DNA from: Magnetococcales bacterium | GTDB lineage: Bacteria; Pseudomonadota; Magnetococcia; Magnetococcales; JADFWU01 | Direction: 5' to 3' | NCBI GenBank assembly: GCA_015234045.1 | Contig: JADFWU010000004.1 | Span: 50,601-114,600 of the forward strand | Length of the DNA stretch: 64,000 nucleotides | Shown: piece after piece, positions 1 through 64,000 of the stretch | How the letters are laid out: each line of letters starts with the position of its first letter | How positions within the stretch are numbered: position 1 is the stretch's first letter | The notes under the pieces: generated by a model | Seen by the model: the letters and a program-made list of their open reading frames with translations, nothing else | The model's database searches: none | What the model was told of the DNA's origin: nothing | Made by a program: the position numbers and the translations under genes

Positions 1-53
1 AACGATTTTTACCGGGATTGACGGTTAAACAGGTTGAGCGGATTGATTTGTAA
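1..53 (+). CDS. 3' end of an unidentified gene (partial)
   Basis: One forward frame is open from the window edge to a TAA at 51-53 and encodes a 16-residue tail ending VKQVERIDL. The tail has ordinary protein composition. The other two forward frames stop within 35 bases. It would be convergent with the ABC-3C operon that ends at 106. Nothing can be said about function, and an open stretch this short could arise by chance. Confidence 0.35.
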   Translation, partial: RFLPGLTVKQVERIDL

Positions 54-105
54 AACTATGAAATACCATACTAGAAATATAACACCATTATATACCTAAA
101 CCGTC

Positions 106-1854
106 TTAAAAACGCATGCCTAGCAATGAACCAGACACATCATTATCTGTCAATCTCAACCGTACATATTGATTAATATCAAAATTTGAACAAAACTCAT
201 CATGCGGAACCATATCGCTATTCATAGTGCAGATATACTGAAAACCACGTTTTTCTGACTCTCTACAAGCCAATTCCAAGGCCCGCGCACGTTGACGCTC
301 ATCAACGCCATCAAACATTAGACTATCATGAATCAGAACACGGGGAGTTTTTTCATGTTCCGCCCATAAACTAGCCAACATCAAGTCATAACAGAAAATC
401 TTCATATTCCCGATTCCGTCACTTTCTGAGCGTTCAATTTCAACATCAAAAAGATAACCTTTAGACTCAACATTCACTACTAAGTCACCTGGAACCTCAT
501 ACAAATATTGAGAATATTCATTAAATAAGGAAATTGCTTTTTCACGCACTGTTTTTCGTTCATCGTGATCTATGCGCCATTTTTGGTGTAATTTTTCTCT
601 ATCAATTTTCAGCTGACTTTGACCAGTCACAAAAGCACGTTGATTTTCAATCATGGATATTACTTCATTTAACTCATTTACTGCTTTCATATGTTGCTGT
701 TGAAGACGATTATACTCATTCAATGCACCATGAGCTTGCAGAGTTCTCATAATATTAGCACGTATTTCAGTTTTTTCTTGAATGCTTTTTTCACGTTGAG
801 ATATAGATAGTTTTATTCTTTCTATTTCATCAGCAAGAAAATCATGTCGGTTCGCAATAATCTGAGCATGAAATTTTTTGACTTCTTCTATCTTCCTTAG
901 TGCAATGCCAGGAAGTGCGATTCCAGCTTCTTCATAAATTCGAACCAAAGCATCATTCTGTGGTGGAGTCTCATCTTGAAGATTTCCTTCATATAAAACT
1001 AAAAACTGCTGATCCATATTGTTCGAATTCATCAAATCATGAACTTCTTTTGTTAGCTTGTCAGCATTATTTTGCAGTTCTTCATATTTTGGATGGACTC
1101 GAAATTGGCTAATTTCTATTTCTTCTCGCTCAATCTGACTCTCAATCCTAACTCTTTGCGACTCTAATTCACCCAATGTTGTTTTAAAACCTTGAACAAT
1201 TCCACCATCAATTGCCTTCTTCAAAACATTAATATCTTCTTCACGCTTTTTTATTACTTCAAGTTCTCCAACATATTCCCATGCAAGCCCAAGTAAAAAA
1301 GCATTTGTAAGCATGGCATCCTGTTTCGTTTGCTTACCATACGACTCAAAAGGCGTTAAATAGGCACCTTTTCCACGTCGAATAAAGTAAGAGATCATAC
1401 TTCGAAAAGATGCCCGTTTAGACTGTCCTTTCTGTTCTATTGGGAGACCAAAAAGAAGATCTCCCAGTAACAGATTCAGTTCGCTGGCTAGATATACTAA
1501 ATTACCTTTACGTGCAGTCGGTTGAATAGGCCATAATGGCGATACATCATAGACATAAATATTTGAATAACTATCTATTCCTCGGGTGATTGTAACAGGT
1601 TTATTATCAATACTTATCTCTAAGGAAAACGTCCAATCAGCTAAATGTTTTTTTGGCAGTACTTTCTTTTGCGCTGCATCAATATTAGCCCCAAGACAAA
1701 AATGAATTATTTGAATTAATGTAGTTTTTCCAAGACCATTACGAGAATCCTTCCCCGAAGAAACCGTTGTGCGGTCTGCAAGAACAATATTGAACCCCTC
1801 GGTAAAGGCCAATTTTCTAAAACGATGATCATTTGCATAGATCTGAGTAATCAC
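106..1854 (-). CDS. DUF2326-type ABC/SMC-like ATPase of an ABC-3C system
   Basis: Predicted ATPase motor of a three-component ABC-3C conflict system. The 582-residue protein has a P-loop at about residues 37-46 (DSRNGLGKTT), in the variant form common in DUF2326 and RecN/SMC-like ATPases. A long coiled-coil centre covers about residues 195-470. The C-terminal Walker B region near residues 506-521 (VLIHDSLMFDG) has the HDS signature typical of DUF2326. It has no membrane segment, so it is not a transporter. The start is GTG, and its GTGA overlaps the stop of the upstream middle-component gene by four bases, indicating translational coupling. It is the last gene of the operon. Family assignment is from recognised motifs; a role in phage or plasmid defence is inference from what has been predicted for this class. 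Confidence 0.85.
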   Translation of the reverse strand: MITQIYANDHRFRKLAFTEGFNIVLADRTTVSSGKDSRNGLGKTTLIQIIHFCLGANIDAAQKKVLPKKHLADWTFSLEISIDNKPVTITRGIDSYSNIYVYDVSPLWPIQPTARKGNLVYLASELNLLLGDLLFGLPIEQKGQSKRASFRSMISYFIRRGKGAYLTPFESYGKQTKQDAMLTNAFLLGLAWEYVGELEVIKKREEDINVLKKAIDGGIVQGFKTTLGELESQRVRIESQIEREEIEISQFRVHPKYEELQNNADKLTKEVHDLMNSNNMDQQFLVLYEGNLQDETPPQNDALVRIYEEAGIALPGIALRKIEEVKKFHAQIIANRHDFLADEIERIKLSISQREKSIQEKTEIRANIMRTLQAHGALNEYNRLQQQHMKAVNELNEVISMIENQRAFVTGQSQLKIDREKLHQKWRIDHDERKTVREKAISLFNEYSQYLYEVPGDLVVNVESKGYLFDVEIERSESDGIGNMKIFCYDLMLASLWAEHEKTPRVLIHDSLMFDGVDERQRARALELACRESEKRGFQYICTMNSDMVPHDEFCSNFDINQYVRLRLTDNDVSGSLLGMRF

Positions 1855-2078
1855 GGCCTATTCCTTCTGATCAAACCATCTACCAACTCAACGGCTCCGA
1901 TAGCATAGAGAAAATCCAATACCAGAACAAAACGCCAATAGACAGTTAGCCCAGGTGCTTGACGCACACGATTCCATAGACTAGTCACAGTCTGTGGGGT
2001 GTGTAAATTATTCAACACCACAGAACCTGCTCCAATAACCGCATGATCAAGGTCAACATGTTTTGTGGGGAGAATCAC
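1851..2078 (-). CDS. ABC-3C middle component (small linker protein)
   Basis: A 75-residue protein between the HNH effector and the DUF2326 ATPase. It overlaps the gene before it and the gene after it by four bases each, and both it and the ATPase start at GTG within GTGA. Size and position are those of the middle components that accompany DUF2326 ATPases. The sequence opens with a short strand and HxxLD stretch (MILPTKHVDLDHAVIGAG), continues with a helical core, and has a segment (VYWRFVLVLDFLYAIGAVEL) like the winged-helix-like middle component class. These are thought to bridge ATPase and effector. The subclass (for example MC6) is a guess. With no catalytic residues visible, the assignment depends mainly on operon context. 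Confidence 0.7.
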   Translation of the reverse strand: MILPTKHVDLDHAVIGAGSVVLNNLHTPQTVTSLWNRVRQAPGLTVYWRFVLVLDFLYAIGAVELVDGLIRRNRP

Positions 2079-2836
2079 TTTTCAAACACCTCACAACTTT
2101 GAAACAAATAGACCAATACAGAAAGGCCAGCAGCTTTTTGAGTAAAATCCCAACTTTCATCACTGGCAAATTCTTGCATAGCCTGAAACAAATCATTACC
2201 TACTAATCCTTTACTCCTAACTCTGTTATATTCTTTGACAAAACCAGACTTAAGGCGTTCAGGAAATTCATCGTCCCATTTTGCCACAGATTGCAGATAA
2301 CTTCTAACCAAGTCACTTTTTAGCAACCCAATCTGAATTGACCCTTTTATTTCTTCTGTCAGATTATTACGTGCCATCTTATCTGGAATATTTAATAAAG
2401 AGACATCAGGAAATATCTCCTGTCCTGGCTTAGCTTGAATTCTCTTGGTGACCTCCTCTAATTCATCGAACCCAAACCGTGTAAAAGCTTCATTCAATTG
2501 AATTCTAACCCATTCTTCGTGTTCTTTTTTGATTTTTTCAAGCAATTTCACTGGCCATATATTTGGCTGTTTATCTATCTTAGAATGGCAAGATGGACAA
2601 AGCAAAATTAGATTTTTATGATGATCTCTTTGATCAAGTGGATAATCTGGGTCACCGCGAGCTGCATCATCCGATTTACCAATAATATGAGCTAGCTCTC
2701 CAATCTGCTGAACTTTTTCACTTTTAGTACCAGATAATAACAATTCCTCCCGACAATCTGGCATGGAACAGAGAGCTGCTGCTGCACCATAAATAATTTT
2801 TATATCTTTTATTGCAATATTTCTTGATTTCGCCAC
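2075..2836 (-). CDS. HNH endonuclease effector of the ABC-3C system
   Basis: A 253-residue protein, first gene of the operon. The N-terminal half is a zinc-binding HNH nuclease: Cys23 and Cys28, then GELAHI with His50, Asn75 in KNLILLC, and Cys80-x2-Cys83-His84 in CPSCHSKID. The C-terminal half (about 110-253) is helical, without recognised catalytic residues, and probably the ABC-3C C-terminal adaptor that docks to the middle component. The start is GTG, eight bases after an AGGA at the expected distance. The predicted activity is DNA cleavage when released or activated by the ATPase complex. The nuclease call is from visible motifs; the trigger and the target are unknown. Confidence 0.85.
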   Translation of the reverse strand: MAKSRNIAIKDIKIIYGAAAALCSMPDCREELLLSGTKSEKVQQIGELAHIIGKSDDAARGDPDYPLDQRDHHKNLILLCPSCHSKIDKQPNIWPVKLLEKIKKEHEEWVRIQLNEAFTRFGFDELEEVTKRIQAKPGQEIFPDVSLLNIPDKMARNNLTEEIKGSIQIGLLKSDLVRSYLQSVAKWDDEFPERLKSGFVKEYNRVRSKGLVGNDLFQAMQEFASDESWDFTQKAAGLSVLVYLFQSCEVFEK

Positions 2837-3023
2837 AAACCATGTCCTTTGCAGAAGTTTCTAATCCATCCCAGCTTATACTTCTTCTACTATTTTGGAT
2901 GAATGATTATTTATAGAGACCAATGAAAACATGTCAATTACAAATTTATTTCATGTCAACAACATACTGGATCTCTTTCATGAATCATACACAACACCAA
3001 CCCATACCTTCATATCAGGGTCT

Positions 3024-3129
3024 TTACTCCCTTAACCAACGTGTTTTCATACACTCACATACTGCAATTAGAACAGCTTCTGACTTAGTTCTAACCCCAC
3101 AAAGTGCTATTAGACGCGTTAAATCTGTA
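3024..3129 (-). pseudogene. Relic of a VapB-like antitoxin gene
   Basis: Reading the minus strand gives an open stretch ending ALCGVRTKSEAVLIAVCE...MKTRWLRE and a TAA at 3024-3026. The central pattern (small-residue turn, TKSEAV, then an amphipathic helix) is the hallmark of the VapB-type antitoxin C-terminal half, in which a typical sequence is GAKTKREAVNAAL. No start codon or N-terminal strand precedes it in frame, because a TAA lies directly upstream. No intact PIN toxin follows, only a short ATG-led stretch near 3010. It lies between the ABC-3C operon and an IS4-family element. I infer a decayed toxin-antitoxin locus; the similarity is short. Confidence 0.45.
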
Positions 3130-3212
3130 TAGATATACCATTAATCCATATTCTGAACTTTTTTTTCCATTCATCACTTGGCATTAATACCTGACATACA
3201 TCAGGTCCATTC

Positions 3213-4460
3213 TTTCACTACCGGACACTTTTTACCCCTAAGCCCTCTTGAGAGGCATAACGAGTCGTAAGCCTTCATTTAGAAGGTGCTCCAGCCAGCG
3301 AAATCCAAGCTGAAACAGGCTTAAATCAATGCGATTACAACGATGTATCTCCCCTGCCTTTCCGCTTTCTTTGCACAACTCTCCCAAGTAAACCACCCAG
3401 ATGTAAGCAAGGCAGGCTGCTATCAGAAGGCGCGACAAGCGTTCAGGATTTGACAGGTGGGATCGCTGGATTTGGAAGCCTCTTGTCTTCTGGTCACTGA
3501 AAAACGTTTCGATTCTGAAACGAAGGGCGTACTGATCACACACCTCTTCAGCAGTGGTCAAATTTGAGACCAGGTATATGGGCTCTTTGCAGTCTTCTCT
3601 CCACCAACAAACCACCCTAACAGGTCCATGTTTATCTTTTTTAAACAAACAATTGCAAACATCTATATATTCTCCTTCCGTCATGTGTTTCTCAATTTCA
3701 CGGCAAGAAAATTCATATCCCTCCCAATTCAAAATGATGCTCTTACTGGTCCGACAGGAAAAGTCCCATCCCATCATGGATACCGTCTCCAGAAGACGGA
3801 CACCATCAAACTCCCCGTCCCCCAGGATCACCACACGGGTATCTGATGGAATCAAGGCTTGAATCTGCTCCATCAGGCGCAAGTGCAACTCTTCAGGGAG
3901 GTGCCCCTTTTTACCCTTCAGCACAATCCAAGTGATCGGCAGAGCCCGCCCTTTGAAGATGACGTTGGCCATCAAAGCGATGTTCCCTCGTCCAACGGAG
4001 CTTCCATCTATAGCAATGACCAAGGCCTCTTGAATCTGGGCAAGTCGAGCCATCAATAGTTGCGCGAAAGGAAGAAAATATTCTTCTATTTCAATGCGTT
4101 TATTCCGCACCCAACGAACAAACTTCTTTTCCCTGCTTGTCAGTTTTGTGCCGTTGGGCGCTTTGCTTGCCACCTCAGGCAGATGTACATTCTTTGCCCC
4201 GATGATTCCGCTCATCATGGCTGCAAGGGTATTCAAATGACGGGCTACGTTCCCGCTGGCAGTGCCAGGAAAAAGCGTGGTAAGCTCTTTTCTGATGATG
4301 CGGAACCTTTTCGCATTGTCACCCATGGCTGTGTCCTTTGCTTGGTCGTTGAGGATGCAGCCATTTTTATTTTTCTCGGATGAAACGTCAATATTTCAAT
4401 GTATTACCACGTCTTTCAAAGCTCGTCAAACTCCTCTGGAAAAAGTGTCCGGTAGTGAAA
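3213..4460 (-). mobile_element. IS4-family insertion sequence
   Basis: The element is bounded by perfect 21-bp terminal inverted repeats at 3213-3233 and 4440-4460, each containing CACTACCGGACACTTTTT or its complement. It carries one full-length transposase gene. The flanks (AGGTCCATTC to the left, AGCATTAACC to the right) show no convincing target duplication, so the original insertion scar may have been rearranged. The intact transposase and identical ends suggest recent activity. The 4461-4776 stretch to the right is AT-rich and shows no gene. Confidence 0.88.
3238..4326 (-). CDS. IS4-family DDE transposase
   Basis: A 362-residue transposase that cuts and rejoins the ends of the surrounding element. 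The catalytic core shows the first Asp in AIDGSSVGRG (about residue 107), the second Asp in ILGDGEFDG (about residue 170), and the third, Glu, in YALRFRIETFFSDQKTRG. The last segment fits the Y-x2-R-x3-E-x6-K signature of IS4 elements. The stop lies five bases inside the left inverted repeat. The frame is intact with no internal stops, so the protein is probably functional. Exact IS subgroup cannot be fixed without comparison to a reference set. Confidence 0.92.
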   Translation of the reverse strand: MGDNAKRFRIIRKELTTLFPGTASGNVARHLNTLAAMMSGIIGAKNVHLPEVASKAPNGTKLTSREKKFVRWVRNKRIEIEEYFLPFAQLLMARLAQIQEALVIAIDGSSVGRGNIALMANVIFKGRALPITWIVLKGKKGHLPEELHLRLMEQIQALIPSDTRVVILGDGEFDGVRLLETVSMMGWDFSCRTSKSIILNWEGYEFSCREIEKHMTEGEYIDVCNCLFKKDKHGPVRVVCWWREDCKEPIYLVSNLTTAEEVCDQYALRFRIETFFSDQKTRGFQIQRSHLSNPERLSRLLIAACLAYIWVVYLGELCKESGKAGEIHRCNRIDLSLFQLGFRWLEHLLNEGLRLVMPLKRA

Positions 4461-4776
4461 AGCATTAACCAAACTCAAGTAATCACTTATCTTCATTCCA
4501 TGTCACTCATAAGATTCATACAACACCATACCAGATCCTCCCCTCTAGTAAAAAATCTACCTTATACCATTATTGCTTTTTATCTTCTTTTCAGACATAA
4601 AACAGCTACATAATAATCAATAAGTTGAAGAAATCCCATATCTCTCTTGGCATACTTTCCAAAATAATTATTTAAATTGTTTAAAAATGATTTCTATTGA
4701 CAACGTTCTTATTTTAGTTGATATTAAACGCTGAAAAGAAACACATATTTCTTACATTATTGACAAGGAGTATACA

Positions 4777-5292
4777 GTGCTCAGAACACTATTGGTCGGA
4801 TTTGTTATGGCATTGCTGACAGGGTGCTCTACTATTGTGACTGGCACCACCCAGACTTTGACTGTAGTTACGCCAGAGTTGGAAGGTGCGAAATGCGCGT
4901 TAACCGACTCAAAAGGCGGCGTATGGTCTATTAGTGAAACCCCAGGTAGAGCCACTGTCCGTAAAGGCGATGGCCCGATGACCATCACCTGTAAGAAAGA
5001 AGGATATGCTACTGAAACTGTTCTGGTACAAGAAGAATTTGCCGGTGCAACAATTGGTAATGTTATCCTTGGTGGAGGAATTGGCATCTTTGTTGATGCA
5101 GTGTCAGGCGCTGCACAGATCTATCCTGATATGATCACTGTATGGATGAAACCAAACAAATGGCCCAGCGATGCTTCGCGGATTGAATGGGAAGCAAAAA
5201 AAGAAGCTTTTGATCGTGCTGTTGAGGAACGTGAAAGATTAAAACATCAATTTGATGATGAAAACAATAATTCAATAACAGGACGGCGTTAA
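4777..5292 (+). CDS. Small outer-membrane-type lipoprotein, function unknown
   Basis: A 171-residue lipoprotein with a short signal peptide and a clear lipobox LLTGC, the lipidated Cys at residue 17. The pattern CSTIVTGTTQ, a beta-rich central part with two Cys (about 47 and 77) that could form a disulfide, a Gly-rich hydrophobic segment (GNVILGGGIGIFVDAVSG) and a charged helical tail resemble a widespread family of uncharacterised proteobacterial lipoproteins. The start is GTG, preceded by AAGGAG at 4765-4770. No operon partner is present: an IS element lies upstream and a secreted nuclease downstream. The mature protein would sit in the periplasm anchored to a membrane. Confidence 0.8.
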   Translation: MLRTLLVGFVMALLTGCSTIVTGTTQTLTVVTPELEGAKCALTDSKGGVWSISETPGRATVRKGDGPMTITCKKEGYATETVLVQEEFAGATIGNVILGGGIGIFVDAVSGAAQIYPDMITVWMKPNKWPSDASRIEWEAKKEAFDRAVEERERLKHQFDDENNNSITGRR

Positions 5293-5410
5293 TAGCTGGA
5301 CTGAAACAGCTCCAAGCACCATCTCAACACTAAATTTCTACTCCATTTCTTGGATATGTCCATTTATCCAATAAGGAAATAGCAAGAATTGCTCTGTTTG
5401 GGATAAAAAA

Positions 5411-5477
5411 AGAGCCTCTCAATGGTCCAGATCCATCCGGGTTTCATGCCTGTAGGCAGTTACCATTGAAAGGCTCT
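5411..5477 (-). terminator. Long-loop hairpin, probable minus-strand terminator
   Basis: A 16-bp stem (5411-5426 with 5462-5477) encloses a 35-base loop that holds a smaller TGCCT/AGGCA stem. The single C-A mismatch on the plus strand becomes a G-U pair in minus-strand RNA, and on that strand the stem is followed by TTTTTT. It would end transcripts arriving leftward from vapBC, which would run antisense across the nuclease gene. The long loop is unusual for an intrinsic terminator. Confidence 0.5.
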
Positions 5478-5543
5478 ACCCCAAACCGCCGGAATGTGTC
5501 AATGAAAATCAGACACTCATTCCTAAACTGAAATGTCTCTATC

Positions 5544-6002
5544 GTGAAACAGATATTTTTTACTATACTGATAACGCTACTATTTTCCGTTAGCGTAATC
5601 GCGTCACCGGACAAAACCCGTTTTGATGATCTGCAAGGTGTCCTCTATCAAAGCACTCATGATGGTGACACGATTCGCTTTAACATTCCCAACACACACC
5701 CATTATTTGGTCACAATATTCCAATTCGCCTACGTGGCATTGATACTCCAGAGATCAATTCATCCTGCCCATCTGAACGACAACATGCCATTGCAGCCCG
5801 TCAGCATGTTCATACTCTTTTGCACAATGCACACACAATCACTCTGAAAAGGGTTGGACGTGGGAAATATTTTCGGATTCTGGGTGATGTCGTTTTTGAT
5901 GGCGTGGACCTTGGCCAGCATCTACTACAGAATGGGTGGGCCGTTTCTTATGATGGCGATCAGAAGAAATCTGTTTGGTGTGACTCTATAGTTAATGAAT
6001 AG
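5544..6002 (+). CDS. Secreted thermonuclease-family (SNase-like) nuclease
   Basis: A 152-residue nuclease with an N-terminal signal peptide of about 20 residues ending VSVIAS, so it acts in the periplasm or outside. The SNase fold motifs are all present: DGDT at 40-43 (calcium ligand), IRLRGIDTPE at 61-70 with the catalytic-type Arg62, Asp67 and Glu70, and RGKYFRILGDV at about 106-116 with Arg111 matching the second catalytic arginine. Cys75 and Cys145 could pair. It starts at GTG with a weak ribosome site, and no better in-frame start keeps the signal peptide. It is likely to degrade DNA and RNA for nutrients or scavenging. No neighbour is cotranscribed. Confidence 0.88.
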   Translation: MKQIFFTILITLLFSVSVIASPDKTRFDDLQGVLYQSTHDGDTIRFNIPNTHPLFGHNIPIRLRGIDTPEINSSCPSERQHAIAARQHVHTLLHNAHTITLKRVGRGKYFRILGDVVFDGVDLGQHLLQNGWAVSYDGDQKKSVWCDSIVNE

Positions 6003-6019
6003 AAATCAAGCGCAACATT

Positions 6020-6406
6020 TCACCAAAGGCGATTGACCGTATATTGATCAAATAGCTTCTCAATACTGATCAAGGTAAGATTTTCTACTATGGACTGCGT
6101 AATCAACATCCGATCAAAAGGGTCTCTATGCGCTCCAGAAAGCAATCCGGCACGTTGGGCATGAATGAGAGAAATAGGCAGGCTTGAAAATCTTTGTGTG
6201 GCGAGATGGTGAGGCAAATTCTCTGCTATTTCTTGAGCATGAGGCAATTTTCCAATTCGGAATTTGGTGGCAATTTCCCAAGCTGATGCTGAACTGACAA
6301 AGACCTCATTCCTCTCATTTGCAATAGCGTTTTTTGCCCGTTCAGATAATTGTTCATTTCCATAAAACCACCAAAGCAGTGCATGCGTATCAAGCAATAA
6401 GCGCAT
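6020..6406 (-). CDS. vapC: PIN-domain toxin, VapC type
   Basis: A 128-residue PIN-domain ribonuclease toxin. The acidic metal-binding residues are visible: Asp6 in LLLDTHALLW, Glu44 in SAWEIATK, and Asp95/Asp98 in HRDPFDRML. The DTHALLWW and RDPFDR patterns belong to the VapC subgroup that pairs with Phd/YefM-like antitoxins. The gene starts at ATG 6406 with GGAG at a good distance, three bases after the antitoxin stop. The expected action is cleavage of tRNA or rRNA when the antitoxin is degraded. The target cannot be predicted from sequence. Confidence 0.92.
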   Translation of the reverse strand: MRLLLDTHALLWWFYGNEQLSERAKNAIANERNEVFVSSASAWEIATKFRIGKLPHAQEIAENLPHHLATQRFSSLPISLIHAQRAGLLSGAHRDPFDRMLITQSIVENLTLISIEKLFDQYTVNRLW

Positions 6407-6409
6407 CCC

Positions 6410-6646
6410 TCACTCTCCTTCCCACGCCGCTAACTCTTCTTCCGGCAGTGGATCAAAAAAGCGCTCATCTACAGAACCCGTATGTTTCAATGTGCCAAAT
6501 GCACGCCCTTCAGGAAGCGGTGTAATAGGAACCAATTTAACAAGCGGATTTTTTCCACGAGCAATAATCACCTCTTCGCCCGTGAGTGCTTGATTGATAA
6601 TTCTTGAGAGATGTGTTTTTGCCGCATGAATAGTGTATTGACTCAT
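6410..6646 (-). CDS. vapB: Phd/YefM-family antitoxin
   Basis: A 78-residue antitoxin. The N-terminal half matches the Phd/YefM fold (MSQYTIHAAKTHLSRIINQA, then GEEVIIARGKNPLVKLVP), which binds DNA as a dimer. The acidic C-terminal tail (about 55-78, rich in Glu and Pro) is the usual toxin-neutralising segment. It is the first gene of the pair, with AGGTGG upstream of its ATG. Autoregulation is likely through the repeated palindrome at 6661-6683 just upstream. Confidence 0.9.
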   Translation of the reverse strand: MSQYTIHAAKTHLSRIINQALTGEEVIIARGKNPLVKLVPITPLPEGRAFGTLKHTGSVDERFFDPLPEEELAAWEGE

Positions 6647-6658
6647 CAGACCACCTAT

Positions 6659-6685
6659 TAGACTTAGTCCACTAAACTTAGTCTA
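6659..6685. promoter_or_regulatory. Candidate operator of the vapBC operon
   Basis: Two copies of a near-palindromic 9-mer, GACTTAGTC at 6661-6669 and AACTTAGTC at 6675-6683, are spaced 14 bases apart and framed by TAGAC...GTCTA. They lie 12 bases upstream of the antitoxin start. Phd-type antitoxins bind such short tandem palindromes to repress their own promoter. The site is seen directly; the binding is inferred. Confidence 0.6.
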
Positions 6686-6945
6686 TTACTATTTCGCTTT
6701 TATTTCCATACTATTCTCTTATCTCTCGAATTTATCACTCGATCAAATACATCTATAAAATGAAAACCAGCCAGAAAATGGATTGAATTGGTGCATCTAT
6801 GGCACTATCGTCCTCTTTTTTGTATACTGACAGGTGGTTTTTAGACCGATTTTGAGTGTAAATACTTGACCTGACAGATCAGATTATCATTATATTTTAA
6901 TATTCACGGTACCCACCTTAACCAGTAGCAAAAGGCATATCCAAC

Positions 6946-7800
6946 ATGGCCAACTCCCAATGGGTTATTGATGTTGATGAGAACGACTTTAATCAAGCCG
7001 TTATCCAGCAATCTCTTTCCACGCCGGTTCTTGTGGATATTTGGGCACCCTGGTGTGGTCCCTGTAAGACACTTGGTCCGATTTTGGAGCAGTTGGCGGA
7101 AGAGATGCAGGGTCGGTTTATTCTGGCTAAAGTCAATGCCGATGATAACCAACAGTTGTGTCAACAGATGCAGGTTCAAGGTATTCCAGCCTGTAAACTG
7201 GTCTTCAATGGCGAAATTGTTGATGAATTTACCGGTGCATTGCCAAAGAATCAGATCATCGAGTTTCTGGATAAGAATATTCCCAACGAAGTCGCCAATC
7301 TCATTGAACAGGGCAAAATCCTGGAACAAAATGGCGATCCACAAGGCGCGTTCAACCACTATCACGCCGCTTTGGAAGTCGAACCCAACAATACTGACGC
7401 ACTTGTTGGACAAGCCCGTATTTTTATCGCCCATGATCAAAAAAATGAAGCACAGGAACGGCTTGAGATGATCAGTGCCAATGATCAGGATAATCCTGAA
7501 GTACGCGCACTAATCGCCCAAATGGAATTCTCTGGAAACACCGACACTTCAGACCTTGAAGCCCGTATCAAAAAGAATCCAGACGATTTAGCAGCTAGAA
7601 TGGAACTGGGTCGCGCTCTGATTGGTCAGAACCAGCATGAAGCAGGCATCGATCAGTTTCTTGAAGTGGTCAAACGTGATCGCTCTTTCGAAGATGACGC
7701 AGGTCGCAAAGCGGTATTGCAGACCTTTGACATGTTGGGACCAACTCACCCTATGGTGCCCAAATTTCGAAGCAAACTCTCCTCGGTTCTGTTCTCATAA
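6946..7800 (+). CDS. cnoX: CnoX/YbbN-type thioredoxin-TPR co-chaperone
   Basis: A 284-residue cytoplasmic protein with an N-terminal thioredoxin fold (about 5-110) and a C-terminal tetratricopeptide part (about 115-284). The redox motif is a full WCGPCK with Cys37 and Cys40, and the cis-proline loop is GIP at 79-81. E. coli CnoX has lost the active CxxC pair, so this protein is of the redox-active type. CnoX binds unfolded proteins under oxidative stress and hands them to GroEL or DnaK. Cys72 and Cys83 are two extra cysteines that could also be redox-active. A possible promoter with TTGACC at 6866 lies upstream. The gene is followed 66 bases later by a large unknown gene in the same direction. 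Confidence 0.9.
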   Translation: MANSQWVIDVDENDFNQAVIQQSLSTPVLVDIWAPWCGPCKTLGPILEQLAEEMQGRFILAKVNADDNQQLCQQMQVQGIPACKLVFNGEIVDEFTGALPKNQIIEFLDKNIPNEVANLIEQGKILEQNGDPQGAFNHYHAALEVEPNNTDALVGQARIFIAHDQKNEAQERLEMISANDQDNPEVRALIAQMEFSGNTDTSDLEARIKKNPDDLAARMELGRALIGQNQHEAGIDQFLEVVKRDRSFEDDAGRKAVLQTFDMLGPTHPMVPKFRSKLSSVLFS

Positions 7801-7866
7801 CGTCCAAAAATTAACTTAATAATACGGTCCCTATCTTGGCCCCCTACTATTACGGATCACTATTCC

Positions 7867-9069
7867 ATGGCTAAATCTGCTCGTCGCATCGTCACCCCTC
7901 ATCGAAAAATTCCTCTGACTGTTCCAGAAGGCATGACACCGGTTGAATTTTTCAATAGTGTTGCCAATCTGAAAAACTTGGCTGAAGAGAACGGTCTGCT
8001 GCGCTCGCCTGAAGATTTTCTGCTCTACCGAAAAGCCATCGGCCACAGTGTGGAGTTTGATACGTCCATTATTTTGGATACATCGAAAAAAGTCATGGAC
8101 CCGTTGGGCCGCCCAGTACGTCGTGATCAACTGGACAATCAGCAAAAAAATGTCTGGAGCCGGATGAGCGAGATTATTTTCTCCTATATGGTAGAAAAAT
8201 ATCCAGACCCTGAAAAACATGTGATTCTATGTGGTGAAGCCAGTTTAGATCCAACCTGGCCACTGAGCAAACCAGGTGTACCAAGTATCCGTATGATTCA
8301 CAATCACTTCATCACATTCAATATGGATGATTTGAGAAACGCCGAACTGGCCGATCCCAACGACCCCAACCTCACTGATAGTGGCCACAATGGTCTCTTT
8401 TCTGATCAGCTCAGTCCGGTTTATCAAAAGTTCATGGAAGTGCTTGATCTGAAAATTCTACGGCCTATTCCCACTGACAAAGCACAACTCGGGCTCACCG
8501 GTTATCCTGAAGGTCTGCCCAGTTGGGAAGTTGTCGGAGGCGCTGATATGTTGAAAAATCCGCGCTTCTGGCATGAATATGATCTGGTTTTGGAAGGATT
8601 TTTGGATTTCTACCGCACCTTTTTCACCCAGGTTTCTACCCGTGGTGCGCCAGTGCCCGAGAATGCTTACTACCCGGATCAGGTGGAAAATGTCCTGCTG
8701 TTCAGCAACCATTTTCACCGCGCTGCTAAACTGATTCGTCAAGAGATTTTGCAAGATCCACAATTTGCTAATAAAATTCGTTGGCGTCCGGCCTATAAGC
8801 AACTCATGTTCCGAGATGAAAATGGTCGTCTTATTGTCACCATCAGTCAAAATTCAGTAGGTAACGCCATTACCGAACTGCTCGGCATCGTTGTGAAACG
8901 TGTCACTGATGAAGAGGCCTATGGCAAGGCAGAACCGGCCCTACTTAAAAAACTGTTGGAAGTGCGTGACCGCCTCGTTGACGCAGATCTTGGTGATCCT
9001 GTTTCAACACCATGCTGGCCAAAGGGTCAGTTTTTAGCGGAGAAATGTACACGCATGAAGAAAGGATAA
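7867..9069 (+). CDS. Conserved-looking protein of unknown function downstream of cnoX
   Basis: A 400-residue soluble protein with no signal peptide or membrane segment. I do not recognise the family. It has a basic N-terminus (KSARRIVTPHRK), a segment MIHNHFITFNMDD around residues 141-153 whose H-x-H pattern loosely recalls HIT-type nucleotidyl transferases, several conserved-looking aromatic and Pro-rich stretches (PEGLPSWEVVGGADM), and a C-terminal cysteine pair in STPCWPKGQFLAEKC. The ATG start is immediate after TTCC, with only a weak ribosome site. It follows cnoX by 66 bases on the same strand, so cotranscription is plausible. A metal or nucleotide-binding role is possible but unproven. 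Confidence 0.75.
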   Translation: MAKSARRIVTPHRKIPLTVPEGMTPVEFFNSVANLKNLAEENGLLRSPEDFLLYRKAIGHSVEFDTSIILDTSKKVMDPLGRPVRRDQLDNQQKNVWSRMSEIIFSYMVEKYPDPEKHVILCGEASLDPTWPLSKPGVPSIRMIHNHFITFNMDDLRNAELADPNDPNLTDSGHNGLFSDQLSPVYQKFMEVLDLKILRPIPTDKAQLGLTGYPEGLPSWEVVGGADMLKNPRFWHEYDLVLEGFLDFYRTFFTQVSTRGAPVPENAYYPDQVENVLLFSNHFHRAAKLIRQEILQDPQFANKIRWRPAYKQLMFRDENGRLIVTISQNSVGNAITELLGIVVKRVTDEEAYGKAEPALLKKLLEVRDRLVDADLGDPVSTPCWPKGQFLAEKCTRMKKG

Positions 9070-9095
9070 TGGTTAAGCAATAGCCTGGAAAGCGT

Positions 9096-9172
9096 CCACG
9101 GGTCGCTATGTGCGATCCCGTGGCACGTCCTTCCCACAAGGAGATGAATTGTCCGGTCATGCTCAATTCATC
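9096..9172. repeat. Two adjacent hairpins between convergent genes
   Basis: The first hairpin pairs CCACGGG and CCCGTGG (about 9096-9124). The second is a perfect 9-bp inverted repeat, GATGAATTG at 9143-9151 with CAATTCATC at 9164-9172, followed on the plus strand by TTTCC. They sit between the convergent genes ending at 9069 and 9277 and may serve as bidirectional terminators. The rest of the gap to 9276 is GC-rich and could be structured, but matches no RNA family I can name. Confidence 0.5.
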
Positions 9173-9276
9173 TTTCCATCGCTTACAGTCTCTCAAACAC
9201 TGTCCCGCAAAGGCGAAACCGGTGCGGCAACACGTTGCTCAGAAACCAAGCGAAACGGAAGCCCTCGGTACTAAGA

Positions 9277-10461
9277 CTATATGCAAACCGTAGACCGACC
9301 TGCCGCTTTGGCCCGATAAAGCGCATCATCTGCACTCTTAAGCCACTCATCTACTGAAAGCCCCGGCTGCCAACAGGCCAAACCAATGCTTACACCTAAC
9401 TTATCGGCTCCTGGCGCTTGAATGTTGAGCGCTTTTACAACTTTGCAGAGCCGCTTCATGAGCAAAAAGCCCATATCTTCAACAGTGTTGGGCAAAATCA
9501 GTGCAAATTCATCTCCACCGGTTCTGGCCAACAAATCTGACCCACGGATCATTTTCAATAACGCTTTTGATACCGCTTTCAAGGCATCATCACCATCCGC
9601 GTGACCGAGCCGATCATTGATGGCTTTAAAGTGATCCAGGTCCAGATACGCCAATGCCAAAGGATGACCATAGCGCTGTGCATTGGCAATTTCCTGATTC
9701 AAACGCTCATCAAAAACCCGACGATTGACCAAGCCGGTCAATGTGTCCCGTCGTGCCTGATCGTACAACTCTTCATAAGTCAACGCCCGCTCAATGGGAC
9801 CATGAAGCTCTTCGGACATCTCAGCCACAAGATCATCCAGATCAGAACTTCTATTGCTGGGCGCTCCACGCCGAATCAACAATAGACGATCCTCATCATG
9901 ACTGAGCTGCGTCACACGATACCAAAATCCATCATGACCTTTATGATCCAGCGCACCCTCTTCACCCACTTCCGGCGTGTGGTCAAGAATGTACTCCGCT
10001 GCATCTATCAGGCGTTGGCGGTGTGGTCCGTGACAGGAACAGGCAATGTATTGCCGATTGCGCGAAAAGTGGCGATAAGCCACCAACTCGTGATCCAAAT
10101 GCGGACGCAACCAAGTTGAAAACGTCTCCAACATTGATGCCAGATCCAGTTTTTCGCCCAGCTGACGGTGCAGGTGATAGCGCCGTTCCAATTGGTTATT
10201 ACTGTTTCTGACCCGATCCAGCTCTTTGACCTTTGGCATCAACCAAAGTGAAAATGACTCGATCATGGAAGCCAAATCCGGCTTCTCTCCCAATTGCATA
10301 TTCAGATCGTACATACGATTGAGCTGATCGGCACGATTTTGATAGTGACTCAACGCCTCTCCCAGAGTCGGTCCTGACTCCGGCCAAATCAGATTGGCTA
10401 TCGGTGTCCGGTCTAGTGGCGGTGTGCCCGATGTTTTTTGATGATTAACAACAATGCCCAT
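9277..10461 (-). CDS. Diguanylate cyclase (GGDEF) with duplicated N-terminal motif
   Basis: A 394-residue cytoplasmic enzyme that makes cyclic di-GMP from two GTP. The C-terminal GGDEF domain (about 233-394) has the intact motif GGDEF at 315-319, DLDHFKAIND for metal and substrate, and an inhibitory I-site RGSD at 306-309 exactly five residues before the active site, so product inhibition is expected. The N-terminal part has an internal repeat: residues 52-80 (QLGEKPDLASMIESFSLWL) and 96-124 (QLGEKLDLASMLETFSTWL) are copies of one helical motif. A sensor-like region (about 125-205) with Cys-x-Cys-His follows. The signal sensed is unknown. No membrane segment is visible. Confidence 0.92.
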   Translation of the reverse strand: MGIVVNHQKTSGTPPLDRTPIANLIWPESGPTLGEALSHYQNRADQLNRMYDLNMQLGEKPDLASMIESFSLWLMPKVKELDRVRNSNNQLERRYHLHRQLGEKLDLASMLETFSTWLRPHLDHELVAYRHFSRNRQYIACSCHGPHRQRLIDAAEYILDHTPEVGEEGALDHKGHDGFWYRVTQLSHDEDRLLLIRRGAPSNRSSDLDDLVAEMSEELHGPIERALTYEELYDQARRDTLTGLVNRRVFDERLNQEIANAQRYGHPLALAYLDLDHFKAINDRLGHADGDDALKAVSKALLKMIRGSDLLARTGGDEFALILPNTVEDMGFLLMKRLCKVVKALNIQAPGADKLGVSIGLACWQPGLSVDEWLKSADDALYRAKAAGRSTVCI

Positions 10462-10759
10462 GGCAGTATCGACATCCCATTTTCAATAAATGATCCAATG
10501 GTGACCATGACATTTCATGGCAGCCTGGTGGATGGAAACTTCCTTCCCCCCATGAGATCTTTGTATTGAATAACGCGATTTTTGTGCCAATAGTCAGGAT
10601 CGTGACACTGTTTGAGATTATGGTTAAATACCGCTTTCATTTCCGCTTTGGAACAGTCTGAAACCACATATTAATTACTGTTTGCTAATATCTATCACAT
10701 GCTGTTTATAGCGGCATTAACAGAAGTGTCACTATTTTGTTCACAGAAAAAATCAGAAA

Positions 10760-10795
10760 AAAATGCCCGTCCATAGCGCGTTGGACGGGCATTTT
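10760..10795. terminator. Strong bidirectional terminator
   Basis: A perfect 14-bp stem, AAAATGCCCGTCCA at 10760-10773 with its complement at 10782-10795, encloses an 8-base loop and has A and T flanks on both sides. It lies 13 bases beyond the stop of the long helicase gene, which it should terminate on the minus strand. The rest of 10462-10808 shows no gene. Confidence 0.88.
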
Positions 10796-10808
10796 CTGCA
10801 CACTTTGC

Positions 10809-13800
10809 TCACTCCACTTGAATACCCCAGTACATCCCTTTATCTAAAAAATGCACTTCAAGACGCTTCCTGTCATTGCCAAAAGAGACCATCATGGACC
10901 AATCTTCAATCACAAAATGGTGCTTATCCACCTTATTTACCACATGATCCAGTGAATCAACCCGCTTTTCCCGCCACTTCACACGCGCCAAACCGCCATT
11001 TTCACGCTCCTCTATGAGAAGATGTTTCAAACGCGCGCGCCATGAAAAAGTATACCCCTCCATGTAGCGGCTAAAATCACGTGAAACAACGGAAGACGAT
11101 CTCCATTGCTGTGCGGTTTCTGATTCTGTACTTAACGCCTGGTCACTTTGAGTGATATCGTCTGAATCCGCTGGTTCTGGTGTTATCTCTGGTTCTGGTG
11201 TTACCTCTGGTTCTTTAATTTCTTCTCGTTTTTGCACACTATTTTCATGATCAACCGTTCCACTATCCGCTATTGGTGCTTTTTCTATCTGTTTGATCGT
11301 TGCCTGATTATGTTCTGTATCACGCCCATTAATAGCAGAGCTTGCCTTATTGTTTGGTTGATCTGTAATTTCCCTCTTTTTCAGTGCATCACTATCTGGC
11401 CGTTCGATCCCTTGTGATACAACATCGTCAAGACTATTTAATCCGGAAATACCGCTGGCTCCCGCCAGTGCCAAAGAAGAAGACGCTGGCCCTATTACGT
11501 CTGTCTCTTTACCGGACTTTGGAACCAGATTGAGAATGTTAAAATCATTGGATCTCATGGATGCAACCATCTGATCCTTTGTTGATTTTAACACATCATT
11601 ATTCTGCTTTTTCTGTACAGCGTCCTGATCATGTACAGTTTGTGTGATTGATGGCAACGTGAAGCCTTTGAAACAGAGCGACAGATCATCCAAGGTCAGT
11701 TTTGGCAACTCGGGATAGTCTGGAATAATATCCAGCGATTTAATTTTCAGCTGCTTCTTTTTCTCCTCCAGCCGTCTAATCGAATCAACAACCGGACGTT
11801 CACGCTCTTCATCATGGCGAATTTGGCGATCTTTTACCCGTAACCAACGAAGAGCCAACGCTTTTTGATCCGCTGGATTGAGTGTATCGTCCTCAATAAA
11901 CGACTCACACAATTGCAAGGCATCACTAAACCGACCGGCCCGCTCAACAGCGGCTACCATTTCCAAAGCAGAGACACAATTCGGTAGTTTCCTGACCCCT
12001 TGTTTCCAGCGCTTATTAAGATAGGCACGCACACTTTTTTGGTCATCCATGCGCGCACTGACCAAACTATCCGAACGAGCCAATATTTTTATCAAGACAA
12101 CCCCAACCCCTTTTCTTACCGCTTTTAGGAGTTGCTCTAGCGGCCTTTTAATTTTACGTCTCTTCGGCCCAATCATTTTGGCTGGTTCGCCACGAGCTAA
12201 AACAAAGGCCCTGTCAAATTGACCAGCCGTGACTATCAATTGGATTGCAACAGCCCAATAGAGGGGTTGAAGCGACTGCGGAAGCTTTGGAAGAATTTTC
12301 TTGAGTGATGCTAAAGTATTGGGATTATTTCTCTGAAAAACCACTTCAAGTGAAGATTGTAACTCATTATTTTCACAAAGACTTACAACAACTTGGTCAA
12401 TAATTGAACGGGTCAAACCAGCATGATCAGGCTGTTCAAGTACCTGTAGAGTGATCTCTTCATGGCAATTTAGGCGTTGCAAATAGAAAAGATTCTCAGG
12501 AAACGGTGCAACCTTTGCCTTGGCAAAATCATAGAAACGATTGCTACCGCTTAGATTTTCATGCTCAAAAATCCGAATGGATTCACGGTAATCTCCAGCA
12601 AGACAACTCACTCTGCCCAAATCCATTGCTGAAATCGTAATCCCAGTGTTGGCGATCTTCGACAACGTACTTTGAAGTGATGTCCATTCTGCTGTTTTTA
12701 CGCCCTCTTCAGCCGGGTTCTGATGGCTGATATCGAGTTTTGATAGCAAACGATTAACCAACCGATTGGCATTCTCTTCATGAATACGCATATCGGTAAG
12801 TTTGAGTTTTTCCACCCAAGATTCGGATTTTTTCGAAATTTCACTCAACAAGGCAACAGCACTGAGCGGATCACCAGCCTGCTGTATCTCAACCTGTTTA
12901 AGGATTCGATTGATGACATGTTTTGCAACCATTTTACTGGAGTCACTCAACCAATCCACACGATGCCATCCCTCTTTTCCTGCCAGCCATAAAACGGGCA
13001 ATGCATGAGAATAGTCTTCGATTTTTACAAACCGATTTCCCGATTCTAAATATTTTCCCTCAAACAACTCCGCCCATGCCAACACAGAATCAGCTTGATT
13101 TGAATCACCCATATTCCGATATAGCGCCGCCGCCTGACGCAGTTGATACGGATCACGCCGGGTCATACCGTCCATTTTTCTTTCGTCAGCCTGATCCCTG
13201 TAATTCTCCTCACGACATTGTGATATATCGCTCTCTTCTGAACCTTCCACCAAAGAGGTAATACATTTGCGCCATGCAATCATAGCCTCATTAGCATTGT
13301 CACTATAAAGACCTGGAATAGTATTGGGCTGTTGAAAGGGCAACCAGAAATCCATCCCCTCTTCAGGCTCAATGATCATCAAGCGCTTTTTGGCGCGTGT
13401 CAGCGCCACATAGAGACGATTAATAAAATATTCCGCTTCCAGTGCTGCCCCTTCCCGACTGGGAAACGGTTCCAATCCATCAGAAATTTTTCGTTTTAAC
13501 ACCTCTGGTGCATTGGCTCCAAACCCATACAACGCCACCCGGTTGAACTCCAACCCTTTGGCCCGTACTGCGCTATATAGATTAACCGGAACGCCTTCTA
13601 TCACATCAATAACCGATGCCAACCATCGATCAGTATCTCGAAAATGTTTCTCTTCGTTATATCCACAAGGTGCGAGAAAAACGATATCTTTTTCTTGACG
13701 AAGACGCGCAACCAACCCGCTGTCACCCGCATGAAACAGCAACGGAGACGGGCTATTCTCCTCTACACTCCACGGTGTTTGAGATTTAATATTTTTTATG

Positions 13801-15824
13801 TTGAACAAGACACTTCGGATCAACTGAAGCAGATTGGACAGACGGACAATATTCGGTTCGGATCGATAGTTGTAAGAGAGTTCTTCATAATTAATGTCCC
13901 GCTTTCCTGCACCATCTCCACTGTAAGGCAGAATGATTTTCTCGGTAAAAATCGCCTTAATTGCTTCCCATCGAAACCCTGTTGGATTCAGAGTCTGAAA
14001 CTCATCACCTGCGAAAACAAACGGTACCGCGCCAATCTCATCATAATGAACGGTTCTATGTGAAAAGAGCGAAAGCCGGAAAATCAGTTCCAATTCATTT
14101 CGAGTAAAATCCTGCGCTTCATCGCAAAATATAGCTGATAACAGTGGCTTCTCTTCATTATCCAAATCGTCTATATGGTCAATAACTGCCCGGACCAAGT
14201 CTTGATCATCCCAAAGACGGCCATCCAACCCTTCACGCCGATACCAATTCATCCAGATCTTTTGATAAATCCGATCAAATTGTTCAAAACAGATAATTTT
14301 TTCTGCTTTAGGCAGCCCTTGATACTCAATTGGCGTAATGTCACTGTCATCTTCAAGATTGGCTCCTTTGATCACCGAGCGAATCACATGCCAGGACTCT
14401 TCTGGCGTAAGTCCTATAGAGGATTGATCGAATGAAAATTTTTCATTCCAAAGTTTTCTGAACCGAACCCAATCAACATAGTTATTTGGACTAAATTGCC
14501 GTTGAATAGCAGTCGGCAAAAGGGATTTAAGATAGTCGTAGAATTTTTTGAAAGACCCGTCAATCAGTCGTATCTCTTCCCGAGTGAGAGATTTTTTATC
14601 CCGAGCCATGAGTAGATCTGAACGTTTTTCAATCAGATTACTGACAGTATTCTTTGCCACATCCAACAGGTTGGAACTACAGGTAAAATAGACCGGTGCC
14701 GGAACGGATTTCAGAATCTCTCGGTTTTGCAGATAGTGAATCAAATAATCAATGAACATGTATTGCAGAATAGTGGACTTGCCACTACCGGCCCGACCAT
14801 TGATAAATAATGGAAAAGCCCGTTTACGACCACGTGACTCGCCCACACTGCGTAACAGGTCAGACTCTTCTGGAGAAAGGGCTAGATTACTTTCCCGATC
14901 ATTCTGAATAGCCAACCAATAGCTTCTGTCCGTTAACAATATGGCTGGATATGACCGACGCGCATTTTTTGAAATTGTCTCATGATCAATAGGTTGATCA
15001 CCAAGGAGAGGCTGATATCTTTTAGTCAGCTTCTCTTTCTCAATATCGCTATCAACCTCAATTACACCCGCTAAAAACAGATTGGCTTCTGATTTCTGAT
15101 AGCGATACAAAATCATCAGATTGGTATCAGCAATAGAGTACCAACCAGACTCAGCTTGCGTAGCATCATCAACTAAAGACATAATAGCATCAGGAATAAA
15201 TGCTAAATGCGTATGAATAACCTCTTGTTGTACATGTTCGATCCAATCCACACTTTCAAATACTGTATCACCATCCCAATTGGTATCTGAATGAGCAATG
15301 TTAAAAAGATACTCACTTTCCGCTTCACTGGGCCTCGGCAGCGCGTCTACTGGCTGATCGGAAATACGCTGGAGAATCTCATCTTCCATTTGCGCTTGAA
15401 AATTGTGAAAAAAATTCTCCAGCAATTCATCTCTAGCGCCAGAGTTTAACCGACAGAACAGTTCATACTCATTGTCACCACGAATCATTATCCTAAGCAA
15501 AATCAATACTTCTTGATTATGAACCGTGGTCAATTGACCAATAAGTCTCAACTGCCTGGTTTTGGCAAATTTCTTCTTAACCCAGAAACTCCCGGCAAAT
15601 GGTGTCATACCATAAATGCGCTGCACCGCTTCAACACGCTCCTTGATCTCGAAAAGCGCACTTTCACAGTTATGCCTTTTTGCATCCGATTTACAATCAG
15701 GCGAAATACTCACATAGAGTGTCAAGGTAGAATCTCCTGAATTATCAAATTGATTGTCAACGGAGGATGGGCGTATTACACACTCCGAGATTGATATTTT
15801 CCAATCACAAATAATGGATACCAT
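10809..15824 (-). CDS. Giant UvrD-like superfamily 1 helicase with helical repeats
   Basis: A 1671-residue protein. Residues about 1-330 are an unrecognised N-terminal region. The SF1 helicase core has Walker A GRAGSGKS at 343-350, motif II DEAQD at 568-572, motif III FAGDEFQTLNPTGFRW at about 604-619, a YNYRS motif IV, AVRAKGLEF as motif V and LYVALTRAKK as motif VI, so it should hydrolyse ATP on nucleic acid. A long helical, TPR-like region (about 890-1330) follows, then a low-complexity Glu/Pro linker (KEPEVTPEPEITPEPAD) and a compact C-terminal domain (about 1600-1671). The arrangement recalls TRANK1-like helicase-repeat proteins. The ATG start lacks a ribosome site; a TTG at 15725 with CAGGAG eight bases upstream is a credible alternative. 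A dispersed repeat fragment lies directly upstream. Confidence 0.88.
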   Translation of the reverse strand: MVSIICDWKISISECVIRPSSVDNQFDNSGDSTLTLYVSISPDCKSDAKRHNCESALFEIKERVEAVQRIYGMTPFAGSFWVKKKFAKTRQLRLIGQLTTVHNQEVLILLRIMIRGDNEYELFCRLNSGARDELLENFFHNFQAQMEDEILQRISDQPVDALPRPSEAESEYLFNIAHSDTNWDGDTVFESVDWIEHVQQEVIHTHLAFIPDAIMSLVDDATQAESGWYSIADTNLMILYRYQKSEANLFLAGVIEVDSDIEKEKLTKRYQPLLGDQPIDHETISKNARRSYPAILLTDRSYWLAIQNDRESNLALSPEESDLLRSVGESRGRKRAFPLFINGRAGSGKSTILQYMFIDYLIHYLQNREILKSVPAPVYFTCSSNLLDVAKNTVSNLIEKRSDLLMARDKKSLTREEIRLIDGSFKKFYDYLKSLLPTAIQRQFSPNNYVDWVRFRKLWNEKFSFDQSSIGLTPEESWHVIRSVIKGANLEDDSDITPIEYQGLPKAEKIICFEQFDRIYQKIWMNWYRREGLDGRLWDDQDLVRAVIDHIDDLDNEEKPLLSAIFCDEAQDFTRNELELIFRLSLFSHRTVHYDEIGAVPFVFAGDEFQTLNPTGFRWEAIKAIFTEKIILPYSGDGAGKRDINYEELSYNYRSEPNIVRLSNLLQLIRSVLFNIKNIKSQTPWSVEENSPSPLLFHAGDSGLVARLRQEKDIVFLAPCGYNEEKHFRDTDRWLASVIDVIEGVPVNLYSAVRAKGLEFNRVALYGFGANAPEVLKRKISDGLEPFPSREGAALEAEYFINRLYVALTRAKKRLMIIEPEEGMDFWLPFQQPNTIPGLYSDNANEAMIAWRKCITSLVEGSEESDISQCREENYRDQADERKMDGMTRRDPYQLRQAAALYRNMGDSNQADSVLAWAELFEGKYLESGNRFVKIEDYSHALPVLWLAGKEGWHRVDWLSDSSKMVAKHVINRILKQVEIQQAGDPLSAVALLSEISKKSESWVEKLKLTDMRIHEENANRLVNRLLSKLDISHQNPAEEGVKTAEWTSLQSTLSKIANTGITISAMDLGRVSCLAGDYRESIRIFEHENLSGSNRFYDFAKAKVAPFPENLFYLQRLNCHEEITLQVLEQPDHAGLTRSIIDQVVVSLCENNELQSSLEVVFQRNNPNTLASLKKILPKLPQSLQPLYWAVAIQLIVTAGQFDRAFVLARGEPAKMIGPKRRKIKRPLEQLLKAVRKGVGVVLIKILARSDSLVSARMDDQKSVRAYLNKRWKQGVRKLPNCVSALEMVAAVERAGRFSDALQLCESFIEDDTLNPADQKALALRWLRVKDRQIRHDEERERPVVDSIRRLEEKKKQLKIKSLDIIPDYPELPKLTLDDLSLCFKGFTLPSITQTVHDQDAVQKKQNNDVLKSTKDQMVASMRSNDFNILNLVPKSGKETDVIGPASSSLALAGASGISGLNSLDDVVSQGIERPDSDALKKREITDQPNNKASSAINGRDTEHNQATIKQIEKAPIADSGTVDHENSVQKREEIKEPEVTPEPEITPEPADSDDITQSDQALSTESETAQQWRSSSVVSRDFSRYMEGYTFSWRARLKHLLIEERENGGLARVKWREKRVDSLDHVVNKVDKHHFVIEDWSMMVSFGNDRKRLEVHFLDKGMYWGIQVE

Positions 15825-15840
15825 TATAGTGTATATAGTT

Positions 15841-15882
15841 AGGCGTTACGCAGTTGCCGGTTGAGACAGGCATCAAAGCGTG
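15841..15882. repeat. Partial copy of a dispersed repeat (MITE end)
   Basis: This 42-base stretch, beginning AGGCGTTACGCAGTTGCC, matches the reverse complement of 39660-39701 with a few substitutions and one small gap. The partner site is the right end of a MITE-like element. No matching opposite end is found in the following 300 bases, so this is a solo end or a decayed copy. It abuts the start of the giant helicase gene. Confidence 0.65.
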
Positions 15883-15933
15883 TATAGTAATTTCGATCCG
15901 AAATTAGACAATGAATCACAACCTGAGTGGAAA

Positions 15934-16001
15934 CCCTGGTGATGTTTTTGCGCCGCTTTTGATATGCGAAGCAGATCATCAGAGCAAAAATATCACCAGG
16001 G
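15934..16001 (+). repeat. 18-bp stem hairpin in intergenic space
   Basis: CCCTGGTGAT at 15934 and its neighbours pair with 15984-16001 over 18 bases, the one non-Watson-Crick position being a G-U pair in plus-strand RNA. The loop is 32 bases. No T tract follows, so it is not a standard terminator. It could be part of the decayed mobile element that begins at 15841 or a structured transcript. Nothing else is visible in 16002-16192. Confidence 0.55.
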
Positions 16002-16192
16002 CTGGAACGGCTGACTGTTCAAATTTTAGACGAAATCACTGTACCATCATTCAACTGCTCAACTTCTAATATTATAAGCTTAAATTATTAATATGCTATC
16101 ACAAACAATATTTAACAGTATAGAATTTATGCTAGACAAGTTAATTGATCAAATACGGCCCATCACAGGCAACATACAGGAAAAACAGACAA

Positions 16193-17434
16193 CTAGATAA
16201 GAATACCAACGACAGCACCGGTCAAACAGGTGGCTAATGTGCCCGAAACAATTGTCCGCATGCCCAACCCAACAATCTCTTCACGGCGACTGGGTGCCAT
16301 GGCTGTCAAACCGCCCACCATAATGCCTAAACTGCCAAAGTTGGCAAAGCCACACAAAGCATAGGTCATGATCAGGCGACTTCTTTCGGATAAGTCATCC
16401 GTTGAGAGTTTAGTTAGGTCAAGATAAGCGAGAAACTCATTCAGAACGGTTTTTGTACCCAACAATGCGCCTGCCGTGGCTGCTTCAGCCCAGGGAACAC
16501 CCATCAACCAAGCGACTGGAGCCATAACCCAACCGAAAACACGTTGCAAAGTGATCAACTCACCATCAATCGCAGGCAATACGCCCAGAAAGGTATTCAC
16601 CAAAGCCACCAAAGCCACTAGCACAATCAACATGGCAATGATATTGATCAATAGAGTAATACCATCTGTCGTACCATGTACAATCGCCTCCATGGTGGAT
16701 CGATTCTCTGACGACATCATGGTCACTTTGCGTTGTGAACTACCACTATTATCCGGCACCATAATCAACGCCACCATCAACGCAGCTGGCGCACTGATAA
16801 TTGATGCTGCCAAAATATGGCCCATGGCATCCGGTATGACACTGCCCAATATGGCCGCATACAACACCATCATCGTGCCGGCAATCGTCGCCATACCGCC
16901 GGTCATCAAGGCGAACAGCTCCGAACGTGTCATTTTATCTAAAAAAGGACGCACCAGAACCGGTGCTTCTACCATGCCCATAAAGATATTCGCAGCACTG
17001 CCCAACCCTAGCGCACCACTGATACCCAGGCTTTTTTGTAACAACCAGGACAATCCTTGAACAATCATCGGAAGAATACGCCAGTAGTAGAGCACCGCAG
17101 AGAGCGCACTCATGACCAATACAAGAGGCAAGGCCTGAAAGGCAAGAATAAAGCTGGAGCCTGGTCTATCTTCTACAAAGGGCAAACCACCACCACCCAG
17201 ATATCCAAAAACAAACGAAGTACCGGTCTTAGTGGCTTCTTGAAGGGCGATAACACCCTGATTAAGAATAAGAAAAAATTCCTGAATCAGAGGAATTTTG
17301 AGAAAAACAACAGCCAAACTAATCTGTAACACCATGCCAACAACAACGACTTTCCAGCGCACACGCGACCGATTTTCACTCATCAGCCATGCCAACCCCG
17401 TTAACACAAAGAATCCGGCTAGGCTTTGCAACAC
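16193..17434 (-). CDS. Concentrative nucleoside transporter (NupC/CNT family)
   Basis: A polytopic inner-membrane protein of about 413 residues that imports nucleosides with a cation. Typical CNT features are visible: an N-terminal set of hydrophobic helices, the GxxxxFVFGYLGGGG and PF segment near residue 75-85, ALGLGSAANIFMGMVEAPVLVRP around 140-165, TGGMATIAGTMM, and the LNEFLAY and CGFANFGSLGIMVGG substrate-site motifs near the C-terminus. The first possible GTG (17443) overlaps the GAGG ribosome site, so the GTG at 17434, eight bases from that site, is preferred; TTG at 17431 is also possible. It follows fliD by a short gap on the same strand and may be cotranscribed, though the functions are unrelated. 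Confidence 0.92.
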   Translation of the reverse strand: MLQSLAGFFVLTGLAWLMSENRSRVRWKVVVVGMVLQISLAVVFLKIPLIQEFFLILNQGVIALQEATKTGTSFVFGYLGGGGLPFVEDRPGSSFILAFQALPLVLVMSALSAVLYYWRILPMIVQGLSWLLQKSLGISGALGLGSAANIFMGMVEAPVLVRPFLDKMTRSELFALMTGGMATIAGTMMVLYAAILGSVIPDAMGHILAASIISAPAALMVALIMVPDNSGSSQRKVTMMSSENRSTMEAIVHGTTDGITLLINIIAMLIVLVALVALVNTFLGVLPAIDGELITLQRVFGWVMAPVAWLMGVPWAEAATAGALLGTKTVLNEFLAYLDLTKLSTDDLSERSRLIMTYALCGFANFGSLGIMVGGLTAMAPSRREEIVGLGMRTIVSGTLATCLTGAVVGILI

Positions 17435-17449
17435 AGTAAACACCTCATT

Positions 17450-18949
17450 TTATCGCGCTGAAAAAAAACTCTGTAACGAATTGATCAACTGTGCGTTCGT
17501 GTTGGCCAGTACGTCATTCATCTGACCAAGACCGCCCATGGCGTTAGACACATTATTGCGCACCTGACCCAGACGTATCTGCTCATTGGCCAGCATGATT
17601 TGATTAGGATTTTGCTCGGTCAAGGATTTGGAGCGTGCAGAAAGCGCATCCATTCGTGCAGTAATACTGCCGGTACGCCCCGTTAATTCCGTAACCAAAG
17701 CATCCAGCTGATAGGCAACACCCTTGGTGCCGGTTTCTGAATTCCCTGCCACGACTTCGGATACCGCAGTAAAGTTCTGTTCAATGGCCTGCTGGAATTT
17801 ATCCTCATCAATTTCCAGCTTACCGCCTGCACCAGTCTGTACACCCAATTCCGCCAATGTATTAATACTGGTGGTCGTATCGTCCACTTCTGAATTGACC
17901 ACATCACGCAACTGACTGGTGAGATTTCTAGCCAGTTCATCACCGCTCAAACCACTACGGCGCTCTTCAGACAGTGTATTCACAACACCGTTGAATGCAT
18001 CGACCAGAGAGTGCAACGCCTCTTTGAGTGCTTCGCTATCCTGTGCAACCGTCAGAGTAGTATCGTTTTCAGTAATGGAATTAAGCTTGACCGTGACACC
18101 AGAAACCAGATTGTCAACCGTATTACTACTGGAGTAGGAGGTTATACCATCCAGGCTGTAACTTGCATCCTGACCGGCCTGACTGCTGAAAAAATCATCC
18201 TGAGTGACAGTAGATCCGCCATATTCCAACCCAGCATCGACACCGCTACTGGTCTCAGTTATACGAATATTGTCAATACGTGATTGGCTGGTTGAACCAT
18301 CATCAGCACGGGTGTAAGCACCGGAATCCCGCGCTGAAATTATCAAGCGAGCCGCACCATCCTGATTAATAAGGCTTGCACTGACACCCGCTTCATCACC
18401 AAAATCCAACTTATTAATTTTTGAAGCCACATCGGAAAGGGTCTCACCCGCTTTCAGATCAACGGCATAGTCCTGACCATTATAGGCAAAAGTGAGTGTG
18501 CGATCCGACAACAAACCGGAATACGCATCCACACCACTGCCTTGATCCGAACTGTCCGACTGGTCCCGCCCGACACCAAAAGTCACCGTGGAATTATTAG
18601 CAAGACGATCCACAGAAAGCGCATAAGTACCCGCTTCTGCACTACTTGAAGCGGTTGCAAAAAACAGAGACTCATCAGCACTTTCCGCTGACATAGGAGA
18701 GAACTGCTCTGAATTTTGAGCATTTTTTGCGGTATTGCGTAGCGTATGAAGTCGCCCTTCCACACGGGCAAAGCCTTCCCGTTTGGCCACATAGGGATTG
18801 CTGGATACTTTCTCAACTGAAGAGAGACCAGTATAGCTCTGTTGCAAGCTTTTCAGCTGCGAAATCAGAGAGGTGGCATCAATACCACGACTACTACTGG
18901 TTCTGTTGGTTCCGGTCAACAGACGAATCAGGTCAAAGTTACCAAGCAT
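17450..18949 (-). CDS. fliD: Flagellar filament cap protein FliD (HAP2)
   Basis: A 499-residue protein that caps the flagellar filament and guides flagellin assembly. It shows the heptad-rich C-terminal coiled segment ending QMNDVLANTNAQLINSLQSFFSAR, the FliD C-domain hallmark with NGVVNTLSEERR and SGDELARNL, and central beta domains with the TYALSVDRLANNSTVTFG and ISARDSGAYTR motifs of FliD. Ser/Thr/Asp-rich composition and lack of Cys are normal for exported flagellar proteins. The N-terminus (RGIDATSLISQLKSL) corresponds to the usual hydrophobic start region. ATG is preceded by AGGAAAG. No other flagellar structural gene is nearby, so fliD is isolated from its usual fliS/fliC context. The secreted route is the flagellar type III system. 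Confidence 0.92.
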   Translation of the reverse strand: MLGNFDLIRLLTGTNRTSSSRGIDATSLISQLKSLQQSYTGLSSVEKVSSNPYVAKREGFARVEGRLHTLRNTAKNAQNSEQFSPMSAESADESLFFATASSSAEAGTYALSVDRLANNSTVTFGVGRDQSDSSDQGSGVDAYSGLLSDRTLTFAYNGQDYAVDLKAGETLSDVASKINKLDFGDEAGVSASLINQDGAARLIISARDSGAYTRADDGSTSQSRIDNIRITETSSGVDAGLEYGGSTVTQDDFFSSQAGQDASYSLDGITSYSSSNTVDNLVSGVTVKLNSITENDTTLTVAQDSEALKEALHSLVDAFNGVVNTLSEERRSGLSGDELARNLTSQLRDVVNSEVDDTTTSINTLAELGVQTGAGGKLEIDEDKFQQAIEQNFTAVSEVVAGNSETGTKGVAYQLDALVTELTGRTGSITARMDALSARSKSLTEQNPNQIMLANEQIRLGQVRNNVSNAMGGLGQMNDVLANTNAQLINSLQSFFSAR

Positions 18950-19157
18950 CGTCTTTCCTCACACAGATCAATATTGGTTATGCGGATGGATTCTTACGAC
19001 CCATTACGCCCTCATTATATATTGATTGTCGGATGAAAAGCTTGGTTCCATGACCGAATTATGTAAAATTCTGGAATTTTATCGTAAGATAAGATGTAAC
19101 GTAGCACACAGATCAGGAGATCTACCCGATATGAAACGGTAACAGCATTATCATTTA

Positions 19158-19853
19158 TCAGTACATCCACCGACGTGCTGCCGCGATAGCTTTGGTACGG
19201 TTAGTCACTTTGAAAGCTCTGAGAATCGCCGTCACATGGGCCTTTACCGTACCTTCTGCACAGCCCATTTTCTTGGCGATCTCCTTATTTGAGCAGCCTT
19301 CTTTCATCAGCACGAGTGTCTCTTTCTGCCGTTTGGTCAAGCGAGGCGGCTCACTTAGTGCCTCCTCTTCACTCAGATCTTGAGCACCAAGATTTTTCTC
19401 TATCGCATCATCATGCCTTGATAGTGACGAATCCACACTCTCCATACTGGGAGGTTCAGCCAATAACAACGATGGCAGGTATGTTTCCCCAGACAGAATC
19501 AACTGAACCGCATTAACAAACACCTGTGGAGCCAGTTGCTTAGGGATAAATCCATCGGCACCAGCCGCTAAAGCAGAGCGGATGGTGTCATGATCGTGAA
19601 AACCCGAGATGATGGCAACAGGCATATGGGGCACCTGTCTCTTTATTTTACGAAGACCTGAAAACGCGCCCATGCCGGGCATGTCATAATCCATAAGGAT
19701 GAGATCATAGTCATCTCCCTGCTTAAGAAGTTGTATGATACCATCGACATCAGAGGATTCCATCACCTCAGCATTTTTACCAGTATCCGCTAAAAGTCTT
19801 TTAAACCCTTCGCGCAATACCGGATGATCATCAGCTATGATAAATCTCAACAT
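19158..19853 (-). CDS. LuxR/NarL-family response regulator
   Basis: A 231-residue two-component regulator. The receiver domain (about 1-120) has the acidic pair Asp8/Asp9, the phosphorylation site Asp55 in LILMDYDMPGMG, and Lys105 in GFIPKQ. A linker of about 45 residues leads to a C-terminal LuxR-type helix-turn-helix (about 170-225: LTKRQKETLVLMKEGCSNKE and EGTVKAHVTAILRAF). Such proteins bind promoters when phosphorylated. An upstream TTG would extend the frame, but MLRFIIADDHP is the natural start of a receiver; ATG 19880 is a second option. No sensor kinase is adjacent, so it is an orphan whose targets are unknown. Confidence 0.9.
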   Translation of the reverse strand: MLRFIIADDHPVLREGFKRLLADTGKNAEVMESSDVDGIIQLLKQGDDYDLILMDYDMPGMGAFSGLRKIKRQVPHMPVAIISGFHDHDTIRSALAAGADGFIPKQLAPQVFVNAVQLILSGETYLPSLLLAEPPSMESVDSSLSRHDDAIEKNLGAQDLSEEEALSEPPRLTKRQKETLVLMKEGCSNKEIAKKMGCAEGTVKAHVTAILRAFKVTNRTKAIAAARRWMY

Positions 19854-20198
19854 CAGCAGCCTACTCTCTGAAGGCTCCATGAAACCGAATAACAACAAAC
19901 AATTATGATAGAAACAAAAGGTATCACACCCCCATCCCGGAAGAAAGGCATGACAAATAAAAAATATAATAAATCAATACGATCATTCAAAAAATCATGA
20001 CAATATAAAATAGTCGTAAAAACATTAACATTGCGATACTAAAGTAGTACACATAGAGTCCAAGTGTGGCACATTAAACCACCATACCCTCTTTATATCT
20101 ATGACTTCAGTCTTATAGAAATTCTAATATTCTTCTGTTAGTATTTTGGTAATTTCTAAGCCATACACGCCCCCGCCAACTTATGGCTTGGAAAGAGC

Positions 20199-20262
20199 AG
20201 CCGAAGCCTGTTCCCCTCATTGTCGATGCATACCATCTGACACATGCAAACAGGCTTCGGCT
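20199..20262. repeat. Long-loop inverted repeat
   Basis: AGCCGAAGCCTGTT at 20199-20212 is perfectly repeated in inverted form at 20249-20262 with a 36-base loop. It lies in the 633-base gap between the response regulator and a small membrane protein gene. It may be a terminator-like or transposon-derived hairpin. The remaining sequence of the gap is AT-rich with no visible gene. Confidence 0.55.
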
Positions 20263-20486
20263 TCATCTCCTTTCCCCGCCGAATATCATGTTTTCAATTT
20301 TTATGCGCGTTTTTCCCTCAAGCAAAGCAATCAATTAACCGAAGAGAACACATGAGCTACCGTGAACTACAGCATTCGATACGCTGTCTTAGTTAATAAG
20401 TACATGTGGACATATAAACGCAATTGATATCCAATGCGTTGTTTTGTTAGAATTAGGAAGATGTCCCTTAATAAGAGGTGACCATT

Positions 20487-20657
20487 ATGTTTACACTCTA
20501 CTTTTCCATATTCATTGTGATGATGATTATTGGACTCTCCATCAATCATGGCAGGGATCTCAAATTTGCTTTGGTCGTCCTTGACTCCATCATCCTGTTT
20601 GTCGCAGTGACTATGCTTGGTGGTGCGTTTGGCATTTTTGACTTGCTCTACATCTAA
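20487..20657 (+). CDS. Small two-helix membrane protein (56 residues)
   Basis: A 56-codon frame from ATG 20487 to TAA 20657, preceded by AAGAGGTG at a proper ribosome-site distance. The peptide begins MFTLYFSIFIVMMIIGLSI and ends VTMLGGAFGIFDLLYI, giving two hydrophobic helices joined by a polar loop NHGRDLKFA. Both ends are hydrophobic, so an integral inner-membrane hairpin is likely. It precedes a DUF389 membrane protein by 143 bases on the same strand, so the two could share a transcript. No family is recognised. Confidence 0.6.
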   Translation: MFTLYFSIFIVMMIIGLSINHGRDLKFALVVLDSIILFVAVTMLGGAFGIFDLLYI

Positions 20658-20800
20658 ATAATTCGGACCATCCTAATCAGTTAATAAATTGAATCTATAG
20701 TGATTTTATAAACATTATAACATCTATACTCATAAAATAATGAAACAAGCATGAATGTATTCACAATGAGATCAACAGTTGATCAAAATAAGGCGCGCAT

Positions 20801-21796
20801 ATGTCATTGAAACGGGTAGAGGTGATTGTTCCTTTAGATTACAAAAAGATTTTACAGAACTTTGCCGAAGAGCATGAAGGAGTGATAGAGCACTACATCA
20901 CCCCTGCCATGGAGGATCAACGAAATTGTCACTATTTCCTACTTGCAAAAACAGGACGACAGCAGTTTCTGGATGATTTGCAGACCAGGTTGGAAAAAAG
21001 CCCTACGGCCCGCATTATCGTTTTTGATGCGGAAAGCACTATTCCAAAACCCAAGTCACCAGAGCAGGAACAAACTCAACAATCAAGTTTAGCTATTACC
21101 CGGGAAAATTTGTACGAACAGGTTTCCCAAGGCGCGGATCTGACCGCTACTTTTCTGTTATTGATCTTTCTTTCATCCATAGTCGCAGGCATTGGCCTGC
21201 TTGAGAACAACGTTGCCGTGGTAATCGCAGCAATGGTGATTGCGCCATTACTGGGCCCCAATCTTGCTTTTTCTCTGGGTGTCGCCCTGGGTGACCAACA
21301 GTTAATGATCAAGGCTCTTCGAACCAATCTGCTGGGAATTGGATTTACAATATTTCTAGCAGTTGTAGCCGGAGCCCTCATCGAATTAGACCTGAACAGT
21401 AAAGAACTGTTGTTACGTACCGATGTCGGTTTGGATGGAATGGCTCTGGCACTGGCTTCAGGGGTGGCTGCGGTGTTGTCGTTAACCGCTGGATTATCTT
21501 CCACTCTGGTGGGTGTGATGGTTGCGGTTGCCTTGATGCCCCCTGCGGTTACCGCCGGTTTGATGTTAGGCAATGGTCATATTGATCTGGCTCTGGGCGC
21601 TACCGTGTTATTGCTGGTCAACGTGGTCAGTGTCAATTTATCTGCCCAAGTGGTTTTTCTGGTCAAAGGAATCAAACCGCGTACATGGTTGGAACAGCGT
21701 GCAGCTCGACAATCTGTCACAATCAATCTCGCTATATGGACTTTTTTGTTATTGATATTGTTCATAACGCTATTCTATGAATTTCATAAACAATAG
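20801..21796 (+). CDS. DUF389 (TIGR00341-type) membrane protein
   Basis: A 331-residue inner-membrane protein of the DUF389 family, function unknown. An N-terminal cytoplasmic domain (about 1-90, beginning KRVEVIVPLDYKKILQN) is followed by a Gln/Pro linker and a six-to-seven-helix membrane domain. Family hallmarks are visible: SSIVAGIGLLENNVAVVIAA, MVIAPLLGPNLAFSLGVALGD, and the pattern VGVMVAVALMPPAVTAGL. These conserved membrane motifs suggest a channel or transporter fold. AAGG precedes the ATG. A small membrane protein gene lies upstream on the same strand; no other partner is obvious. Confidence 0.9.
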   Translation: MSLKRVEVIVPLDYKKILQNFAEEHEGVIEHYITPAMEDQRNCHYFLLAKTGRQQFLDDLQTRLEKSPTARIIVFDAESTIPKPKSPEQEQTQQSSLAITRENLYEQVSQGADLTATFLLLIFLSSIVAGIGLLENNVAVVIAAMVIAPLLGPNLAFSLGVALGDQQLMIKALRTNLLGIGFTIFLAVVAGALIELDLNSKELLLRTDVGLDGMALALASGVAAVLSLTAGLSSTLVGVMVAVALMPPAVTAGLMLGNGHIDLALGATVLLLVNVVSVNLSAQVVFLVKGIKPRTWLEQRAARQSVTINLAIWTFLLLILFITLFYEFHKQ

Positions 21797-21859
21797 TGAT
21801 ATGGATCAATCTCGACAGCATCAGAACACCAAACCACTCTTTCTGACAGACAATCAGAC

Positions 21860-22201
21860 CTAACGCTCTACATCCAACGCCTGTAGCGCCTCTTTGACAG
21901 GATGCCATACCTGACACGGTTCGCTAGACTCCTGTTGTTCTCCTTTGACACTACGCCGCACGGCCCCTAATAGATTAACCAATGCATCAAGGGCTTCAAA
22001 ATCCTCTTCCAACACCTGACGAATCCGATGAACGTGACACTGACACTTCTCAGGTGGATTGGGACATAATCCACTGTTTGCCGCCCGGCAACGGTCGGAA
22101 TGATCGCCCATGCCATGCGGCGTTTTCAGTAGCGCTTCACGCATCAGATAGAGATGTGCTAATAGCCGGTCTCGTTCAGTTTTCTCTTTACTGATTTGCA
22201 T
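21860..22201 (-). CDS. Small cysteine-rich helical protein, function unknown
   Basis: A 113-residue cytoplasmic protein. The centre has a cluster of potential metal ligands, His and Cys: MGDHSDRCRAANSGLCPNPP then EKCQCHVHRI, with Cys residues in a C-x7-C and C-x-C-x-H-x-H arrangement that could bind zinc or an iron-sulfur cluster. The flanking parts are helical. A TTG six bases upstream extends the frame, but ATG 22201 with GAGGCGG upstream is the better start. It shares a convergent/tandem region with glnA, whose terminator lies just before it. I do not recognise the family; regulatory or redox roles are guesses. Confidence 0.65.
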   Translation of the reverse strand: MQISKEKTERDRLLAHLYLMREALLKTPHGMGDHSDRCRAANSGLCPNPPEKCQCHVHRIRQVLEEDFEALDALVNLLGAVRRSVKGEQQESSEPCQVWHPVKEALQALDVER

Positions 22202-22270
22202 TATCAACCGCCTCTCTTTTCTTCATGTGGCGCGACAGGAACGCTCTGTTCCTTCTGAGATCCCAAAATA

Positions 22271-22307
22271 CAAAAACCCCGCTGGAGATATTCCAACAGG
22301 GTTTTTG
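22271..22307 (-). terminator. Intrinsic terminator of glnA
   Basis: A 16-bp stem with a 5-base loop (22271-22286 with 22292-22307). Two mismatches on the plus strand become G-U pairs in minus-strand RNA, which also carries a T run at its 3' side, so the structure is oriented to end glnA transcription 72 bases after its stop. Confidence 0.82.
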
Positions 22308-22378
22308 ACATTTCGCAACTCTATCCATCAAAGCTATCGTGAAAACCGCCAAGCAGCTTTCACGTAGCCATGAAGAAA

Positions 22379-23803
22379 TTAGACAGAGTAGTACATTTCA
22401 AACTCAACTGGATGAGGCGCATGTTCCCATGCATAGACATCATCCATTTTCAGTTTGATCCAGGCATCGATCAGGTCATCGCTGAACACGTCGCCTTTGA
22501 GGAGATATTCGCGATCTTCACTCAGGGCGTTAAGCGCCTCACGAAGACTACCACAAACAGTCGGAATATCTTTCAACTCCTCGGGTGGCAGATCATAGAG
22601 GTTCTTATCCATAGGTGCGCCTGGGTCGATCTTGTTATCGATACCGTCAAGGCCAGCCATCAGCAACGCGGCAAATGCCAAGTAACCGTTGGCAGTGGGA
22701 TCTGGGAAGCGAATCTCAGCCCGTTTTGCTTTAGGATTGTTGGAAGAAGGAATACGAATGGAAGCCGAACGGTTACGGGCAGAGTGTGCCAACAGAACCG
22801 GAGCTTCAAATCCAGGAATCAACCGTTTGTATGAGTTGGTTGATGGATTGGTGAACGCATTCAAGCTACGTGCATGCTTTTTGATGCCGCCGATGAAGTG
22901 CAGAGCCATCTCGGAGAGATCAGCATACTCGTTACCGGCGAACAGAGGCACGCCATCTTTCCAGATGGACATATGCACATGCATGCCGCTTCCGTTATCA
23001 CCAGCCAGAGGCTTAGGCATGAATGTAGCAGTTTTACCATAAGCATGGGCCACATTATGAACCACATACTTAAAGGTTTGCAGATCATCAGCCATGCTCA
23101 ACAGGCTATCAAAACGCATGTCGATTTCGTTCTGACCAGCAGTTGCAACTTCATGATGATGGAATTCAATGGTCAATCCCATCTCTTGCATGATGCTGGA
23201 CATTTCAGAACGCATGTCCTGGAATGAATCGGTAGGCGGTACTGGGAAGTAGCCCCCCTTAATACCTGGACGATGGCCATAGTTACCATCTTCGAAATCA
23301 CGGCCGGAGTTCCAAGCACCTTCTTCAGACTCAATGTGATAGAACACTTTGTGCATGTCTTGGGAGGTGAAGCGAGCTGAATCAAAGATGAAAAATTCAG
23401 CTTCAGGACCAACATTGATGGTGTCGCCGAGACCGGAATATTTCAGGTAGGCTTCAGCACGTTTGGCCACACCACGTGGATCACGGAGATAGCCCTCACC
23501 AGTGTAAGGATCAACAACATCGCAGATGAAGATCAGTGTGGGGACTTCTGTGAAAGGGTCCAGCACAGCCGTTGTAGGATCTGGAACATAGGCCATGTCA
23601 GATTGGTTAATCTCACACCAACCTGCGATTGAGGAGCCATCAAAACCAAGGCCACTTTCGAACACATCATCATTCAACATCGCGGCTGGAGCAGTAATAT
23701 GTTGCCACTTGCCTTTGAAGTCTGTGAAACGAAAGTCAACGTATTTTACGTCGTTTTCCTTGATCATGGAATACACTTTGCTAATTGCTTCCTGATTCGC
23801 CAT
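22379..23803 (-). CDS. glnA: Glutamine synthetase, type I
   Basis: A 474-residue enzyme that makes glutamine from glutamate, ammonia and ATP; it acts as a dodecamer in the cytoplasm. Family signatures are visible: the N-terminal [54 protein letters not shown], the ATP-site motif [34 protein letters not shown], and the adenylylation-loop tyrosine in [10 protein letters not shown] (about Tyr403), so control by adenylylation is expected. An extended frame runs upstream, but ATG 23803 follows GAGGT at the right distance and gives the standard family N-terminus and length. No glnB or ntrBC lies next to it. I could not find a clear sigma-54 promoter upstream. Confidence 0.97.
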
Positions 23804-24187
23804 GCTTACCTCTTCGCTCATAATCAAATATTGATCTTGGATCTCTTCTACATTCTTTGATAGAAGAACCGGCACTATATTATTGAATTCAGTCTAAAGC
23901 CATGGTGCATGTGCATTAGGGGATGCTATTTTTTTTGCATCGCCTCTTGACATCGTCAATATCGCAACCCATATGCCAGTTGGATAAAAAAATAGGCACA
24001 CCGGCTATCTTATTATTTTCATTGTATTAATTTATCCATATTAAAATATATGCACCCATAACCCTAGAGGACAAGAAACAGATATGACTATATATTAATC
24101 AATATTGCTTAAAAAACATGCATAAGTGGATATTTTTTAGCCACTCCTTAACGAAAAACCGGAATCCTATCTTGGAATCACATCATA

Positions 24188-24206
24188 GTGATTATCCGGT
24201 AATCAC
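24188..24206. promoter_or_regulatory. Palindrome upstream of the ABC export operon
   Basis: GTGATTA at 24188-24194 and TAATCAC at 24200-24206 form a perfect 7-bp inverted repeat around a 5-base centre, 36 bases before the ABC ATPase start. It resembles a dimeric repressor site. The 439-base gap back to glnA is AT-rich, holds the divergent promoters and shows no gene. Confidence 0.45.
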
Positions 24207-24242
24207 CTTCTGACACCATGACCCTCAAAACCAGGTGACACC

Positions 24243-25196
24243 ATGTCGGAGAAAATGATTGAAATCCTCGGTCTGTCTCGCCGTTTTGGCCAGACTCAGG
24301 CTTTGGATAATATTAATCTAGAAGTTAACAGAGGCGAAGTAATGGGCTTTCTTGGCCCAAACGGTGCCGGAAAAACCACCGCAATGCGTATCCTGTCCGG
24401 CTTACTATCGCCCTCCTCTGGACACGTACGTGTTGCTGGGATGGATATCTTAAACGAGCCCATCAAAGTACGACAGTCCATCGGATTCCTACCGGAAACA
24501 CCGCCCATTTATGGCGAGATGACTGTACGGGAATATCTGACTTATCTGGCCAGTCTACGCGGCGTTGGCAAAGGTGCTCTCAAGCAGTCGGTCAATGATG
24601 CCATGGACCGTTGCGGCCTGACAGCCGTATCACACCGCCTGCTCCGCAACCTTTCAAAAGGGTATCGGCAGCGTGCCGGTATTGCTCAGGCTATCGTTCA
24701 TAAACCGGATATCGTTATCCTGGATGAACCAACCGTTGGGCTGGACCCTATTCAGATCCGGGAAATTCGTAAATTGATCCGTGAACTGGGTGGCGAACAC
24801 TCGGTACTGCTCTCCACGCATATTTTGCCAGAAGTGCAGATGACCTGTGATCGGGTTTCGGTGATTAATAACGGTCGCATCGTAGCCCAAGACACCCTCG
24901 CCGGCCTGGAGGCGCGTCAAAAAGCCGCAAAAGGATTGCGCTTTGTCTGGGATAATCCGCCGGATGATGCCACGTTACAATCCATTCCCGGCGTTGCTGA
25001 ATTGCAAACCGATGGCGATGCAAAATTGATCATTCCAAATAAAAATCAAGATCCACGCGCTGAACTGGTTAAACGTTCTGTAGAAAACAATTGGGGCCTG
25101 CTCGAACTCAGACCTGTGGAACACTCTCTGGAAGAGATCTTTGTCCAACTCACCACCATGGAACCCCAAGGCAACAACACGGAGGTGTCCCAATGA
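24243..25196 (+). CDS. ABC-2-type transporter ATPase (GldA-like)
   Basis: A 317-residue ATPase that powers an ABC-2-type exporter. Walker A GPNGAGKTT is at 38-46, the signature LSKGY at 137-141, Walker B IVILDEP at 157-163, and the H-loop in LLSTHILPE. A C-terminal extension of about 90 residues is typical of the GldA/NodI-like group. AGGTGACACC precedes the ATG. The TGA overlaps the permease ATG (ATGA), so the pair is translationally coupled. It is the first gene of a four-gene operon with the permease, a GldG-like protein and a DUF4340 protein. The substrate is unknown; related sets occur in many non-gliding bacteria. Confidence 0.93.
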   Translation: MSEKMIEILGLSRRFGQTQALDNINLEVNRGEVMGFLGPNGAGKTTAMRILSGLLSPSSGHVRVAGMDILNEPIKVRQSIGFLPETPPIYGEMTVREYLTYLASLRGVGKGALKQSVNDAMDRCGLTAVSHRLLRNLSKGYRQRAGIAQAIVHKPDIVILDEPTVGLDPIQIREIRKLIRELGGEHSVLLSTHILPEVQMTCDRVSVINNGRIVAQDTLAGLEARQKAAKGLRFVWDNPPDDATLQSIPGVAELQTDGDAKLIIPNKNQDPRAELVKRSVENNWGLLELRPVEHSLEEIFVQLTTMEPQGNNTEVSQ

Positions 25197-25972
25197 GAGC
25201 CATTTTCACCATTGCCTTTCGGGAGTGGCGCACACTGTTTCAATCGCCTCTGGCCTGGACCCTGTTGGCCGTGCTATTTGCCATAAGCGCCTACCTGTTC
25301 AACTCCATGATCCATTATTACAACCAGTTGCAAATGCAAATTCGCATGTCGGGTTACGGTGGTGATCAGATTCAGGAGCTGCCCTTTACTGAAGTGGCCA
25401 TCAGCCCAATGTTGGGCAATACGGCTATCATTTTATTGCTGATCATGCCGATGATTACCATGCGCTTAATCGCCGATGAAAAACGCCGTGACACCTGGCC
25501 TGCACTGGCCTGTTCACCGCTTTCTCCAATGCAGATTATTCTCGGTAAATATCTGGGTCTTCTGCTATTTCTGCTGGTTACTGTCCTACTGTTGTCACTG
25601 CTGCCATTGAGCATCATGCCTTATGCCTCACCGGACATGGGCCAAGTCATATCTGGATTCCTCGGACTATTTCTGCTTGCTGCTTCATTTGGCGCTGTTG
25701 GCCTGGCCGCCTCAAGCAGTACCGACAATCCCATCGTTGCCTCGGTGTCCACCTTCGGTATTCTGCTCGGACTGTGGATTATCAGCTGGATGGGTGGAGA
25801 AATCTCCGGCAGTGCTGGCGCGATATTCTCCTATCTTTCACTGATTGATCATTATCAACCGTTTCTGAGTGGTGTCATATCCAGCACCGATCTTTTCTAT
25901 TTTATTCTACTCTCAGTGGCCGGGCTTCTGTTTGCCCGTCAGCGACTGATGGCAGAACGGATTAACGGTTAA
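25193..25972 (+). CDS. ABC-2-type permease (GldF-like)
   Basis: A 259-residue integral membrane protein with six predicted helices. The ATG at 25193 is preceded by GGAGGTG and overlaps the ATPase stop by four bases; longer upstream frames lie inside the ATPase gene and are not real starts. The pattern FTIAFREWRTLFQSPLAW at the N-terminus and the MRLIADEKRRDTWPALACSPLSP segment are those of ABC-2 permeases partnered with GldG-type proteins. It forms the membrane channel with the ATPase encoded just before it. The gap to the next gene is 15 bases. Confidence 0.92.
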   Translation: MRAIFTIAFREWRTLFQSPLAWTLLAVLFAISAYLFNSMIHYYNQLQMQIRMSGYGGDQIQELPFTEVAISPMLGNTAIILLLIMPMITMRLIADEKRRDTWPALACSPLSPMQIILGKYLGLLLFLLVTVLLLSLLPLSIMPYASPDMGQVISGFLGLFLLAASFGAVGLAASSSTDNPIVASVSTFGILLGLWIISWMGGEISGSAGAIFSYLSLIDHYQPFLSGVISSTDLFYFILLSVAGLLFARQRLMAERING

Positions 25973-25987
25973 TTAACGGAGGAGATC

Positions 25988-27334
25988 ATGAGTAATAAAC
26001 CAGAAAGCCGAACCAACCTCCGTGTTCAGAATATGATCATGAGTCTGTTACTGGTCGCCCTGTTGGCTTTGGGTGCTTTTGCCAGTCAACGCTACTCTGT
26101 CCAGTGGGATATGACCGCCAACAAACGTCACTCGCTGGCTGAACAGTCCATAAAAGCCATTCAATCATTTGAAAGCGGTCTGACCGCCACTGTTTATGTG
26201 CGTGAAAAAGGCGACCTGAAATCCAGCATTAAAACCCTATTGGAGCGCTACCAACAATTCAATGCCGATCTGGCTATCCGCTTTGTTGATCCAGAATTAG
26301 ATCCTACCTCTGCACGGGAACAAGAGATCACCAGCTTTGGCACCATTGTTCTGGGTGCTGACGCACGTTCTGAGAAAATTACTGAATCCAGTGAAGAAGC
26401 GATCACCAACGGTCTCATTCGTTTATCCAAAGGGTCAAGCAAAACCATCCGCTTCATCACCGGTCACGGTGAGCGCAGCATGGATGGCAAAGGACGTTCT
26501 TCTTTATCGGGTGCTATCTCATTCCTGAAAGGAGAAGGGTATCAGACAGATAAAATCAATCTTTCCGCAGTTGAAACCATCCCGGATCAAACAGCCGCGC
26601 TGATCTTGGCTGGCCCGGCAAAACCACTCCTGCCCATCGAAGTAGAGCGCCTCTCCACCTGGTTGGATAAGGGTGGTCGATTGATGGTGCTGAACGATCC
26701 TGAACGTGATACCGGTCTTGAACAGACCTTGGAAAAATGGGGTATCCGTTTCATGGACGGTGTGGTGATTGATCCGGTAAGCCGTCTGTTTGGCGGTACA
26801 CCGACCACGCCCCTGATCATGCAATATGATTCAGGACATGCCATCACTAAAAATCTAAACGCTGCAACCTTCCTGCCTGATGCACGTGGTCTTGAACTCT
26901 CTGACCATACAGCAGAAACGGGTGGACAAAAACCAACTGGTATTTTGGTCGGTGCTGCAAATGGCTGGGCTGAGTTGGGGTCTCTCTCCTCTGGTTCGGT
27001 AAAATTCGATGAGGGAGAAGACCAAAAAGGTCCAATCACCTTGGGCGCGACCTATCAACAAAACAACATGCGCCTTGTGGTTGTCGGTGATTCTGACTTT
27101 GCCACCAATGGCTATTTAAACTTTACCGGCAATACGGATCTGTTTCTCAACATGGTGCGCTGGTTGGCAGAAGATGAAGACTTTATCGCCATTAAGCCAA
27201 AAAGCATCACTGATGCCGGGTTAACACTCACAGCGTCAGACGGTGCCATGTTGTTCTGGATATTGGTCTTAATCATTCCCGCGTCTATTCTTGGGTTGGG
27301 CCTCGGTATCTGGATTCGCCGCAAGCGTCAGTAG
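25988..27334 (+). CDS. GldG-family ABC accessory protein
   Basis: A 448-residue protein with an N-terminal membrane anchor (about 18-36), a large periplasmic part with the GldG/ABC_transp_aux pattern (WDMTANKRHSLAEQSIKAI and FITGHGERSMDG), and a C-terminal membrane helix (about 420-442) ending in IRRKRQ. The middle resembles a flavodoxin-like fold that may bind a ligand. GGAGG precedes the ATG. In Bacteroidetes the relative GldG works with GldA and GldF in gliding; outside that group the role is unknown. No gliding genes are present here, so envelope export or sensing is inferred. Confidence 0.92.
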   Translation: MSNKPESRTNLRVQNMIMSLLLVALLALGAFASQRYSVQWDMTANKRHSLAEQSIKAIQSFESGLTATVYVREKGDLKSSIKTLLERYQQFNADLAIRFVDPELDPTSAREQEITSFGTIVLGADARSEKITESSEEAITNGLIRLSKGSSKTIRFITGHGERSMDGKGRSSLSGAISFLKGEGYQTDKINLSAVETIPDQTAALILAGPAKPLLPIEVERLSTWLDKGGRLMVLNDPERDTGLEQTLEKWGIRFMDGVVIDPVSRLFGGTPTTPLIMQYDSGHAITKNLNAATFLPDARGLELSDHTAETGGQKPTGILVGAANGWAELGSLSSGSVKFDEGEDQKGPITLGATYQQNNMRLVVVGDSDFATNGYLNFTGNTDLFLNMVRWLAEDEDFIAIKPKSITDAGLTLTASDGAMLFWILVLIIPASILGLGLGIWIRRKRQ

Positions 27335-27351
27335 TAAAAGGAGATATAACC

Positions 27352-28677
27352 ATGTCCAAAGGATGGTTGACCAATATTGTCCTATTGCTGTTTATCGGTG
27401 GCGCAGGTGCAGGACTTTGGTGGATGGACCGGCAAGAGAGCAGTGAGAAAGCACAAGAAGAGGCTTCCCGCGTGCTCTCTACGCTCAAGGCCGATGAAAT
27501 ATCCCTACTCTCTTTTCAGGATGAAGAGGGCGATGAGATCAGCATGGAGAAAAGTGATGCCGGTTGGAAAATCAACCAGCCACGCAGCTATATCACCGAT
27601 CAGGATGCAGTGGCTGAAACACTACGCATTGTCACAAAAAGCTATCAACGCCATGTAACAGACACGCCTGCCGACCTGTCCATATTCGGCATGGAAAAAC
27701 CGGTCGCCAAACTGGTTTTGACTGGAAAAGAAAAGCAGCAAACATTCATCCTGGGTAGCTCTTCTCCTACCAGTGGCAACCGCTATCTACGTCTTGATGC
27801 CGAAGGTCCGGTGGTTTTGGTGCCAAAAGCTGTAGCCGATAGCATGATGCGTAAGGTAGATGCCTTTCGGCAAAAAAAGATCATAACCGGTCTAACAGCC
27901 AAAGACATCACCCGTCTGGTACGTACCAGCACCCGTTCACCTGAGTCCGATATGGTAATCAGTGGCAACAGTACCGAAGGCTGGCAACTCACTGGCCCAA
28001 TCACTGATAAAGTTGGTGCCAACCGGTTTACCAGTTGGATTGATCAACTACTGCTTGGTCGCGGTTCCGGCTTTAGTGAATCGTTGACTGATACACCACA
28101 TTGGACTCTGGAGGTAACCTGGAAATCAGGCGAAAATGAACAGAAACAAACCCTGAAATTCTGGAATCCTGACCAAAAACAACTGCTGGTCCAACGGCCC
28201 GGTGAAGCAGACAGCCTGGAACTATACTCCTATATGCTGAAAGATCTGGATAAAGAACCGCTCACTTTGCTGGATCATCGTCCTTTTGCACTATCCAGTT
28301 CCATCACTGGCCTGAAACTGACAGCCGGTGATCAAACACATGAAGCATCCTTTGTGGATAAATGGCCTGATCCATCCTGGAATACCCTTGCAGACCTGCT
28401 CAAAGAAGAGGGCTGGAATACACGACTGACCGCCCCGGTAACGGATCCGCTTGTTGTGTTAACTGCCACCGTGGATGGCAACCAGGTGGAAATTCCAGTT
28501 ACCAAAGAGAGCAACACTTTTATCCTGGCTCTGCCGAATCGACCGGTTCATATCTCTCTGACCCGTATTCAGTCGGAGCAGTTTCAGGACATTTTACAAA
28601 ACCTGCTTCCAGAACAGTTCAAACCAAAGCAGGAAGCGTTAGAACAGCCACAATCTGACATACCATCACCTGAATAA
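27352..28677 (+). CDS. DUF4340 protein of the GldG-type operon
   Basis: A 441-residue protein anchored by one N-terminal helix (about 6-24, IVLLLFIGGAGAGLWWM) with the remainder in the periplasm. Two or three repeats of the DUF4340 beta-rich module are recognisable from recurring GW-[KQ]-[IL]-x-x-P patterns (DAGWKINQP, EGWQLTGP). DUF4340 proteins almost always close GldA/F/G operons. It has AAAGGAG upstream and is followed by a strong terminator, so it is the last gene. The role, perhaps scaffold or substrate handling for the exporter, is inference. Confidence 0.9.
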   Translation: MSKGWLTNIVLLLFIGGAGAGLWWMDRQESSEKAQEEASRVLSTLKADEISLLSFQDEEGDEISMEKSDAGWKINQPRSYITDQDAVAETLRIVTKSYQRHVTDTPADLSIFGMEKPVAKLVLTGKEKQQTFILGSSSPTSGNRYLRLDAEGPVVLVPKAVADSMMRKVDAFRQKKIITGLTAKDITRLVRTSTRSPESDMVISGNSTEGWQLTGPITDKVGANRFTSWIDQLLLGRGSGFSESLTDTPHWTLEVTWKSGENEQKQTLKFWNPDQKQLLVQRPGEADSLELYSYMLKDLDKEPLTLLDHRPFALSSSITGLKLTAGDQTHEASFVDKWPDPSWNTLADLLKEEGWNTRLTAPVTDPLVVLTATVDGNQVEIPVTKESNTFILALPNRPVHISLTRIQSEQFQDILQNLLPEQFKPKQEALEQPQSDIPSPE

Positions 28678-28691
28678 TTCGACACCTCTTG

Positions 28692-28728
28692 ATGGGCACT
28701 GAAATCCACTTTCAGTGCCCATTTTTCT
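28692..28728 (+). terminator. Intrinsic terminator of the ABC export operon
   Basis: A perfect 13-bp stem, ATGGGCACTGAAA at 28692-28704 with its complement at 28710-28722, 5-base loop, followed by TTTTTCTT. It lies 15 bases after the DUF4340 stop. Confidence 0.9.
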
Positions 28729-28833
28729 TACCCTTTTCCCAACCTCTGAACATTTTTTTCTTATCTCCTGGCACAATCCATCCGATGGACTCTACATAGC
28801 CTTCTTCACATGCATCATATACAGGGTCATGCT

Positions 28834-29409
28834 ATGAGTGCCGAATGGAAACGCCCAGACACCCGCCCAAAACTTAAAGAAAAACCAGGTTTCACACCCT
28901 TCAACCACCATTTTCAGACCGGTGAAGAACTGCCCTACCAAAAACCCCCTGTTGAAGAAATCTTGAAGATGCCCCCACAGGATGAACGCTATGTGCGTTT
29001 GCCGGATTACCTGTTAAAAAATCTTCGTCCGCCGCCGCCTCCTCCTCCGGTCAATCCGTTTAAAGAAATGGACGACAAGGAGATCGCTAAAGCCGAAGCA
29101 AAAATCGCTAAACAGCTTCCGCCTGAGGCAGATATCACCCTATGGGAAACCTTGGAGGAGGTTTATGCACCGATTTCACTGGATAATCCCGTCAGTCAGG
29201 TCTTAGAATCAATTCAGGAAGATTGCCGAAACTGGTATGATCAAAAAGCCATCTCTCAAGAACAGATGACCACTTGCAATGATGCGTTGAAAGATATCGG
29301 TTATCGATATATGAATCAATTGGATAAGATTGCTGATTGGTATCTTGAAAACATGTTTCGCATCATCAAAAATCCACCGCTGATGGAAGATGCACTGGAC
29401 AATGATTAA
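28834..29409 (+). CDS. Proline-rich protein of unknown function
   Basis: A 191-residue soluble protein. The N-terminal half is basic and proline-rich, with a run of seven prolines near residue 70 (LRPPPPPPPVNPF), which would need EF-P for efficient translation. The C-terminal half (about 90-191) is helical and acidic with two Cys in EDCRNWY and MTTCND. An ATG at 28810 also fits the frame, but MSAEWKRP at 28834 gives the more usual start. It stands alone between terminated operons. I recognise no family. Confidence 0.7.
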   Translation: MSAEWKRPDTRPKLKEKPGFTPFNHHFQTGEELPYQKPPVEEILKMPPQDERYVRLPDYLLKNLRPPPPPPPVNPFKEMDDKEIAKAEAKIAKQLPPEADITLWETLEEVYAPISLDNPVSQVLESIQEDCRNWYDQKAISQEQMTTCNDALKDIGYRYMNQLDKIADWYLENMFRIIKNPPLMEDALDND

Positions 29410-29467
29410 TCCATGCAATGGAAATCCTGTTGTTTTATCAGGTTATGTGTATTACAAAGCATAGATA

Positions 29468-29535
29468 GGTTCTGTTAAACGGCTGGCCTGGAGCACTGTT
29501 GAACGGTGCGACTATCGTTCTGCCGTTCAAGAACC
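29468..29535 (+). promoter_or_regulatory. Leader with two competing hairpins before the Pit operon
   Basis: The segment GCCGTTCAAGAACC at 29522-29535 can pair either with GGTTCTGTTAAACGGC at 29468-29483 or, over eight perfect pairs, with TTGAACGG at 29499-29506. The two pairings exclude each other. It lies 73 to 140 bases before the DUF47 gene start in the likely 5' leader. A regulatory switch is possible; no known riboswitch class is recognised. Confidence 0.4.
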
Positions 29536-29607
29536 CTCAGTCTTCTATATCGATAGAGTCCTGCGCATGCCGCGTGCTCTTTTTCTCTACTGACAGGAAC
29601 ACCATTT

Positions 29608-30288
29608 ATGGGTGCGACCAGTCCCTTTCCAACACTGTTTGGCCGTTCACCTTTTAAATCCTTGCGCCTGCATATGCACAAATCCCTTGAATGTGCAGAG
29701 CTTGTTCCAGATCTGTTATCTGCACTTGGAAAAGAAAATTGGAATGAGATCAATACACTGCGTAACATGATTTTTGATCTGGAATCCGAAGCAGATGCGA
29801 TAAAAAATGACCTTCGATCCCATCTTCCAAAAAGTCTGTTCATGCCTGTTGATCGGCGCGATATTCTCGAACTCCTTGATCTACAAGACTCCATTGCCGA
29901 TGTTGCCGAAGATTTAGGTGAACTATTGGTCAAACGGCCCATATCACCACCAAAAACGCTTCACCAGCCGATGCAAGAACTGGCGCAAAAAAGCGTTGAG
30001 GCCTGTCGTCTATCCTGCAAACTTGTTGATGGTTTGGAAGAGATGACTGGCTTTGGCTTCAGCGGTAACGCAATGCAACGCACCCTTGAGATCGTAGATC
30101 AGCTGGATAAAGTAGAAAAAGAGACCGATCAACTGGGCATGACGCTAGCCATTACACTGTTTAGTCTGGAAGATGATGTGAAACCGGTTTCAATGATATG
30201 TTGGTATCAAATGTTTCAATGGCTAGGCAATCTGGCCGATTATGCGGAGAAAATTGGTAGCAGGATGCGACTTTTTGTCGCACGATAA
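29608..30288 (+). CDS. DUF47 (PhoU-like) Pit accessory protein
   Basis: A 226-residue all-helical cytoplasmic protein of the DUF47/TIGR00153 family, which is fold-related to PhoU and almost always encoded before Pit transporters. Helical heptads with metal-binding acidic motifs are visible: MIFDLESEADAIKNDLRSHL and LDKVEKETDQLGMTL, resembling the E-x3-D-x2 pattern of PhoU metal clusters. It is thought to control Pit activity. It begins with MGATSPFPTLFGRSPF, a standard N-terminus for the family. The Pit gene follows after 27 bases, so the two form an operon. Confidence 0.92.
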   Translation: MGATSPFPTLFGRSPFKSLRLHMHKSLECAELVPDLLSALGKENWNEINTLRNMIFDLESEADAIKNDLRSHLPKSLFMPVDRRDILELLDLQDSIADVAEDLGELLVKRPISPPKTLHQPMQELAQKSVEACRLSCKLVDGLEEMTGFGFSGNAMQRTLEIVDQLDKVEKETDQLGMTLAITLFSLEDDVKPVSMICWYQMFQWLGNLADYAEKIGSRMRLFVAR

Positions 30289-30315
30289 TGACCAAAAACT
30301 TATATTGGATATCCC

Positions 30316-31581
30316 ATGGAAATCATCGCCTCATACGGTCCTATTTTTATTATTCTGGCGATTTTATTCGGGTTCTACATGACCTGGGGAATTGGCGCAA
30401 ATGATGTCGCCAATGCCGTTGGCCCTTGTGTGGGTTCCAATGTTCTGAGTGTGCGTAACGCCATCATACTGGCTGCAATTTTTGAATTTCTCGGCGCTAC
30501 ACTGGCAGGTAATTCCGTCACCGCCACAATTTCCAAAGGACTGTTAAACCCGAACACCAACTTTGAACCGGATATCCTGATTTTCGGCATGTTGGCCGCC
30601 CTGCTCAGTTCTGCGCTCTGGTTGATGTTTGCCTCGTCCAGAGGCTGGCCGGTATCCACCACACACTCTGTTGTCGGTGCCATCGTCGGCTTTGCCATCA
30701 CTACCATGGGTATTGATGCAGTGGATTGGAGCTCCATGGTTGAAGTCATCACTTCCTGGGTGATCTCTCCTATCATCGGTGCAACACTGGCCTTCTTACT
30801 CATGATCAGCATTCGCGTGCTGATTCTGAATACTGACCAACCCTTCCTCATGGCCCGGCGTTGGGGACCTGCGTATGTCTTTCTTGTAGGCTTTATGGTG
30901 GTTTTAATCACGCTGTTTAAAGGCCTACGTCATCTGGATTTCCAGCTTACCATTATTGAAAGCCTGGTTGCTGCCCTTGTGTTAGGCACAATTGCTGCCC
31001 TGATCAGTTCTCGATTGATCAATAAATCGATTCCAAATATGCAGCCACAAGGAACGACAATGCAACTCTCCGGCGTGGAACAGGTTTTTGCGCCATTGAT
31101 GATCCTCACCGCTGCGGCAATGGCGTTTGCCCATGGCTCAAATGATGTGGCAAATGGTGTCGGCCCACTCACAACCATTGTCGCCATTATTGACGGCGGC
31201 GGTCAATTCAACCCTCAAGCGAAGATCCCATTATGGATTTTGGTCATGGGAGGAACAGGCATCGTTGTTGGCCTTTCAACTCTGGGCTATCGAGTCATGA
31301 AAACCGTTGGTAAGTCTATTACAGAACTCACACCCACCAGAGGCTTCTGTGCTACCATGGGCGCTGCCTCTACCATCGTGTTGGCCTCCAAGACTGGCTT
31401 ACCTGTCTCTACCACTCATATTGCTGTTGGTGCTGTAGTGGGCGTTGGAATGGCACGAGGCATCAGTGCCATTGATATGCGCGTCCTTCAGGGTATCTTT
31501 ATTTCATGGGTAGTAACCGTACCCGTCAGTGGACTATTGGCATCCATTCTTTTTTATCTCTTGTATGCGCTATTTACCTGA
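30316..31581 (+). CDS. Pit-family low-affinity phosphate transporter
   Basis: A 421-residue inner-membrane protein with 10 to 12 helices that imports phosphate as a metal complex by ion symport. The duplicated family signature is present twice: GANDVANAVGPCVGS near residue 28 and HGSNDVANGVGPLTTI near residue 275, and the paired PVSTTHS/PVSTTHI motifs near 115 and 360. The two-fold inverted repeat of the fold is thus complete. It is cotranscribed with the DUF47 gene. Other anions such as sulfate cannot be ruled out for this superfamily, but phosphate is most likely. Confidence 0.94.
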   Translation: MEIIASYGPIFIILAILFGFYMTWGIGANDVANAVGPCVGSNVLSVRNAIILAAIFEFLGATLAGNSVTATISKGLLNPNTNFEPDILIFGMLAALLSSALWLMFASSRGWPVSTTHSVVGAIVGFAITTMGIDAVDWSSMVEVITSWVISPIIGATLAFLLMISIRVLILNTDQPFLMARRWGPAYVFLVGFMVVLITLFKGLRHLDFQLTIIESLVAALVLGTIAALISSRLINKSIPNMQPQGTTMQLSGVEQVFAPLMILTAAAMAFAHGSNDVANGVGPLTTIVAIIDGGGQFNPQAKIPLWILVMGGTGIVVGLSTLGYRVMKTVGKSITELTPTRGFCATMGAASTIVLASKTGLPVSTTHIAVGAVVGVGMARGISAIDMRVLQGIFISWVVTVPVSGLLASILFYLLYALFT

Positions 31582-31636
31582 TTACCAATTTTCGAGAATT
31601 TTTTGTCTAATTGTCACAAAAAAAGCACAATCAATT

Positions 31637-31871
31637 TGGTATAAGTAATCCATCAGGGGTTCAGGGAGAGTTCTGTTCCTCCCTGGAACAGATTATCTTT
31701 ACCAGGGCACATCAGACAGCACTTATGGACAACAGAACCCCTGTACACGGATGTTTGAGTCCAGATCCAGACAACATTCTTTGAATTTGGGTTCGCTAAA
31801 AGGCAACACACTTGCCACTTCCACATCAGCCCGTCAGATTATGGATAATCTGACGGGCTGTTTTTATTTTT
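31637..31871 (+). ncRNA. Candidate structured small RNA with its own promoter and terminator
   Basis: An extended -10 element, TGGTATAAG at 31637-31645, predicts a start near 31652. From there, CAGGGGTTC at 31654-31662 pairs perfectly with GAACCCCTG at 31735-31743. Inside it, CAGGGAG/CTCCCTG (31662-31668 with 31679-31685) and TCTGTTCC/GGAACAGA (31672-31679 with 31685-31692) are mutually exclusive hairpins. The transcript would end at a perfect 16-bp terminator (31827-31860) with a T-rich tail. No open frame of note lies within it, and no plus-strand gene follows for 8 kb. It could also be a processed 3' end of the Pit operon. It does not match 6S, SRP or tmRNA as I know them. Confidence 0.55.
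31827..31871 (+). terminator. Strong intrinsic terminator
   Basis: A perfect 16-bp stem (31827-31842 with 31845-31860), 2-base gap closing as a short loop, then TTTTTATTTTT. The T tract is on the plus strand, so it serves the candidate RNA above or the Pit transcript, and not the minus-strand Rpn gene which ends just beyond it. Confidence 0.9.
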
Positions 31872-32847
31872 CTCCAATAAAAATTTCTTCCAATGACTGA
31901 GCATCCAATATGCGATCACTCCACAACTCAAGAGTCGATTGATCTGCCTCTTTAACCTGAGACACTACCCACCCAGGTAACGTTCCAAATCGATGCTGAA
32001 GTTGGCGAAGCAGTATGGTCACTTCACCTTCCTGACGGCCTTCCTGACGGCCTTCCTGACGGCCTTCCTGACGGCCTTCCTGACGGCCTTTTGCAATCAT
32101 TTCCCTGGCAAACTGAGAGGCATACTGCTCTGCTTCACCTGGGAAAGCTTCTTCTGTAAATACTCGAATACTGCTCATATCAAAATCCTCACAAGCCTGC
32201 ACCAAATACAGTAAAGCACGTTGAGCAAGCTCTGTGTCACTATGAAGTGCTTGACCAATTGAGGCCACGACATCCGCCGAAATCCTCGATTGAAACACAC
32301 ATTTCAGGGCCAGAAATCCACCACGTAGCCGATCATCTCTGGATAATGATGTATCATCTATGCGCCCCAAATCCACCATGGAATAAACGAAATCGAGAAG
32401 ATAGGGACGCCATGACGACTCAGCATCAACCAGCGCTGAAAACATTGGCGGAACAGACCATGCCTCTCTACCATGATAAACTAATAGAGGTATAATAGGA
32501 GAGAAACGTTCACCACTACCCAATTCCCGCTTCATCTGTTCCATTATGCGTACCATATAGCGTAGCATTTGAAAGGCTACCCATTCATCTGGATAGCTTT
32601 TATGCTCTACCAGTACATACACATAAGCCGTTGAATCGGCAATCGTTTTTACCTGAAACAATCGATCTGTAAGGTGTTGACGAAACTCTCCATCGATAAA
32701 TGTTCCATCCACCATCAAGGGTGGCTCTGGTGACAGTAGTTCCGCTACCTCTTTTGGCAATCGCTCATGCAAAAGAGTTCCCGCAGTCTCAGGATTGGAT
32801 AACAATGTTTTGAGAAAACGGTCATGAGGATGAACGATATCAACCAT
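31864..32847 (-). CDS. Rpn-family putative nuclease/transposase-like protein
   Basis: A 327-residue member of the Rpn (recombination-promoting nuclease, PD-(D/E)XK) group. The N-terminal HPHDRFLKTLLSNP (6-19) is the family signature; the nuclease core is marked by a conserved acidic position and VLVEHKS near residue 80. The C-terminal third contains a GRQE motif repeated about five times, encoded by a 12-base tandem repeat. Rpn proteins cleave DNA and promote RecA-independent recombination, and the repeated linker is a known feature of the group. It is a single gene; ATG follows normally. It may be mobile or have a role in phage defence; that is inference. Confidence 0.88.
   Translation of the reverse strand: MVDIVHPHDRFLKTLLSNPETAGTLLHERLPKEVAELLSPEPPLMVDGTFIDGEFRQHLTDRLFQVKTIADSTAYVYVLVEHKSYPDEWVAFQMLRYMVRIMEQMKRELGSGERFSPIIPLLVYHGREAWSVPPMFSALVDAESSWRPYLLDFVYSMVDLGRIDDTSLSRDDRLRGGFLALKCVFQSRISADVVASIGQALHSDTELAQRALLYLVQACEDFDMSSIRVFTEEAFPGEAEQYASQFAREMIAKGRQEGRQEGRQEGRQEGRQEGEVTILLRQLQHRFGTLPGWVVSQVKEADQSTLELWSDRILDAQSLEEIFIGEK
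32027..32090. repeat. 12-base tandem repeat inside the Rpn gene
   Basis: The unit GGCCTTCCTGAC is repeated about 5.3 times without change over 64 bases and encodes Gly-Arg-Gln-Glu repeats on the minus strand. Because the unit is a multiple of three, gain or loss of copies keeps the frame and changes the linker length between the nuclease core and the C-terminal segment. Confidence 0.95.
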
Positions 32848-32883
32848 TTTCGACTCGTTAAAAGAGTATACGCATATACTAAA

Positions 32884-33915
<1,032 letters not shown>

Positions 33916-34029
33916 TCACGGAGTACCGTACCCCATTGCGCCAATTTGTGCTTGAGCCATTGGTATCTGCAAAAAAGACCATAATGCCTCAACAACCTCA
34001 TCTATAGAACCTTTATTCAGCATAACCAT
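33916..34029 (-). CDS. Possible 37-residue peptide upstream of pseB
   Basis: A frame from ATG 34029 (or 34023) to TGA 33916 encodes MVMLNKGSIDEVVEALWSFL followed by QIPMAQAQIGAMGYGTP. AGCAAGAG upstream of the ATG is a weak ribosome site. The first 20 residues form an amphipathic helix. It ends 33 bases before pseB, so it could be a leader peptide or a short gene in the same transcript. It is short enough to be a chance frame. Confidence 0.35.
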   Translation of the reverse strand: MVMLNKGSIDEVVEALWSFLQIPMAQAQIGAMGYGTP

Positions 34030-34087
34030 CTCTTGCTCTATTGATTGATGAAGATGTTATGGACATTTCATGCGTTTGAACTTCGTG

Positions 34088-35317
34088 TCAATCATAATCA
34101 ATCAACATCACGCGAACCCGCTCACCATTGTTGAGATGCATAGGCGTTTCAGGCAACATAATAAACGCATTGGCCTGCGTCATTGAGGAAAGGATACCTG
34201 ATCCTTGAGCACCGGTGGTTTCGACATAGGCACCATTGGGATCAAAGTGGACCAATCCTCGGACAAATTCCATCCGTTGATGTTTTTTATTCAAGACACC
34301 ACGAAACGGGAGTTCTAAAAAGCGCTCAATATTCCAATTGGTACCCATCAATTTTAACAGAGCGGGACGCACCATCAACAAAAAGACCGTCAGACCTGAT
34401 ACCGGATTGCCAGGCAGACCAAAGAAAAGTGCCGATCCGATACGGCCATACGCTTGAGGCTTTCCAGGCTTCATGGCGACTTTCCAGAACTCTACCTCCC
34501 CCAACTCTTTCAGGACCGCCTTAACAAGATCATAATCGCCGACCGACACACCACCCGTACTGATAATGACATCGGCGTTTTCCGAACCCTTTTCAAGCGC
34601 CTCACGTATGGCATCTCGATCATCTTGGACCAGACCAAGATCAAGAACATCTACACCAATTTTTTCCAAAGCAGCCCGCAAACCGGAACGATTACTATCA
34701 TAAACCTGCCCCGGTTTGAGCGGTTGACCTGCTTCAACCACTTCGTTACCTGTAGAAAGAATAGCCACAGTCAATTTACGGGTAACAACAAGTTCCAACA
34801 AACCCAGCGATGTCAACACAGCCAAATCCGCAGGACTTAGACGCCGTCCAGCAGGAAATACTTCGCTACCCGCTTTAATATCTTCACCAGCACTTCGGAT
34901 ATTCTGGCGATATTTTTGACCAGGTGGAAAAGTAATCCGTGTACCCTGGCGTTCAACAACTTCCTGAACCACAACACAATCACAACCAGGTGGAATAGGC
35001 GCACCCGTCATGATACGAACCGCTTCACACAATCCGATAGGCTGATCAAGAATATCACCAGCAGGCAGATCAGCCACCACGATCATTCTATTGATGCGGT
35101 TTGGGATCATATCGGCAAAGCAAACAGCATAACCGTCCATGGCCGAATTATCATGATTCGGCACATTAAAAGCAGCCACCGCAGGCTCTGCCAACACCCG
35201 CCCTAAAGCATCTGAAACAGAAATTGTTTCAACAGCTTGAATCGGCTGGATGGATTCGAGGATAAATTCTCTTGCAGTATCGAAGGAGATCATTTTCTGT
35301 TTTGAGATGGTACTCAT
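34088..35317 (-). CDS. moeA: Molybdopterin molybdenumtransferase MoeA
   Basis: A 409-residue enzyme that inserts molybdate into adenylylated molybdopterin, the last step of molybdenum cofactor synthesis. Signatures are the N-terminal SALxR region, FNVPNHDNSAMDGYA near residue 60, the RIMTGAPIPPGCDCVVVQE segment, the substrate-site STGGVSVGDYD, and FFGLPGNPVSGLT. The frame extends upstream to TTG, but ATG 35317 gives MSTISKQKMISF, and ATG at 35293 (MISFDTARE) is also possible. No other moa or mob gene is near, so the pathway is dispersed. The organism thus makes molybdoenzymes. Confidence 0.95.
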   Translation of the reverse strand: MSTISKQKMISFDTAREFILESIQPIQAVETISVSDALGRVLAEPAVAAFNVPNHDNSAMDGYAVCFADMIPNRINRMIVVADLPAGDILDQPIGLCEAVRIMTGAPIPPGCDCVVVQEVVERQGTRITFPPGQKYRQNIRSAGEDIKAGSEVFPAGRRLSPADLAVLTSLGLLELVVTRKLTVAILSTGNEVVEAGQPLKPGQVYDSNRSGLRAALEKIGVDVLDLGLVQDDRDAIREALEKGSENADVIISTGGVSVGDYDLVKAVLKELGEVEFWKVAMKPGKPQAYGRIGSALFFGLPGNPVSGLTVFLLMVRPALLKLMGTNWNIERFLELPFRGVLNKKHQRMEFVRGLVHFDPNGAYVETTGAQGSGILSSMTQANAFIMLPETPMHLNNGERVRVMLIDYD

Positions 35318-35361
35318 GATGAAAAACAAACAATCAATAACCAAACACTATTAACAATGCA

Positions 35362-37419
35362 TCAGGATTCTATTTGACCCTGAACAAACGTGACAAACGC
35401 CTCTGCTGGTAAAGGACGACCATAAAAATAGCCCTGAATTTCATTACACTCACGCTCTTTGAGAAAAGCCAACTGTTGCTCTGTTTCCACACCTTCAGCA
35501 ATCACCGAAAGATTAAGGCTATGTGCCAAACCAACAAAGGTACGGATAATAGCGGCATCGTCTGGATCGGTTGTGCAGTTTCTTACAAAGGATTGATCAA
35601 TCTTCAAGGTATGAATGGGAAACCGCTTCAAATAGCTGAGAGAGGAAAAACCCGTACCAAAATCATCAATGGCCAGCTTCATACCCATATCTGAAAGCGC
35701 TTGAAGCTTACTGAGTGTTTCTTCCACATCACCCATGGCGATGCTCTCGGTTAATTCCAATTCAAGATATTGATGATCAAGTCCTGTTTCATTGACAACT
35801 TGTGCCACGACATCAACAAAATCAGCCTGTTGAAACTGGATACCTGAAAGATTTACCGCGACCCGCAGCGGTGGCAAACCTTGATCAATCCATGCCTTGT
35901 TTTGACTACACGCCTCTTTAAGCGCCCATTGACCGATGGGTACGATCAGTCCAGTCTCTTCAGCCAGCGGTATGAAGTCTCCAGGCGATACCATACCCTG
36001 GTCAGGATGATTCCAACGAATCAATGCTTCCATGCCAATCATCTTACCAGAGCCGAGATCCATCTGTGGCTGATAGTATAACTCAAATTCATCACGGTCC
36101 AGTGCGTTACGCAAACTGCTTTCCAAAAGCATCCGCGCTAAAGAGCTTGCGTTAAGCTCCATACGGTAGAACTGGAAGTTGTTGCGACCCAGTTCTTTTG
36201 CGTGATACATGGCCGCATCGGTATTCTTGATGAGCGTTTTTACATCTTCGCCATCCAGCGGGTAAAGGCCTAGACCGATACTGCCACCGACAAAAAGCTC
36301 CATACCATCAATGATAAATGGCGCAGCAAGGACATCCAGCACCTTTTGAGCAATATGTGCCATATCCCGAGAACCTGGTGGATTGGGCACAACCATACCA
36401 AACTCATCACCACCCATTCTGCTCAACGTGGCATTAATCGGCACACACTCTCTGAGACGCTTACTCGCTTCAAGCAGAACAGTGTCACCCACATCGTGAC
36501 CCATGGTGTCATTGATTACCTTAAAACGATCCAGATCCAGTAGCAGAGAACCAACGATCTCCTCTTTGCGTTCAGCATCGGCAACTGCCTGACTCAACCG
36601 TTCGGTAAAGAGCAGTCGGTTTGGCAGGTCAGTAAGTGTGTCATGCCCTGCCAAATAGAGGATATTCTGTTCAGACTCTTTGACCGTAGTCAGATCGGAA
36701 AAAACGGCAACATAGTTGGATACCGTATTGTCCGGTGCTTTTATGCTGTTTATCGTGGCCCACTCGGGATAAATTTCACCATTTTTGCGCCGGTTCCAGA
36801 TCTCGCCTTTCCACTGACCGTTCTCTTTAATCCCTTTCCACAGATTGTGATAGAATTTTTCATCATGGTGACCAGATTTAAGGATACGCATGTTCTGGCC
36901 AACAATCTCTTCAGGCTGATAGCCAGTTATGACCGAAAAAGCTGGATTTACCGACTGAATACAGGCCTTAGCATCAGTAATAACGATACCTTCAGTGGTG
37001 TTTTCAAAAACCTGGGAAGAGAGATGCAGCTGACGATCTGCCTCAATGGCGCGAAGCAGATATTGAACACGGTTTCTAAGGATTGCCCAGTGAATGGGCT
37101 TGGTAATAAAGTCTGCGGCACCTGCTTCATAGGCACGGTCAACCGACTCATCATCGTTGAGACCTGTAATCATCAACACAGGCACATGACGGGCATCAGG
37201 ACGCTTCTTAAGTTCCGAACAGGCTTCAAAGCCATCCAGAACCGGCATTTTAGCATCCATAAGGATGATATCTGGCTGTTGCGCTTCAAAACGGTTCAAT
37301 GCTTGTTGACCATTTTCCGCAGTCTCGGTCTCATACCCTTGCCTTTCAAGAAAACGACAGAGCATAAGCCGCGTAACCGGTTCATCATCCACTACCAGAA
37401 AGAGGGGTTTTCTCGACAT
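35362..37419 (-). CDS. REC-PAS-GGDEF-EAL cyclic di-GMP regulator
   Basis: A 685-residue response regulator. The receiver (about 5-120) has Asp11/Asp12, phosphorylatable Asp55 and Lys107. A PAS domain (about 133-250) has the usual sequence EGIVITDA...NPAF. The GGDEF domain (about 255-415) has an intact GGDEF at 336-340 but no RxxD inhibitory site. The EAL domain (about 430-685) has EALIRW at 464-469, the DDFGTGFSSLSYLKRFP loop and the ESIAMGD and KIDQSFV motifs, so phosphodiesterase activity is expected. Both domains look active, so which one dominates may depend on the receiver and PAS signals. AGGTAACG precedes the ATG. It is an orphan; no kinase is adjacent. Confidence 0.94.
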   Translation of the reverse strand: MSRKPLFLVVDDEPVTRLMLCRFLERQGYETETAENGQQALNRFEAQQPDIILMDAKMPVLDGFEACSELKKRPDARHVPVLMITGLNDDESVDRAYEAGAADFITKPIHWAILRNRVQYLLRAIEADRQLHLSSQVFENTTEGIVITDAKACIQSVNPAFSVITGYQPEEIVGQNMRILKSGHHDEKFYHNLWKGIKENGQWKGEIWNRRKNGEIYPEWATINSIKAPDNTVSNYVAVFSDLTTVKESEQNILYLAGHDTLTDLPNRLLFTERLSQAVADAERKEEIVGSLLLDLDRFKVINDTMGHDVGDTVLLEASKRLRECVPINATLSRMGGDEFGMVVPNPPGSRDMAHIAQKVLDVLAAPFIIDGMELFVGGSIGLGLYPLDGEDVKTLIKNTDAAMYHAKELGRNNFQFYRMELNASSLARMLLESSLRNALDRDEFELYYQPQMDLGSGKMIGMEALIRWNHPDQGMVSPGDFIPLAEETGLIVPIGQWALKEACSQNKAWIDQGLPPLRVAVNLSGIQFQQADFVDVVAQVVNETGLDHQYLELELTESIAMGDVEETLSKLQALSDMGMKLAIDDFGTGFSSLSYLKRFPIHTLKIDQSFVRNCTTDPDDAAIIRTFVGLAHSLNLSVIAEGVETEQQLAFLKERECNEIQGYFYGRPLPAEAFVTFVQGQIES

Positions 37420-37611
37420 ACGTTACCTGTATCATTCGTTCTTGTGTAACGATGGAAAGTGTTCTTTGAGTGCCCTCTTAGCCGCCTATGAAAGCAGTCA
37501 CTCAAAAGAATCGGTATTAACTTCCAGATGTGATATCTATTTTTATCTCATACAGCGGGCATCAGACACTCTTTATATCTCTCAAGGGAACATAGCCTGA
37601 CAGACATGTTC

Positions 37612-38097
37612 TCACAATTCAAAGAGTTCTGCTTTATCAGTAGAAGAGTTATAAATCATCACTGTGGCAGTTTTTCCAAAACCATGCGCTGTACCTGGAT
37701 TGAGAACACGAGTCTGTCCAACCGTATCATCCACAGGATCGTGAGTATGGCCGGTAATGACGTAACCATAACGGCCTGATTCGATCAAAGTTGCTGTGAC
37801 AGCTGTTGCGGTTCCGTGATAAACGGCACCTTTTTTTCCGTCAATATCCAGCTCGAGGAAATCACCGGTAAACTGAGCGCCAAACTTTTCGAACGTTTTG
37901 TAAAGACCTAGTTTTTCACCATCATTATTGCCAAGCACACCCGCAAGCGGTAGTCCTTCAAGCTTTCTCAGTGCCGGAGGACTACAGATATCACCAGCAT
38001 GGACAACCAAATCACACGCATGTTCCTTAAACAGTGCGGCAGCCTTGGCGATATGGCCAATATGATCGTGAGAGTCAGAAATGATTCCGATGAGCAT
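37612..38097 (-). CDS. YfcE/MJ0936-type metallophosphoesterase
   Basis: A 161-residue cytoplasmic phosphodiesterase. All five metal-binding signatures of the calcineurin-like small phosphodiesterase fold are seen in order: GIISDSHDHIG, VVHAGDIC, GVLGNNDGE, the AVYHGT segment and GHTHDP, and the C-terminal LNPGT. Length fits the family. The upstream TTG extension is less likely than ATG 38097, which puts IGIISDSHD at the natural N-terminus. Substrate is unknown; relatives act on phosphodiesters such as p-nitrophenyl esters or cyclic nucleotides. It is monocistronic between larger genes. Confidence 0.92.
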   Translation of the reverse strand: MLIGIISDSHDHIGHIAKAAALFKEHACDLVVHAGDICSPPALRKLEGLPLAGVLGNNDGEKLGLYKTFEKFGAQFTGDFLELDIDGKKGAVYHGTATAVTATLIESGRYGYVITGHTHDPVDDTVGQTRVLNPGTAHGFGKTATVMIYNSSTDKAELFEL

Positions 38098-38256
38098 AGT
38101 CAATCCGTACAAATTTCTCAGATATAAAGCGATATTGAATTTCAGCGTATTGGTCGTTACGGCTGTTTATCTTATGGCAAACACAATTCAACAGCCGAAC
38201 GAACAGACGAAGCACACACCACCAAGATAGCAGAAAACAGCGTCTATGGATGTGTT

Positions 38257-38718
38257 CTAGTTTTCTGTGAGGATATTATCATCGTATTCAGCTTCCAACT
38301 GACTACGATGTTTGCCTTCCTGTTCGGCCAAAAAGCTAAGTGTGGCCTTCAGGTCAGGATCGGTTGCCTGGCCGGCCAAATCTTCATACAGCTTCTGAGC
38401 AGCCAACTCCTGCTTGGCCGCCGCCAGCAGTGCGTCCTGATAGGAGATTTTTTTAACATCCAGCGTATCAATTTCAATAAAGGCGTAATCAGCCATCTTC
38501 ATATCTGGATCTGGATAGCGTTTTTTTCCAGAAGGCAGACGGTGATTTTCCAAAATCTCCAGCAGCTTGGTTTTATGCATCACCTCTTCTTCAGCATGAT
38601 GCAGCATTGCCGCTTTTACATCATCATTTTCGACCTGTTCAGACAACGACACATAAAAAGCAGCTTCAGCTTCTTCATGTTTGATTGCGTAGAGAATAAT
38701 CTCTTCAAAACTGTTCAT
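38257..38718 (-). CDS. Ferritin-like diiron protein (rubrerythrin-type four-helix bundle)
   Basis: A 153-residue all-helical protein with paired diiron ligand motifs: EEAEAAFY (15-22) and HHAEEEVMHK (about 40-49) in the first half, and KQELAAQKLYEDL and FLAEQEGKHRSQLE in the second half. The E-x2-H arrangement in each half is that of ferritin-like/rubrerythrin N-terminal domains; the rubredoxin-like iron centre is absent. Expected roles are peroxide reduction or iron handling in the cytoplasm. AGGAG precedes the ATG. The next minus-strand gene upstream encodes an Arc-type regulator and lies 81 bases away. Confidence 0.85.
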   Translation of the reverse strand: MNSFEEIILYAIKHEEAEAAFYVSLSEQVENDDVKAAMLHHAEEEVMHKTKLLEILENHRLPSGKKRYPDPDMKMADYAFIEIDTLDVKKISYQDALLAAAKQELAAQKLYEDLAGQATDPDLKATLSFLAEQEGKHRSQLEAEYDDNILTEN

Positions 38719-38799
38719 GACAAATCAGCTCCTGACAAATTCAAGTGAAAGATGTGCAGAAAAGGCAATATACCAATGCAACCCAGCAAATGCGCTGTG

Positions 38800-39162
38800 T
38801 TACTTCTGGGTATCCATTTTTTCCTTGATGGAGTCAACGGTATCTGTGCCCAAATGCTCCATCAGCGTCTTAATAAAAAACGAGAACTGCCGAAACTCAC
38901 GCAACACAGAGAGCGTCTCTTCACGGCGTTGTTCGGCAAACTCTTGGATAGAATCATCAAGAACTTGGCGCACGACCTGAGACAGCTCACCGATATCTTC
39001 ACCCGAGGAAGCGTTGGACTTACTCGATTCATTTAAACTGGACTTTAAGCGGGCAATGATCTCCGCATTCATGGAGCGGTCGTTTTTCTGCGCTGCCTCT
39101 TCGATCTTCTTTTTAAGCTCTTGTGGCAAACGTAGTTTAAACTGTGGGTCGCTTCTTGCCAT
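38800..39162 (-). CDS. Arc-family (ribbon-helix-helix) DNA-binding protein
   Basis: A 120-residue protein. The first 50 residues form an Arc-like ribbon-helix-helix domain: FKLRLPQELKKKIEEAAQKN then DRSMNAEIIARLKSSL, which dimerises and binds operator DNA. The remainder is an acidic helical region with a probable coiled coil (QVVRQVLDDSIQEFAEQRRE). MARSDPQFKLRLP at ATG 39162 is the usual start for the family; an upstream extension exists but is less likely. GGGGGAA sits upstream. Targets are unknown; the neighbouring ferritin-like gene is one candidate. Such Arc proteins are common near mobile elements. Confidence 0.85.
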   Translation of the reverse strand: MARSDPQFKLRLPQELKKKIEEAAQKNDRSMNAEIIARLKSSLNESSKSNASSGEDIGELSQVVRQVLDDSIQEFAEQRREETLSVLREFRQFSFFIKTLMEHLGTDTVDSIKEKMDTQK

Positions 39163-39396
39163 GGATTCCCCCAAGATGGCCAATCTTACAAAGGGTGCAG
39201 AGTGATCACACCCACACTACACGGTTCCCTTCTATTTTGCCCACCTTATTACTTGAATGAGCGCGAAAAATCAAACCACTGCGTGGATTATTTTACCAGC
39301 AACGCACCAATTATGCCATTTACAGGCTTATGACAGCACATAAAAAGCACGCTGAATCATCCCGTAAATTTCACAAAATTGTCTAACAAATCAGCA

Positions 39397-39528
39397 TCAA
39401 GAGCCAACCCAAAGCGCCAAACCAAACATCAGTACAACCAATGTAGCAAAAAATCCAGAGAAAAAACTGGTCCAGGCACTCATAGGATCAATCGGTGACA
39501 TGCCTGCCAATGGTGGAAACAACTTCAT
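39397..39528 (-). CDS. Small membrane protein of 43 residues
   Basis: A 43-codon frame from ATG 39528 to TGA 39397, preceded by GGAG six bases before the ATG. The peptide starts MKLFPPLAGMSPIDPMSAWT and continues with one strong hydrophobic helix, SFFSGFFATLVVLMFGLALW. A single-pass small membrane protein with a short periplasmic or cytoplasmic N-terminus is likely. It is upstream of the Arc-type gene on the same strand but 234 bases away, and just downstream of the MITE-like element. No family is recognised. Confidence 0.6.
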   Translation of the reverse strand: MKLFPPLAGMSPIDPMSAWTSFFSGFFATLVVLMFGLALWVGS

Positions 39529-39552
39529 ATTTTCTCCATCTGTATCATTTAT

Positions 39553-39700
39553 GGAGTTACGCAATTGAATGAATTTTGACAGCTGTCATCCCCGCAAAAG
39601 CGGGAATCCAGTTGGCTCTCTGTCACCCGTCATTCCCGCTTTAGCCGGAATGACGGGCACGCCTTCTGATGCGTGTTTCAACTGGTAACTGCGTAACGCC
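39553..39700. mobile_element. MITE-like element with terminal inverted repeats
   Basis: A 148-bp element. Its ends are GGAGTTACGCAATTGAAT at 39553-39570 and the inverse of GGCGTTACGCAGTTACCA at 39683-39700, which share the core GGNGTTACGCANTT. The flanks repeat TATCATTTAT (39543-39552) and TATCATTAT (39701-39709), a likely target duplication with one base lost. The interior has no gene, but has two hairpins: CCCCGC/GCGGG, and a perfect 11-bp stem CCCGTCATTCC at 39626-39636 with 39647-39657. Partial copies are at 15841-15882 and 51534-51551. Confidence 0.7.
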
Positions 39701-39865
39701 TATCATTATTTGGTAAGGGCCACGGACAAATAGGGTCAGTGCCCTATCCATCTTGTCCTACCCAGCTGGCTTGTCCAGCACACCAACCCAGCAAGACGAA
39801 TAGAAAAGCAATATTAGCGCCAACTAATACTCACTTTTTTCACACTACGAAATACCTGCTGAGGA

Positions 39866-39896
39866 AAATAGTGCCTCATTGGCATAGGCACTATTT
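39866..39896. repeat. Perfect 10-bp inverted repeat
   Basis: AAATAGTGCC at 39866-39875 pairs with GGCACTATTT at 39887-39896 around an 11-base loop. Symmetric A and T ends make it a possible bidirectional terminator. A second inverted repeat, CCGTCTTTG at 39992-40000 with CAAAGACGG at 40036-40044, follows just upstream of the next gene. The rest of 39710-40083 shows no gene. Confidence 0.55.
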
Positions 39897-40083
39897 ACCG
39901 ATAATCCATTATCTGAAAAAACACCCATCCAGACACAGATTAAAAACAGTTTATAAAAATCAATCAGATAACATAAAAAGTAAATTTGGCCCCGTCTTTG
40001 CTTTTTACATATATCAAATACAAAAAACGCCGCACCAAAGACGGCAATTATAAAATAAATCCAGAGGACAGAGGAGTTCCACC

Positions 40084-40425
40084 ATGGGACAGCTAATCAG
40101 CCACTATAGTATTCACAATGCCATGAGTGTCATGGAGGCGGGACCAGAGCATCCAGATTATGACACCGCATGGGAAGTATTGGCGCGTAGCCAAAATCCT
40201 CTGATACAGGAGGCATTTCGGCTGGCTATTGAAGAGGTGTTTGGTCCTCTGCCTACACCCACAGGTTACAATGACGATGGCCAACCCTTTTGGCTAACAA
40301 CCGTTATTGCCAGCCACCTCGGCATGAGTGTGGACGAAGTGGATGAGGTAGCTGAAGAAGCCGTTGACCGTTGGGGTGACCAGGCTGGTGTGATGGACAG
40401 TGCTGAATTAAACCGGATTCAATAA
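40084..40425 (+). CDS. Acidic small protein of unknown function
   Basis: A 113-residue soluble acidic protein (SIHNAMSVMEAGPEHPDYDT at the start; SVDEVDEVAEEAVDRW near the end). A helical C-terminal half and a central Pro-rich turn (FGPLPTPTGYNDDGQPF) can be seen. The ribosome site GAGGAG is strong, eight bases before ATG. No motif is recognised. It is preceded by an inverted repeat (39992-40044) that could be an operator or a leader hairpin, and followed by the 40447-40499 hairpin, so it is probably a single-gene unit. Confidence 0.72.
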   Translation: MGQLISHYSIHNAMSVMEAGPEHPDYDTAWEVLARSQNPLIQEAFRLAIEEVFGPLPTPTGYNDDGQPFWLTTVIASHLGMSVDEVDEVAEEAVDRWGDQAGVMDSAELNRIQ

Positions 40426-40446
40426 TCCACCGCCTTACATGTTTTG

Positions 40447-40499
40447 TGGGATCAGTTCTCGTTTTCCATAGCTGTTTTATGCAAATAAGACTGATCCCA
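40447..40499. repeat. Hairpin after the acidic protein gene
   Basis: TGGGATCAGT at 40447-40456 pairs with ACTGATCCCA at 40490-40499. There is no T tract, so the terminator role is uncertain. Confidence 0.45.
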
Positions 40500-40710
40500 T
40501 ACAACTCACATTATCACGCTATTAATTCACCTTTCTCAAATCCCGCTTGTCACATATTTATTACATTCTATACAACTGATTGAATCCATAAAATTTAATC
40601 GCAGATTGTATAGCCTTGCAAATTGTAATCATATTTTTTTTGGTTGAATAAGATATTAGAATATTATAATAATCCCATCCTCTAATTAAGCGTCAGTTAA
40701 GACAAGTACG

Positions 40711-40731
40711 GATCTACCAACCGGGTAGATC
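40711..40731. promoter_or_regulatory. Perfect palindrome before a small acidic gene
   Basis: GATCTACC at 40711-40718 and GGTAGATC at 40724-40731 form a perfect 8-bp inverted repeat around 5 bases. It lies 125 bases upstream of the next ATG in AT-rich promoter-like sequence. It could be an operator or the base of a leader hairpin. Confidence 0.4.
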
Positions 40732-40855
40732 ATAAAGTCACCGATTTAGGGTGGCTGGAATCAATCTGTTCAGCTCTAACCTACTGTGAAACGGCATATC
40801 TGTGCTTGAGGAATAAAATGCGTTGAGCTGAAACCAATCACTTGAGGTTAAATCT

Positions 40856-41074
40856 ATGTCTACTACCATCAATCCTGTCAAACGTACTGATTCATCCAAT
40901 GAAATGACCGATAGCGCCAATACTGACAATCAGAATGGCTTGGATATTGTCATGGGTGAGAATTGCTATGATGTGTATGACAAAGTTGACAATAAAGCTG
41001 TCATCGAAGGTATCACCACTTGGGAAACCGCTTGTGAAGTCCACGAAATGCTGGCTGGTGAGCGGGATAGCTAA
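40856..41074 (+). CDS. Small hypothetical protein (72 residues)
   Basis: A 72-residue acidic protein with a disordered Ser/Thr/Asn/Asp-rich N-terminus (SSNEMTDSANTDNQNG) and a structured C-terminal half, GENCYDVYDKVDNKAVIEGI then TTWETACEVHEMLAGE. The latter resembles short domains of unknown role with an alternating strand-helix pattern. GAGG lies nine bases before the ATG. A hairpin follows at 41089-41130. I recognise no family. Confidence 0.65.
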   Translation: MSTTINPVKRTDSSNEMTDSANTDNQNGLDIVMGENCYDVYDKVDNKAVIEGITTWETACEVHEMLAGERDS

Positions 41075-41088
41075 ATAGACTCAAATGG

Positions 41089-41130
41089 TTGGTCACTATC
41101 TACCCATTGGGTACACAGTAGACTGACCAA
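41089..41130. repeat. Hairpin between small gene and sensor kinase
   Basis: TTGGTCA at 41089-41095 pairs with TGACCAA at 41124-41130, with partial inner pairing TCTACCC/GGGTA. An A run follows on the plus strand, so terminator polarity would be leftward. Two more hairpins lie in the gap: GTAGCCATAC at 41191-41200 with GTATGGC-TTAC at 41220-41230, and CACTTCAAGT at 41306-41315 with ACTTGAGGTG at 41331-41340. No gene is seen in 41131-41456. Confidence 0.4.
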
Positions 41131-41456
41131 AAAAACAACACCAAATACAAAATTATGTGACCTGCCGCTAAAGGCATTTATTCACACACCGTAGCCATAC
41201 CGGAAACCCTCAACTCCACGTATGGCTTACATAGTTGTGTGCGATAGAGAGCACCCTTATGCAGCGACAGTACACCTATAGCGCAACGTGATGCTTTATC
41301 CTTTGCACTTCAAGTGATAAAATCTGGATAACTTGAGGTGATGACCGCATCGCGCTATTGTAGCGTTTTCAGGCTTTTTATTGGCATTTTATATGTCATT
41401 TCTGGCCGATGCAGCCCTGTTGTCAATCAAGCTGACTAAACCAGGATGCAAATGAA

Positions 41457-44315
41457 ATGCTGCTACTCCGATATCTTTCAGCCGCTGTTATACTGACACT
41501 CCTGGTCGTTGCCTTTACTGCTCCTATTCAGGCCAGCAGCCACGAATCAATTTCCCCTGGTCCTATCCCTTTATCTGACGAAGAAAAGCGTCATTTTAAA
41601 CAAAAGGGTTCTATCACTATGTGCATTGATCCCGATTGGATGCCCTATGAACGGATTAATGACCAAGGCATCCATGTGGGCATGTCGGCAGATTATATGC
41701 AGATTTTTGAATCCCGCCTTGGCTTCCCGATCCGATTAATCGCCACCAAAACCTGGAGTGAAAGCCTGTCATTTGCCAAAGAGCGCCGTTGTGATATTCT
41801 CTCTTTGCTCAATTCATCACCAGAACGCAGTAAATTTCTCAATTTTACCACACCCTACATAGAAGCACCCATCGTGCTGGTAACAAAGGATGATGTGACC
41901 TATCTGGAAGGCATTCCAGCATTGGGAAAACGCTCTCTGGCAACCCCAAAAGGCTATATCTATGAGGAGCGGATAAAGCTGGATCATCCGAAAGTCAATC
42001 TCATCACTGTGCCCAATGTCCATGAAGGTTTGATGGGCGTGTCTCGCGGAGAGATTTTTGCGCATCTCGGTTCACTCTATGTGGTGGCAAACGAAATTCA
42101 ACAATACCAATTGAGCAATCTGAAAATATCTGGCCATACCGAGTACAATCACAAACTTGCCATAGGTGTTCGCAATGACGACCCGATCTTGCTTGAGGTG
42201 CTTGATCGTGTTGTCCGCTCGGTCGTGCCTCAGGAACATATTCAGATCAGGCGCACCTGGACTTCCACCCGTTTTGAACATGGCGTGGACTATGAACTCA
42301 TCTGGAAAATTATCCTTTCCGCTCTGTTAATACTGGTTATCCTGCTCTATTGGAACCGTAAGCTGTCCAAACTCAACAACCAACTAAAAGAGAGTGAAGA
42401 CCGCTACCGGACGCTGTTCCAACTGGCACCCGATGGTGTCCTTGTTCATAGTGATGGTACTATTCGTTATGTCAATGAAACTGCTGAAAAAATGCTTAAT
42501 GCAGGTTCTGATCAAGAACTGATTGGCAAGGCTGTCCTGGATATCATTCATCCCGACTCCCGAAAGGTGATATCCAAACGTCTTAAAGAGCTCCAACGTG
42601 GCAGCGGTTCTGTTGCGCCGCTCAGACATAAACTTCTTGCTCTTGACGGACAGTCTATTGATTGTGAAGCAAAAGGACGACGAATAACCCTGGACGGACA
42701 ACCCGCTTCACTCACCATCTTACGCGACCTTTCTGAAACTGTCCGTATGGAAGAAGCGTTACAGTCCGCCAAAGAGTCCGCAGACGCTGCCAACCGTGCA
42801 AAAAGTGAATTTCTGGCCAATATGAGCCATGAGATTCGCACACCATTGAATGCCATCCTTGGCATGGCCGAGTTGCTTTGTGAGTCCTCACTTTCGCAAG
42901 AACAAGCCAAATATGTCCGTATATTCAATAGCGCCGGTGAATCCTTACTGGGACTGATCAACGATATTCTTGACCTATCCAAAGTTGAAGCCGGTCAATT
43001 GAAGCTTGATCCGCTCCCCTTTAACCCCGTTGACTTGGTCGAAGATCTTTTAGATGTGATGACCATCACCGCACAAGAGAAACATCTGGATCTTTTCTGC
43101 CGCTATGAACAAGATGTACCCATGCAGCTGATCGCCGATCCAACCCGATTACGCCAAGTCTTGTTCAATCTGGTAGGCAATGCGATTAAATTTACCGAAT
43201 TTGGTCATGTAGCAATATCGATTACTGTACGAAATGATCAGGATGGTAAAGACCCCTCGCTTTACTTTGAAGTACAGGATACAGGCATCGGCATCCCCAC
43301 ATCCCAACATGAGGCTATTTTTGATACATTTTCTCAGGTGGATGCCACAATAACCCGCCGTTTCGGTGGCACAGGTCTCGGCCTGACAATTTGTAAACGC
43401 TTGGTTAACCTGATGGGTGGACACATCAGTATTGATAGCGCTTTAGGACGTGGTTCAACATTTCGTTTTTCCATGCCATTCAAAGAGCTGGACAGTCCCT
43501 CATCCGATCACCATGCACAGGCTAACAAACTGCATAATCGCTCTGTATTACTTGTTGGCGGCACGAAAACATCCAGCAAAGTACTCCAGAGAATCTTACA
43601 GGATGCCGGTGGCCAGATCACCGTTGCACCAAAAGCCAACATAACCGATATAGCAGACCATGAATTAATTATCCTGGATGCCTCTACCCTTGATAAAAGA
43701 ACATTTCAACTGATTGATCAACGCCCTGATCGCCAGCACAAACCGTGCATAATCCTGGGATTTGAAGAACAGGAAGAAGAACGCAACCAGGCAAAAGCAC
43801 TTGATATTCCCTTCATCACTAAGCCTTATCGGCGTAGAAAACTGTTCCGTACCATTGAGATGACCATCGGACACACCGCCAGTCATCCACACACCACCCA
43901 TGAAAAGAGCGAACACCCCACAGAGCAACGCTCGCTTCGTATTCTTTTGGTGGAAGATGTTCTGGATAATGCCATGCTGGTTGAGGCGTTCCTCAAAAAA
44001 ACCTCGCACCAGTTGGATAAGGCTGAAAATGGTGCCATCGCCGTTGAGATGATTATGACTCATGCCTATGATTTGGTATTGATGGATATTCAGATGCCAA
44101 TCATGGATGGTCATGAAGCCACACGGCGCATCCGTACCTGGGAGCGGGAAAACAACCGTTATCCCATGCCAATTGTCGCCCTGACTGCCAATGCCATGAA
44201 GGAAGATGAAATCGCCAGCCTGGAGGCTGGTTGCGATGCACAACTCACTAAACCATTGCGAAAAAATCGCTTGATGTCCATGATTGCACAGTATAGTCGG
44301 AGCAATACGCCTTGA
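41457..44315 (+). CDS. BvgS-like hybrid sensor histidine kinase
   Basis: A 952-residue membrane sensor. After a signal sequence (about 1-27) comes a periplasmic solute-binding protein family 3 domain (about 45-270; [14 protein letters not shown] is the usual start), then one membrane helix (about 281-299), a PAS domain (about 315-430), a HisKA domain with His458 in [11 protein letters not shown], and an ATPase domain with NAIKFTE, DTGIGIP and GTGLGLTI. Two receivers follow. The first (about 690-815) lacks the acidic pair and is probably inactive; the second (about 827-945) is intact with phospho-Asp877 in [13 protein letters not shown] and Lys932. No HPt domain is present, so a separate one is needed. 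Ligand unknown; amino acids are likely for this domain type. Its stop overlaps the next gene. Confidence 0.94.
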
Positions 44316-45040
44316 GTCTCTCTTGGTTTTTGATTGGCCTGTTTCTCTATCTGGGCGCATTGATTCAAGGTGCCGTTGGCTTTGGTTTTGCCCTTGTAGC
44401 CGCGCCTTTAATTATGTTGTTCGAACCGCAATTGATACCCGGTGCGGTTATTATCGGTGGCTCTTCGTTGACCTTGGCCATGTGCATTCAGGATGGACGT
44501 TATGCCGATTTATCCGGTGTTGGATGGATTTTAGTTGGATTGATTCCAGGCATGTTCCTTGGTGGCTGGGCCTTGATGGTTCTGCCGCCCCGTGAGACAG
44601 CATTGATGTTCAGTGTCGTGGTGCTGTTGGCAGTTGGTCTCTCTCTGTATGGATTCCCTGCCCGACCTATTCCCCATCATCTGATTCCCGCTGGTCTACT
44701 CAGCGCATTCATGAACGTCACCACCACCATGGGCGGTCCGCCTTTGGCTTTGATCTATCAAAATGTATCTGGCCCTCAACTACGCGGCACACTGGCGGTA
44801 CTGTTTCTGCTCGGCAATATCTTATCTATCATTTCCGTCTGGCAGGCGGGAAAATTGGGCATGTTTCAGATCCAAGCCGGATTGATCATGATAGTCCCCA
44901 TTTTATTGGGACTTTTTACCGCACGACGAGTGGTAAAATGGTTGGATCGTGGTCACACACGCGCTGCAGTACTGCTCATCGCAGGCAGCTCGGCACTCAT
45001 CATCCTGGTTCGGGCCATATGGTTTCCTGATTCTATTTGA
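44312..45040 (+). CDS. TauE/SafE-family anion exporter or permease
   Basis: A 242-residue inner-membrane protein with about seven or eight helices of the TauE/SafE (DUF81) fold. Two family repeats are visible: QGAVGFGFALVAAPLIM near the N-terminus and the paired MNVTTTMGGPPLALIYQN near residue 140, then GTLAVLFLLGNILSI. Members transport sulfite, sulfonates or other organic anions, and direction of transport is uncertain. It starts at TTG, with TTGA overlapping the stop of the sensor kinase and a GGAG upstream, so it is translationally coupled to that kinase. The coupling suggests that the sensed compound and the transported compound are related, but this is inference. Confidence 0.9.
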   Translation: MSLSWFLIGLFLYLGALIQGAVGFGFALVAAPLIMLFEPQLIPGAVIIGGSSLTLAMCIQDGRYADLSGVGWILVGLIPGMFLGGWALMVLPPRETALMFSVVVLLAVGLSLYGFPARPIPHHLIPAGLLSAFMNVTTTMGGPPLALIYQNVSGPQLRGTLAVLFLLGNILSIISVWQAGKLGMFQIQAGLIMIVPILLGLFTARRVVKWLDRGHTRAAVLLIAGSSALIILVRAIWFPDSI

Positions 45041-45141
45041 ACTTGATATGTGCCATGCACTCAACAAACTCTATACCAGTACTTTTCCCGAATATTTCAT
45101 GGTAAAATACCCGCCTTCACTCATTTAAGGAGAATATCCTC

Positions 45142-45624
45142 ATGGAACCATTGACCAATACAGCTGGGCAACCTGAGCCTATGTCCGATGGGTTTGATAT
45201 TGCCTATCTGGAGAGCGCCCCAATCGTGCCTCTGGCTGATGCCGCTTGGCTGGCTGGACTGACTCCAGATGCGTTTACCGGATTCCTGAAGGATACCAAT
45301 ATTCCTTTGCTGAAAAACCCTCAGGGCGTTCAGTGTATTCGAATCATTGAACTGATTCGTGCAGGATATGGCCTGTTAGGTCAGAAAGAGAGCCGCATTC
45401 TGATGTTGCGTATGCAACTTGAGAAGGCACTCAATCGAGAAAAAGAGTTGGTGGAGATCCTCGGCACTCAGGTCTCTCTCAAACCCGACCTAAGACCCAC
45501 ACCGGCCAAGCCAACACCGGACATGGCTGCCCCTTCAAATAAAGAACCCATGCCCACCAAAGGCAAAAAGGGAAAAAAAGGAAAAGCTGGAAAAGCAAGA
45601 AAAGGCAAGAAAAAGAATAAATAA
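45142..45624 (+). CDS. Lysine-tailed protein of unknown function
   Basis: A 160-residue soluble protein with AAGGAG nine bases before its ATG. The N-terminal half has a helix-turn-helix-like pattern (PLADAAWLAGLTPDAFTGFL then IRIIELIRAGYGLL), followed by a heptad-rich helix (LRMQLEKALNREKELVEIL), a Pro-rich linker and a very basic tail of Lys, Gly, Ala and Arg (KGKKGKKGKAGKARKGKKK). The tail is similar to those that bind nucleic acid nonspecifically, so a DNA- or RNA-binding role is plausible. No family is recognised. The gene stands alone. Confidence 0.7.
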   Translation: MEPLTNTAGQPEPMSDGFDIAYLESAPIVPLADAAWLAGLTPDAFTGFLKDTNIPLLKNPQGVQCIRIIELIRAGYGLLGQKESRILMLRMQLEKALNREKELVEILGTQVSLKPDLRPTPAKPTPDMAAPSNKEPMPTKGKKGKKGKAGKARKGKKKNK

Positions 45625-45651
45625 CTTCCAGCACCTTAAACTAAGACATTA

Positions 45652-46515
45652 CTATCGAATCCACCATTTTACCTTGGCGGTTAATTCATTGGTTACCACG
45701 TTGGTGCTCAATCGTCCTTCAGTGTTGAATAACCGATAACGCAACATACTCATCTGCCCATCCACGCGCACAGTAAATTCCACAACCGCTAATGCGCCGT
45801 AATTGTCGAACCCCTTACCGATTGGCATCAATGTTGGGAACGTTCTAATGCTAATGTCACTTCGATCAGGATGACCAAAATAGAGAATCGTGCGATGCAG
45901 AAAATAGGTCGCTCCATTGAACTCAAATGAGACCTTTACATCACGATTACCTTCCAACAGTGACAAAAGATGTTCACGCTCATCCAATCCGTCTTCGCCG
46001 CTCTGATAGACACACCGCCAAGGTCTGTCATCAGTAAACCAACGGTAGTAGTGATACGGCGTTTTCTGTTCTGGATCAAATTTGGGCAGCATGGAAGAGA
46101 TTGTCCGGTCACTACCGGGAAAGTGCGAACGCAGGGAGCCAAAACCACGATCAGCAGCATAGATTAAAATGGATGAATAAGGATGCGCTTGTACTCCGGG
46201 TTCACTGGCAAAAGTGTATCTCTGAGCATTGATGGCAGCTGGGGAAGCAGTGTGAAACGGTTGCACACCAATGATATTATCCTTGGTGATGATCGTTGAA
46301 GGCAGCGGAATAATCTCTTCATACACATCCTCTTCTACCGCCAGGTTTAAATGCAAATTCTCCACATTGGGCAGAATATCCGATGAGCGTCCCGCAACCT
46401 GTACCCGCGCACCAAGACCGACACTCAGATCAGAACCATTGGTGATTTGTTCCAACAGTGCTTCATAACTGCCCTGAAGTGCCGTACCCATTCCATCTGT
46501 TTCATAACTGAGCAT
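45652..46515 (-). CDS. Hypothetical protein, function unknown
   Basis: A 287-residue soluble protein with no signal peptide or membrane helix. It is rich in beta-type segments with aromatic residues (YHYYRWFTDDRPWRCVYQSG, YFLHRTILYFGHPDRSDISI) and has no recognised catalytic motif. AGGAAAAG precedes the ATG. It ends in a basic-aromatic tail, KVKWWIR. The next gene upstream on the same strand, an aminotransferase, ends 33 bases before it, so they may be cotranscribed. A structural or binding role is possible, but no family is recognised. Confidence 0.7.
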   Translation of the reverse strand: MLSYETDGMGTALQGSYEALLEQITNGSDLSVGLGARVQVAGRSSDILPNVENLHLNLAVEEDVYEEIIPLPSTIITKDNIIGVQPFHTASPAAINAQRYTFASEPGVQAHPYSSILIYAADRGFGSLRSHFPGSDRTISSMLPKFDPEQKTPYHYYRWFTDDRPWRCVYQSGEDGLDEREHLLSLLEGNRDVKVSFEFNGATYFLHRTILYFGHPDRSDISIRTFPTLMPIGKGFDNYGALAVVEFTVRVDGQMSMLRYRLFNTEGRLSTNVVTNELTAKVKWWIR

Positions 46516-46548
46516 TTTTTCTTTTCCTAATCAACTGAGTAACTTCCA

Positions 46549-47715
46549 CTACTTTTGAATAAATCGCTCTAAGCGCATTAAACCTTCTTCAACTCTTTCT
46601 GGACCAACCGCATAAGAGAAACGCACATGGACATTGGATCGATATTGACCAAAATCCAATCCCGGAGTGATTGCCACACCCACATCATTCAATATAACTG
46701 TACAGAGCTGTTGTGCGTCATCCAAACCGGTTTTTTTTAATACATGCGTTGCATCAGCATAAATGTAGAAAGCACCACGTGGCTCAACAGCAATGATAAA
46801 GCCCATATTTCTCAAGCGCGCTATCATAACTTGTCGATTTCGATCATAAGCCGCCACCTGATCCAATAGTTGATCCTGACACCCAAAGACTGACTGTGCA
46901 GCATGTTGAGAAATTGTCGGCGCAGATATGAATAGATTCTGTGCCAATGCTTCCACAGCTTTCACGGCTTCATCAGGAACAATCATCCAACCCAAGCGCC
47001 AACCTGTCATGGCAAAAAACTTTGAAAATCCATTGATTACGATCACATTATCGGAAAACGACAAAGCGGTCTGAGCCTGTTCACCATAGGTGATACCATG
47101 ATAAATCTCGTCAGAGATCACCATACCTTTCGAGTGACCAACCAGCTCAATTACTTCTTTTAAAACTTTCGGCGCAATTAATGTTCCAGTTGGATTGGAT
47201 GGACTGGTTATCAGAACACCCCGTATTCCCTTTTCAATCGCAGGTTTCAGAAGTTGAGCATCGAGTTGATATTCACTCTCTGGTCCCACCGGAATCAAGT
47301 ACGGCTCACCACCAAGCATACGGATAATATTAGGATAGCAGGGATAACCCGGATCAGTAATGGCTACACTATCGCCCGGATTGAGCAGGATACCAAAGGC
47401 CAGGATAAAAGCACCAGACGTACCTGGCGTTACAATAATACGATGTATCGGTACAGAAACGCCGTATTGTCGATCATACCACTGTGCAATCTGCTTGCGC
47501 AGACTGGCCAAACCCCGCGCATCGGTATAGCGTGTCTGATCCTGCTCCAGAGCTTGAATACCAGCGTTGAGCACAGGCTGTGGCGTGGCAAATTCCGGCT
47601 CGCCTACCATGAAACGGACAATATCTCGCCCTTGGCCTTCCAATGCCTTCACTTGTGCCAACACTTCCATTACATAAAACGGCTGAATCATAGAGAGTTT
47701 ATCAGCCCACTGCAT
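46549..47715 (-). CDS. PLP-dependent class I/II aminotransferase
   Basis: A 388-residue aminotransferase of fold type I. The motif set is complete: the N-terminal FMVGEPEFATP, YTDARGLASLRKQIA, the PLP-phosphate site TPGTSGAFILAF, SPSNPTGT with the substrate-binding Asn, SDEIYHGITY, and the PLP lysine in NGFSKFFAMTGWRLGW. The C-terminal Arg region (RFSYAVGPERVEEGL) binds the carboxylate. CAGGAG precedes the ATG. The group includes aspartate, alanine and aromatic enzymes, so substrate cannot be fixed. The window holds a second class I enzyme (aspC at 53.7 kb), which is more typical of aspartate. Confidence 0.92.
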   Translation of the reverse strand: MQWADKLSMIQPFYVMEVLAQVKALEGQGRDIVRFMVGEPEFATPQPVLNAGIQALEQDQTRYTDARGLASLRKQIAQWYDRQYGVSVPIHRIIVTPGTSGAFILAFGILLNPGDSVAITDPGYPCYPNIIRMLGGEPYLIPVGPESEYQLDAQLLKPAIEKGIRGVLITSPSNPTGTLIAPKVLKEVIELVGHSKGMVISDEIYHGITYGEQAQTALSFSDNVIVINGFSKFFAMTGWRLGWMIVPDEAVKAVEALAQNLFISAPTISQHAAQSVFGCQDQLLDQVAAYDRNRQVMIARLRNMGFIIAVEPRGAFYIYADATHVLKKTGLDDAQQLCTVILNDVGVAITPGLDFGQYRSNVHVRFSYAVGPERVEEGLMRLERFIQK

Positions 47716-47751
47716 GCCAAACTCCTGAAAATTATCAACACTTCAATATAA

Positions 47752-47790
47752 AAAAAAATCCCACCGAGTCAGACCCGGCAGGATTTTTTT
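47752..47790. terminator. Bidirectional terminator of the porin gene
   Basis: AAAAAAATCC at 47752-47761 pairs with GGATTTTTTT at 47781-47790, with inner CCG/CGG pairing. It lies between the minus-strand porin gene, which it should terminate, and the aminotransferase gene. Confidence 0.85.
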
Positions 47791-47816
47791 ATGCGATCCA
47801 TCACTGAAAACAGTGC

Positions 47817-48980
47817 TTAGAACTCAACGCCTAGCTGAAGTGTTGAGGTTTGCATATCATCACCGGTTCCACCTTCAGCAACTTCGAAGTCCTCAGAGTG
47901 TGCGAACTCAAAAGCAAGGCTGGTGTTCTCAAAGATACCAACAGAGGCAGCAGCCAACCATTTTGTCTCAGGAATACCAAGCGCAGCAGCATCATCAGCG
48001 CCCTGATAGCCAACTGCCAAGACTGTTTCCATGCCGGACAGTTCCAGGCTATAAGCCAACTCAACATTCCAAGCTTCAGGCTTTGTACCAGCCAGATTGG
48101 TAACAGCGGCATCAAACTCTTCAGCAGCGGCAAGATATTCGCCCACCAACTGGAATTGACCAATGGTGGCGATACCGTAGACAGACCAGGCTCCAACCCG
48201 CTCATCCACAGCTACATCACCATGAGTATCAGCAACCAAATCGCCATCATCCAGACTGGAGATATAACTTACACCCGCTTCAAGACCAAAGCTGTCGGTC
48301 TCCATGCTGTAGCCAAGATTAGCACCAAACTGAGCGACAACATTATCATCGCCATTTTTGTCTACATCGCCATTAAAAACGTAAACCGAACCATTGATAC
48401 CATTGGATTCAAAACCAACCTGCACAATGTCTTCAACCGTTTCACCCAATTCCAGGGTTACAGGATCGGAAACCAGATTGGTAGAAAAATTACCAAAAGG
48501 AACAGCGGTCTTACCAGCGGTTACAAACATGGGATTGCGCTCGGCATTACCGATGGTAATGGTAGCAGAGTCCAGATCCAATGTGGCACCATCTTCATAG
48601 AGCAGCACAACGTTTGCGTTGACCCAATCATTCACCTGAGCATCAATGGAAAGCTCCACCGTAGCAACAGCGATATCACTGGCAGTTGGTCCGCCGTAGC
48701 CATCATCACCATGGGAAGCTTCTACTTCCACCACACCACCGATGGAAACTTTGTCAGACCAGTTAGGACCAGCAACAGGTGCGGCCTCTTTCACAGCCTG
48801 CACTTCGGTCTGTGTTTCAGTGACTTGACCTTTCAGGCTTTCAATCTCTTGTTGCTGGCGCTGAATGATCTGCCACATCTCAGCCTGAGAGGGCATACCT
48901 GTTGCCAAAGCTTGTCCTGCAAATCCTGTGGCCAGGGTCAGAGCGGCAATGCTTACCAAATGTTTTGCTGATTTCTTCAT
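47817..48980 (-). CDS. LbtU-like outer-membrane porin
   Basis: A 387-residue outer-membrane protein. The signal peptide (about 1-27: KKSAKHLVSIAALTLATGFA) ends QALA. A short periplasmic coiled coil (about 33-60) is followed by an anionic beta barrel built of alternating hydrophobic strands, with a C-terminal Phe (LQLGVEF) that is the standard insertion signal. The SDKVSIGGVVEVEASHGDD opening and FVTAGKTAVPFGNFSTNLVSDP segment resemble the LbtU family of siderophore porins. The N-terminal coiled coil may trimerise or bind peptidoglycan. The start is ATG 48980; an upstream frame exists, but this gives the signal peptide and a GGAT-type ribosome site. Siderophore uptake is inferred from the family. 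Confidence 0.85.
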   Translation of the reverse strand: MKKSAKHLVSIAALTLATGFAGQALATGMPSQAEMWQIIQRQQQEIESLKGQVTETQTEVQAVKEAAPVAGPNWSDKVSIGGVVEVEASHGDDGYGGPTASDIAVATVELSIDAQVNDWVNANVVLLYEDGATLDLDSATITIGNAERNPMFVTAGKTAVPFGNFSTNLVSDPVTLELGETVEDIVQVGFESNGINGSVYVFNGDVDKNGDDNVVAQFGANLGYSMETDSFGLEAGVSYISSLDDGDLVADTHGDVAVDERVGAWSVYGIATIGQFQLVGEYLAAAEEFDAAVTNLAGTKPEAWNVELAYSLELSGMETVLAVGYQGADDAAALGIPETKWLAAASVGIFENTSLAFEFAHSEDFEVAEGGTGDDMQTSTLQLGVEF

Positions 48981-49111
48981 TATTCTTATCCGTTTTTTAG
49001 TTTCATCACGCAGCACTGTGTAAACAGACTGTCGAGCGTAAAAGCGCTACTCATAATCTTCGGCAATAAGGATATAGCTTTCCTTTATTGCTGGCAATGT
49101 TTCATGATTTC

Positions 49112-49163
49112 AATGCGCTTTTCACCATGGAGACAGTAATAACTGATCCACGGTGAAGCGCAT
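49112..49163 (-). terminator. Hairpin after the chemoreceptor gene
   Basis: ATGCGCTT at 49112-49119 pairs with AAGCGCAT at 49156-49163, extended by CACC/GGTG. It follows the minus-strand MCP stop at 49180 by a few bases. A clear T tract is absent, so confidence is modest. Confidence 0.45.
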
Positions 49164-49179
49164 CTTCTCAGTAAAAGCC

Positions 49180-51309
49180 CTAGAAGCTTTCAAACTCATC
49201 ATCCATACCCATGGAACCAGAGTGATCAGGCAACGCAGCCATAGTCTGTGTCGGAGCAGCAGCTGTTGCGGTTGCCTTTGCAGCCGGTCTTGATGCTGTG
49301 CGCTGGTTATCCATTTTGAAGAAGGCAACCGCTTCATTGAGTACACGTGCCTGACTGGAAAGCTCTTCAGCAGTAGCTGCCATCTCTTCGGACGCACCTG
49401 CATTTTGCTGAATGACTTGATCCAGGCTTTGCAGAGCGTTATTGATTTGCTCACCACCGGTATTCTGTTCCGATGTCGCAGCAGCGATTTCCTGAACCAA
49501 CTCGGCGGTACGGCTGATATCTGGAACCAGCTTATCAAGCATGGCACCGGCCTTTTCTGACAATTCCATACTGGAGCTGGAGAGCGTACCGATCTCACCG
49601 GCTGCCGTCTGACTGCGTTCAGCCAACTTACGCACTTCAGCGGCCACAACCGCAAAGCCTTTACCATGCTCACCGGCACGCGCAGCCTCAATAGCCGCAT
49701 TAAGCGCCAACAGATTGGTTTGACGAGCGATTTCTTCAATAATGGAGATACGTTCAGCAATCTCCTTCATGGCACCAACGGCTTCACCAACGGCTTTACC
49801 AGTCTCTTGAGCTGCATGAGCGGCTTGCTGAGAAGTTTTCTCTGTTTGGGCCGCATTGTCTGCATTGTTTTGGATATTGCCTGTCATCTGTTCCATGGAG
49901 GCGGAAGTCTCTTCAACAGAGGCAGCCTGCTCTGTCGCACCTTGAGAAAGCCCCTGAGAAGAGTTACTCAACTCTTCAGAGCCTGAAGAGACGAATTCTG
50001 AAGCCGATTTAACTGAACCAACAACCTGTTGGAGTCGATCCACCATATTTTGCATGGCTTGAAGCAACTGACCAACCTCATCCTTTCCTGTCACATCCAC
50101 ATGAACAGTCAGATCTCCAGCAGCCAAGCTGTTTGCAACACTCAGTGCCTGACCCAATCCGCTCACAAGCATCTTAGTCGCTACCAAGCCAAGAATAATC
50201 GCCAACAAGAATCCCAGCACGATACCAACAATGTTTTGGGTAGTAGCATCAGAGGCAGTTGCACGAGAAACCTCTCCGGCATCCGTCATAAGACCATTAG
50301 CCAAATGGACAATTTCTTCAAGCAGGGTCAATAACTCTTCACCAACCTCATCAGCTTGCTTATCTTGAACACCACGAGCCTCAACAGTATTGGCAAGTTC
50401 CGTATGTGCATCCATGAAACGTTTGACAGAACCTTGGAAGGTCTGATCATGGACACCATCAAGATCATCAAGCATTGCTGCCAAATCAGGCACATCGACC
50501 TTGGCAATCATACCTTCATCTGTCTGAGCACCGTTTTTCAATGCGTTAACCCAGACATCAAATTCATCCAAGGTAGCTTGGTAACGCTGTTTCGGCTCTG
50601 ACGCTTCATCAGGCGTGGCAGCCTGAGCATACTCTTCAATAGCGATACGGCTCATGGAAATAGTGGTTTTGATCTCCATAGCCAGATCTGTCCAGGTAAT
50701 TTCCTTGTTGAGGATTTCATCACCGGAAGCACCATCAGCCAACCGCGCATCAATACGATCCTTCACCTTGCCTTCGAATTTCTCGGCCAGTTCAATTACC
50801 TGATCAAAGGCTTGCTCCATGCCCACCATTGACTCTTCCAGGCTCTTTTCATATTTGAAAATTTTGCTGGACAATTCATAGATACCACGAATACCGGGTT
50901 GAAACTTATCGTCATGGAAGGATTGGGCTTGTTGGACGATACGCCGTAATTCTGCGTTATCTGTCGCATAAAACACTTCACCCGACACAGTACCACCCTG
51001 AAGAATGGCTTCGCCGTGGTCATCAAACATTTTAACAAGGTTTTCATGCTCTTGCCAAACATCCCTGAGTTCTCCGTCATCACCAGAGGCCAGAAGCTCC
51101 ATGATCATCTGCATATCCCGAGCAACCGAAATACGCATGGACATGGCACCATCCACCAACGGTGCAGTCTGAAGAATGCGCTCTGTTGAAGCACTCATGC
51201 TGTTGGTATTGCGGTAGCCCAAGCCACCCACAACCAGCAGGATAAACGCGATAATCAAAAATGAGGCAATCAGTTTGGTACCAATTTTGAGGTCCTGGAT
51301 ACTCGGCAT
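49180..51309 (-). CDS. Methyl-accepting chemotaxis protein
   Basis: A 709-residue chemoreceptor. There are two membrane helices (about 11-31 and 363-385) around a long helical periplasmic sensor of about 330 residues, a HAMP domain (about 386-440) and a cytoplasmic signalling domain with the highly conserved tip [20 protein letters not shown] and [20 protein letters not shown], which docks CheA and CheW. Methylation-type helices flank it. A Ala/Thr-rich flexible tail ends in DEFESF; EFESF fits the loose x-[FW]-x2-F form of CheR-tether pentapeptides. GGGAGGG precedes the ATG. No che genes are adjacent. The ligand is unknown; the long helical sensor suggests direct or binding-protein sensing. 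Confidence 0.94.
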
Positions 51310-51533
51310 GAAACAACCCTCCCCCGGGCACTACCCATTGTGCGAATGATAAACGTTACTTATTACACATAAATAAATAAACAATGAACAAGATTCACAC
51401 TTTATGCGTCAATGTTGACATTGGTCAAGAGTTTAGAATAAGTTATTAATTTTTTTTGTTCTTAATTATATTTTTTTATACATACGCTTGGATTTCCAAC
51501 ATATTGTTATTATTTTGAGTTATGTTAAATTTA

Positions 51534-51551
51534 GGAGTTACACAGTTGAAT
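51534..51551. repeat. Solo copy of the MITE-end repeat
   Basis: GGAGTTACACAGTTGAAT at 51534-51551 matches the left end of the 39553-39700 element at 16 of 18 positions. No partner end is present nearby. It lies between the MCP promoter and the end of uvrB. Confidence 0.5.
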
Positions 51552-51583
51552 AAGTACAGTTAGCCGTCATTTCTTAAGTGTGC

Positions 51584-53599
51584 TCAGAATAGCAATGCGC
51601 GCTTTTCCAAATCAATAATTTTATCTCTATAAATCGCAGCCAATTCAAACTCCATCCGTTCAGCAGCCTGACGCATCTGTTTTTCCGTTTTTTTAATTTC
51701 CTTCTCAATTTCTTTGGCACTGAAGAGACTCGACTTGCCTGAAGTTGACACCCCCTTCTGCGTGCGTTTGTCACTCTGTGAAGCATCACTACCTTGAAAT
51801 AGCGCTGTGAGTGTGTTGGACACCTCTTTTATTACTGATTTTGGTGTAATACCATGTTTTTTATTATAATTTTCTTGAATTACTCGGCGTCGTTTTGTCT
51901 CATCCAGCGCATGTTTCATGGAACGGGTGATCTTATCGGCATAGAGAATGACCCGACCATCAACATTGCGTGCAGCACGACCGATTGTCTGAATTAATGC
52001 CGTCTCTGAACGCAGAAATCCTTCCTTATCCGCATCCAAGATAGCGATCAACCCAACTTCAGGTATGTCCAAACCTTCTCTGAGCAGATTGATACCCACC
52101 AGAACATCGAATTCACCAAGTCGCAGATCCTGGATGATTTCCATTCTCTCCAACGTATCAATATCTGAATGGAGATAGCGCACGGCAATATTGAGATCTT
52201 TGAGATAATCAGTCAGATCCTCTGACATTTTCTTGGTCAGCGTTGTAACCAAAATCCGATAACCTTGTGCCTTGGTTTTACGAATCTCTTCCAGGAGATC
52301 ATCCACCTGCGTCTCAACTGGCCGGACTTCGCACGGCGGATCAAGAAGTCCGGTTGGTCTGATCAACTGTTCAACGACCACACCATTGGTGCGATCCAGT
52401 TCAAAGTTACCCGGCGTTGCAGAAACAAAAACGGTTTGAGGGCGCATTTGATCCCACTCATCAAACATCAATGGCCGGTTATCCATGGCAGACGGCAGAC
52501 GAAAGCCATGGTTGACCAATGTCTCTTTGCGTGATCGATCACCACGATACATACCGCGTATCTGCGGCACAGTGACATGGCTTTCATCAATAAAAACCAG
52601 CGCATCTTTGGGAAAATATTCAAACAGGGTTGGCGGCGGCTCACCAGGTGATCGACCGGATAGAAAGCGACTATAGTTCTCAATGCCAGTGCAGTAACCA
52701 AGCTCCTGCATCATTTCAAGATCATAGCGTGTGCGACTCTCCAACCGTTGAGCTTCCACCAGGAGATTATTTTTCTTCAACCACTCCAGCCGAGTGTGCA
52801 ACTCGGCCTTGATCTCTTCCATGGCCCGAACAATGGTGGACCGTTTGGTTACATAGTGACTGGCGGGAAAAAAGGTGATGGAATCCCGATCATCATATTT
52901 TTCTCGGGTGAGTGGATCAACTTCAACAATTCTATCAATGATGTCACCAAACAACTCCAACCGAACCGCCCGACTCTCCTCGTGTGCTGGAAACACTTCG
53001 ATGGTGTCACCTCGCACACGAAATCGACCGCGCTGAAAGTCAATATCATTTCGAGCGTACTGCATGGCCACTAACTTCTTCAGTAGATCACGCTGATCAA
53101 TTTCATCACCTACATTTACCGTCACCCGCATTTCAAGATACTCTTCTGGCGAGCCAATACCATAGATACAGCTTACCGAAGAAACAATCACCACATCCCG
53201 ACGAGAAAGAAGCTCTCGCGTTGCCGCGTGACGTAAACGATCGATTTGTTCATTGATTGACGAATCTTTTTCTATAAACGTATCCGTACGCGCCACATAG
53301 GCTTCTGGTTGATAATAGTCATAATAGGAAACAAAATAGGCTACCGCATTTTTTGGGAAAAAAGATTGCATCTCATTGAACAATTGACCAGCCAGCGTCT
53401 TATTATGAGCCAGAATCAGAGCCGGACGGTTGAGTTTCTTGATCACCTGCGCCATGGTAAAAGTCTTACCTGAACCGGTCACACCGAGCAGGACCTGATC
53501 CTTTTTTTTATCCTCAATACCTTTAAGTAGTGCTTCGATAGCCTGTGGTTGATCGCCAGAAGGCTTAAAATCAGCATGTAGATGAAACTGAGCGTCCAT
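51584..53599 (-). CDS. uvrB: UvrABC excinuclease subunit B
   Basis: A 671-residue DNA repair helicase-like protein that verifies damage and positions UvrC for incision. The signatures are Walker [11 protein letters not shown] at about 39-48, [13 protein letters not shown], the damage-binding beta hairpin [31 protein letters not shown] for motif II and its surroundings, VSATPGNFE, and [18 protein letters not shown]. The domain VI ends with [21 protein letters not shown] and [11 protein letters not shown]-terminal UVR motif (about 630-665) binds UvrC. Length is normal. ATG is in frame just after GAGA. The N-terminal gap to aspC is short and divergent. Confidence 0.97.
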
Positions 53600-53648
53600 T
53601 CTCTATTCCCTTACGGCAAAGGCTGTTCTATGCTACGTGCGTTCATGG

Positions 53649-53706
53649 TCAAGGTGTTCATACTGTTTTACCTTGAATCAAACCATCAGGATAGGCTGAT
53701 GGCACC
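53649..53706 (+). promoter_or_regulatory. Two hairpins in the uvrB-aspC divergent region
   Basis: TCAAGGT at 53649-53655 pairs with ACCTTGA at 53670-53676. CCATCAG at 53683-53689 pairs with CTGATGG at 53696-53702, followed by CACCCTTTTTTC. They are just upstream of the aspC ribosome site. The second has terminator or attenuator form. Whether they act on transcription is not shown. Confidence 0.45.
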
Positions 53707-53728
53707 CTTTTTCACCTAGGAGTATACA

Positions 53729-54931
53729 ATGGCTCTGCTGTCCAAGCGCGTTCAATCGGTTAAACCGTCAGCCACTCTTGTGGTCGCGGCAAAAGCCAAG
53801 GAGTTGCGTGCCGCGGGTCGTGATGTCATCAGTCTGGCCGCTGGCGAACCGGATTTCGACACACCGGATCATATCAAAGAAGCTGCGATCCAAGCCATCA
53901 ACGATGGCTTTACCAAATATACCGCTGTGCCGGGTATCGTGGAATTGCGTGAAGCAATTGCCCAAAAGTTCAAGACGGATAATGGTCTGACTTATGGTAT
54001 TGATCAGATTTCTGTCAGCACCGGTGGCAAGCAAGCCCTCTATAATATTGCTCAGGCGACTTTGAACAAAGGCGATGAGGTTATCATTCCCGCACCGTAT
54101 TGGGTCTCCTATCCTGATATGGTTCTGCTGGCTCAGGGTGTACCTGTCTGCGTGACCACCAAGGAAAAAGAGGGGTTTAAGCTCTCCGCTAAAACGCTGA
54201 AAAAGAACTTGACCAAAAAAACGCGCTGGGTCGTGATCAATTCACCGTCCAATCCGACTGGTGAAGCCTATACGCCTGAAGAGTATAAGGCGTTGGCTGA
54301 GGTGTTGAAAGCCTACCCAAACGTTGGTGTCATCTGTGATGATATCTATGAAAAACTGGTCTATGATGGTGTCGAAGCACCGACTTTTGCACAGATTGTT
54401 CCTGAAATGCAAGAGCGTTGTGTGATCGTCAATGGTGTGTCTAAAGCCTACTCCATGACCGGTTGGCGTATCGGTTATGCAGCTGGTCCCAAAGAGATTA
54501 TCAAGGCGATGAACACCATTCAGTCTCAGTCCACCTCCGGTGCAACCTCTATTGCCCAAAAAGCGGCGCTGGCTGCGTTAACGGGTTCGCAAGAGTGTCT
54601 GAAACCGATGGTAGAGGCTTTCACCGAGCGGCGTAACTTCGTGGTAGACAGCCTGAATGCCATTGACGGCCTCTCCTGCCGCCGTCCACCGGGCGCGTTC
54701 TATATCTACGTCAATATCGGTCAACTGATTGGCAAAAAAACGCCTGCCGGTGATACCCTTGGCACCAGTATTGACTATTGCTCCTACCTGCTGGAAACCC
54801 AAGAGGTTGCAGCGGTTCCAGGTGTTGCGTTTGGTCTTGATCCCTACTTCCGCATCTCTTTTCCGACCTCTATGGAGAATCTGCAAAAAGCGGTTGATCG
54901 GATTCGTGCCAGCGTTGAAGCACTGAGCTAA
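53729..54931 (+). CDS. aspC: Aspartate aminotransferase (class I)
   Basis: A 400-residue PLP enzyme that interconverts aspartate and 2-oxoglutarate with oxaloacetate and glutamate. Motifs: RDVISLAAGEPDFDTPDHI, YTAVPGIVELREAIA, STGGKQALYNIAQA for PLP, the aromatic APYWVSYPDMV, NSPSNPTGEAY, CDDIYEKLVYDG, and NGVSKAYSMTGWRIGYAAGP with the PLP lysine. The C-terminal Arg (FRISFPTSMENLQKA) binds the substrate carboxylate. AGGAG precedes the ATG. Similar proteins are annotated as aspartate or aromatic aminotransferases; aspartate is most likely. A strong terminator follows. Confidence 0.95.
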   Translation: MALLSKRVQSVKPSATLVVAAKAKELRAAGRDVISLAAGEPDFDTPDHIKEAAIQAINDGFTKYTAVPGIVELREAIAQKFKTDNGLTYGIDQISVSTGGKQALYNIAQATLNKGDEVIIPAPYWVSYPDMVLLAQGVPVCVTTKEKEGFKLSAKTLKKNLTKKTRWVVINSPSNPTGEAYTPEEYKALAEVLKAYPNVGVICDDIYEKLVYDGVEAPTFAQIVPEMQERCVIVNGVSKAYSMTGWRIGYAAGPKEIIKAMNTIQSQSTSGATSIAQKAALAALTGSQECLKPMVEAFTERRNFVVDSLNAIDGLSCRRPPGAFYIYVNIGQLIGKKTPAGDTLGTSIDYCSYLLETQEVAAVPGVAFGLDPYFRISFPTSMENLQKAVDRIRASVEALS

Positions 54932-54947
54932 ACGCAATTTTCCCTGA

Positions 54948-54992
54948 TTAAGGGTCGCGAAAAAAAATAAATTATTTTTTCCGCGCCCCTAA
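54948..54992. repeat. AT-rich hairpin after aspC
   Basis: TTAAGGGTCGCGAAAAAAA at 54948 onward pairs with TTTTTTCCGCGCCCCTAA ending at 54992, with two mismatches. It lies between aspC and its terminator at 55009-55044 and may be a transcript-end stabiliser or second terminator. Confidence 0.5.
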
Positions 54993-55008
54993 GTCAGTCA
55001 AAGTTCAA

Positions 55009-55044
55009 AAAAAGAGCCACATTCATACGAATGTGGCTCTTTTT
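55009..55044. terminator. Perfect bidirectional terminator after aspC
   Basis: A 16-bp stem, AAAAAGAGCCACATTC at 55009-55024 with its complement at 55029-55044, with a 4-base loop and T and A flanks. It separates aspC from the cytochrome pair. The rest of 55045-55249 shows no gene. Confidence 0.92.
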
Positions 55045-55249
55045 GTTTTTCAATAGGTTACAAATATATTCTCAAAAAAAAATCGCTGTGCTGAATTTTT
55101 TTTGAACCATTTTCCGATTGAAACGCACTAACAGTAGCAAATGGCAATATTAGAAAATCATAATATTCTAATATCATGCACAGGATGTTTATAGCTCAAC
55201 AAATTTCTGGAAATCGAACGCCAGTGAACCAACATTTTGGAGAACGACC

Positions 55250-55615
55250 ATGACTATCAAAACAACCGCTACTGCTTTGTTGATGACCGCGTTTCTCGCT
55301 ACTGCGCCTGCTCACAGCACCGAGAGCCAAACCAACTATCAAGACTCTGTCAATCAAATCGTTGTTCTGCATCTTGATGCATTGAAACAGCTAACCAAGC
55401 ACACCAGCCCCTACTCTGATAATGTCGTTCGACACGCGATTGCTCTTGAGCAAACCGCTGGACTCTTGGATGATCAGGCGTTAGAAGGTACAGTACTCGG
55501 CAGCCGTAAACAGGTTAAAGATCTTCTCAAAGCAGCGCGTGACTGGATGAAACATGGCAATCGTGCCAAACTGATCACAACTTTGAATGCGTTGGATTTC
55601 AACAGCAATCAGTAA
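55250..55615 (+). CDS. Cytochrome c'-like paralogue lacking the haem motif
   Basis: A 121-residue periplasmic protein with a signal peptide of about 24 residues (TALLMTAFLATAPAHS). The mature part aligns with the cytochrome c' encoded next: SPYSDNVVRHAIALEQTAGLL corresponds to SSYSDNVVRHAAAIRQTSGLL. It lacks the C-terminal CxxCH and the preceding loop, ending at LNALDFNSNQ. It has no Cys in the mature part, so it cannot bind haem covalently. GGAG precedes the ATG. It lies 32 bases upstream of its paralogue and they form an operon. The role could be as a partner subunit or ligand-binding protein; this is inference. Confidence 0.8.
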   Translation: MTIKTTATALLMTAFLATAPAHSTESQTNYQDSVNQIVVLHLDALKQLTKHTSPYSDNVVRHAIALEQTAGLLDDQALEGTVLGSRKQVKDLLKAARDWMKHGNRAKLITTLNALDFNSNQ

Positions 55616-55647
55616 CAGCACTCTATTTTGCATTAGGAGACTCAGTT

Positions 55648-56109
55648 ATGAAACATGGTCTGAAAATTTTAGCGGCAGTGGGCATTCTTGCATTCAGCAC
55701 CGTATCAGTAGCCCACTCTGAAACGAATGGCGAGCTTGATTATCTGCGCTCGGTTATGAACATTTTCCGTCTGCATATTCACGCCATTGAACAGACGATT
55801 GAACCCGGTTCGAGCTACTCTGACAACGTTGTTCGCCATGCTGCCGCCATTCGTCAGACATCTGGGCTTTTGGACCATGCCTACCCAGGCAAGGATTCAA
55901 AGGTCAATAGTAGAGGCCATGAATGGCCGTGGGAAGATGAAGAAGCCTTTCGGGAACGTGTTTCAGTGAGTCAAGATTCAGCTAAAGAGTTGGTTTCAGC
56001 GGCTAAAAAGTGGAATGCCAATCACGACACACCTAATTTGCTCGATGCCATTGAAGGTGTCAAACAAGGGTGCCGCAATTGTCATGGTGATCTTCGCAAC
56101 TGGCCTTGA
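55648..56109 (+). CDS. Cytochrome c' (class II c-type cytochrome)
   Basis: A 153-residue periplasmic four-helix-bundle haem protein. The signal peptide ends about residue 25 (VSVAHSE). The haem-binding motif CRNCH is Cys142, Cys145 and His146 near the C-terminus, where class II cytochromes carry it. The helix-one motif YLRSVMNIFRLHIHAIEQ and the conserved SSYSDNVVRHAAAIRQTSGLL match the partner gene. AGGAG lies before the ATG. Cytochromes c' bind NO, CO or other small ligands and may protect against nitrosative stress. It is second in a two-gene operon and ends at a strong terminator. Confidence 0.88.
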   Translation: MKHGLKILAAVGILAFSTVSVAHSETNGELDYLRSVMNIFRLHIHAIEQTIEPGSSYSDNVVRHAAAIRQTSGLLDHAYPGKDSKVNSRGHEWPWEDEEAFRERVSVSQDSAKELVSAAKKWNANHDTPNLLDAIEGVKQGCRNCHGDLRNWP

Positions 56110-56234
56110 TTATTTTGGGATAGAAATGACACGGGTGTAATTTTTCTCTAATGGTTCTCACAAACCCTCCGATAAGATAATTAACCCCGTTGTTACATTC
56201 TCCCCGAATGAACAGCACTCAAGGGCAGTAATTT

Positions 56235-56262
56235 GGGGGAGGCTTGCCTCCCCATTTTTTTT
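56235..56262 (+). terminator. GC-rich terminator between operons
   Basis: GGGGAGGC at 56236-56243 pairs with GCCTCCCC at 56246-56253 around a 2-base centre, followed by ATTTTTTTT. It ends the cytochrome operon and lies just before the formyltransferase gene. It also rules out the TTG at 56233 as a start of that gene. Confidence 0.88.
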
Positions 56263-56274
56263 GGTAATTTTAAG

Positions 56275-56874
56275 ATGATGCCCTTACGCACCATTGCCCT
56301 GTTAGGCCGAGAGCCTGGTTTTTTAGTTCTTAAGGATACCCTGATCGACAATCCCAATATTGATCTAAAAGGTGTCTTCTCTCACGCACGCCTGCCCAAA
56401 TCTGAAGGCAATGGCCCCAGAGGCGATTTTTCCCAATTTCAAACACTCTGTGATAGTAAAGACATCCCACTGTTTCCGCTGGACTTTCCTGAAGCAAAAA
56501 CGCTGGAAAACCATCTACCCAGGGCAGAATTTGATCTTCTAGTGGTGCTTTCCTGGCGTTTTCTGGTTTCCAACGAGGCATTAAATCGTTTTCGGCTCGG
56601 AGGTCTCAATCTACATCGTGGTGCCCTGCCCCAATACAAGGGTGCGGAACCTGTGAAACGCGCGTTGGAAAATGGAGATAAACAGGTTGCCATCACTGCT
56701 CACCGCATGACAGAAATTATCGACGATGGTTTACCGCTGGCCATGGTTTGGTTGGATGTTGCGCCAACACCAAACAACACCACAACGACACAATATGCCG
56801 AACGCATTAAAAAACAGCTCTATCCACTCTACGCACCATTGGCCAGAACAGCCATTGAGGCAATCAGCGCATGA
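56275..56874 (+). CDS. Formyltransferase-fold protein (formyl_trans_N only)
   Basis: A 199-residue cytoplasmic enzyme of the formyltransferase fold, without the C-terminal OB domain of methionyl-tRNA formyltransferase. The catalytic Asn-His-Asp set is present: LNLHRGALPQYKG holds Asn and His, and TEIIDDGLPLA holds the Asp. The N-terminal TIALLGREPGFLVLKDTL is the start of the fold. It could transfer a formyl group from 10-formyltetrahydrofolate to an amino sugar or nucleotide. The ATG pair at 56275/56278 follows the terminator, whereas a TTG at 56233 lies in it. Its TGA overlaps the next gene ATG, so it is the first of a three-gene coupled operon with a HAD and a Nudix protein. Confidence 0.82.
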   Translation: MMPLRTIALLGREPGFLVLKDTLIDNPNIDLKGVFSHARLPKSEGNGPRGDFSQFQTLCDSKDIPLFPLDFPEAKTLENHLPRAEFDLLVVLSWRFLVSNEALNRFRLGGLNLHRGALPQYKGAEPVKRALENGDKQVAITAHRMTEIIDDGLPLAMVWLDVAPTPNNTTTTQYAERIKKQLYPLYAPLARTAIEAISA

Positions 56875-57506
56875 GTTGCCAAAAAGGTCTTTTTCTGGAC
56901 CTGGATGGCACACTGGCAGACAGCTTGGATGTGATGTATCGCGTCTATTGTGATGTATTGGATGAATATCAGTGTCAGGGCAGTGTAGAAGAGTTTGACA
57001 TGCTGAACGGCCCACCGCTCTCTGTTGTGGCTCAACGTCTTATTGAAATTCATCACCTGACCATTTCAGAACAGGATCTACTGACACGCTATTGGCAATT
57101 GATTTTCCGCCAATATGAGCATGTTCAACCAAATCCGGGCGCTGTTACCTTGTTGAAGTCTGTTCACAAACAGGGCTATAAAATCGGCGTTGTTTCCTCT
57201 TCTTCGAAACACTTAATCCAATCCTGGCTTCACACCCATAACTTGCTCAACTGGATTGACTGCACGGTTGGTGGTGATAGTGTGTCACCTGGAAAACCCA
57301 ATCCCGCCCCCTATCTCCATGCGTTGAAAATAACCGGTTGTGATGCTGTACTGAGTTGGGCTGTAGAAGATTCCCGTTCCGGTGCTCAATCGGCCCTATC
57401 TGCGGGACTACAAACAGCGATCTTAGCGGCTGATCCCGCTCAACTCTGGCCGGATGGTGTATGTTTTATCACTCAGTTGGATGATCTTCTGAAGGTGTTA
57501 TCGTGA
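56871..57506 (+). CDS. HAD-superfamily phosphatase
   Basis: A 211-residue phosphatase of the HAD family, subfamily IA-like. Motif I FLDLDGTLADS has nucleophile Asp10 and Asp12; motif II is GVVSSSSKH; motif III and the conserved Lys occur in GKPNPAPY; motif IV is AVEDSRSGAQSAL. A cap domain follows motif I. It is expected to remove a phosphate from a small metabolite, for example a sugar or nucleotide monophosphate. It overlaps the formyltransferase and the Nudix gene by four bases each (ATGA and GTGA), so the three are made together. Substrate is unknown; operon context suggests a step in one pathway. Confidence 0.88.
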   Translation: MSCQKGLFLDLDGTLADSLDVMYRVYCDVLDEYQCQGSVEEFDMLNGPPLSVVAQRLIEIHHLTISEQDLLTRYWQLIFRQYEHVQPNPGAVTLLKSVHKQGYKIGVVSSSSKHLIQSWLHTHNLLNWIDCTVGGDSVSPGKPNPAPYLHALKITGCDAVLSWAVEDSRSGAQSALSAGLQTAILAADPAQLWPDGVCFITQLDDLLKVLS

Positions 57507-58222
57507 GCTTTCCACCTGATTTTTTCAGTCAAGAACCACTGATTTTATTTAATAAATTAACAATTGAACAGATTCCATTCCAATCAATCTTGCCACAAGA
57601 AGATATAGAGAAAGCCGATCAACTTTGGCAATCTGCTTTACAAACCAATCCTTCTTTGTTTGACGGTAAGCTACTCCACATCACGGATATCAAACGAACA
57701 AAACCGGATCAAATACACATTCAGACAATGCCGATTCCATATCGATATTTTTATGCAGATCGGCATGATAATGGACCAAACCTATCCATTTTCTCACTGG
57801 GTGTAACTGGCCTAACTCGTTTTCAGGATAAAATTCTGCTAGGCCAACGTTCGGGCCATGTCACCCAATATCCAGGCTATTGGGAATTGGCACCCAGCGG
57901 AACCATTGAGCCTTCGAAGAATGGTTCACCAGACCCTGTGAAGCAGTGTGTTAAGGAACTACAAGAGGAGTGCGGTTATTCATCAGCAACGGTTAACCAT
58001 GTTGAACCGGTATGCTTATTCTGGGACAACGCCCAGTCTGGAACCGATATTGGCTGTTTACTCACCCTACGAAGCACAAAAACAGATGCCCCTTTCTCGG
58101 ATGAGTATGGTTCATTTGTCTGGAAAACTGGCTCCGACATTTTAGCCCGCAAACATCCAAAAAAGGAAAAAATCATTCCCTCCAATCATCACTTCCTGAA
58201 TCGCTTTTTATCCTTTATTTAA
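57503..58222 (+). CDS. Nudix-family hydrolase
   Basis: A 239-residue protein with an N-terminal extension (about 1-90) and a Nudix fold from about 95. The Nudix box is recognisable as WELAPSGTIEP...KELQEECGYSS; the catalytic KELQEECG at 151-158 has Lys in place of the usual Arg, and the loop to the preceding Gly is longer than the consensus, so the enzyme may be atypical. It would hydrolyse a nucleoside diphosphate linked to another group. It starts at GTG within a GTGA that overlaps the HAD stop. It is third in the operon and ends at a remnant gene. Substrate unknown. Confidence 0.82.
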   Translation: MSFPPDFFSQEPLILFNKLTIEQIPFQSILPQEDIEKADQLWQSALQTNPSLFDGKLLHITDIKRTKPDQIHIQTMPIPYRYFYADRHDNGPNLSIFSLGVTGLTRFQDKILLGQRSGHVTQYPGYWELAPSGTIEPSKNGSPDPVKQCVKELQEECGYSSATVNHVEPVCLFWDNAQSGTDIGCLLTLRSTKTDAPFSDEYGSFVWKTGSDILARKHPKKEKIIPSNHHFLNRFLSFI

Positions 58223-58228
58223 GCGTCT

Positions 58229-58563
58229 TTTTTTCGGAAAAAAATAACGCTCCAGCTTCGAAGAGTTATAGTATTCGTGACCCAAGCGATGAAAAAGTCA
58301 AACCAATCAACAAAGTCGGCCTATCAGCAGGTGATGTTCCAGCAAATATAGATAAAATCATATCAATAACAGCAAATGCATTCTTAACTATTGCGAGTCG
58401 AGTATTTAATAAAACACTCCCAAAAACAACCAAAGCATCAGTTTTTTTCAAATGCTGCGATTGATACGGCTATTCGTTCACCAGCAGAATATTACATCAA
58501 GAAAAGAATGTTTGAAATTGGCAGAAACAAGGGGTATCATAATTTAAATGATTCAGGGCACTA
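58229..58563 (+). pseudogene. Frameshifted, truncated gene remnant
   Basis: Two forward frames join across a run of seven T at 58442-58448. The first reads APASKSYSIRDPSDEKVKP to KTTKASVFF; the second continues SNAAIDTAIRSPAEYYIKKR to NKGYHNLNDSGH with a TAG at 58561-58563 that lies in the terminal repeat of the next insertion element. Joined, they make about 110 residues of ordinary amino-acid composition, with no stop except at the shift. I infer a gene cut by insertion and inactivated by a T-run indel. I recognise no family. Confidence 0.5.
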
Positions 58564-59862
58564 GTGTCCGGTTAATAATCGAATAAGTTCAACTGGTTAT
58601 CTTGGTTGTCAGGTTGTTCAGGATGAAGGCCACTTCCAAGCAATTGATCAATCAATGATTTTTCAAAAACGGTGACGCTCAAAATCTGCAAAATTGTGTA
58701 GAGACTGGCGTCTATTTTGAGCTCTTTTTTGATGATGGCTACGAGCACATAAACTGAGATCGCTGTCCAAATCTGAGTTTTGACGGCGTTCTCTGATGTC
58801 CCATAAAATTTCTTGATTCTCAGGTGCTGCTTAATCCATTTGAAAAATAGCTCAACCTGCCATCTGGAACGATAAAGCGCTGCAATTGTCAGCGCAGATA
58901 GGGTGAAATCATTGGTGAGAAACACCAAGATATTCCCTTTTTCGACGTCATTGAATTTGACGCGACGCAAATGGGCTGGGTAAGCTTTTTGAGAGCGGTT
59001 TCCAGTCAGAACGATGGTTTGATCACACCGAAGTCCGCTATTCTTATCAATGGATCTGGAATAGAGTCTTCTGAAGCGGAGGTTTGATTTGGCCCGTATG
59101 ACAAAGAAGGAATCACTTTCATTCAGTGTGAACAGACGGGCAAAATCCAGGTATCCGCGGTCCATGACATAGAAAGATCCGGGCTCTGGTATGAGTTGAT
59201 CTAGAATGTTGACATCGTGAAGTTTCCCGTCACTGATGTGGATGAATGATGGAATATTTCCTCGTAAATCCAACAGAGTATGGAGCTTGATGGCAGACTT
59301 CGTTTTCCTGAATTTTGCCCATGGAAAAACTGAAAGGCACAGATCAATGGTGCTGGAGTCAAGCGCATACGCTGTCTGTTGGAGATTAACGCTAAATTCG
59401 TCGTCCTGGTATAGTCGCCGGGCTTTTTGAATCAAGGAGTGTGCAAAATCGGCATAAATTCTCCAATCTCGTTTCTCATTGGCATCAGCTAACGTGCTTT
59501 TCGATACCTTGCCACGAATGCCCATATGGTAGAGCTTGGACTGCTGTGAACGAAGGCAAACTTCAATATCTCTGAGACTCTCTCTGTAGGTGATTTGTGC
59601 AAAAGCCATGCAGAGGAATTGATCCAGACACGTGAACTGTTTAACGTGCCGATCACCATGATAGCGCTGGACACAACGCCGGAAAGTATGAGATGGCATG
59701 AACTCCATCACCTGAGAAAAAACGCTCTTTCCAGCGTACATAACGCGGCCTCCCATTCATCAAATTGAAGATGATGGGAGAGTGGCAGTGAGTTGAACTG
59801 GAGTTCAAGTCGCTTAAACGGCATGTTGCGTGGTTGTACAACTTATGTCCCGGACAGTAGTG
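58559..59862 (-). mobile_element. Second IS4-family insertion sequence
   Basis: CACTAGTGTCCGG at 58559-58571 and CCGGACAGTAGTG at 59850-59862 are inverted repeats matching at 12 of 13 positions. One intact transposase gene lies between. The flanks (CAGGG and GGCTA) show no clear target duplication. It shares the CACTA and GGACA core of its ends with the IS at 3213-4460, although the transposases are of different subgroups. Confidence 0.82.
58572..59741 (-). CDS. IS4-family transposase with DUF4372-type N-terminus
   Basis: A 389-residue DDE transposase. The N-terminal MYAGKSVFSQVMEFMPSHTF and RRCVQRYHGDRHVK match DUF4372, which probably binds the ends. The catalytic first Asp is in YALDSSTIDLCLS, the second in VMDRGYLDFARLF, and the Glu in YRSRWQVELFFKWIKQHLRI. 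ATG 59741 is preferred because it gives the common MYxGKxVFSQ start. The gene ends one base inside the left inverted repeat. The frame is intact, so it may be active. Confidence 0.93.
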   Translation of the reverse strand: MYAGKSVFSQVMEFMPSHTFRRCVQRYHGDRHVKQFTCLDQFLCMAFAQITYRESLRDIEVCLRSQQSKLYHMGIRGKVSKSTLADANEKRDWRIYADFAHSLIQKARRLYQDDEFSVNLQQTAYALDSSTIDLCLSVFPWAKFRKTKSAIKLHTLLDLRGNIPSFIHISDGKLHDVNILDQLIPEPGSFYVMDRGYLDFARLFTLNESDSFFVIRAKSNLRFRRLYSRSIDKNSGLRCDQTIVLTGNRSQKAYPAHLRRVKFNDVEKGNILVFLTNDFTLSALTIAALYRSRWQVELFFKWIKQHLRIKKFYGTSENAVKTQIWTAISVYVLVAIIKKELKIDASLYTILQILSVTVFEKSLIDQLLGSGLHPEQPDNQDNQLNLFDY

Positions 59863-59916
59863 GGCTAAATTAAATAATACGCATGAGTAAAAAAACAGCA
59901 AAAGTTGGAATTAACA

Positions 59917-60843
59917 ATGGATATGACTCCTGAAGAGTGGTGGTTGAATTTTGGTTTGGGCATAGAGCTAGATTTATCTGGATCATTTATCTACAATGGA
60001 ATAAAGCATCTTGACTCTCTTGATGGATTGAATAATCCGGCCGATATTTTTGAAATCTTGTACAACTTATCAGTTGGCTTAGAGCGTCTACTAAAAGTGG
60101 CAATAATTCTAAATGAGTATAACAGTTCAACAAATATAGTAGATCTTGAGGAAAGTCTTATTACTCATAATACCAGTGAGTTAGCTAATAGGATAAACAC
60201 CAATAATGAATTAGATCTGTCAGTCCACCAAAAAGAATTTTTATCGTTGCTTTCTAAATTCTATAAGTCACAACGTTATGGACGATACTCTATAACCTCA
60301 ATATATAATGTTAAAGCTGAGAAATACGCCTTTCTTCAATATATTGAAAAGCACCTAAAAGTAGGCATAACAAATGAGTTGGTTGGCGTTCAAAATACTG
60401 ACCAAATAAAAAAATTTATAGGTAAGATTGTTGGTAAGATTTCAAGAAAATTATATTCAATAATTTATAATAAGGCGTCTAAGTTAAATATTTATACTTA
60501 TGAGCTCAGAGGAGACTCTAAAGCAATAAAGGTATTTTTAGGTTTAAATAAGGATCGACTTGATTTTTTGGATGAAATGCAGATTAAGAGAGAACTTATT
60601 ATGTTCTTAATTGATGAAAAATCAGGAGGTGCTCATTTTAATATGATGAAGTCATTTGGTGCTCTCGATTTGGATCCAGCACGACTACCAGCTTATATCA
60701 AGGCTCTACTCAATGATATTCATCTGCCTGATGTAGAAGAAGAGGTGGAAGTGTTGTATGAAGAACTCAGCAATATCCAAGAACGATTTCAAAAGTTGAA
60801 TCTTATAGATTGTGAATATCTTGGACTTGAAGAAGATTTCTAA
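59917..60843 (+). CDS. AT-rich unknown protein, possible accessory gene
   Basis: A 308-residue soluble protein with base composition noticeably more AT-rich than the chromosome core. It is helical with repeated Leu/Ile and Lys/Asn, for example NPADIFEILYNLSVGLERLL near residue 50 and KSGGAHFNMMKSFGALDLDP near residue 245. A frame from TTG 59905 exists, but ATG 59917 with GGA upstream is better. The alternating helical pattern and R-x5-K arrangement loosely recall HEPN-type RNases, but no clear catalytic motif is visible. It lies between an insertion element and a convergent secreted protein gene, so horizontal origin is likely. Function unknown. Confidence 0.7.
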   Translation: MDMTPEEWWLNFGLGIELDLSGSFIYNGIKHLDSLDGLNNPADIFEILYNLSVGLERLLKVAIILNEYNSSTNIVDLEESLITHNTSELANRINTNNELDLSVHQKEFLSLLSKFYKSQRYGRYSITSIYNVKAEKYAFLQYIEKHLKVGITNELVGVQNTDQIKKFIGKIVGKISRKLYSIIYNKASKLNIYTYELRGDSKAIKVFLGLNKDRLDFLDEMQIKRELIMFLIDEKSGGAHFNMMKSFGALDLDPARLPAYIKALLNDIHLPDVEEEVEVLYEELSNIQERFQKLNLIDCEYLGLEEDF

Positions 60844-60947
60844 ATAATTAACGACTTTATATTCGCTAATTGAAAAAGCGTTACTTTCCCCCCTCCCCCC
60901 ACTACGATTTGACAAAGAGGAAGTTTCCAATAGAATCAGATTAACCA

Positions 60948-60983
60948 AAACGAGGTACAAAAGTATCCTTATGTACCTCGTTT
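60948..60983. terminator. Bidirectional terminator between convergent genes
   Basis: AAACGAGGTACA at 60948-60959 pairs perfectly with TGTACCTCGTTT at 60972-60983, 12-base loop. It lies between the plus-strand unknown gene and the minus-strand beta-helix gene. Confidence 0.8.
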
Positions 60984-61084
60984 ATATCACAAATCTTAGA
61001 CCTGACCATTTCACCAAATAACCAAACGACGCTGTAAGCTCTACAACATCGTTTGATAGCCTTACTTAGCCTTCTTCACTCCAT

Positions 61085-63406
61085 CTATCTCAAATCCGAT
61101 AGTGGGTAGGACTCACCCCCACATTCCATTTCAGCACTATCAAGCAGGGATTTCCCTGAATACGTGCAACTCGTATCAACCCCATTACCCGAGAAATCCT
61201 CTAGTTCCACACCACTCCAGTTGCTAATCCGTTTGTCACCGATTTTGAGATGTTCCCAACCATTTTCACCCCAACCAAACTGATGGATAACCTGTTTGGT
61301 AGAATAGGGATATGGAACATAAGGCCCATCTTCTGCTTCTTGGTAGGACATGATGTTATTGAAAAGAATATTCCGTTGCCCTGTTGGGGAAGCCCATGTA
61401 GCCTTCTGACTTGTACTCCAGTAGTAAGGATACCATCTATCTGTCTCGCTTTCAGAGCAATTAGGTTCACAATTGCGATGCTCAAAAGGTATTGCAATAT
61501 CATTATTCTCTATAATATTAAATCTTTCTAATCCACCGTGGTTATTAAAATCATTATTTAAGTTGTTGTGACATATTAAATTTCTAGATGAAGAATATTG
61601 AAGGGTTAAATGCCTTAGATCATAAATCTCGTTATGGCAAACTTCGCTATTCCAAACCTTGGATAGCCTAAAGTACCCCATTCCCCCAAGTCCTTTATTC
61701 CAGGATCCAATCATTTGATTATTATTAATTACAAGATTAGAAGCCACTTCAGTTACTAAAGGATGTCCACCTATCATAGATGTTGAAACGTGGCGGATTT
61801 CAGGATTAACAGCATACTTAAAAAGAAAGCCGTGTATCGCCTTTGTGACATCAAGATTTGTATAATTATTTTTAGCTTGTTCTTCAGTGTATGGTGTTCC
61901 GTCCTCTGATAGAGGGGATGTTTGATAAAGGTGAAAGTTTTCAAATCTCACCCCATCTACAGCATCTAAAGGAACAATCTTACCTACCTGAGCTGATTTA
62001 GAACCACTATTAATAGCATAGCGTGAACCATCACTAGTTTGACTTACTAACAAATCAAACTCTAAAGGCTGGTCAATTCGAATAGTTCTATTTGTTTCAT
62101 TGATTTCGGTTATTAGATAAATTTTTTGTCTTAATTGTGGTGAATCAACCCGTATTTCATCACCATATTCATCGTAATAATCCATACCCAACGAATCGTA
62201 AAGGTTATTAGTATTCGGGGAAAGTACCCACACGGATTGACCGACTTTTAAACCATACACACTGGTTAATTTAATAATCGATTCTCCTTTATAGGAGTTT
62301 TCAGTTATAGGCACACCTGCCTTCCAGTGAAAATTTATAGATCCTTCAAGAATTTCTTTTTTATTTTCAGGTAAACTATTATATACACTTAAATACGAAG
62401 AATGTACATTACGAGATTGAATTTTAAATATTGCCCTTCCAGGCCATAACCATGACCCATTAATCTTTTTACCTGAACTATAATAATAATTTAGTAATGT
62501 TAAATCTAGTTTAGAATTTCGGCTTGAATGTGCTGGGTATTGCGTTTCATCATCAGGAGTAAATTCAAACATAGTTGGAGTTGCTGAATTTTGAACCCCT
62601 CCCTGCCCTTTAATTGTTAAATGGTTTTGATCAACGAATATGCCTTTACTGATGTTAAGTAACCCACTTGGCAATTCAATTAATGCACGGTTATTATTAT
62701 TTCTATTTAAACACCTTAAATTAAAGCTATTAATTGCCATTTGGAAACCATCCGTATCATCTAAGCCGTCATTAGGTTTAACATTATAACCACTTTCTAA
62801 TTCTTCTTTTGTTATAATGCATTCAGGACTATTAGGTTGAACAGTTAGTTTAACCATTCGTCCTGTGCTACCTAAATAATCTATTCCATCAAGTCCACCA
62901 TTTATCAATAATGATACACTTCTTTTATTATCTTTTTCATCTGTATCACTGAGCACATAAAATCTAACAGCCAAATCCTTCTGTTCAACCACTGGGGGTA
63001 GTTTGATTCTAGCTTTATAGCTAAATATACTCGTTTGAGTACCCTCAAAACCCCAATCACCCCGTTGTTCCTCAATAGGTAAAAGTAAATCCCTCGGGAT
63101 ATCGTAGGCGTCAGATACGGTTGCACCGCAATTTTCATCAATTTGATTAGCACACTCAAAGACTGCCACAGCAGATCTGTAGCTGTCATGATAGCCTTCA
63201 ATCGCCCAGTTTACATCAATATAGGTGTCGCCCTTTGGAGTCTCAGGAAGTGTTAGTGAGGTCATTATGGGGGGAAGTCTACGGGAAACTTGATCAATGA
63301 CTAGCTCCCTTGGTTCTCCTAGATGTTCAGTGGCAAGCCCGGTTGAGGCTACTAACCCTATAGATAAACTAGTACATATAGATAGCAAATTCTTTCCTGT
63401 TTTCAT
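61085..63406 (-). CDS. Secreted parallel beta-helix protein (pectate-lyase-3-like)
   Basis: A 773-residue exported protein with a signal peptide of about 25 residues (LLSICTSLSIGLVASTGLA). An N-terminal beta-sandwich region (about 30-195) is followed by a right-handed beta-helix, starting with PNDGLDDTDGFQMAINS (about 209-225), the signature of pectate_lyase_3/tailspike-like folds, and containing Asn ladders (NNNNRALIELPSG, VINNNQMIGSW, NLICHNNLNND). The C-terminal part has Trp- and Tyr-rich segments and several Cys. Catalytic residues are not identified, so polysaccharide binding or lysis is inferred. GGAGATGATAA precedes the ATG. It is isolated, AT-rich and flanked by mobile DNA, so transfer is likely. 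Confidence 0.82.
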   Translation of the reverse strand: MKTGKNLLSICTSLSIGLVASTGLATEHLGEPRELVIDQVSRRLPPIMTSLTLPETPKGDTYIDVNWAIEGYHDSYRSAVAVFECANQIDENCGATVSDAYDIPRDLLLPIEEQRGDWGFEGTQTSIFSYKARIKLPPVVEQKDLAVRFYVLSDTDEKDNKRSVSLLINGGLDGIDYLGSTGRMVKLTVQPNSPECIITKEELESGYNVKPNDGLDDTDGFQMAINSFNLRCLNRNNNNRALIELPSGLLNISKGIFVDQNHLTIKGQGGVQNSATPTMFEFTPDDETQYPAHSSRNSKLDLTLLNYYYSSGKKINGSWLWPGRAIFKIQSRNVHSSYLSVYNSLPENKKEILEGSINFHWKAGVPITENSYKGESIIKLTSVYGLKVGQSVWVLSPNTNNLYDSLGMDYYDEYGDEIRVDSPQLRQKIYLITEINETNRTIRIDQPLEFDLLVSQTSDGSRYAINSGSKSAQVGKIVPLDAVDGVRFENFHLYQTSPLSEDGTPYTEEQAKNNYTNLDVTKAIHGFLFKYAVNPEIRHVSTSMIGGHPLVTEVASNLVINNNQMIGSWNKGLGGMGYFRLSKVWNSEVCHNEIYDLRHLTLQYSSSRNLICHNNLNNDFNNHGGLERFNIIENNDIAIPFEHRNCEPNCSESETDRWYPYYWSTSQKATWASPTGQRNILFNNIMSYQEAEDGPYVPYPYSTKQVIHQFGWGENGWEHLKIGDKRISNWSGVELEDFSGNGVDTSCTYSGKSLLDSAEMECGGESYPLSDLR

Positions 63407-63472
63407 TTATCATCTCCTAGATTTTTTGAAGTAACTATTTACTCGATGTTCAAGTTTTTCGATCTTGACAGG

Positions 63473-64000
63473 TTAGCTCAAACATTCCATAGCACGATAT
63501 TTCAGAGCAGGAGTCGGCTCCAGACGCCCCAGATCACGCCCCACCATATGTTTATCTGACGGGTTGAGTTGAAACAGTTCCTGAAACGCGACCGTAATCT
63601 GTTCAAGCTGCTGTTTGGGGTCCTGTGATGTGGCCAAGTCCTGGCAAACGGTCAATATACCTTCGAGTCTGACACGATTGATCACACTTCCCACGGTATA
63701 CGCGGGTTGCTTATGTTTCAGGTTGGCCAGTTGGTCTGGTTGAGTTAGGAGACAATGATCGACCAGCAGACTCAAGATCAGACCGTGTTCTGATCCCTCA
63801 TTGCCTGGCTGTTTGGTCAAAGCATCCCACCCTTCATAGCCCTTCCAGTTCTCAAAAAACACCTCAATCAACCATCTCAGTGAGTAGGCTCGAATGATAT
63901 CCTCAGTTCTCCAGCTCAAGTCAGATGCCATTAATCGCCTGCTTTACCGGTTAACTCCAGATACAGAACCCCTTTGGCAGGAGGCCGCACCTCATATTCA
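63473..64000 (-). pseudogene. Broken IS4-type transposase, runs past the window edge
   Basis: From the right edge one minus-strand frame reads EYEVRPPAKGVLYLELTGKA and then stops at a TAA. In a different frame, an ATG overlapping that stop (TAATG) begins MASDLSWRTEDIIRAYSLRW and continues for 152 residues to 63473. The pattern YSLRWLIEVFFENWKGYEGW is the C-terminal catalytic Glu region of an IS4/IS701-like transposase, which normally continues directly from a strand like the upstream piece. I infer a single transposase with a one-base shift or a coupled two-frame arrangement. The N-terminal part is outside the window. Confidence 0.7.

Follow-up and report, generated by a model that had tools for sequence, protein, structure and literature searches.

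Among systems already studied, the locus reported here is closest to those of the wider ABC-3C/Lamassu class, which has been studied genetically and structurally in the case of DdmABC (PMC10586767, PMC12409362, PMC12904381). In Lamassu, DNA ends or hairpins are sensed and the effector is released as a tetramer (PMC12904381, PMC12409362), and the Walker B glutamate of LmuB is reported to be replaced by glutamine, suggesting slow or no hydrolysis (PMC10586767). Other systems of interest are PrrC, which is silenced by a type I restriction-modification (RM) enzyme and released if a phage inhibits that enzyme, and RloC, a Rad50-like DNA-break sensor (PMC3874168, PMC12707154); linkage to hsd genes is constant for PrrC and rare for RloC (PMC3874168). 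In Bacillus subtilis, yydBCD forms an operon (PMC8894471). No experiments on the DUF2326/MC6 branch of ABC-3C were found in the literature search, and PDC-M68 was in no paper found. Hence, the statement of the initial annotation that these systems are almost wholly uncharacterised holds for this branch as far as it was searched, but not for the wider Lamassu class (PMC10586767, PMC12409362).

The 64-kb stretch of DNA analysed (hereafter the window) contains three genes of this branch, in which adjacent ORFs share 4 bases and all three start codons are GTG; the ORF coordinates agree with the arrangement first annotated. The features of the operon and of its surroundings are as follows:

2075-2836, minus strand: component 1, HNH effector (253 aa, GTG start; PADLOC PDC-M68A 3e-77 over nearly the whole protein, PDB 9om4 5e-22, effector family alignment)
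2486-2827, minus strand: Cap5-type HNH nuclease domain, residues 4-117 (VIA-align Z 14.7 to CBASS Cap5, 8fmf)
2585-2587, minus strand: codon of His84, last His of the H50-N75-H84 triad (invariant in 20 HNH homologues)
2078-2470, minus strand: CTD10-like helical domain, residues 123-253 (PF20275 full length, E 0.015, below cut-off)
1851-2078, minus strand: component 2, MC6 (75 aa, GTG start; PF20293 2.9e-14, present in nearly all relatives)
1863-2039, minus strand: predicted winged-helix fold of MC6, residues 14-72, H-H-H-E-E (AlphaFold2 pLDDT 90.3)
106-1854, minus strand: component 3, DUF2326 Rad50/SMC-like ATPase (582 aa, GTG start; PF10088 2.6e-38, PDC-M68B 2.4e-189, LmuB 8.2e-16)
1723-1746, minus strand: variant P-loop SRNGLGKT, residues 37-44, with Lys43 (N39, G42 and K43 invariant)
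520-1257, minus strand: coiled-coil segment, about residues 200-445, lacking a CxxC zinc hook (coil free of Cys in the window)
415-423, minus strand: signature-like S-x-G motif, S478/G480 (G480 invariant, S478 at least 90%)
322-330, minus strand: Walker B end H509-D510-S511 (invariant; Ser replaces the catalytic Glu)
3213-4460, minus strand: IS, context outside the system (21-bp perfect terminal inverted repeats)
3238-4326, minus strand: DDE_Tnp_1 transposase of the IS, reading frame open (Pfam)
6020-6646, minus strand: Phd-type antitoxin and PIN toxin pair, context outside the system (Pfam)

All three families were matched in profile searches (DUF2326, MC6, PDC-M68A/B), in agreement with the ABC-3C composition predicted at the outset. 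The genes matching PDC-M68A and PDC-M68B are adjacent, as PADLOC defines PDC-M68, and a DUF2326 ATPase, a small middle component and an effector with a C-terminal domain (CTD) lie in one three-gene operon, as in ABC-3C systems of the MC6/DUF2326 type. The scores were well above the Pfam cut-offs for MC6 (53.3 bits versus 27.2) and for DUF2326, which covers residues 448-582 of the ATPase (131.3 bits versus 28.7). Homologues on plasmids carry the NCBI labels 'ABC-three component system middle component 6' and 'DUF2326 domain-containing protein'. By its profile matches, the window operon is a member of this already annotated ABC-3C family.

The N-terminal part of the effector resembles the nuclease domain of CBASS Cap5 both in sequence profile (PDB entry 9om4) and in predicted fold, the latter with an rmsd of 2.9 over 108 residues of 8fmf. 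In addition to the triad, Cys 23, 28 and 80 were invariant in the 20 HNH homologues, and H50 aligned with Cap5 His56, the residue mutated to Ala in entry 9nlg. These data bear out the nuclease assignment, as the MC6 match does for the 75-residue middle component, even though Pfam gave only weak HNH and CTD10 matches on the effector.

The remainder of the effector was aligned to CTD10 over the full length of the model, with 16.2 bits versus a cut-off of 28.1, and CTD10 was matched by 9 of 11 family members (best 1.5e-22). Residues 108-253 of the predicted structure superimposed on YydB residues 324-473 in 9a6c (Z 12.3, rmsd 3.1, 142 residues), where YydB is the partner of YydD. A search with the DUF2326 model also led to B. 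subtilis, whose DUF2326 protein we take to be YydD; the main text of the B. subtilis cross-linking paper names neither YydB nor YydD. Fold likeness to YydB, the YydD partnership and the DUF2326 match in B. subtilis together suggest that the CTD is probably an ATPase-docking domain. Against docking stands the nature of the match, which is 11% identical and has as its target an integrative, deep-learning, cross-link-restrained YydD-YydB model. The idea that the CTD of the effector is homologous to the coil of the ATPase was considered and rejected (hhalign probabilities 0.5 and 3.8%). PF20275 nevertheless scores highly on the effector C-terminus and on the ATPase coil alike, in the window ATPase (106-1854) and in its relatives. 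Since hhalign found no homology, two regions have probably been combined in the CTD10 model, whose matches on ATPases are no evidence for an effector domain.

For MC6 a winged helix is predicted, and the folds nearest to its model were the cullin WHB, the Rpa2 WH and other winged helices (Z 8-9.5); neither LmuC nor a KITE protein was among the fold-search matches listed, which excludes nothing. Searching PDB sequences with the profiles of the ATPase and of MC6 yielded no useful match.

In the ATPase, the DUF2326 match, the P-loop with its first Gly substituted and the HDS motif confirmed what had been annotated from the letters of the sequence. No CxxC zinc hook was present in the coil of any of 77 homologues, and AAA_23 was matched by 7 of 11 family members. 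HDS was invariant in 11 aligned ATPases, namely that of the window and ten plasmid homologues collected by plain tblastn, a set free of the selection bias that affects the pattern scan; every ATPase examined had Ser where the catalytic Glu of Walker B would stand. From the sequence we infer that residue 511 is the catalytic-Glu site, against which it counts that the spacing to the next conserved Asp (D518) is one residue longer than is usual in Rad50/SMC. Loss of the catalytic Glu, parallel to that of LmuB, suggests by analogy a slow or one-way switch.

The operon is not restricted to this organism. Gene order was kept across many bacterial phyla and archaea, so the conservation check proposed with the initial annotation came out in its favour. 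Neither of the outcomes named there as refuting, a lack of family matches or homologues in a different gene order, was observed. Among 76 related loci (numbered with the prefix L), the 4-base overlap was found between effector and MC6 in 67, between MC6 and ATPase in 62 and at both junctions in 54, which indicates that the arrangement is not due to chance. The GTG starts are no family trait, genes 2 and 3 both starting with ATG in 58 of the 76. Phyla are intermingled in the ATPase tree, as horizontal transfer would lead one to expect. The nearest copies are from Magnetococcales (ATPase identity about 57-59%), L116 being the nearest relative, and the nearest plasmid copies are 41% identical. 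The trio is intact in L116, L117 and L121; the effector is frame-shifted in L013 (4506-5250) and reduced to a C-terminal stub in L014 (5741-5780), with MC6 and ATPase open in both, although these two loci come from Magnetococcales MAGs in which assembly errors are possible.

In the host genome, only one DUF2326 gene was found by genome search. In several Magnetococcales the genes murI and cnoX adjoin each other; in the window they lie 6.9 kb apart, and the space between them is filled by an accessory block composed of the operon, the IS, a lipoprotein-like ORF, an SNase and the Phd/PIN pair. In relatives the same gap measures about 26 bases (L103), 64 (L122), 98 (L124) or 630 (L123). A full-length ATPase match was obtained in 7 of 48 genomes of the order. 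This sporadic presence, together with the insertion between murI and cnoX, indicates that the operon is accessory. The IS, present as a single copy in this genome assembly, sits between the operon and the Phd/PIN pair, which had been called a toxin-antitoxin relic and which appears to be intact.

A constant chassis of ATPase, MC6 and effector CTD is combined with a variable effector N-terminus, which is HNH in most relatives. An REase-like N-terminus with the motif GDxxxDG, read here as a putative restriction-endonuclease fold and matched by no Pfam domain, forms a separate clade and occurs again within the HNH clade (L034, L042, L043), the tree forcing at least two changes between the HNH and REase-like labels. 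An REase-type ABC-3C operon was also observed directly after a shortened HsdR-like ORF in another Magnetococcales genome (L120, 3774-8009). In one copy, from a Vibrio plasmid, the effector carries a SMEK domain. In a cyanobacterial clade (support 100) a coiled coil takes the place of HNH, and in L016, L018, L021, L022, L023, L024 and L040 a matching coil is also present on the gene directly upstream. In Rhizonema (L022, 3174-4791) this upstream coil is preceded by a caspase domain (5.6e-22), and the coil-coil score was 95 versus a shuffled maximum of 48; in five other cyanobacterial loci the upstream coil is followed by an unknown C-terminal domain. The matching coils suggest that the cyanobacterial adaptor recruits an effector in trans.

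The reading that we favour, with a probability of about 0.72, is that the trio is an anti-phage/anti-plasmid ABC-3C module similar to Lamassu/DdmABC, which would sense DNA and release an HNH DNase. Sequence or structural models provide its parts: a Rad50/SMC-like ATPase whose short coils lack a hook, a winged-helix MC6 and a Cap5-type HNH protein with a docking-type CTD. In a cell at rest, the HNH protein would be kept inactive on the ATPase through its CTD and MC6. Once the ATPase encounters aberrant DNA, such as ends, hairpins or intermediates from the replication of an invader, ATP-driven closure of the heads, long-lived because Ser replaces the catalytic Glu, would release or cluster the effector. 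The HNH domains would then form pairs or tetramers, as those of Cap5 do, and cleave DNA broadly, so that the invader is cleared or the infected cell is killed. DNA sensing, complex formation, effector release and the abortive outcome are all steps that we infer by analogy. This defence reading is based on the family matches, the Cap5-like HNH, the YydB-like fold of the CTD, the winged helix of MC6, the LmuB and AAA_23 matches and the invariant HDS, and also on the swappable effector N-terminus, the repeated embedding in type I RM loci, the sporadic presence, the insertion between murI and cnoX and the published mechanism of Lamassu. Against likeness to Lamassu, the ATPase is far from LmuB (8e-16 versus 2e-189 for its own family).

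The embedding in RM loci raises a second explanation, namely that the trio guards or backs up type I restriction, firing once RM is blocked or once DNA ends produced by RM build up. Across several phyla, ten relatives have the trio linked to type I restriction genes, six with the order hsdM-hsdS-[trio]-hsdR (L020, L035, L038, L039, L081, L116) and the others with a partial or looser arrangement (L013, L033, L052, L056); hsdS and the effector gene overlap by 4 bases in L035, L038, L039 and L116. The ATPase tree forces at least seven changes of the hsd-linked label, and the nearest relative of the window copy is itself RM-embedded. Profile models matched type I specificity subunits at least 9 times and type I methyltransferases at least 8 times among 111 neighbouring proteins. 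Type I hsd genes are normally a tiny fraction of genes, and on account of this general rarity we regard the linkage as probably far above chance. The PrrC and RloC precedents also speak for a guard (PMC3874168, PMC12707154). On the other hand, the window copy and most relatives have no adjoining hsd genes, the hsdM homologues of the host are on other contigs, and co-location could reflect defence clustering only. A guard role is therefore possible although unlikely; it overlaps with the Lamassu-like reading, from which it differs in the trigger, and would make the window copy a stand-alone relative. A bolder and slightly more tentative proposal is that the trio, having entered between hsdS and hsdR on repeated occasions, serves as a plug-in second line which would fire on restriction failure or restriction-made ends and whose chassis takes varied effectors, including a cyanobacterial caspase that matching coiled coils would recruit in trans. 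For the conflict role originally drawn from the neighbours in the window, the IS and the toxin-antitoxin pair are weak evidence, and the type I RM embedding of relatives is a much better argument.

It is more doubtful that the trio is mainly an addiction-like module of plasmid competition, carried on plasmids and killing or curing cells with competing replicons. Homologues were found in 46 plasmid records, some of them conjugative and with transfer or replication genes beside the homologue, and plasmid copies lie near AbiE, toxin-antitoxin, methylase or conjugation genes; none of 50,697 phage records had a homologue, and among viral contigs just 15 did. However, chromosomal or MAG contigs carry many of the homologues, in several cases beside RM genes, and the closest analogue that has been studied, DdmABC, is active against plasmids as well as phages (PMC12409362). 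A housekeeping Rad50-Mre11-like repair machine, as the pairing of a Rad50/SMC-like ATPase with a nuclease might suggest, is highly improbable given the sporadic distribution, the plasmid carriage, the exchange of the effector for REase-like, SMEK or caspase-associated modules and its loss in close relatives.

The Lamassu-like reading gives a concrete, testable mechanism, drawn from comparative data, to a family known by profile annotation. The design proposed is that of a constant sensor chassis with swappable effectors, in which the ATPase lacks the catalytic Glu and the HNH would be controlled by protein contacts. The window operon is a fairly ordinary member, and the interest comes from its relatives: the recurrent hsdM-hsdS-[trio]-hsdR order offers a direct route to asking whether ABC-3C modules guard restriction in the manner of PrrC, and yydBCD of B. 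subtilis may give a laboratory handle.

Compared with known systems, the trio shares with PrrC and RloC an ABC or Rad50-like sensor that drives a toxic nuclease, but those are RNA anticodon nucleases in one polypeptide, whereas here the candidate DNase is a separate HNH protein accompanied by a middle protein. The yydBCD operon likewise includes a DUF2326-type ATPase, and the C-terminal fold of YydB resembles the effector CTD, although YydB is longer (481 residues) and identity is low. With CBASS Cap5 (HNH-SAVED) the likeness is confined to the HNH nuclease domain; Cap5 has a SAVED cyclic-nucleotide sensor where the effector has the CTD10-like domain, and neither a SAVED domain in the effector nor a cyclase gene in the operon was found. 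This replacement suggests that the effector is probably switched by protein contacts and not by a nucleotide messenger. Lamassu type II/DdmABC (LmuA-LmuC-LmuB) is similar in having an effector, a small middle protein and a coiled-coil ABC ATPase in which the Walker B Glu is replaced. It differs in the residue after the Walker B Asp (Gln, versus Ser in the trio), in the zinc hook, present in many LmuB and absent here, and in its DUF6521 middle protein and Cap4 effector in place of MC6 and HNH. The PADLOC LmuB model matched the window ATPase far more weakly than PDC-M68B did, and the LmuA and LmuC models gave no match in the trio up to E 1; the trio may work like Lamassu while standing outside PADLOC's Lamassu family as tested. 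From ABC-3C systems of the MC6/DUF2326 type (PF20293, PF10088, PDC-M68) it differs in nothing substantial, the genes, their order and overlaps, the HNH effector and the motifs all being the same.

Follow-up and report, generated by a model that had tools for sequence, protein, structure and literature searches.

The closest described counterpart of the locus reported here is the CMP-pseudaminic acid pathway (PseB-C-H-G-I-F; the Flm enzymes of Caulobacter). PseG of this pathway releases UDP from UDP-2,4-diacetamido-2,4,6-trideoxy-altrose in one step, and in the flagellin islands of Geobacillus a formyltransferase is known in the acetyltransferase position (PMC5109656). The Caulobacter version has been rebuilt in E. 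coli K-12 from six genes (FlmA-B-H-D-NeuB-C) along with FlmG/FljK (PMC7591256). The genome studied here likewise has PseB, PseC and PseI over curated cut-offs, together with a CMP-sugar transferase that adjoins PseC. It differs in having no PseG match and no PseH over the cut-off, in carrying a formyltransferase (FT), a HAD phosphatase and a Nudix hydrolase instead, in the apparently SpsF/KdsB-like type of its CMP-sugar transferase, and in the scattering of its genes.

Organization and protein families of the triplet

The window, i.e., the whole stretch of 64,000 nucleotides that was analyzed, forms the terminal part of a contig of 114.6 kb from a Magnetococcales assembly of 3.65 Mb (93% complete). 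The genes for FT, HAD and Nudix, called the triplet below, are three plus-strand ORFs in which FT and HAD join in ATGA, and HAD and Nudix in GTGA (Table 1). The ORF coordinates bear out the overlapping three-enzyme operon of the original prediction, whose description of the proteins is also accurate: FT is minimal, without the C-terminal domain of Fmt, and retains the Asn-His-Asp triad (Asn112, His114 and Asp150), and the Nudix box is atypical, with a long loop that puts 19 residues between the Gly and the first Glu of REUxEE, versus the usual 15, and with Lys for Arg. Of the two tandem small proteins encoded just upstream of the triplet, the first has a layout like that of its cytochrome c' neighbor and no Pfam match.

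Table 1. Positions and gene orders in the window, elsewhere in its genome (L043), and in other genomes. Parentheses in gene orders mark fusions; MT, methyltransferase.
Locus	Feature or gene order	Position	Strand	Remarks
Window	FT, formyltransferase without Fmt C-terminal domain	56275..56874	+	199 aa; PF00551 Formyl_trans_N, E 5.8e-18
Window	HAD-IA phosphatase	56871..57506	+	211 aa; PF13419 HAD_2, E 5.6e-31
Window	Nudix hydrolase with N-terminal domain, NUDT22-like	57503..58222	+	239 aa; PF00293 NUDIX, E 7e-5
Window	IS transposase (DUF4372 + DDE_Tnp_1)	58572..59756	-	PF14294, E 7.9e-36; PF01609, E 1.3e-31; directly downstream of triplet
Window	Two tandem small proteins	55250-56109		Second is cytochrome c' (PF01322)
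Window	PseB, UDP-GlcNAc 4,6-dehydratase (inverting), first pathway enzyme	32884..33882	-	TIGR03589, 530.5 bits (cut-off 407.75); PF02719, E 7e-101
Window	Transposase gene (Transposase_31)	31864-32847		Directly beside PseB
L043	WbuX amidotransferase + HisH/HisF-like partners	8273-10810		Adjoin PseC/CMP-sugar transferase; same set in L102
L032 (Melainabacteria)	(GNAT-NeuB)-HAD-Nudix	3343-4974		Position of GNAT-NeuB fusion
L033 (Chitinophagaceae)	HAD-Nudix-PseI			Methyltransferase precedes HAD-Nudix
L045, L044 (G010 and G023)	HAD-(GNAT-NeuB) / Nudix-PseB-PseC	7378-8958 (L045), 6127-7704 (L044)		Positions of GNAT-NeuB fusions
L046 (G009)	Nudix-HAD with PseB-PseC
L048 (G002)	PseI-HAD-Nudix
L047 (G053)	MT-HAD, (Nudix-SpsF-PseG-GNAT), then PseI	2965-6426		Position of the fusion, a single 1153 aa frame of Nudix, CMP-sugar transferase, PseG and GNAT domains
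L092 (G682)	MT-HAD-Nudix inside PseB-PseC-PseG cluster
L104 (G033)	Type III CRISPR RAMP-like genes after nonulosonic-acid genes	7824-15000		By eye only

The PDB relatives of FT are Fmt, ArnA, PurN and PseJ. By E value FT is nearer to Fmt and ArnA than to PseJ (7e-13 for Fmt versus 2.4e-5 for PseJ among these PDB relatives). Identity with Fmt itself was ruled out: FT has 199 aa versus about 315 aa, and TIGR00460 matches it over the N-terminal half only, with 57.6 bits versus a cut-off of 201.5. With FT as query, no Fmt-like gene was found in its own genome at E 1e-3, while nearly all Fmt genes of related genomes match FT; the fmt gene of this genome may have been missed by the assembly or have diverged.

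All four motifs of the HAD phosphatase superfamily are intact in HAD (DLDGT, VVSSSS, GKPNP and EDSRSG). Its best family is the beta-phosphoglucomutase/YqaB group, with TIGR02009 as the top model but below its cut-off, and the likeness to the HAD-type inorganic pyrophosphatase 3quc (E 2.6e-11) is about equal to that to beta-phosphoglucomutase. HAD is 32-43% identical to the HADs of eight other clusters (see below), and a cap stretch resembling FxxLNGPxL is common to these proteins. We propose that HAD may be a sugar-1-phosphate phosphatase.

Membership of the third enzyme in the Nudix superfamily is indicated by a PF00293 match over the cut-off, by metal-binding glutamates (E152, E155 and E156) that are invariant across nine homologues, and by a modeled Nudix fold with Z up to 16. 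The N-terminal domain and the long box loop of the Nudix proteins suggested a likeness to human NUDT22. For the model of the L033 homologue, NUDT22 occupies ranks 1-4 (Z 16.4, 15.9, 15.9 and 15.1; rmsd 2.8-3.2 over 163-171 residues), followed by other Nudix proteins at Z 14.8 and lower. For the window enzyme NUDT22 ranks only 18th in Foldseek, from a low-confidence model poorer than that of L033. Neither model is strong (pLDDT 52 and 58), and the N-terminal domain is poorly modeled (pLDDT under 50). A sequence-profile search for NUDT22 gave no match up to E 10. The link to NUDT22 is suggestive only. We propose that the Nudix enzyme could be a UDP-sugar diphosphatase yielding sugar-1-phosphate and UMP.

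Nonulosonic acid genes in this and other genomes

PseB is encoded in the window, 22 kb from the triplet (TIGR03589 match at G000:C62:83505-84482, window 32905-33882). A second contig of the same genome (C90, locus L043) encodes PseI (484 bits) and PseC (531 bits), both over their cut-offs, along with a CMP-sugar transferase, a WbuX amidotransferase, and HisH/HisF-like genes. The earlier statement that no sugar nucleotide cluster lies next to the triplet is thus wrong for the window and the genome, and true only directly beside the triplet. In this genome no linkage exists between the triplet, PseB, and the PseC/PseI set; the transposases beside the triplet and PseB may, we infer, have helped to scatter the Pse genes. 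The CMP-sugar transferase matches KdsB-type models only and appears SpsF/KdsB-like rather than PseF; in Caulobacter, a PseF that differs from the type is known (PMC7591256). Two genomes of the same order, G005 (L102) and G002 (L103), share parts of the L043 set (WbuX 79%, radical SAM 68%, and CMP-sugar transferase 50% identical). The WbuX/HisH/HisF set suggests an amidino-modified nonulosonic acid.

No TIGR03590 (PseG) match was found in this genome at E<=1e-3. A missed PseG is less likely because the model finds the divergent PseG of Caulobacter, which shares only 22% identity with its C. jejuni counterpart (PMC7591256), but the absence could be a gap in a 93% complete metagenome-assembled genome. 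No PseH exceeded the cut-off either (best 29 bits versus 93, in a 602-aa frame); since GNAT families diverge widely, this absence is less certain than that of PseG.

The initial Nudix scan found two distant loci, L032 and L033, each with an adjoining HAD gene and NeuB/PseI next door. Nine gene sets in all, found in Pseudomonadota, Bacteroidota and Melainabacteria, combine HAD and Nudix, and almost every one lies beside nonulosonic acid genes (NeuB/PseI, PseB, PseC); the two are neighbors, or flank NeuB, beside Pse genes (Table 1). In G005 the Nudix gene is at a contig end. G010 is a single contig of 4,719,581 bases, in which PseB, PseC, GNAT-NeuB and PseF are present, PseG is absent, and Nudix and HAD flank NeuB. 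Among 395 genomes from the phylum of L033, one further cluster came to light, that of the PseG-bearing G682. The triplet itself, whose conservation the original prediction proposed to check, is not conserved: only HAD and Nudix are kept, and FT homologues are absent from the other clusters at E 1e-8, the L044 cluster having an FT of its own that is distant from that of the window. In several clusters a GNAT acetyltransferase domain, which probably carries out acetylation, stands where FT would be. Three clusters have GNAT-NeuB fusions, probably a PseH-like acetylase joined to the synthase.

Relatives of the Nudix enzyme also occur outside nonulosonic acid clusters, on Streptomyces and Kitasatospora plasmids and, alone beside other genes, in four genomes of family f32 (L065, L067, L069 and L050). 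In three of these four the gene is located between a Ppx/GppA-like gene and a gene for a translation-factor-like GTPase. None of the four Nudix-bearing f32 genomes has a PseG match, and one (G076) has no PseI match either.

Distribution of the Nudix enzyme relative to PseG

Profiles for Nudix, PseG, PseI and PseC were run on this genome and 150 relatives. Among the 35 genomes bearing PseC over its cut-off, Nudix is present in 6/7 without PseG versus 1/28 with PseG (Fisher p 2.9e-5), and within the order in 6/7 PseG-less versus 0/13 PseG-bearing genomes (p 1.8e-4). These p values are too small because the tests treat related genomes as independent, and the six Nudix-bearing PseG-less genomes (the genome of the window, G000, and G002, G005, G009, G010 and G023) represent five families of one order. 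The PseG-bearing genome with Nudix is G053. When PseG matches below 40 bits are scored as absent, p is 3e-4 for all genomes and 2e-3 for the order; when only PseG over the curated cut-off is counted, it weakens to 0.04 and 0.26, respectively. The PseG genes below the cut-off are probably real because most adjoin PseC or PseI. The one exception among PseG-less genomes, G033, has PseC and neither PseG nor Nudix; it is 78% complete and resembles G028, whose related cluster has a PseG-like gene. Genes, motifs, linkage, the absence of PseG and the complementary distribution are direct observations.

Proposed pathway, alternatives, and comparison with known systems

We favor, with moderate confidence, the reading that the triplet completes a pseudaminic-acid-type pathway in which Nudix and HAD replace PseG and FT takes the role of PseH. 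We infer all of the following reactions and substrates, formylation above all. PseB and PseC would convert UDP-GlcNAc to UDP-4-amino-4,6-dideoxy-AltNAc, and FT would formylate the 4-amine (N4), the group that PseH acetylates in other bacteria. Cleavage of the diphosphate by the NUDT22-like Nudix enzyme would then release UMP and leave the sugar-1-phosphate. Since such a product needs dephosphorylation before PseI, HAD is the natural candidate phosphatase and would strip the phosphate; the free sugar and PEP would pass to PseI and then to the CMP-sugar transferase. Nudix and HAD would together be the two-step equivalent of the one-step PseG, with one extra phosphate bond broken. Formylation of the 4-amine is the likeliest role of FT, because the genome has no PseH over the cut-off and formyltransferases replace acetyltransferases in flagellin islands; of the three roles it is the least supported.

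A distinct nonulosonic acid branch is possible and put forward tentatively, in which the NUDT22-like Nudix enzyme and HAD displace PseG and, in this genome, the product is an N-formyl sugar that WbuX/HisH/HisF may turn into a formimidoyl derivative. Such a formimidoyl product is not known to have been assigned to any gene set.

Counter-evidence to the replacement of PseG comes from G053 and G682, which carry HAD and Nudix as well as an intact-looking PseG, so that the pair is not always a PseG substitute; there it would be redundant, serve a second sugar, or have another job in the same pathway. A methyltransferase gene precedes HAD in L033, L047 and L092, in keeping with a tailoring module. 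The lone Nudix genes of the f32 genomes, the separation of the three gene groups in this incomplete assembly, the low quality of the structural models, and an FT that is not nearer to PseJ than to Fmt or ArnA count against the favored reading too. The co-occurrence with PseG and the methyltransferase, the former including the fusion of Nudix to SpsF-PseG-GNAT in G053, also favor the main competing explanation, as does the frequent house-cleaning function of Nudix enzymes: HAD and Nudix would act in nonulosonic acid synthesis without replacing PseG, by clearing or recycling dead-end UDP-sugars of PseB and PseC or by serving a parallel second sugar, and an unrecognized enzyme would fill the PseG gap. 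We consider this somewhat unlikely, as it leaves unexplained both the near-confinement of the pair to PseG-less genomes (6/7 versus 1/28) and the direct PseI-HAD-Nudix and HAD-NeuB adjacency within them.

The occurrence of HAD-Nudix with nonulosonic acid genes in eight independent sets from three phyla, one of them a fusion, makes it improbable that the triplet is simply a house-cleaning operon, with HAD a pyrophosphatase or general sugar phosphatase, Nudix acting on damaged nucleotides, and FT unrelated and merely co-transcribed. The near-equal likeness of HAD to 3quc, the lone Nudix genes of f32 genomes and Streptomyces plasmids, and the lack of linkage between the triplet and the PseC/PseI contig would agree with such an operon. 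Neu5Ac-9-phosphatase (NANP) is also a HAD phosphatase, and HAD adjoins NeuB/PseI in several clusters; a HAD of this type, with a synthase making a 9-phosphorylated sugar acid and Nudix in a side role, is nevertheless very improbable, as the 6-deoxy product of PseB leaves no C9 hydroxyl for a phosphate and the PseI of this genome exceeds the PseI cut-off.

Under the favored pathway, the original prediction, formylation of a sugar or nucleotide and trimming of phosphates toward a modified metabolite or glycan precursor, was right in direction, but the pathway it called unknown is a known one: gene neighborhoods and phyletic pattern place HAD and Nudix in pseudaminic/nonulosonic acid synthesis. 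The original prediction was to be refuted by an unconserved triplet or by homologues with a place in a characterized pathway. Half of this applies: the triplet is unconserved and the pathway characterized, but no paper was found that assigns the two enzymes to it. In the open-access literature (most subscription journals lying outside) no paper ties a Nudix hydrolase to this step; Nudix and nonulosonic, legionaminic or pseudaminic acid synthesis are mentioned together only in a dehydratase review, where the Nudix protein is another enzyme. This is weak evidence of novelty. What we propose as new is the two-step replacement of PseG, the pathway itself being known. If correct, genome surveys that use PseG as a marker miss producers of pseudaminic acid, including this group of magnetotactic cocci, and a bacterial NUDT22-like enzyme gains a biological task. 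The flagellar sheath of MO-1, a relative of this group, is made of glycoprotein (PMC7175107).

Like PseJ, ArnA and GDP-perosamine formyltransferase, FT has a Formyl_trans_N domain with Asn-His-Asp; it is near PseJ in size, and its genome carries the enzymes for a 4-amino UDP-sugar, but its match to PseJ is weaker than those to Fmt and ArnA. NUDT22, a human UDP-glucose/galactose hydrolase, heads the list of structures similar to the L033 homologue, likewise has an N-terminal domain before the Nudix domain and a lengthened Nudix box, and cleaves the same bond as proposed for the window enzyme. The latter differs in being bacterial, in adjoining a phosphatase, in having homologues in biosynthetic clusters, and in lacking a sequence-profile match. 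In tunicamycin biosynthesis, tunF, tunG and tunN encode an epimerase, a phosphatase and a diphosphatase, which release a UDP-bound sugar ahead of a step involving a C-C bond. The three genes feed the likely C-C bond-forming step of the antibiotic (PMC6105854). HAD and Nudix are likened to this system by description and not by sequence; it belongs to another pathway, that of an antibiotic, in which the genes are dispensable.
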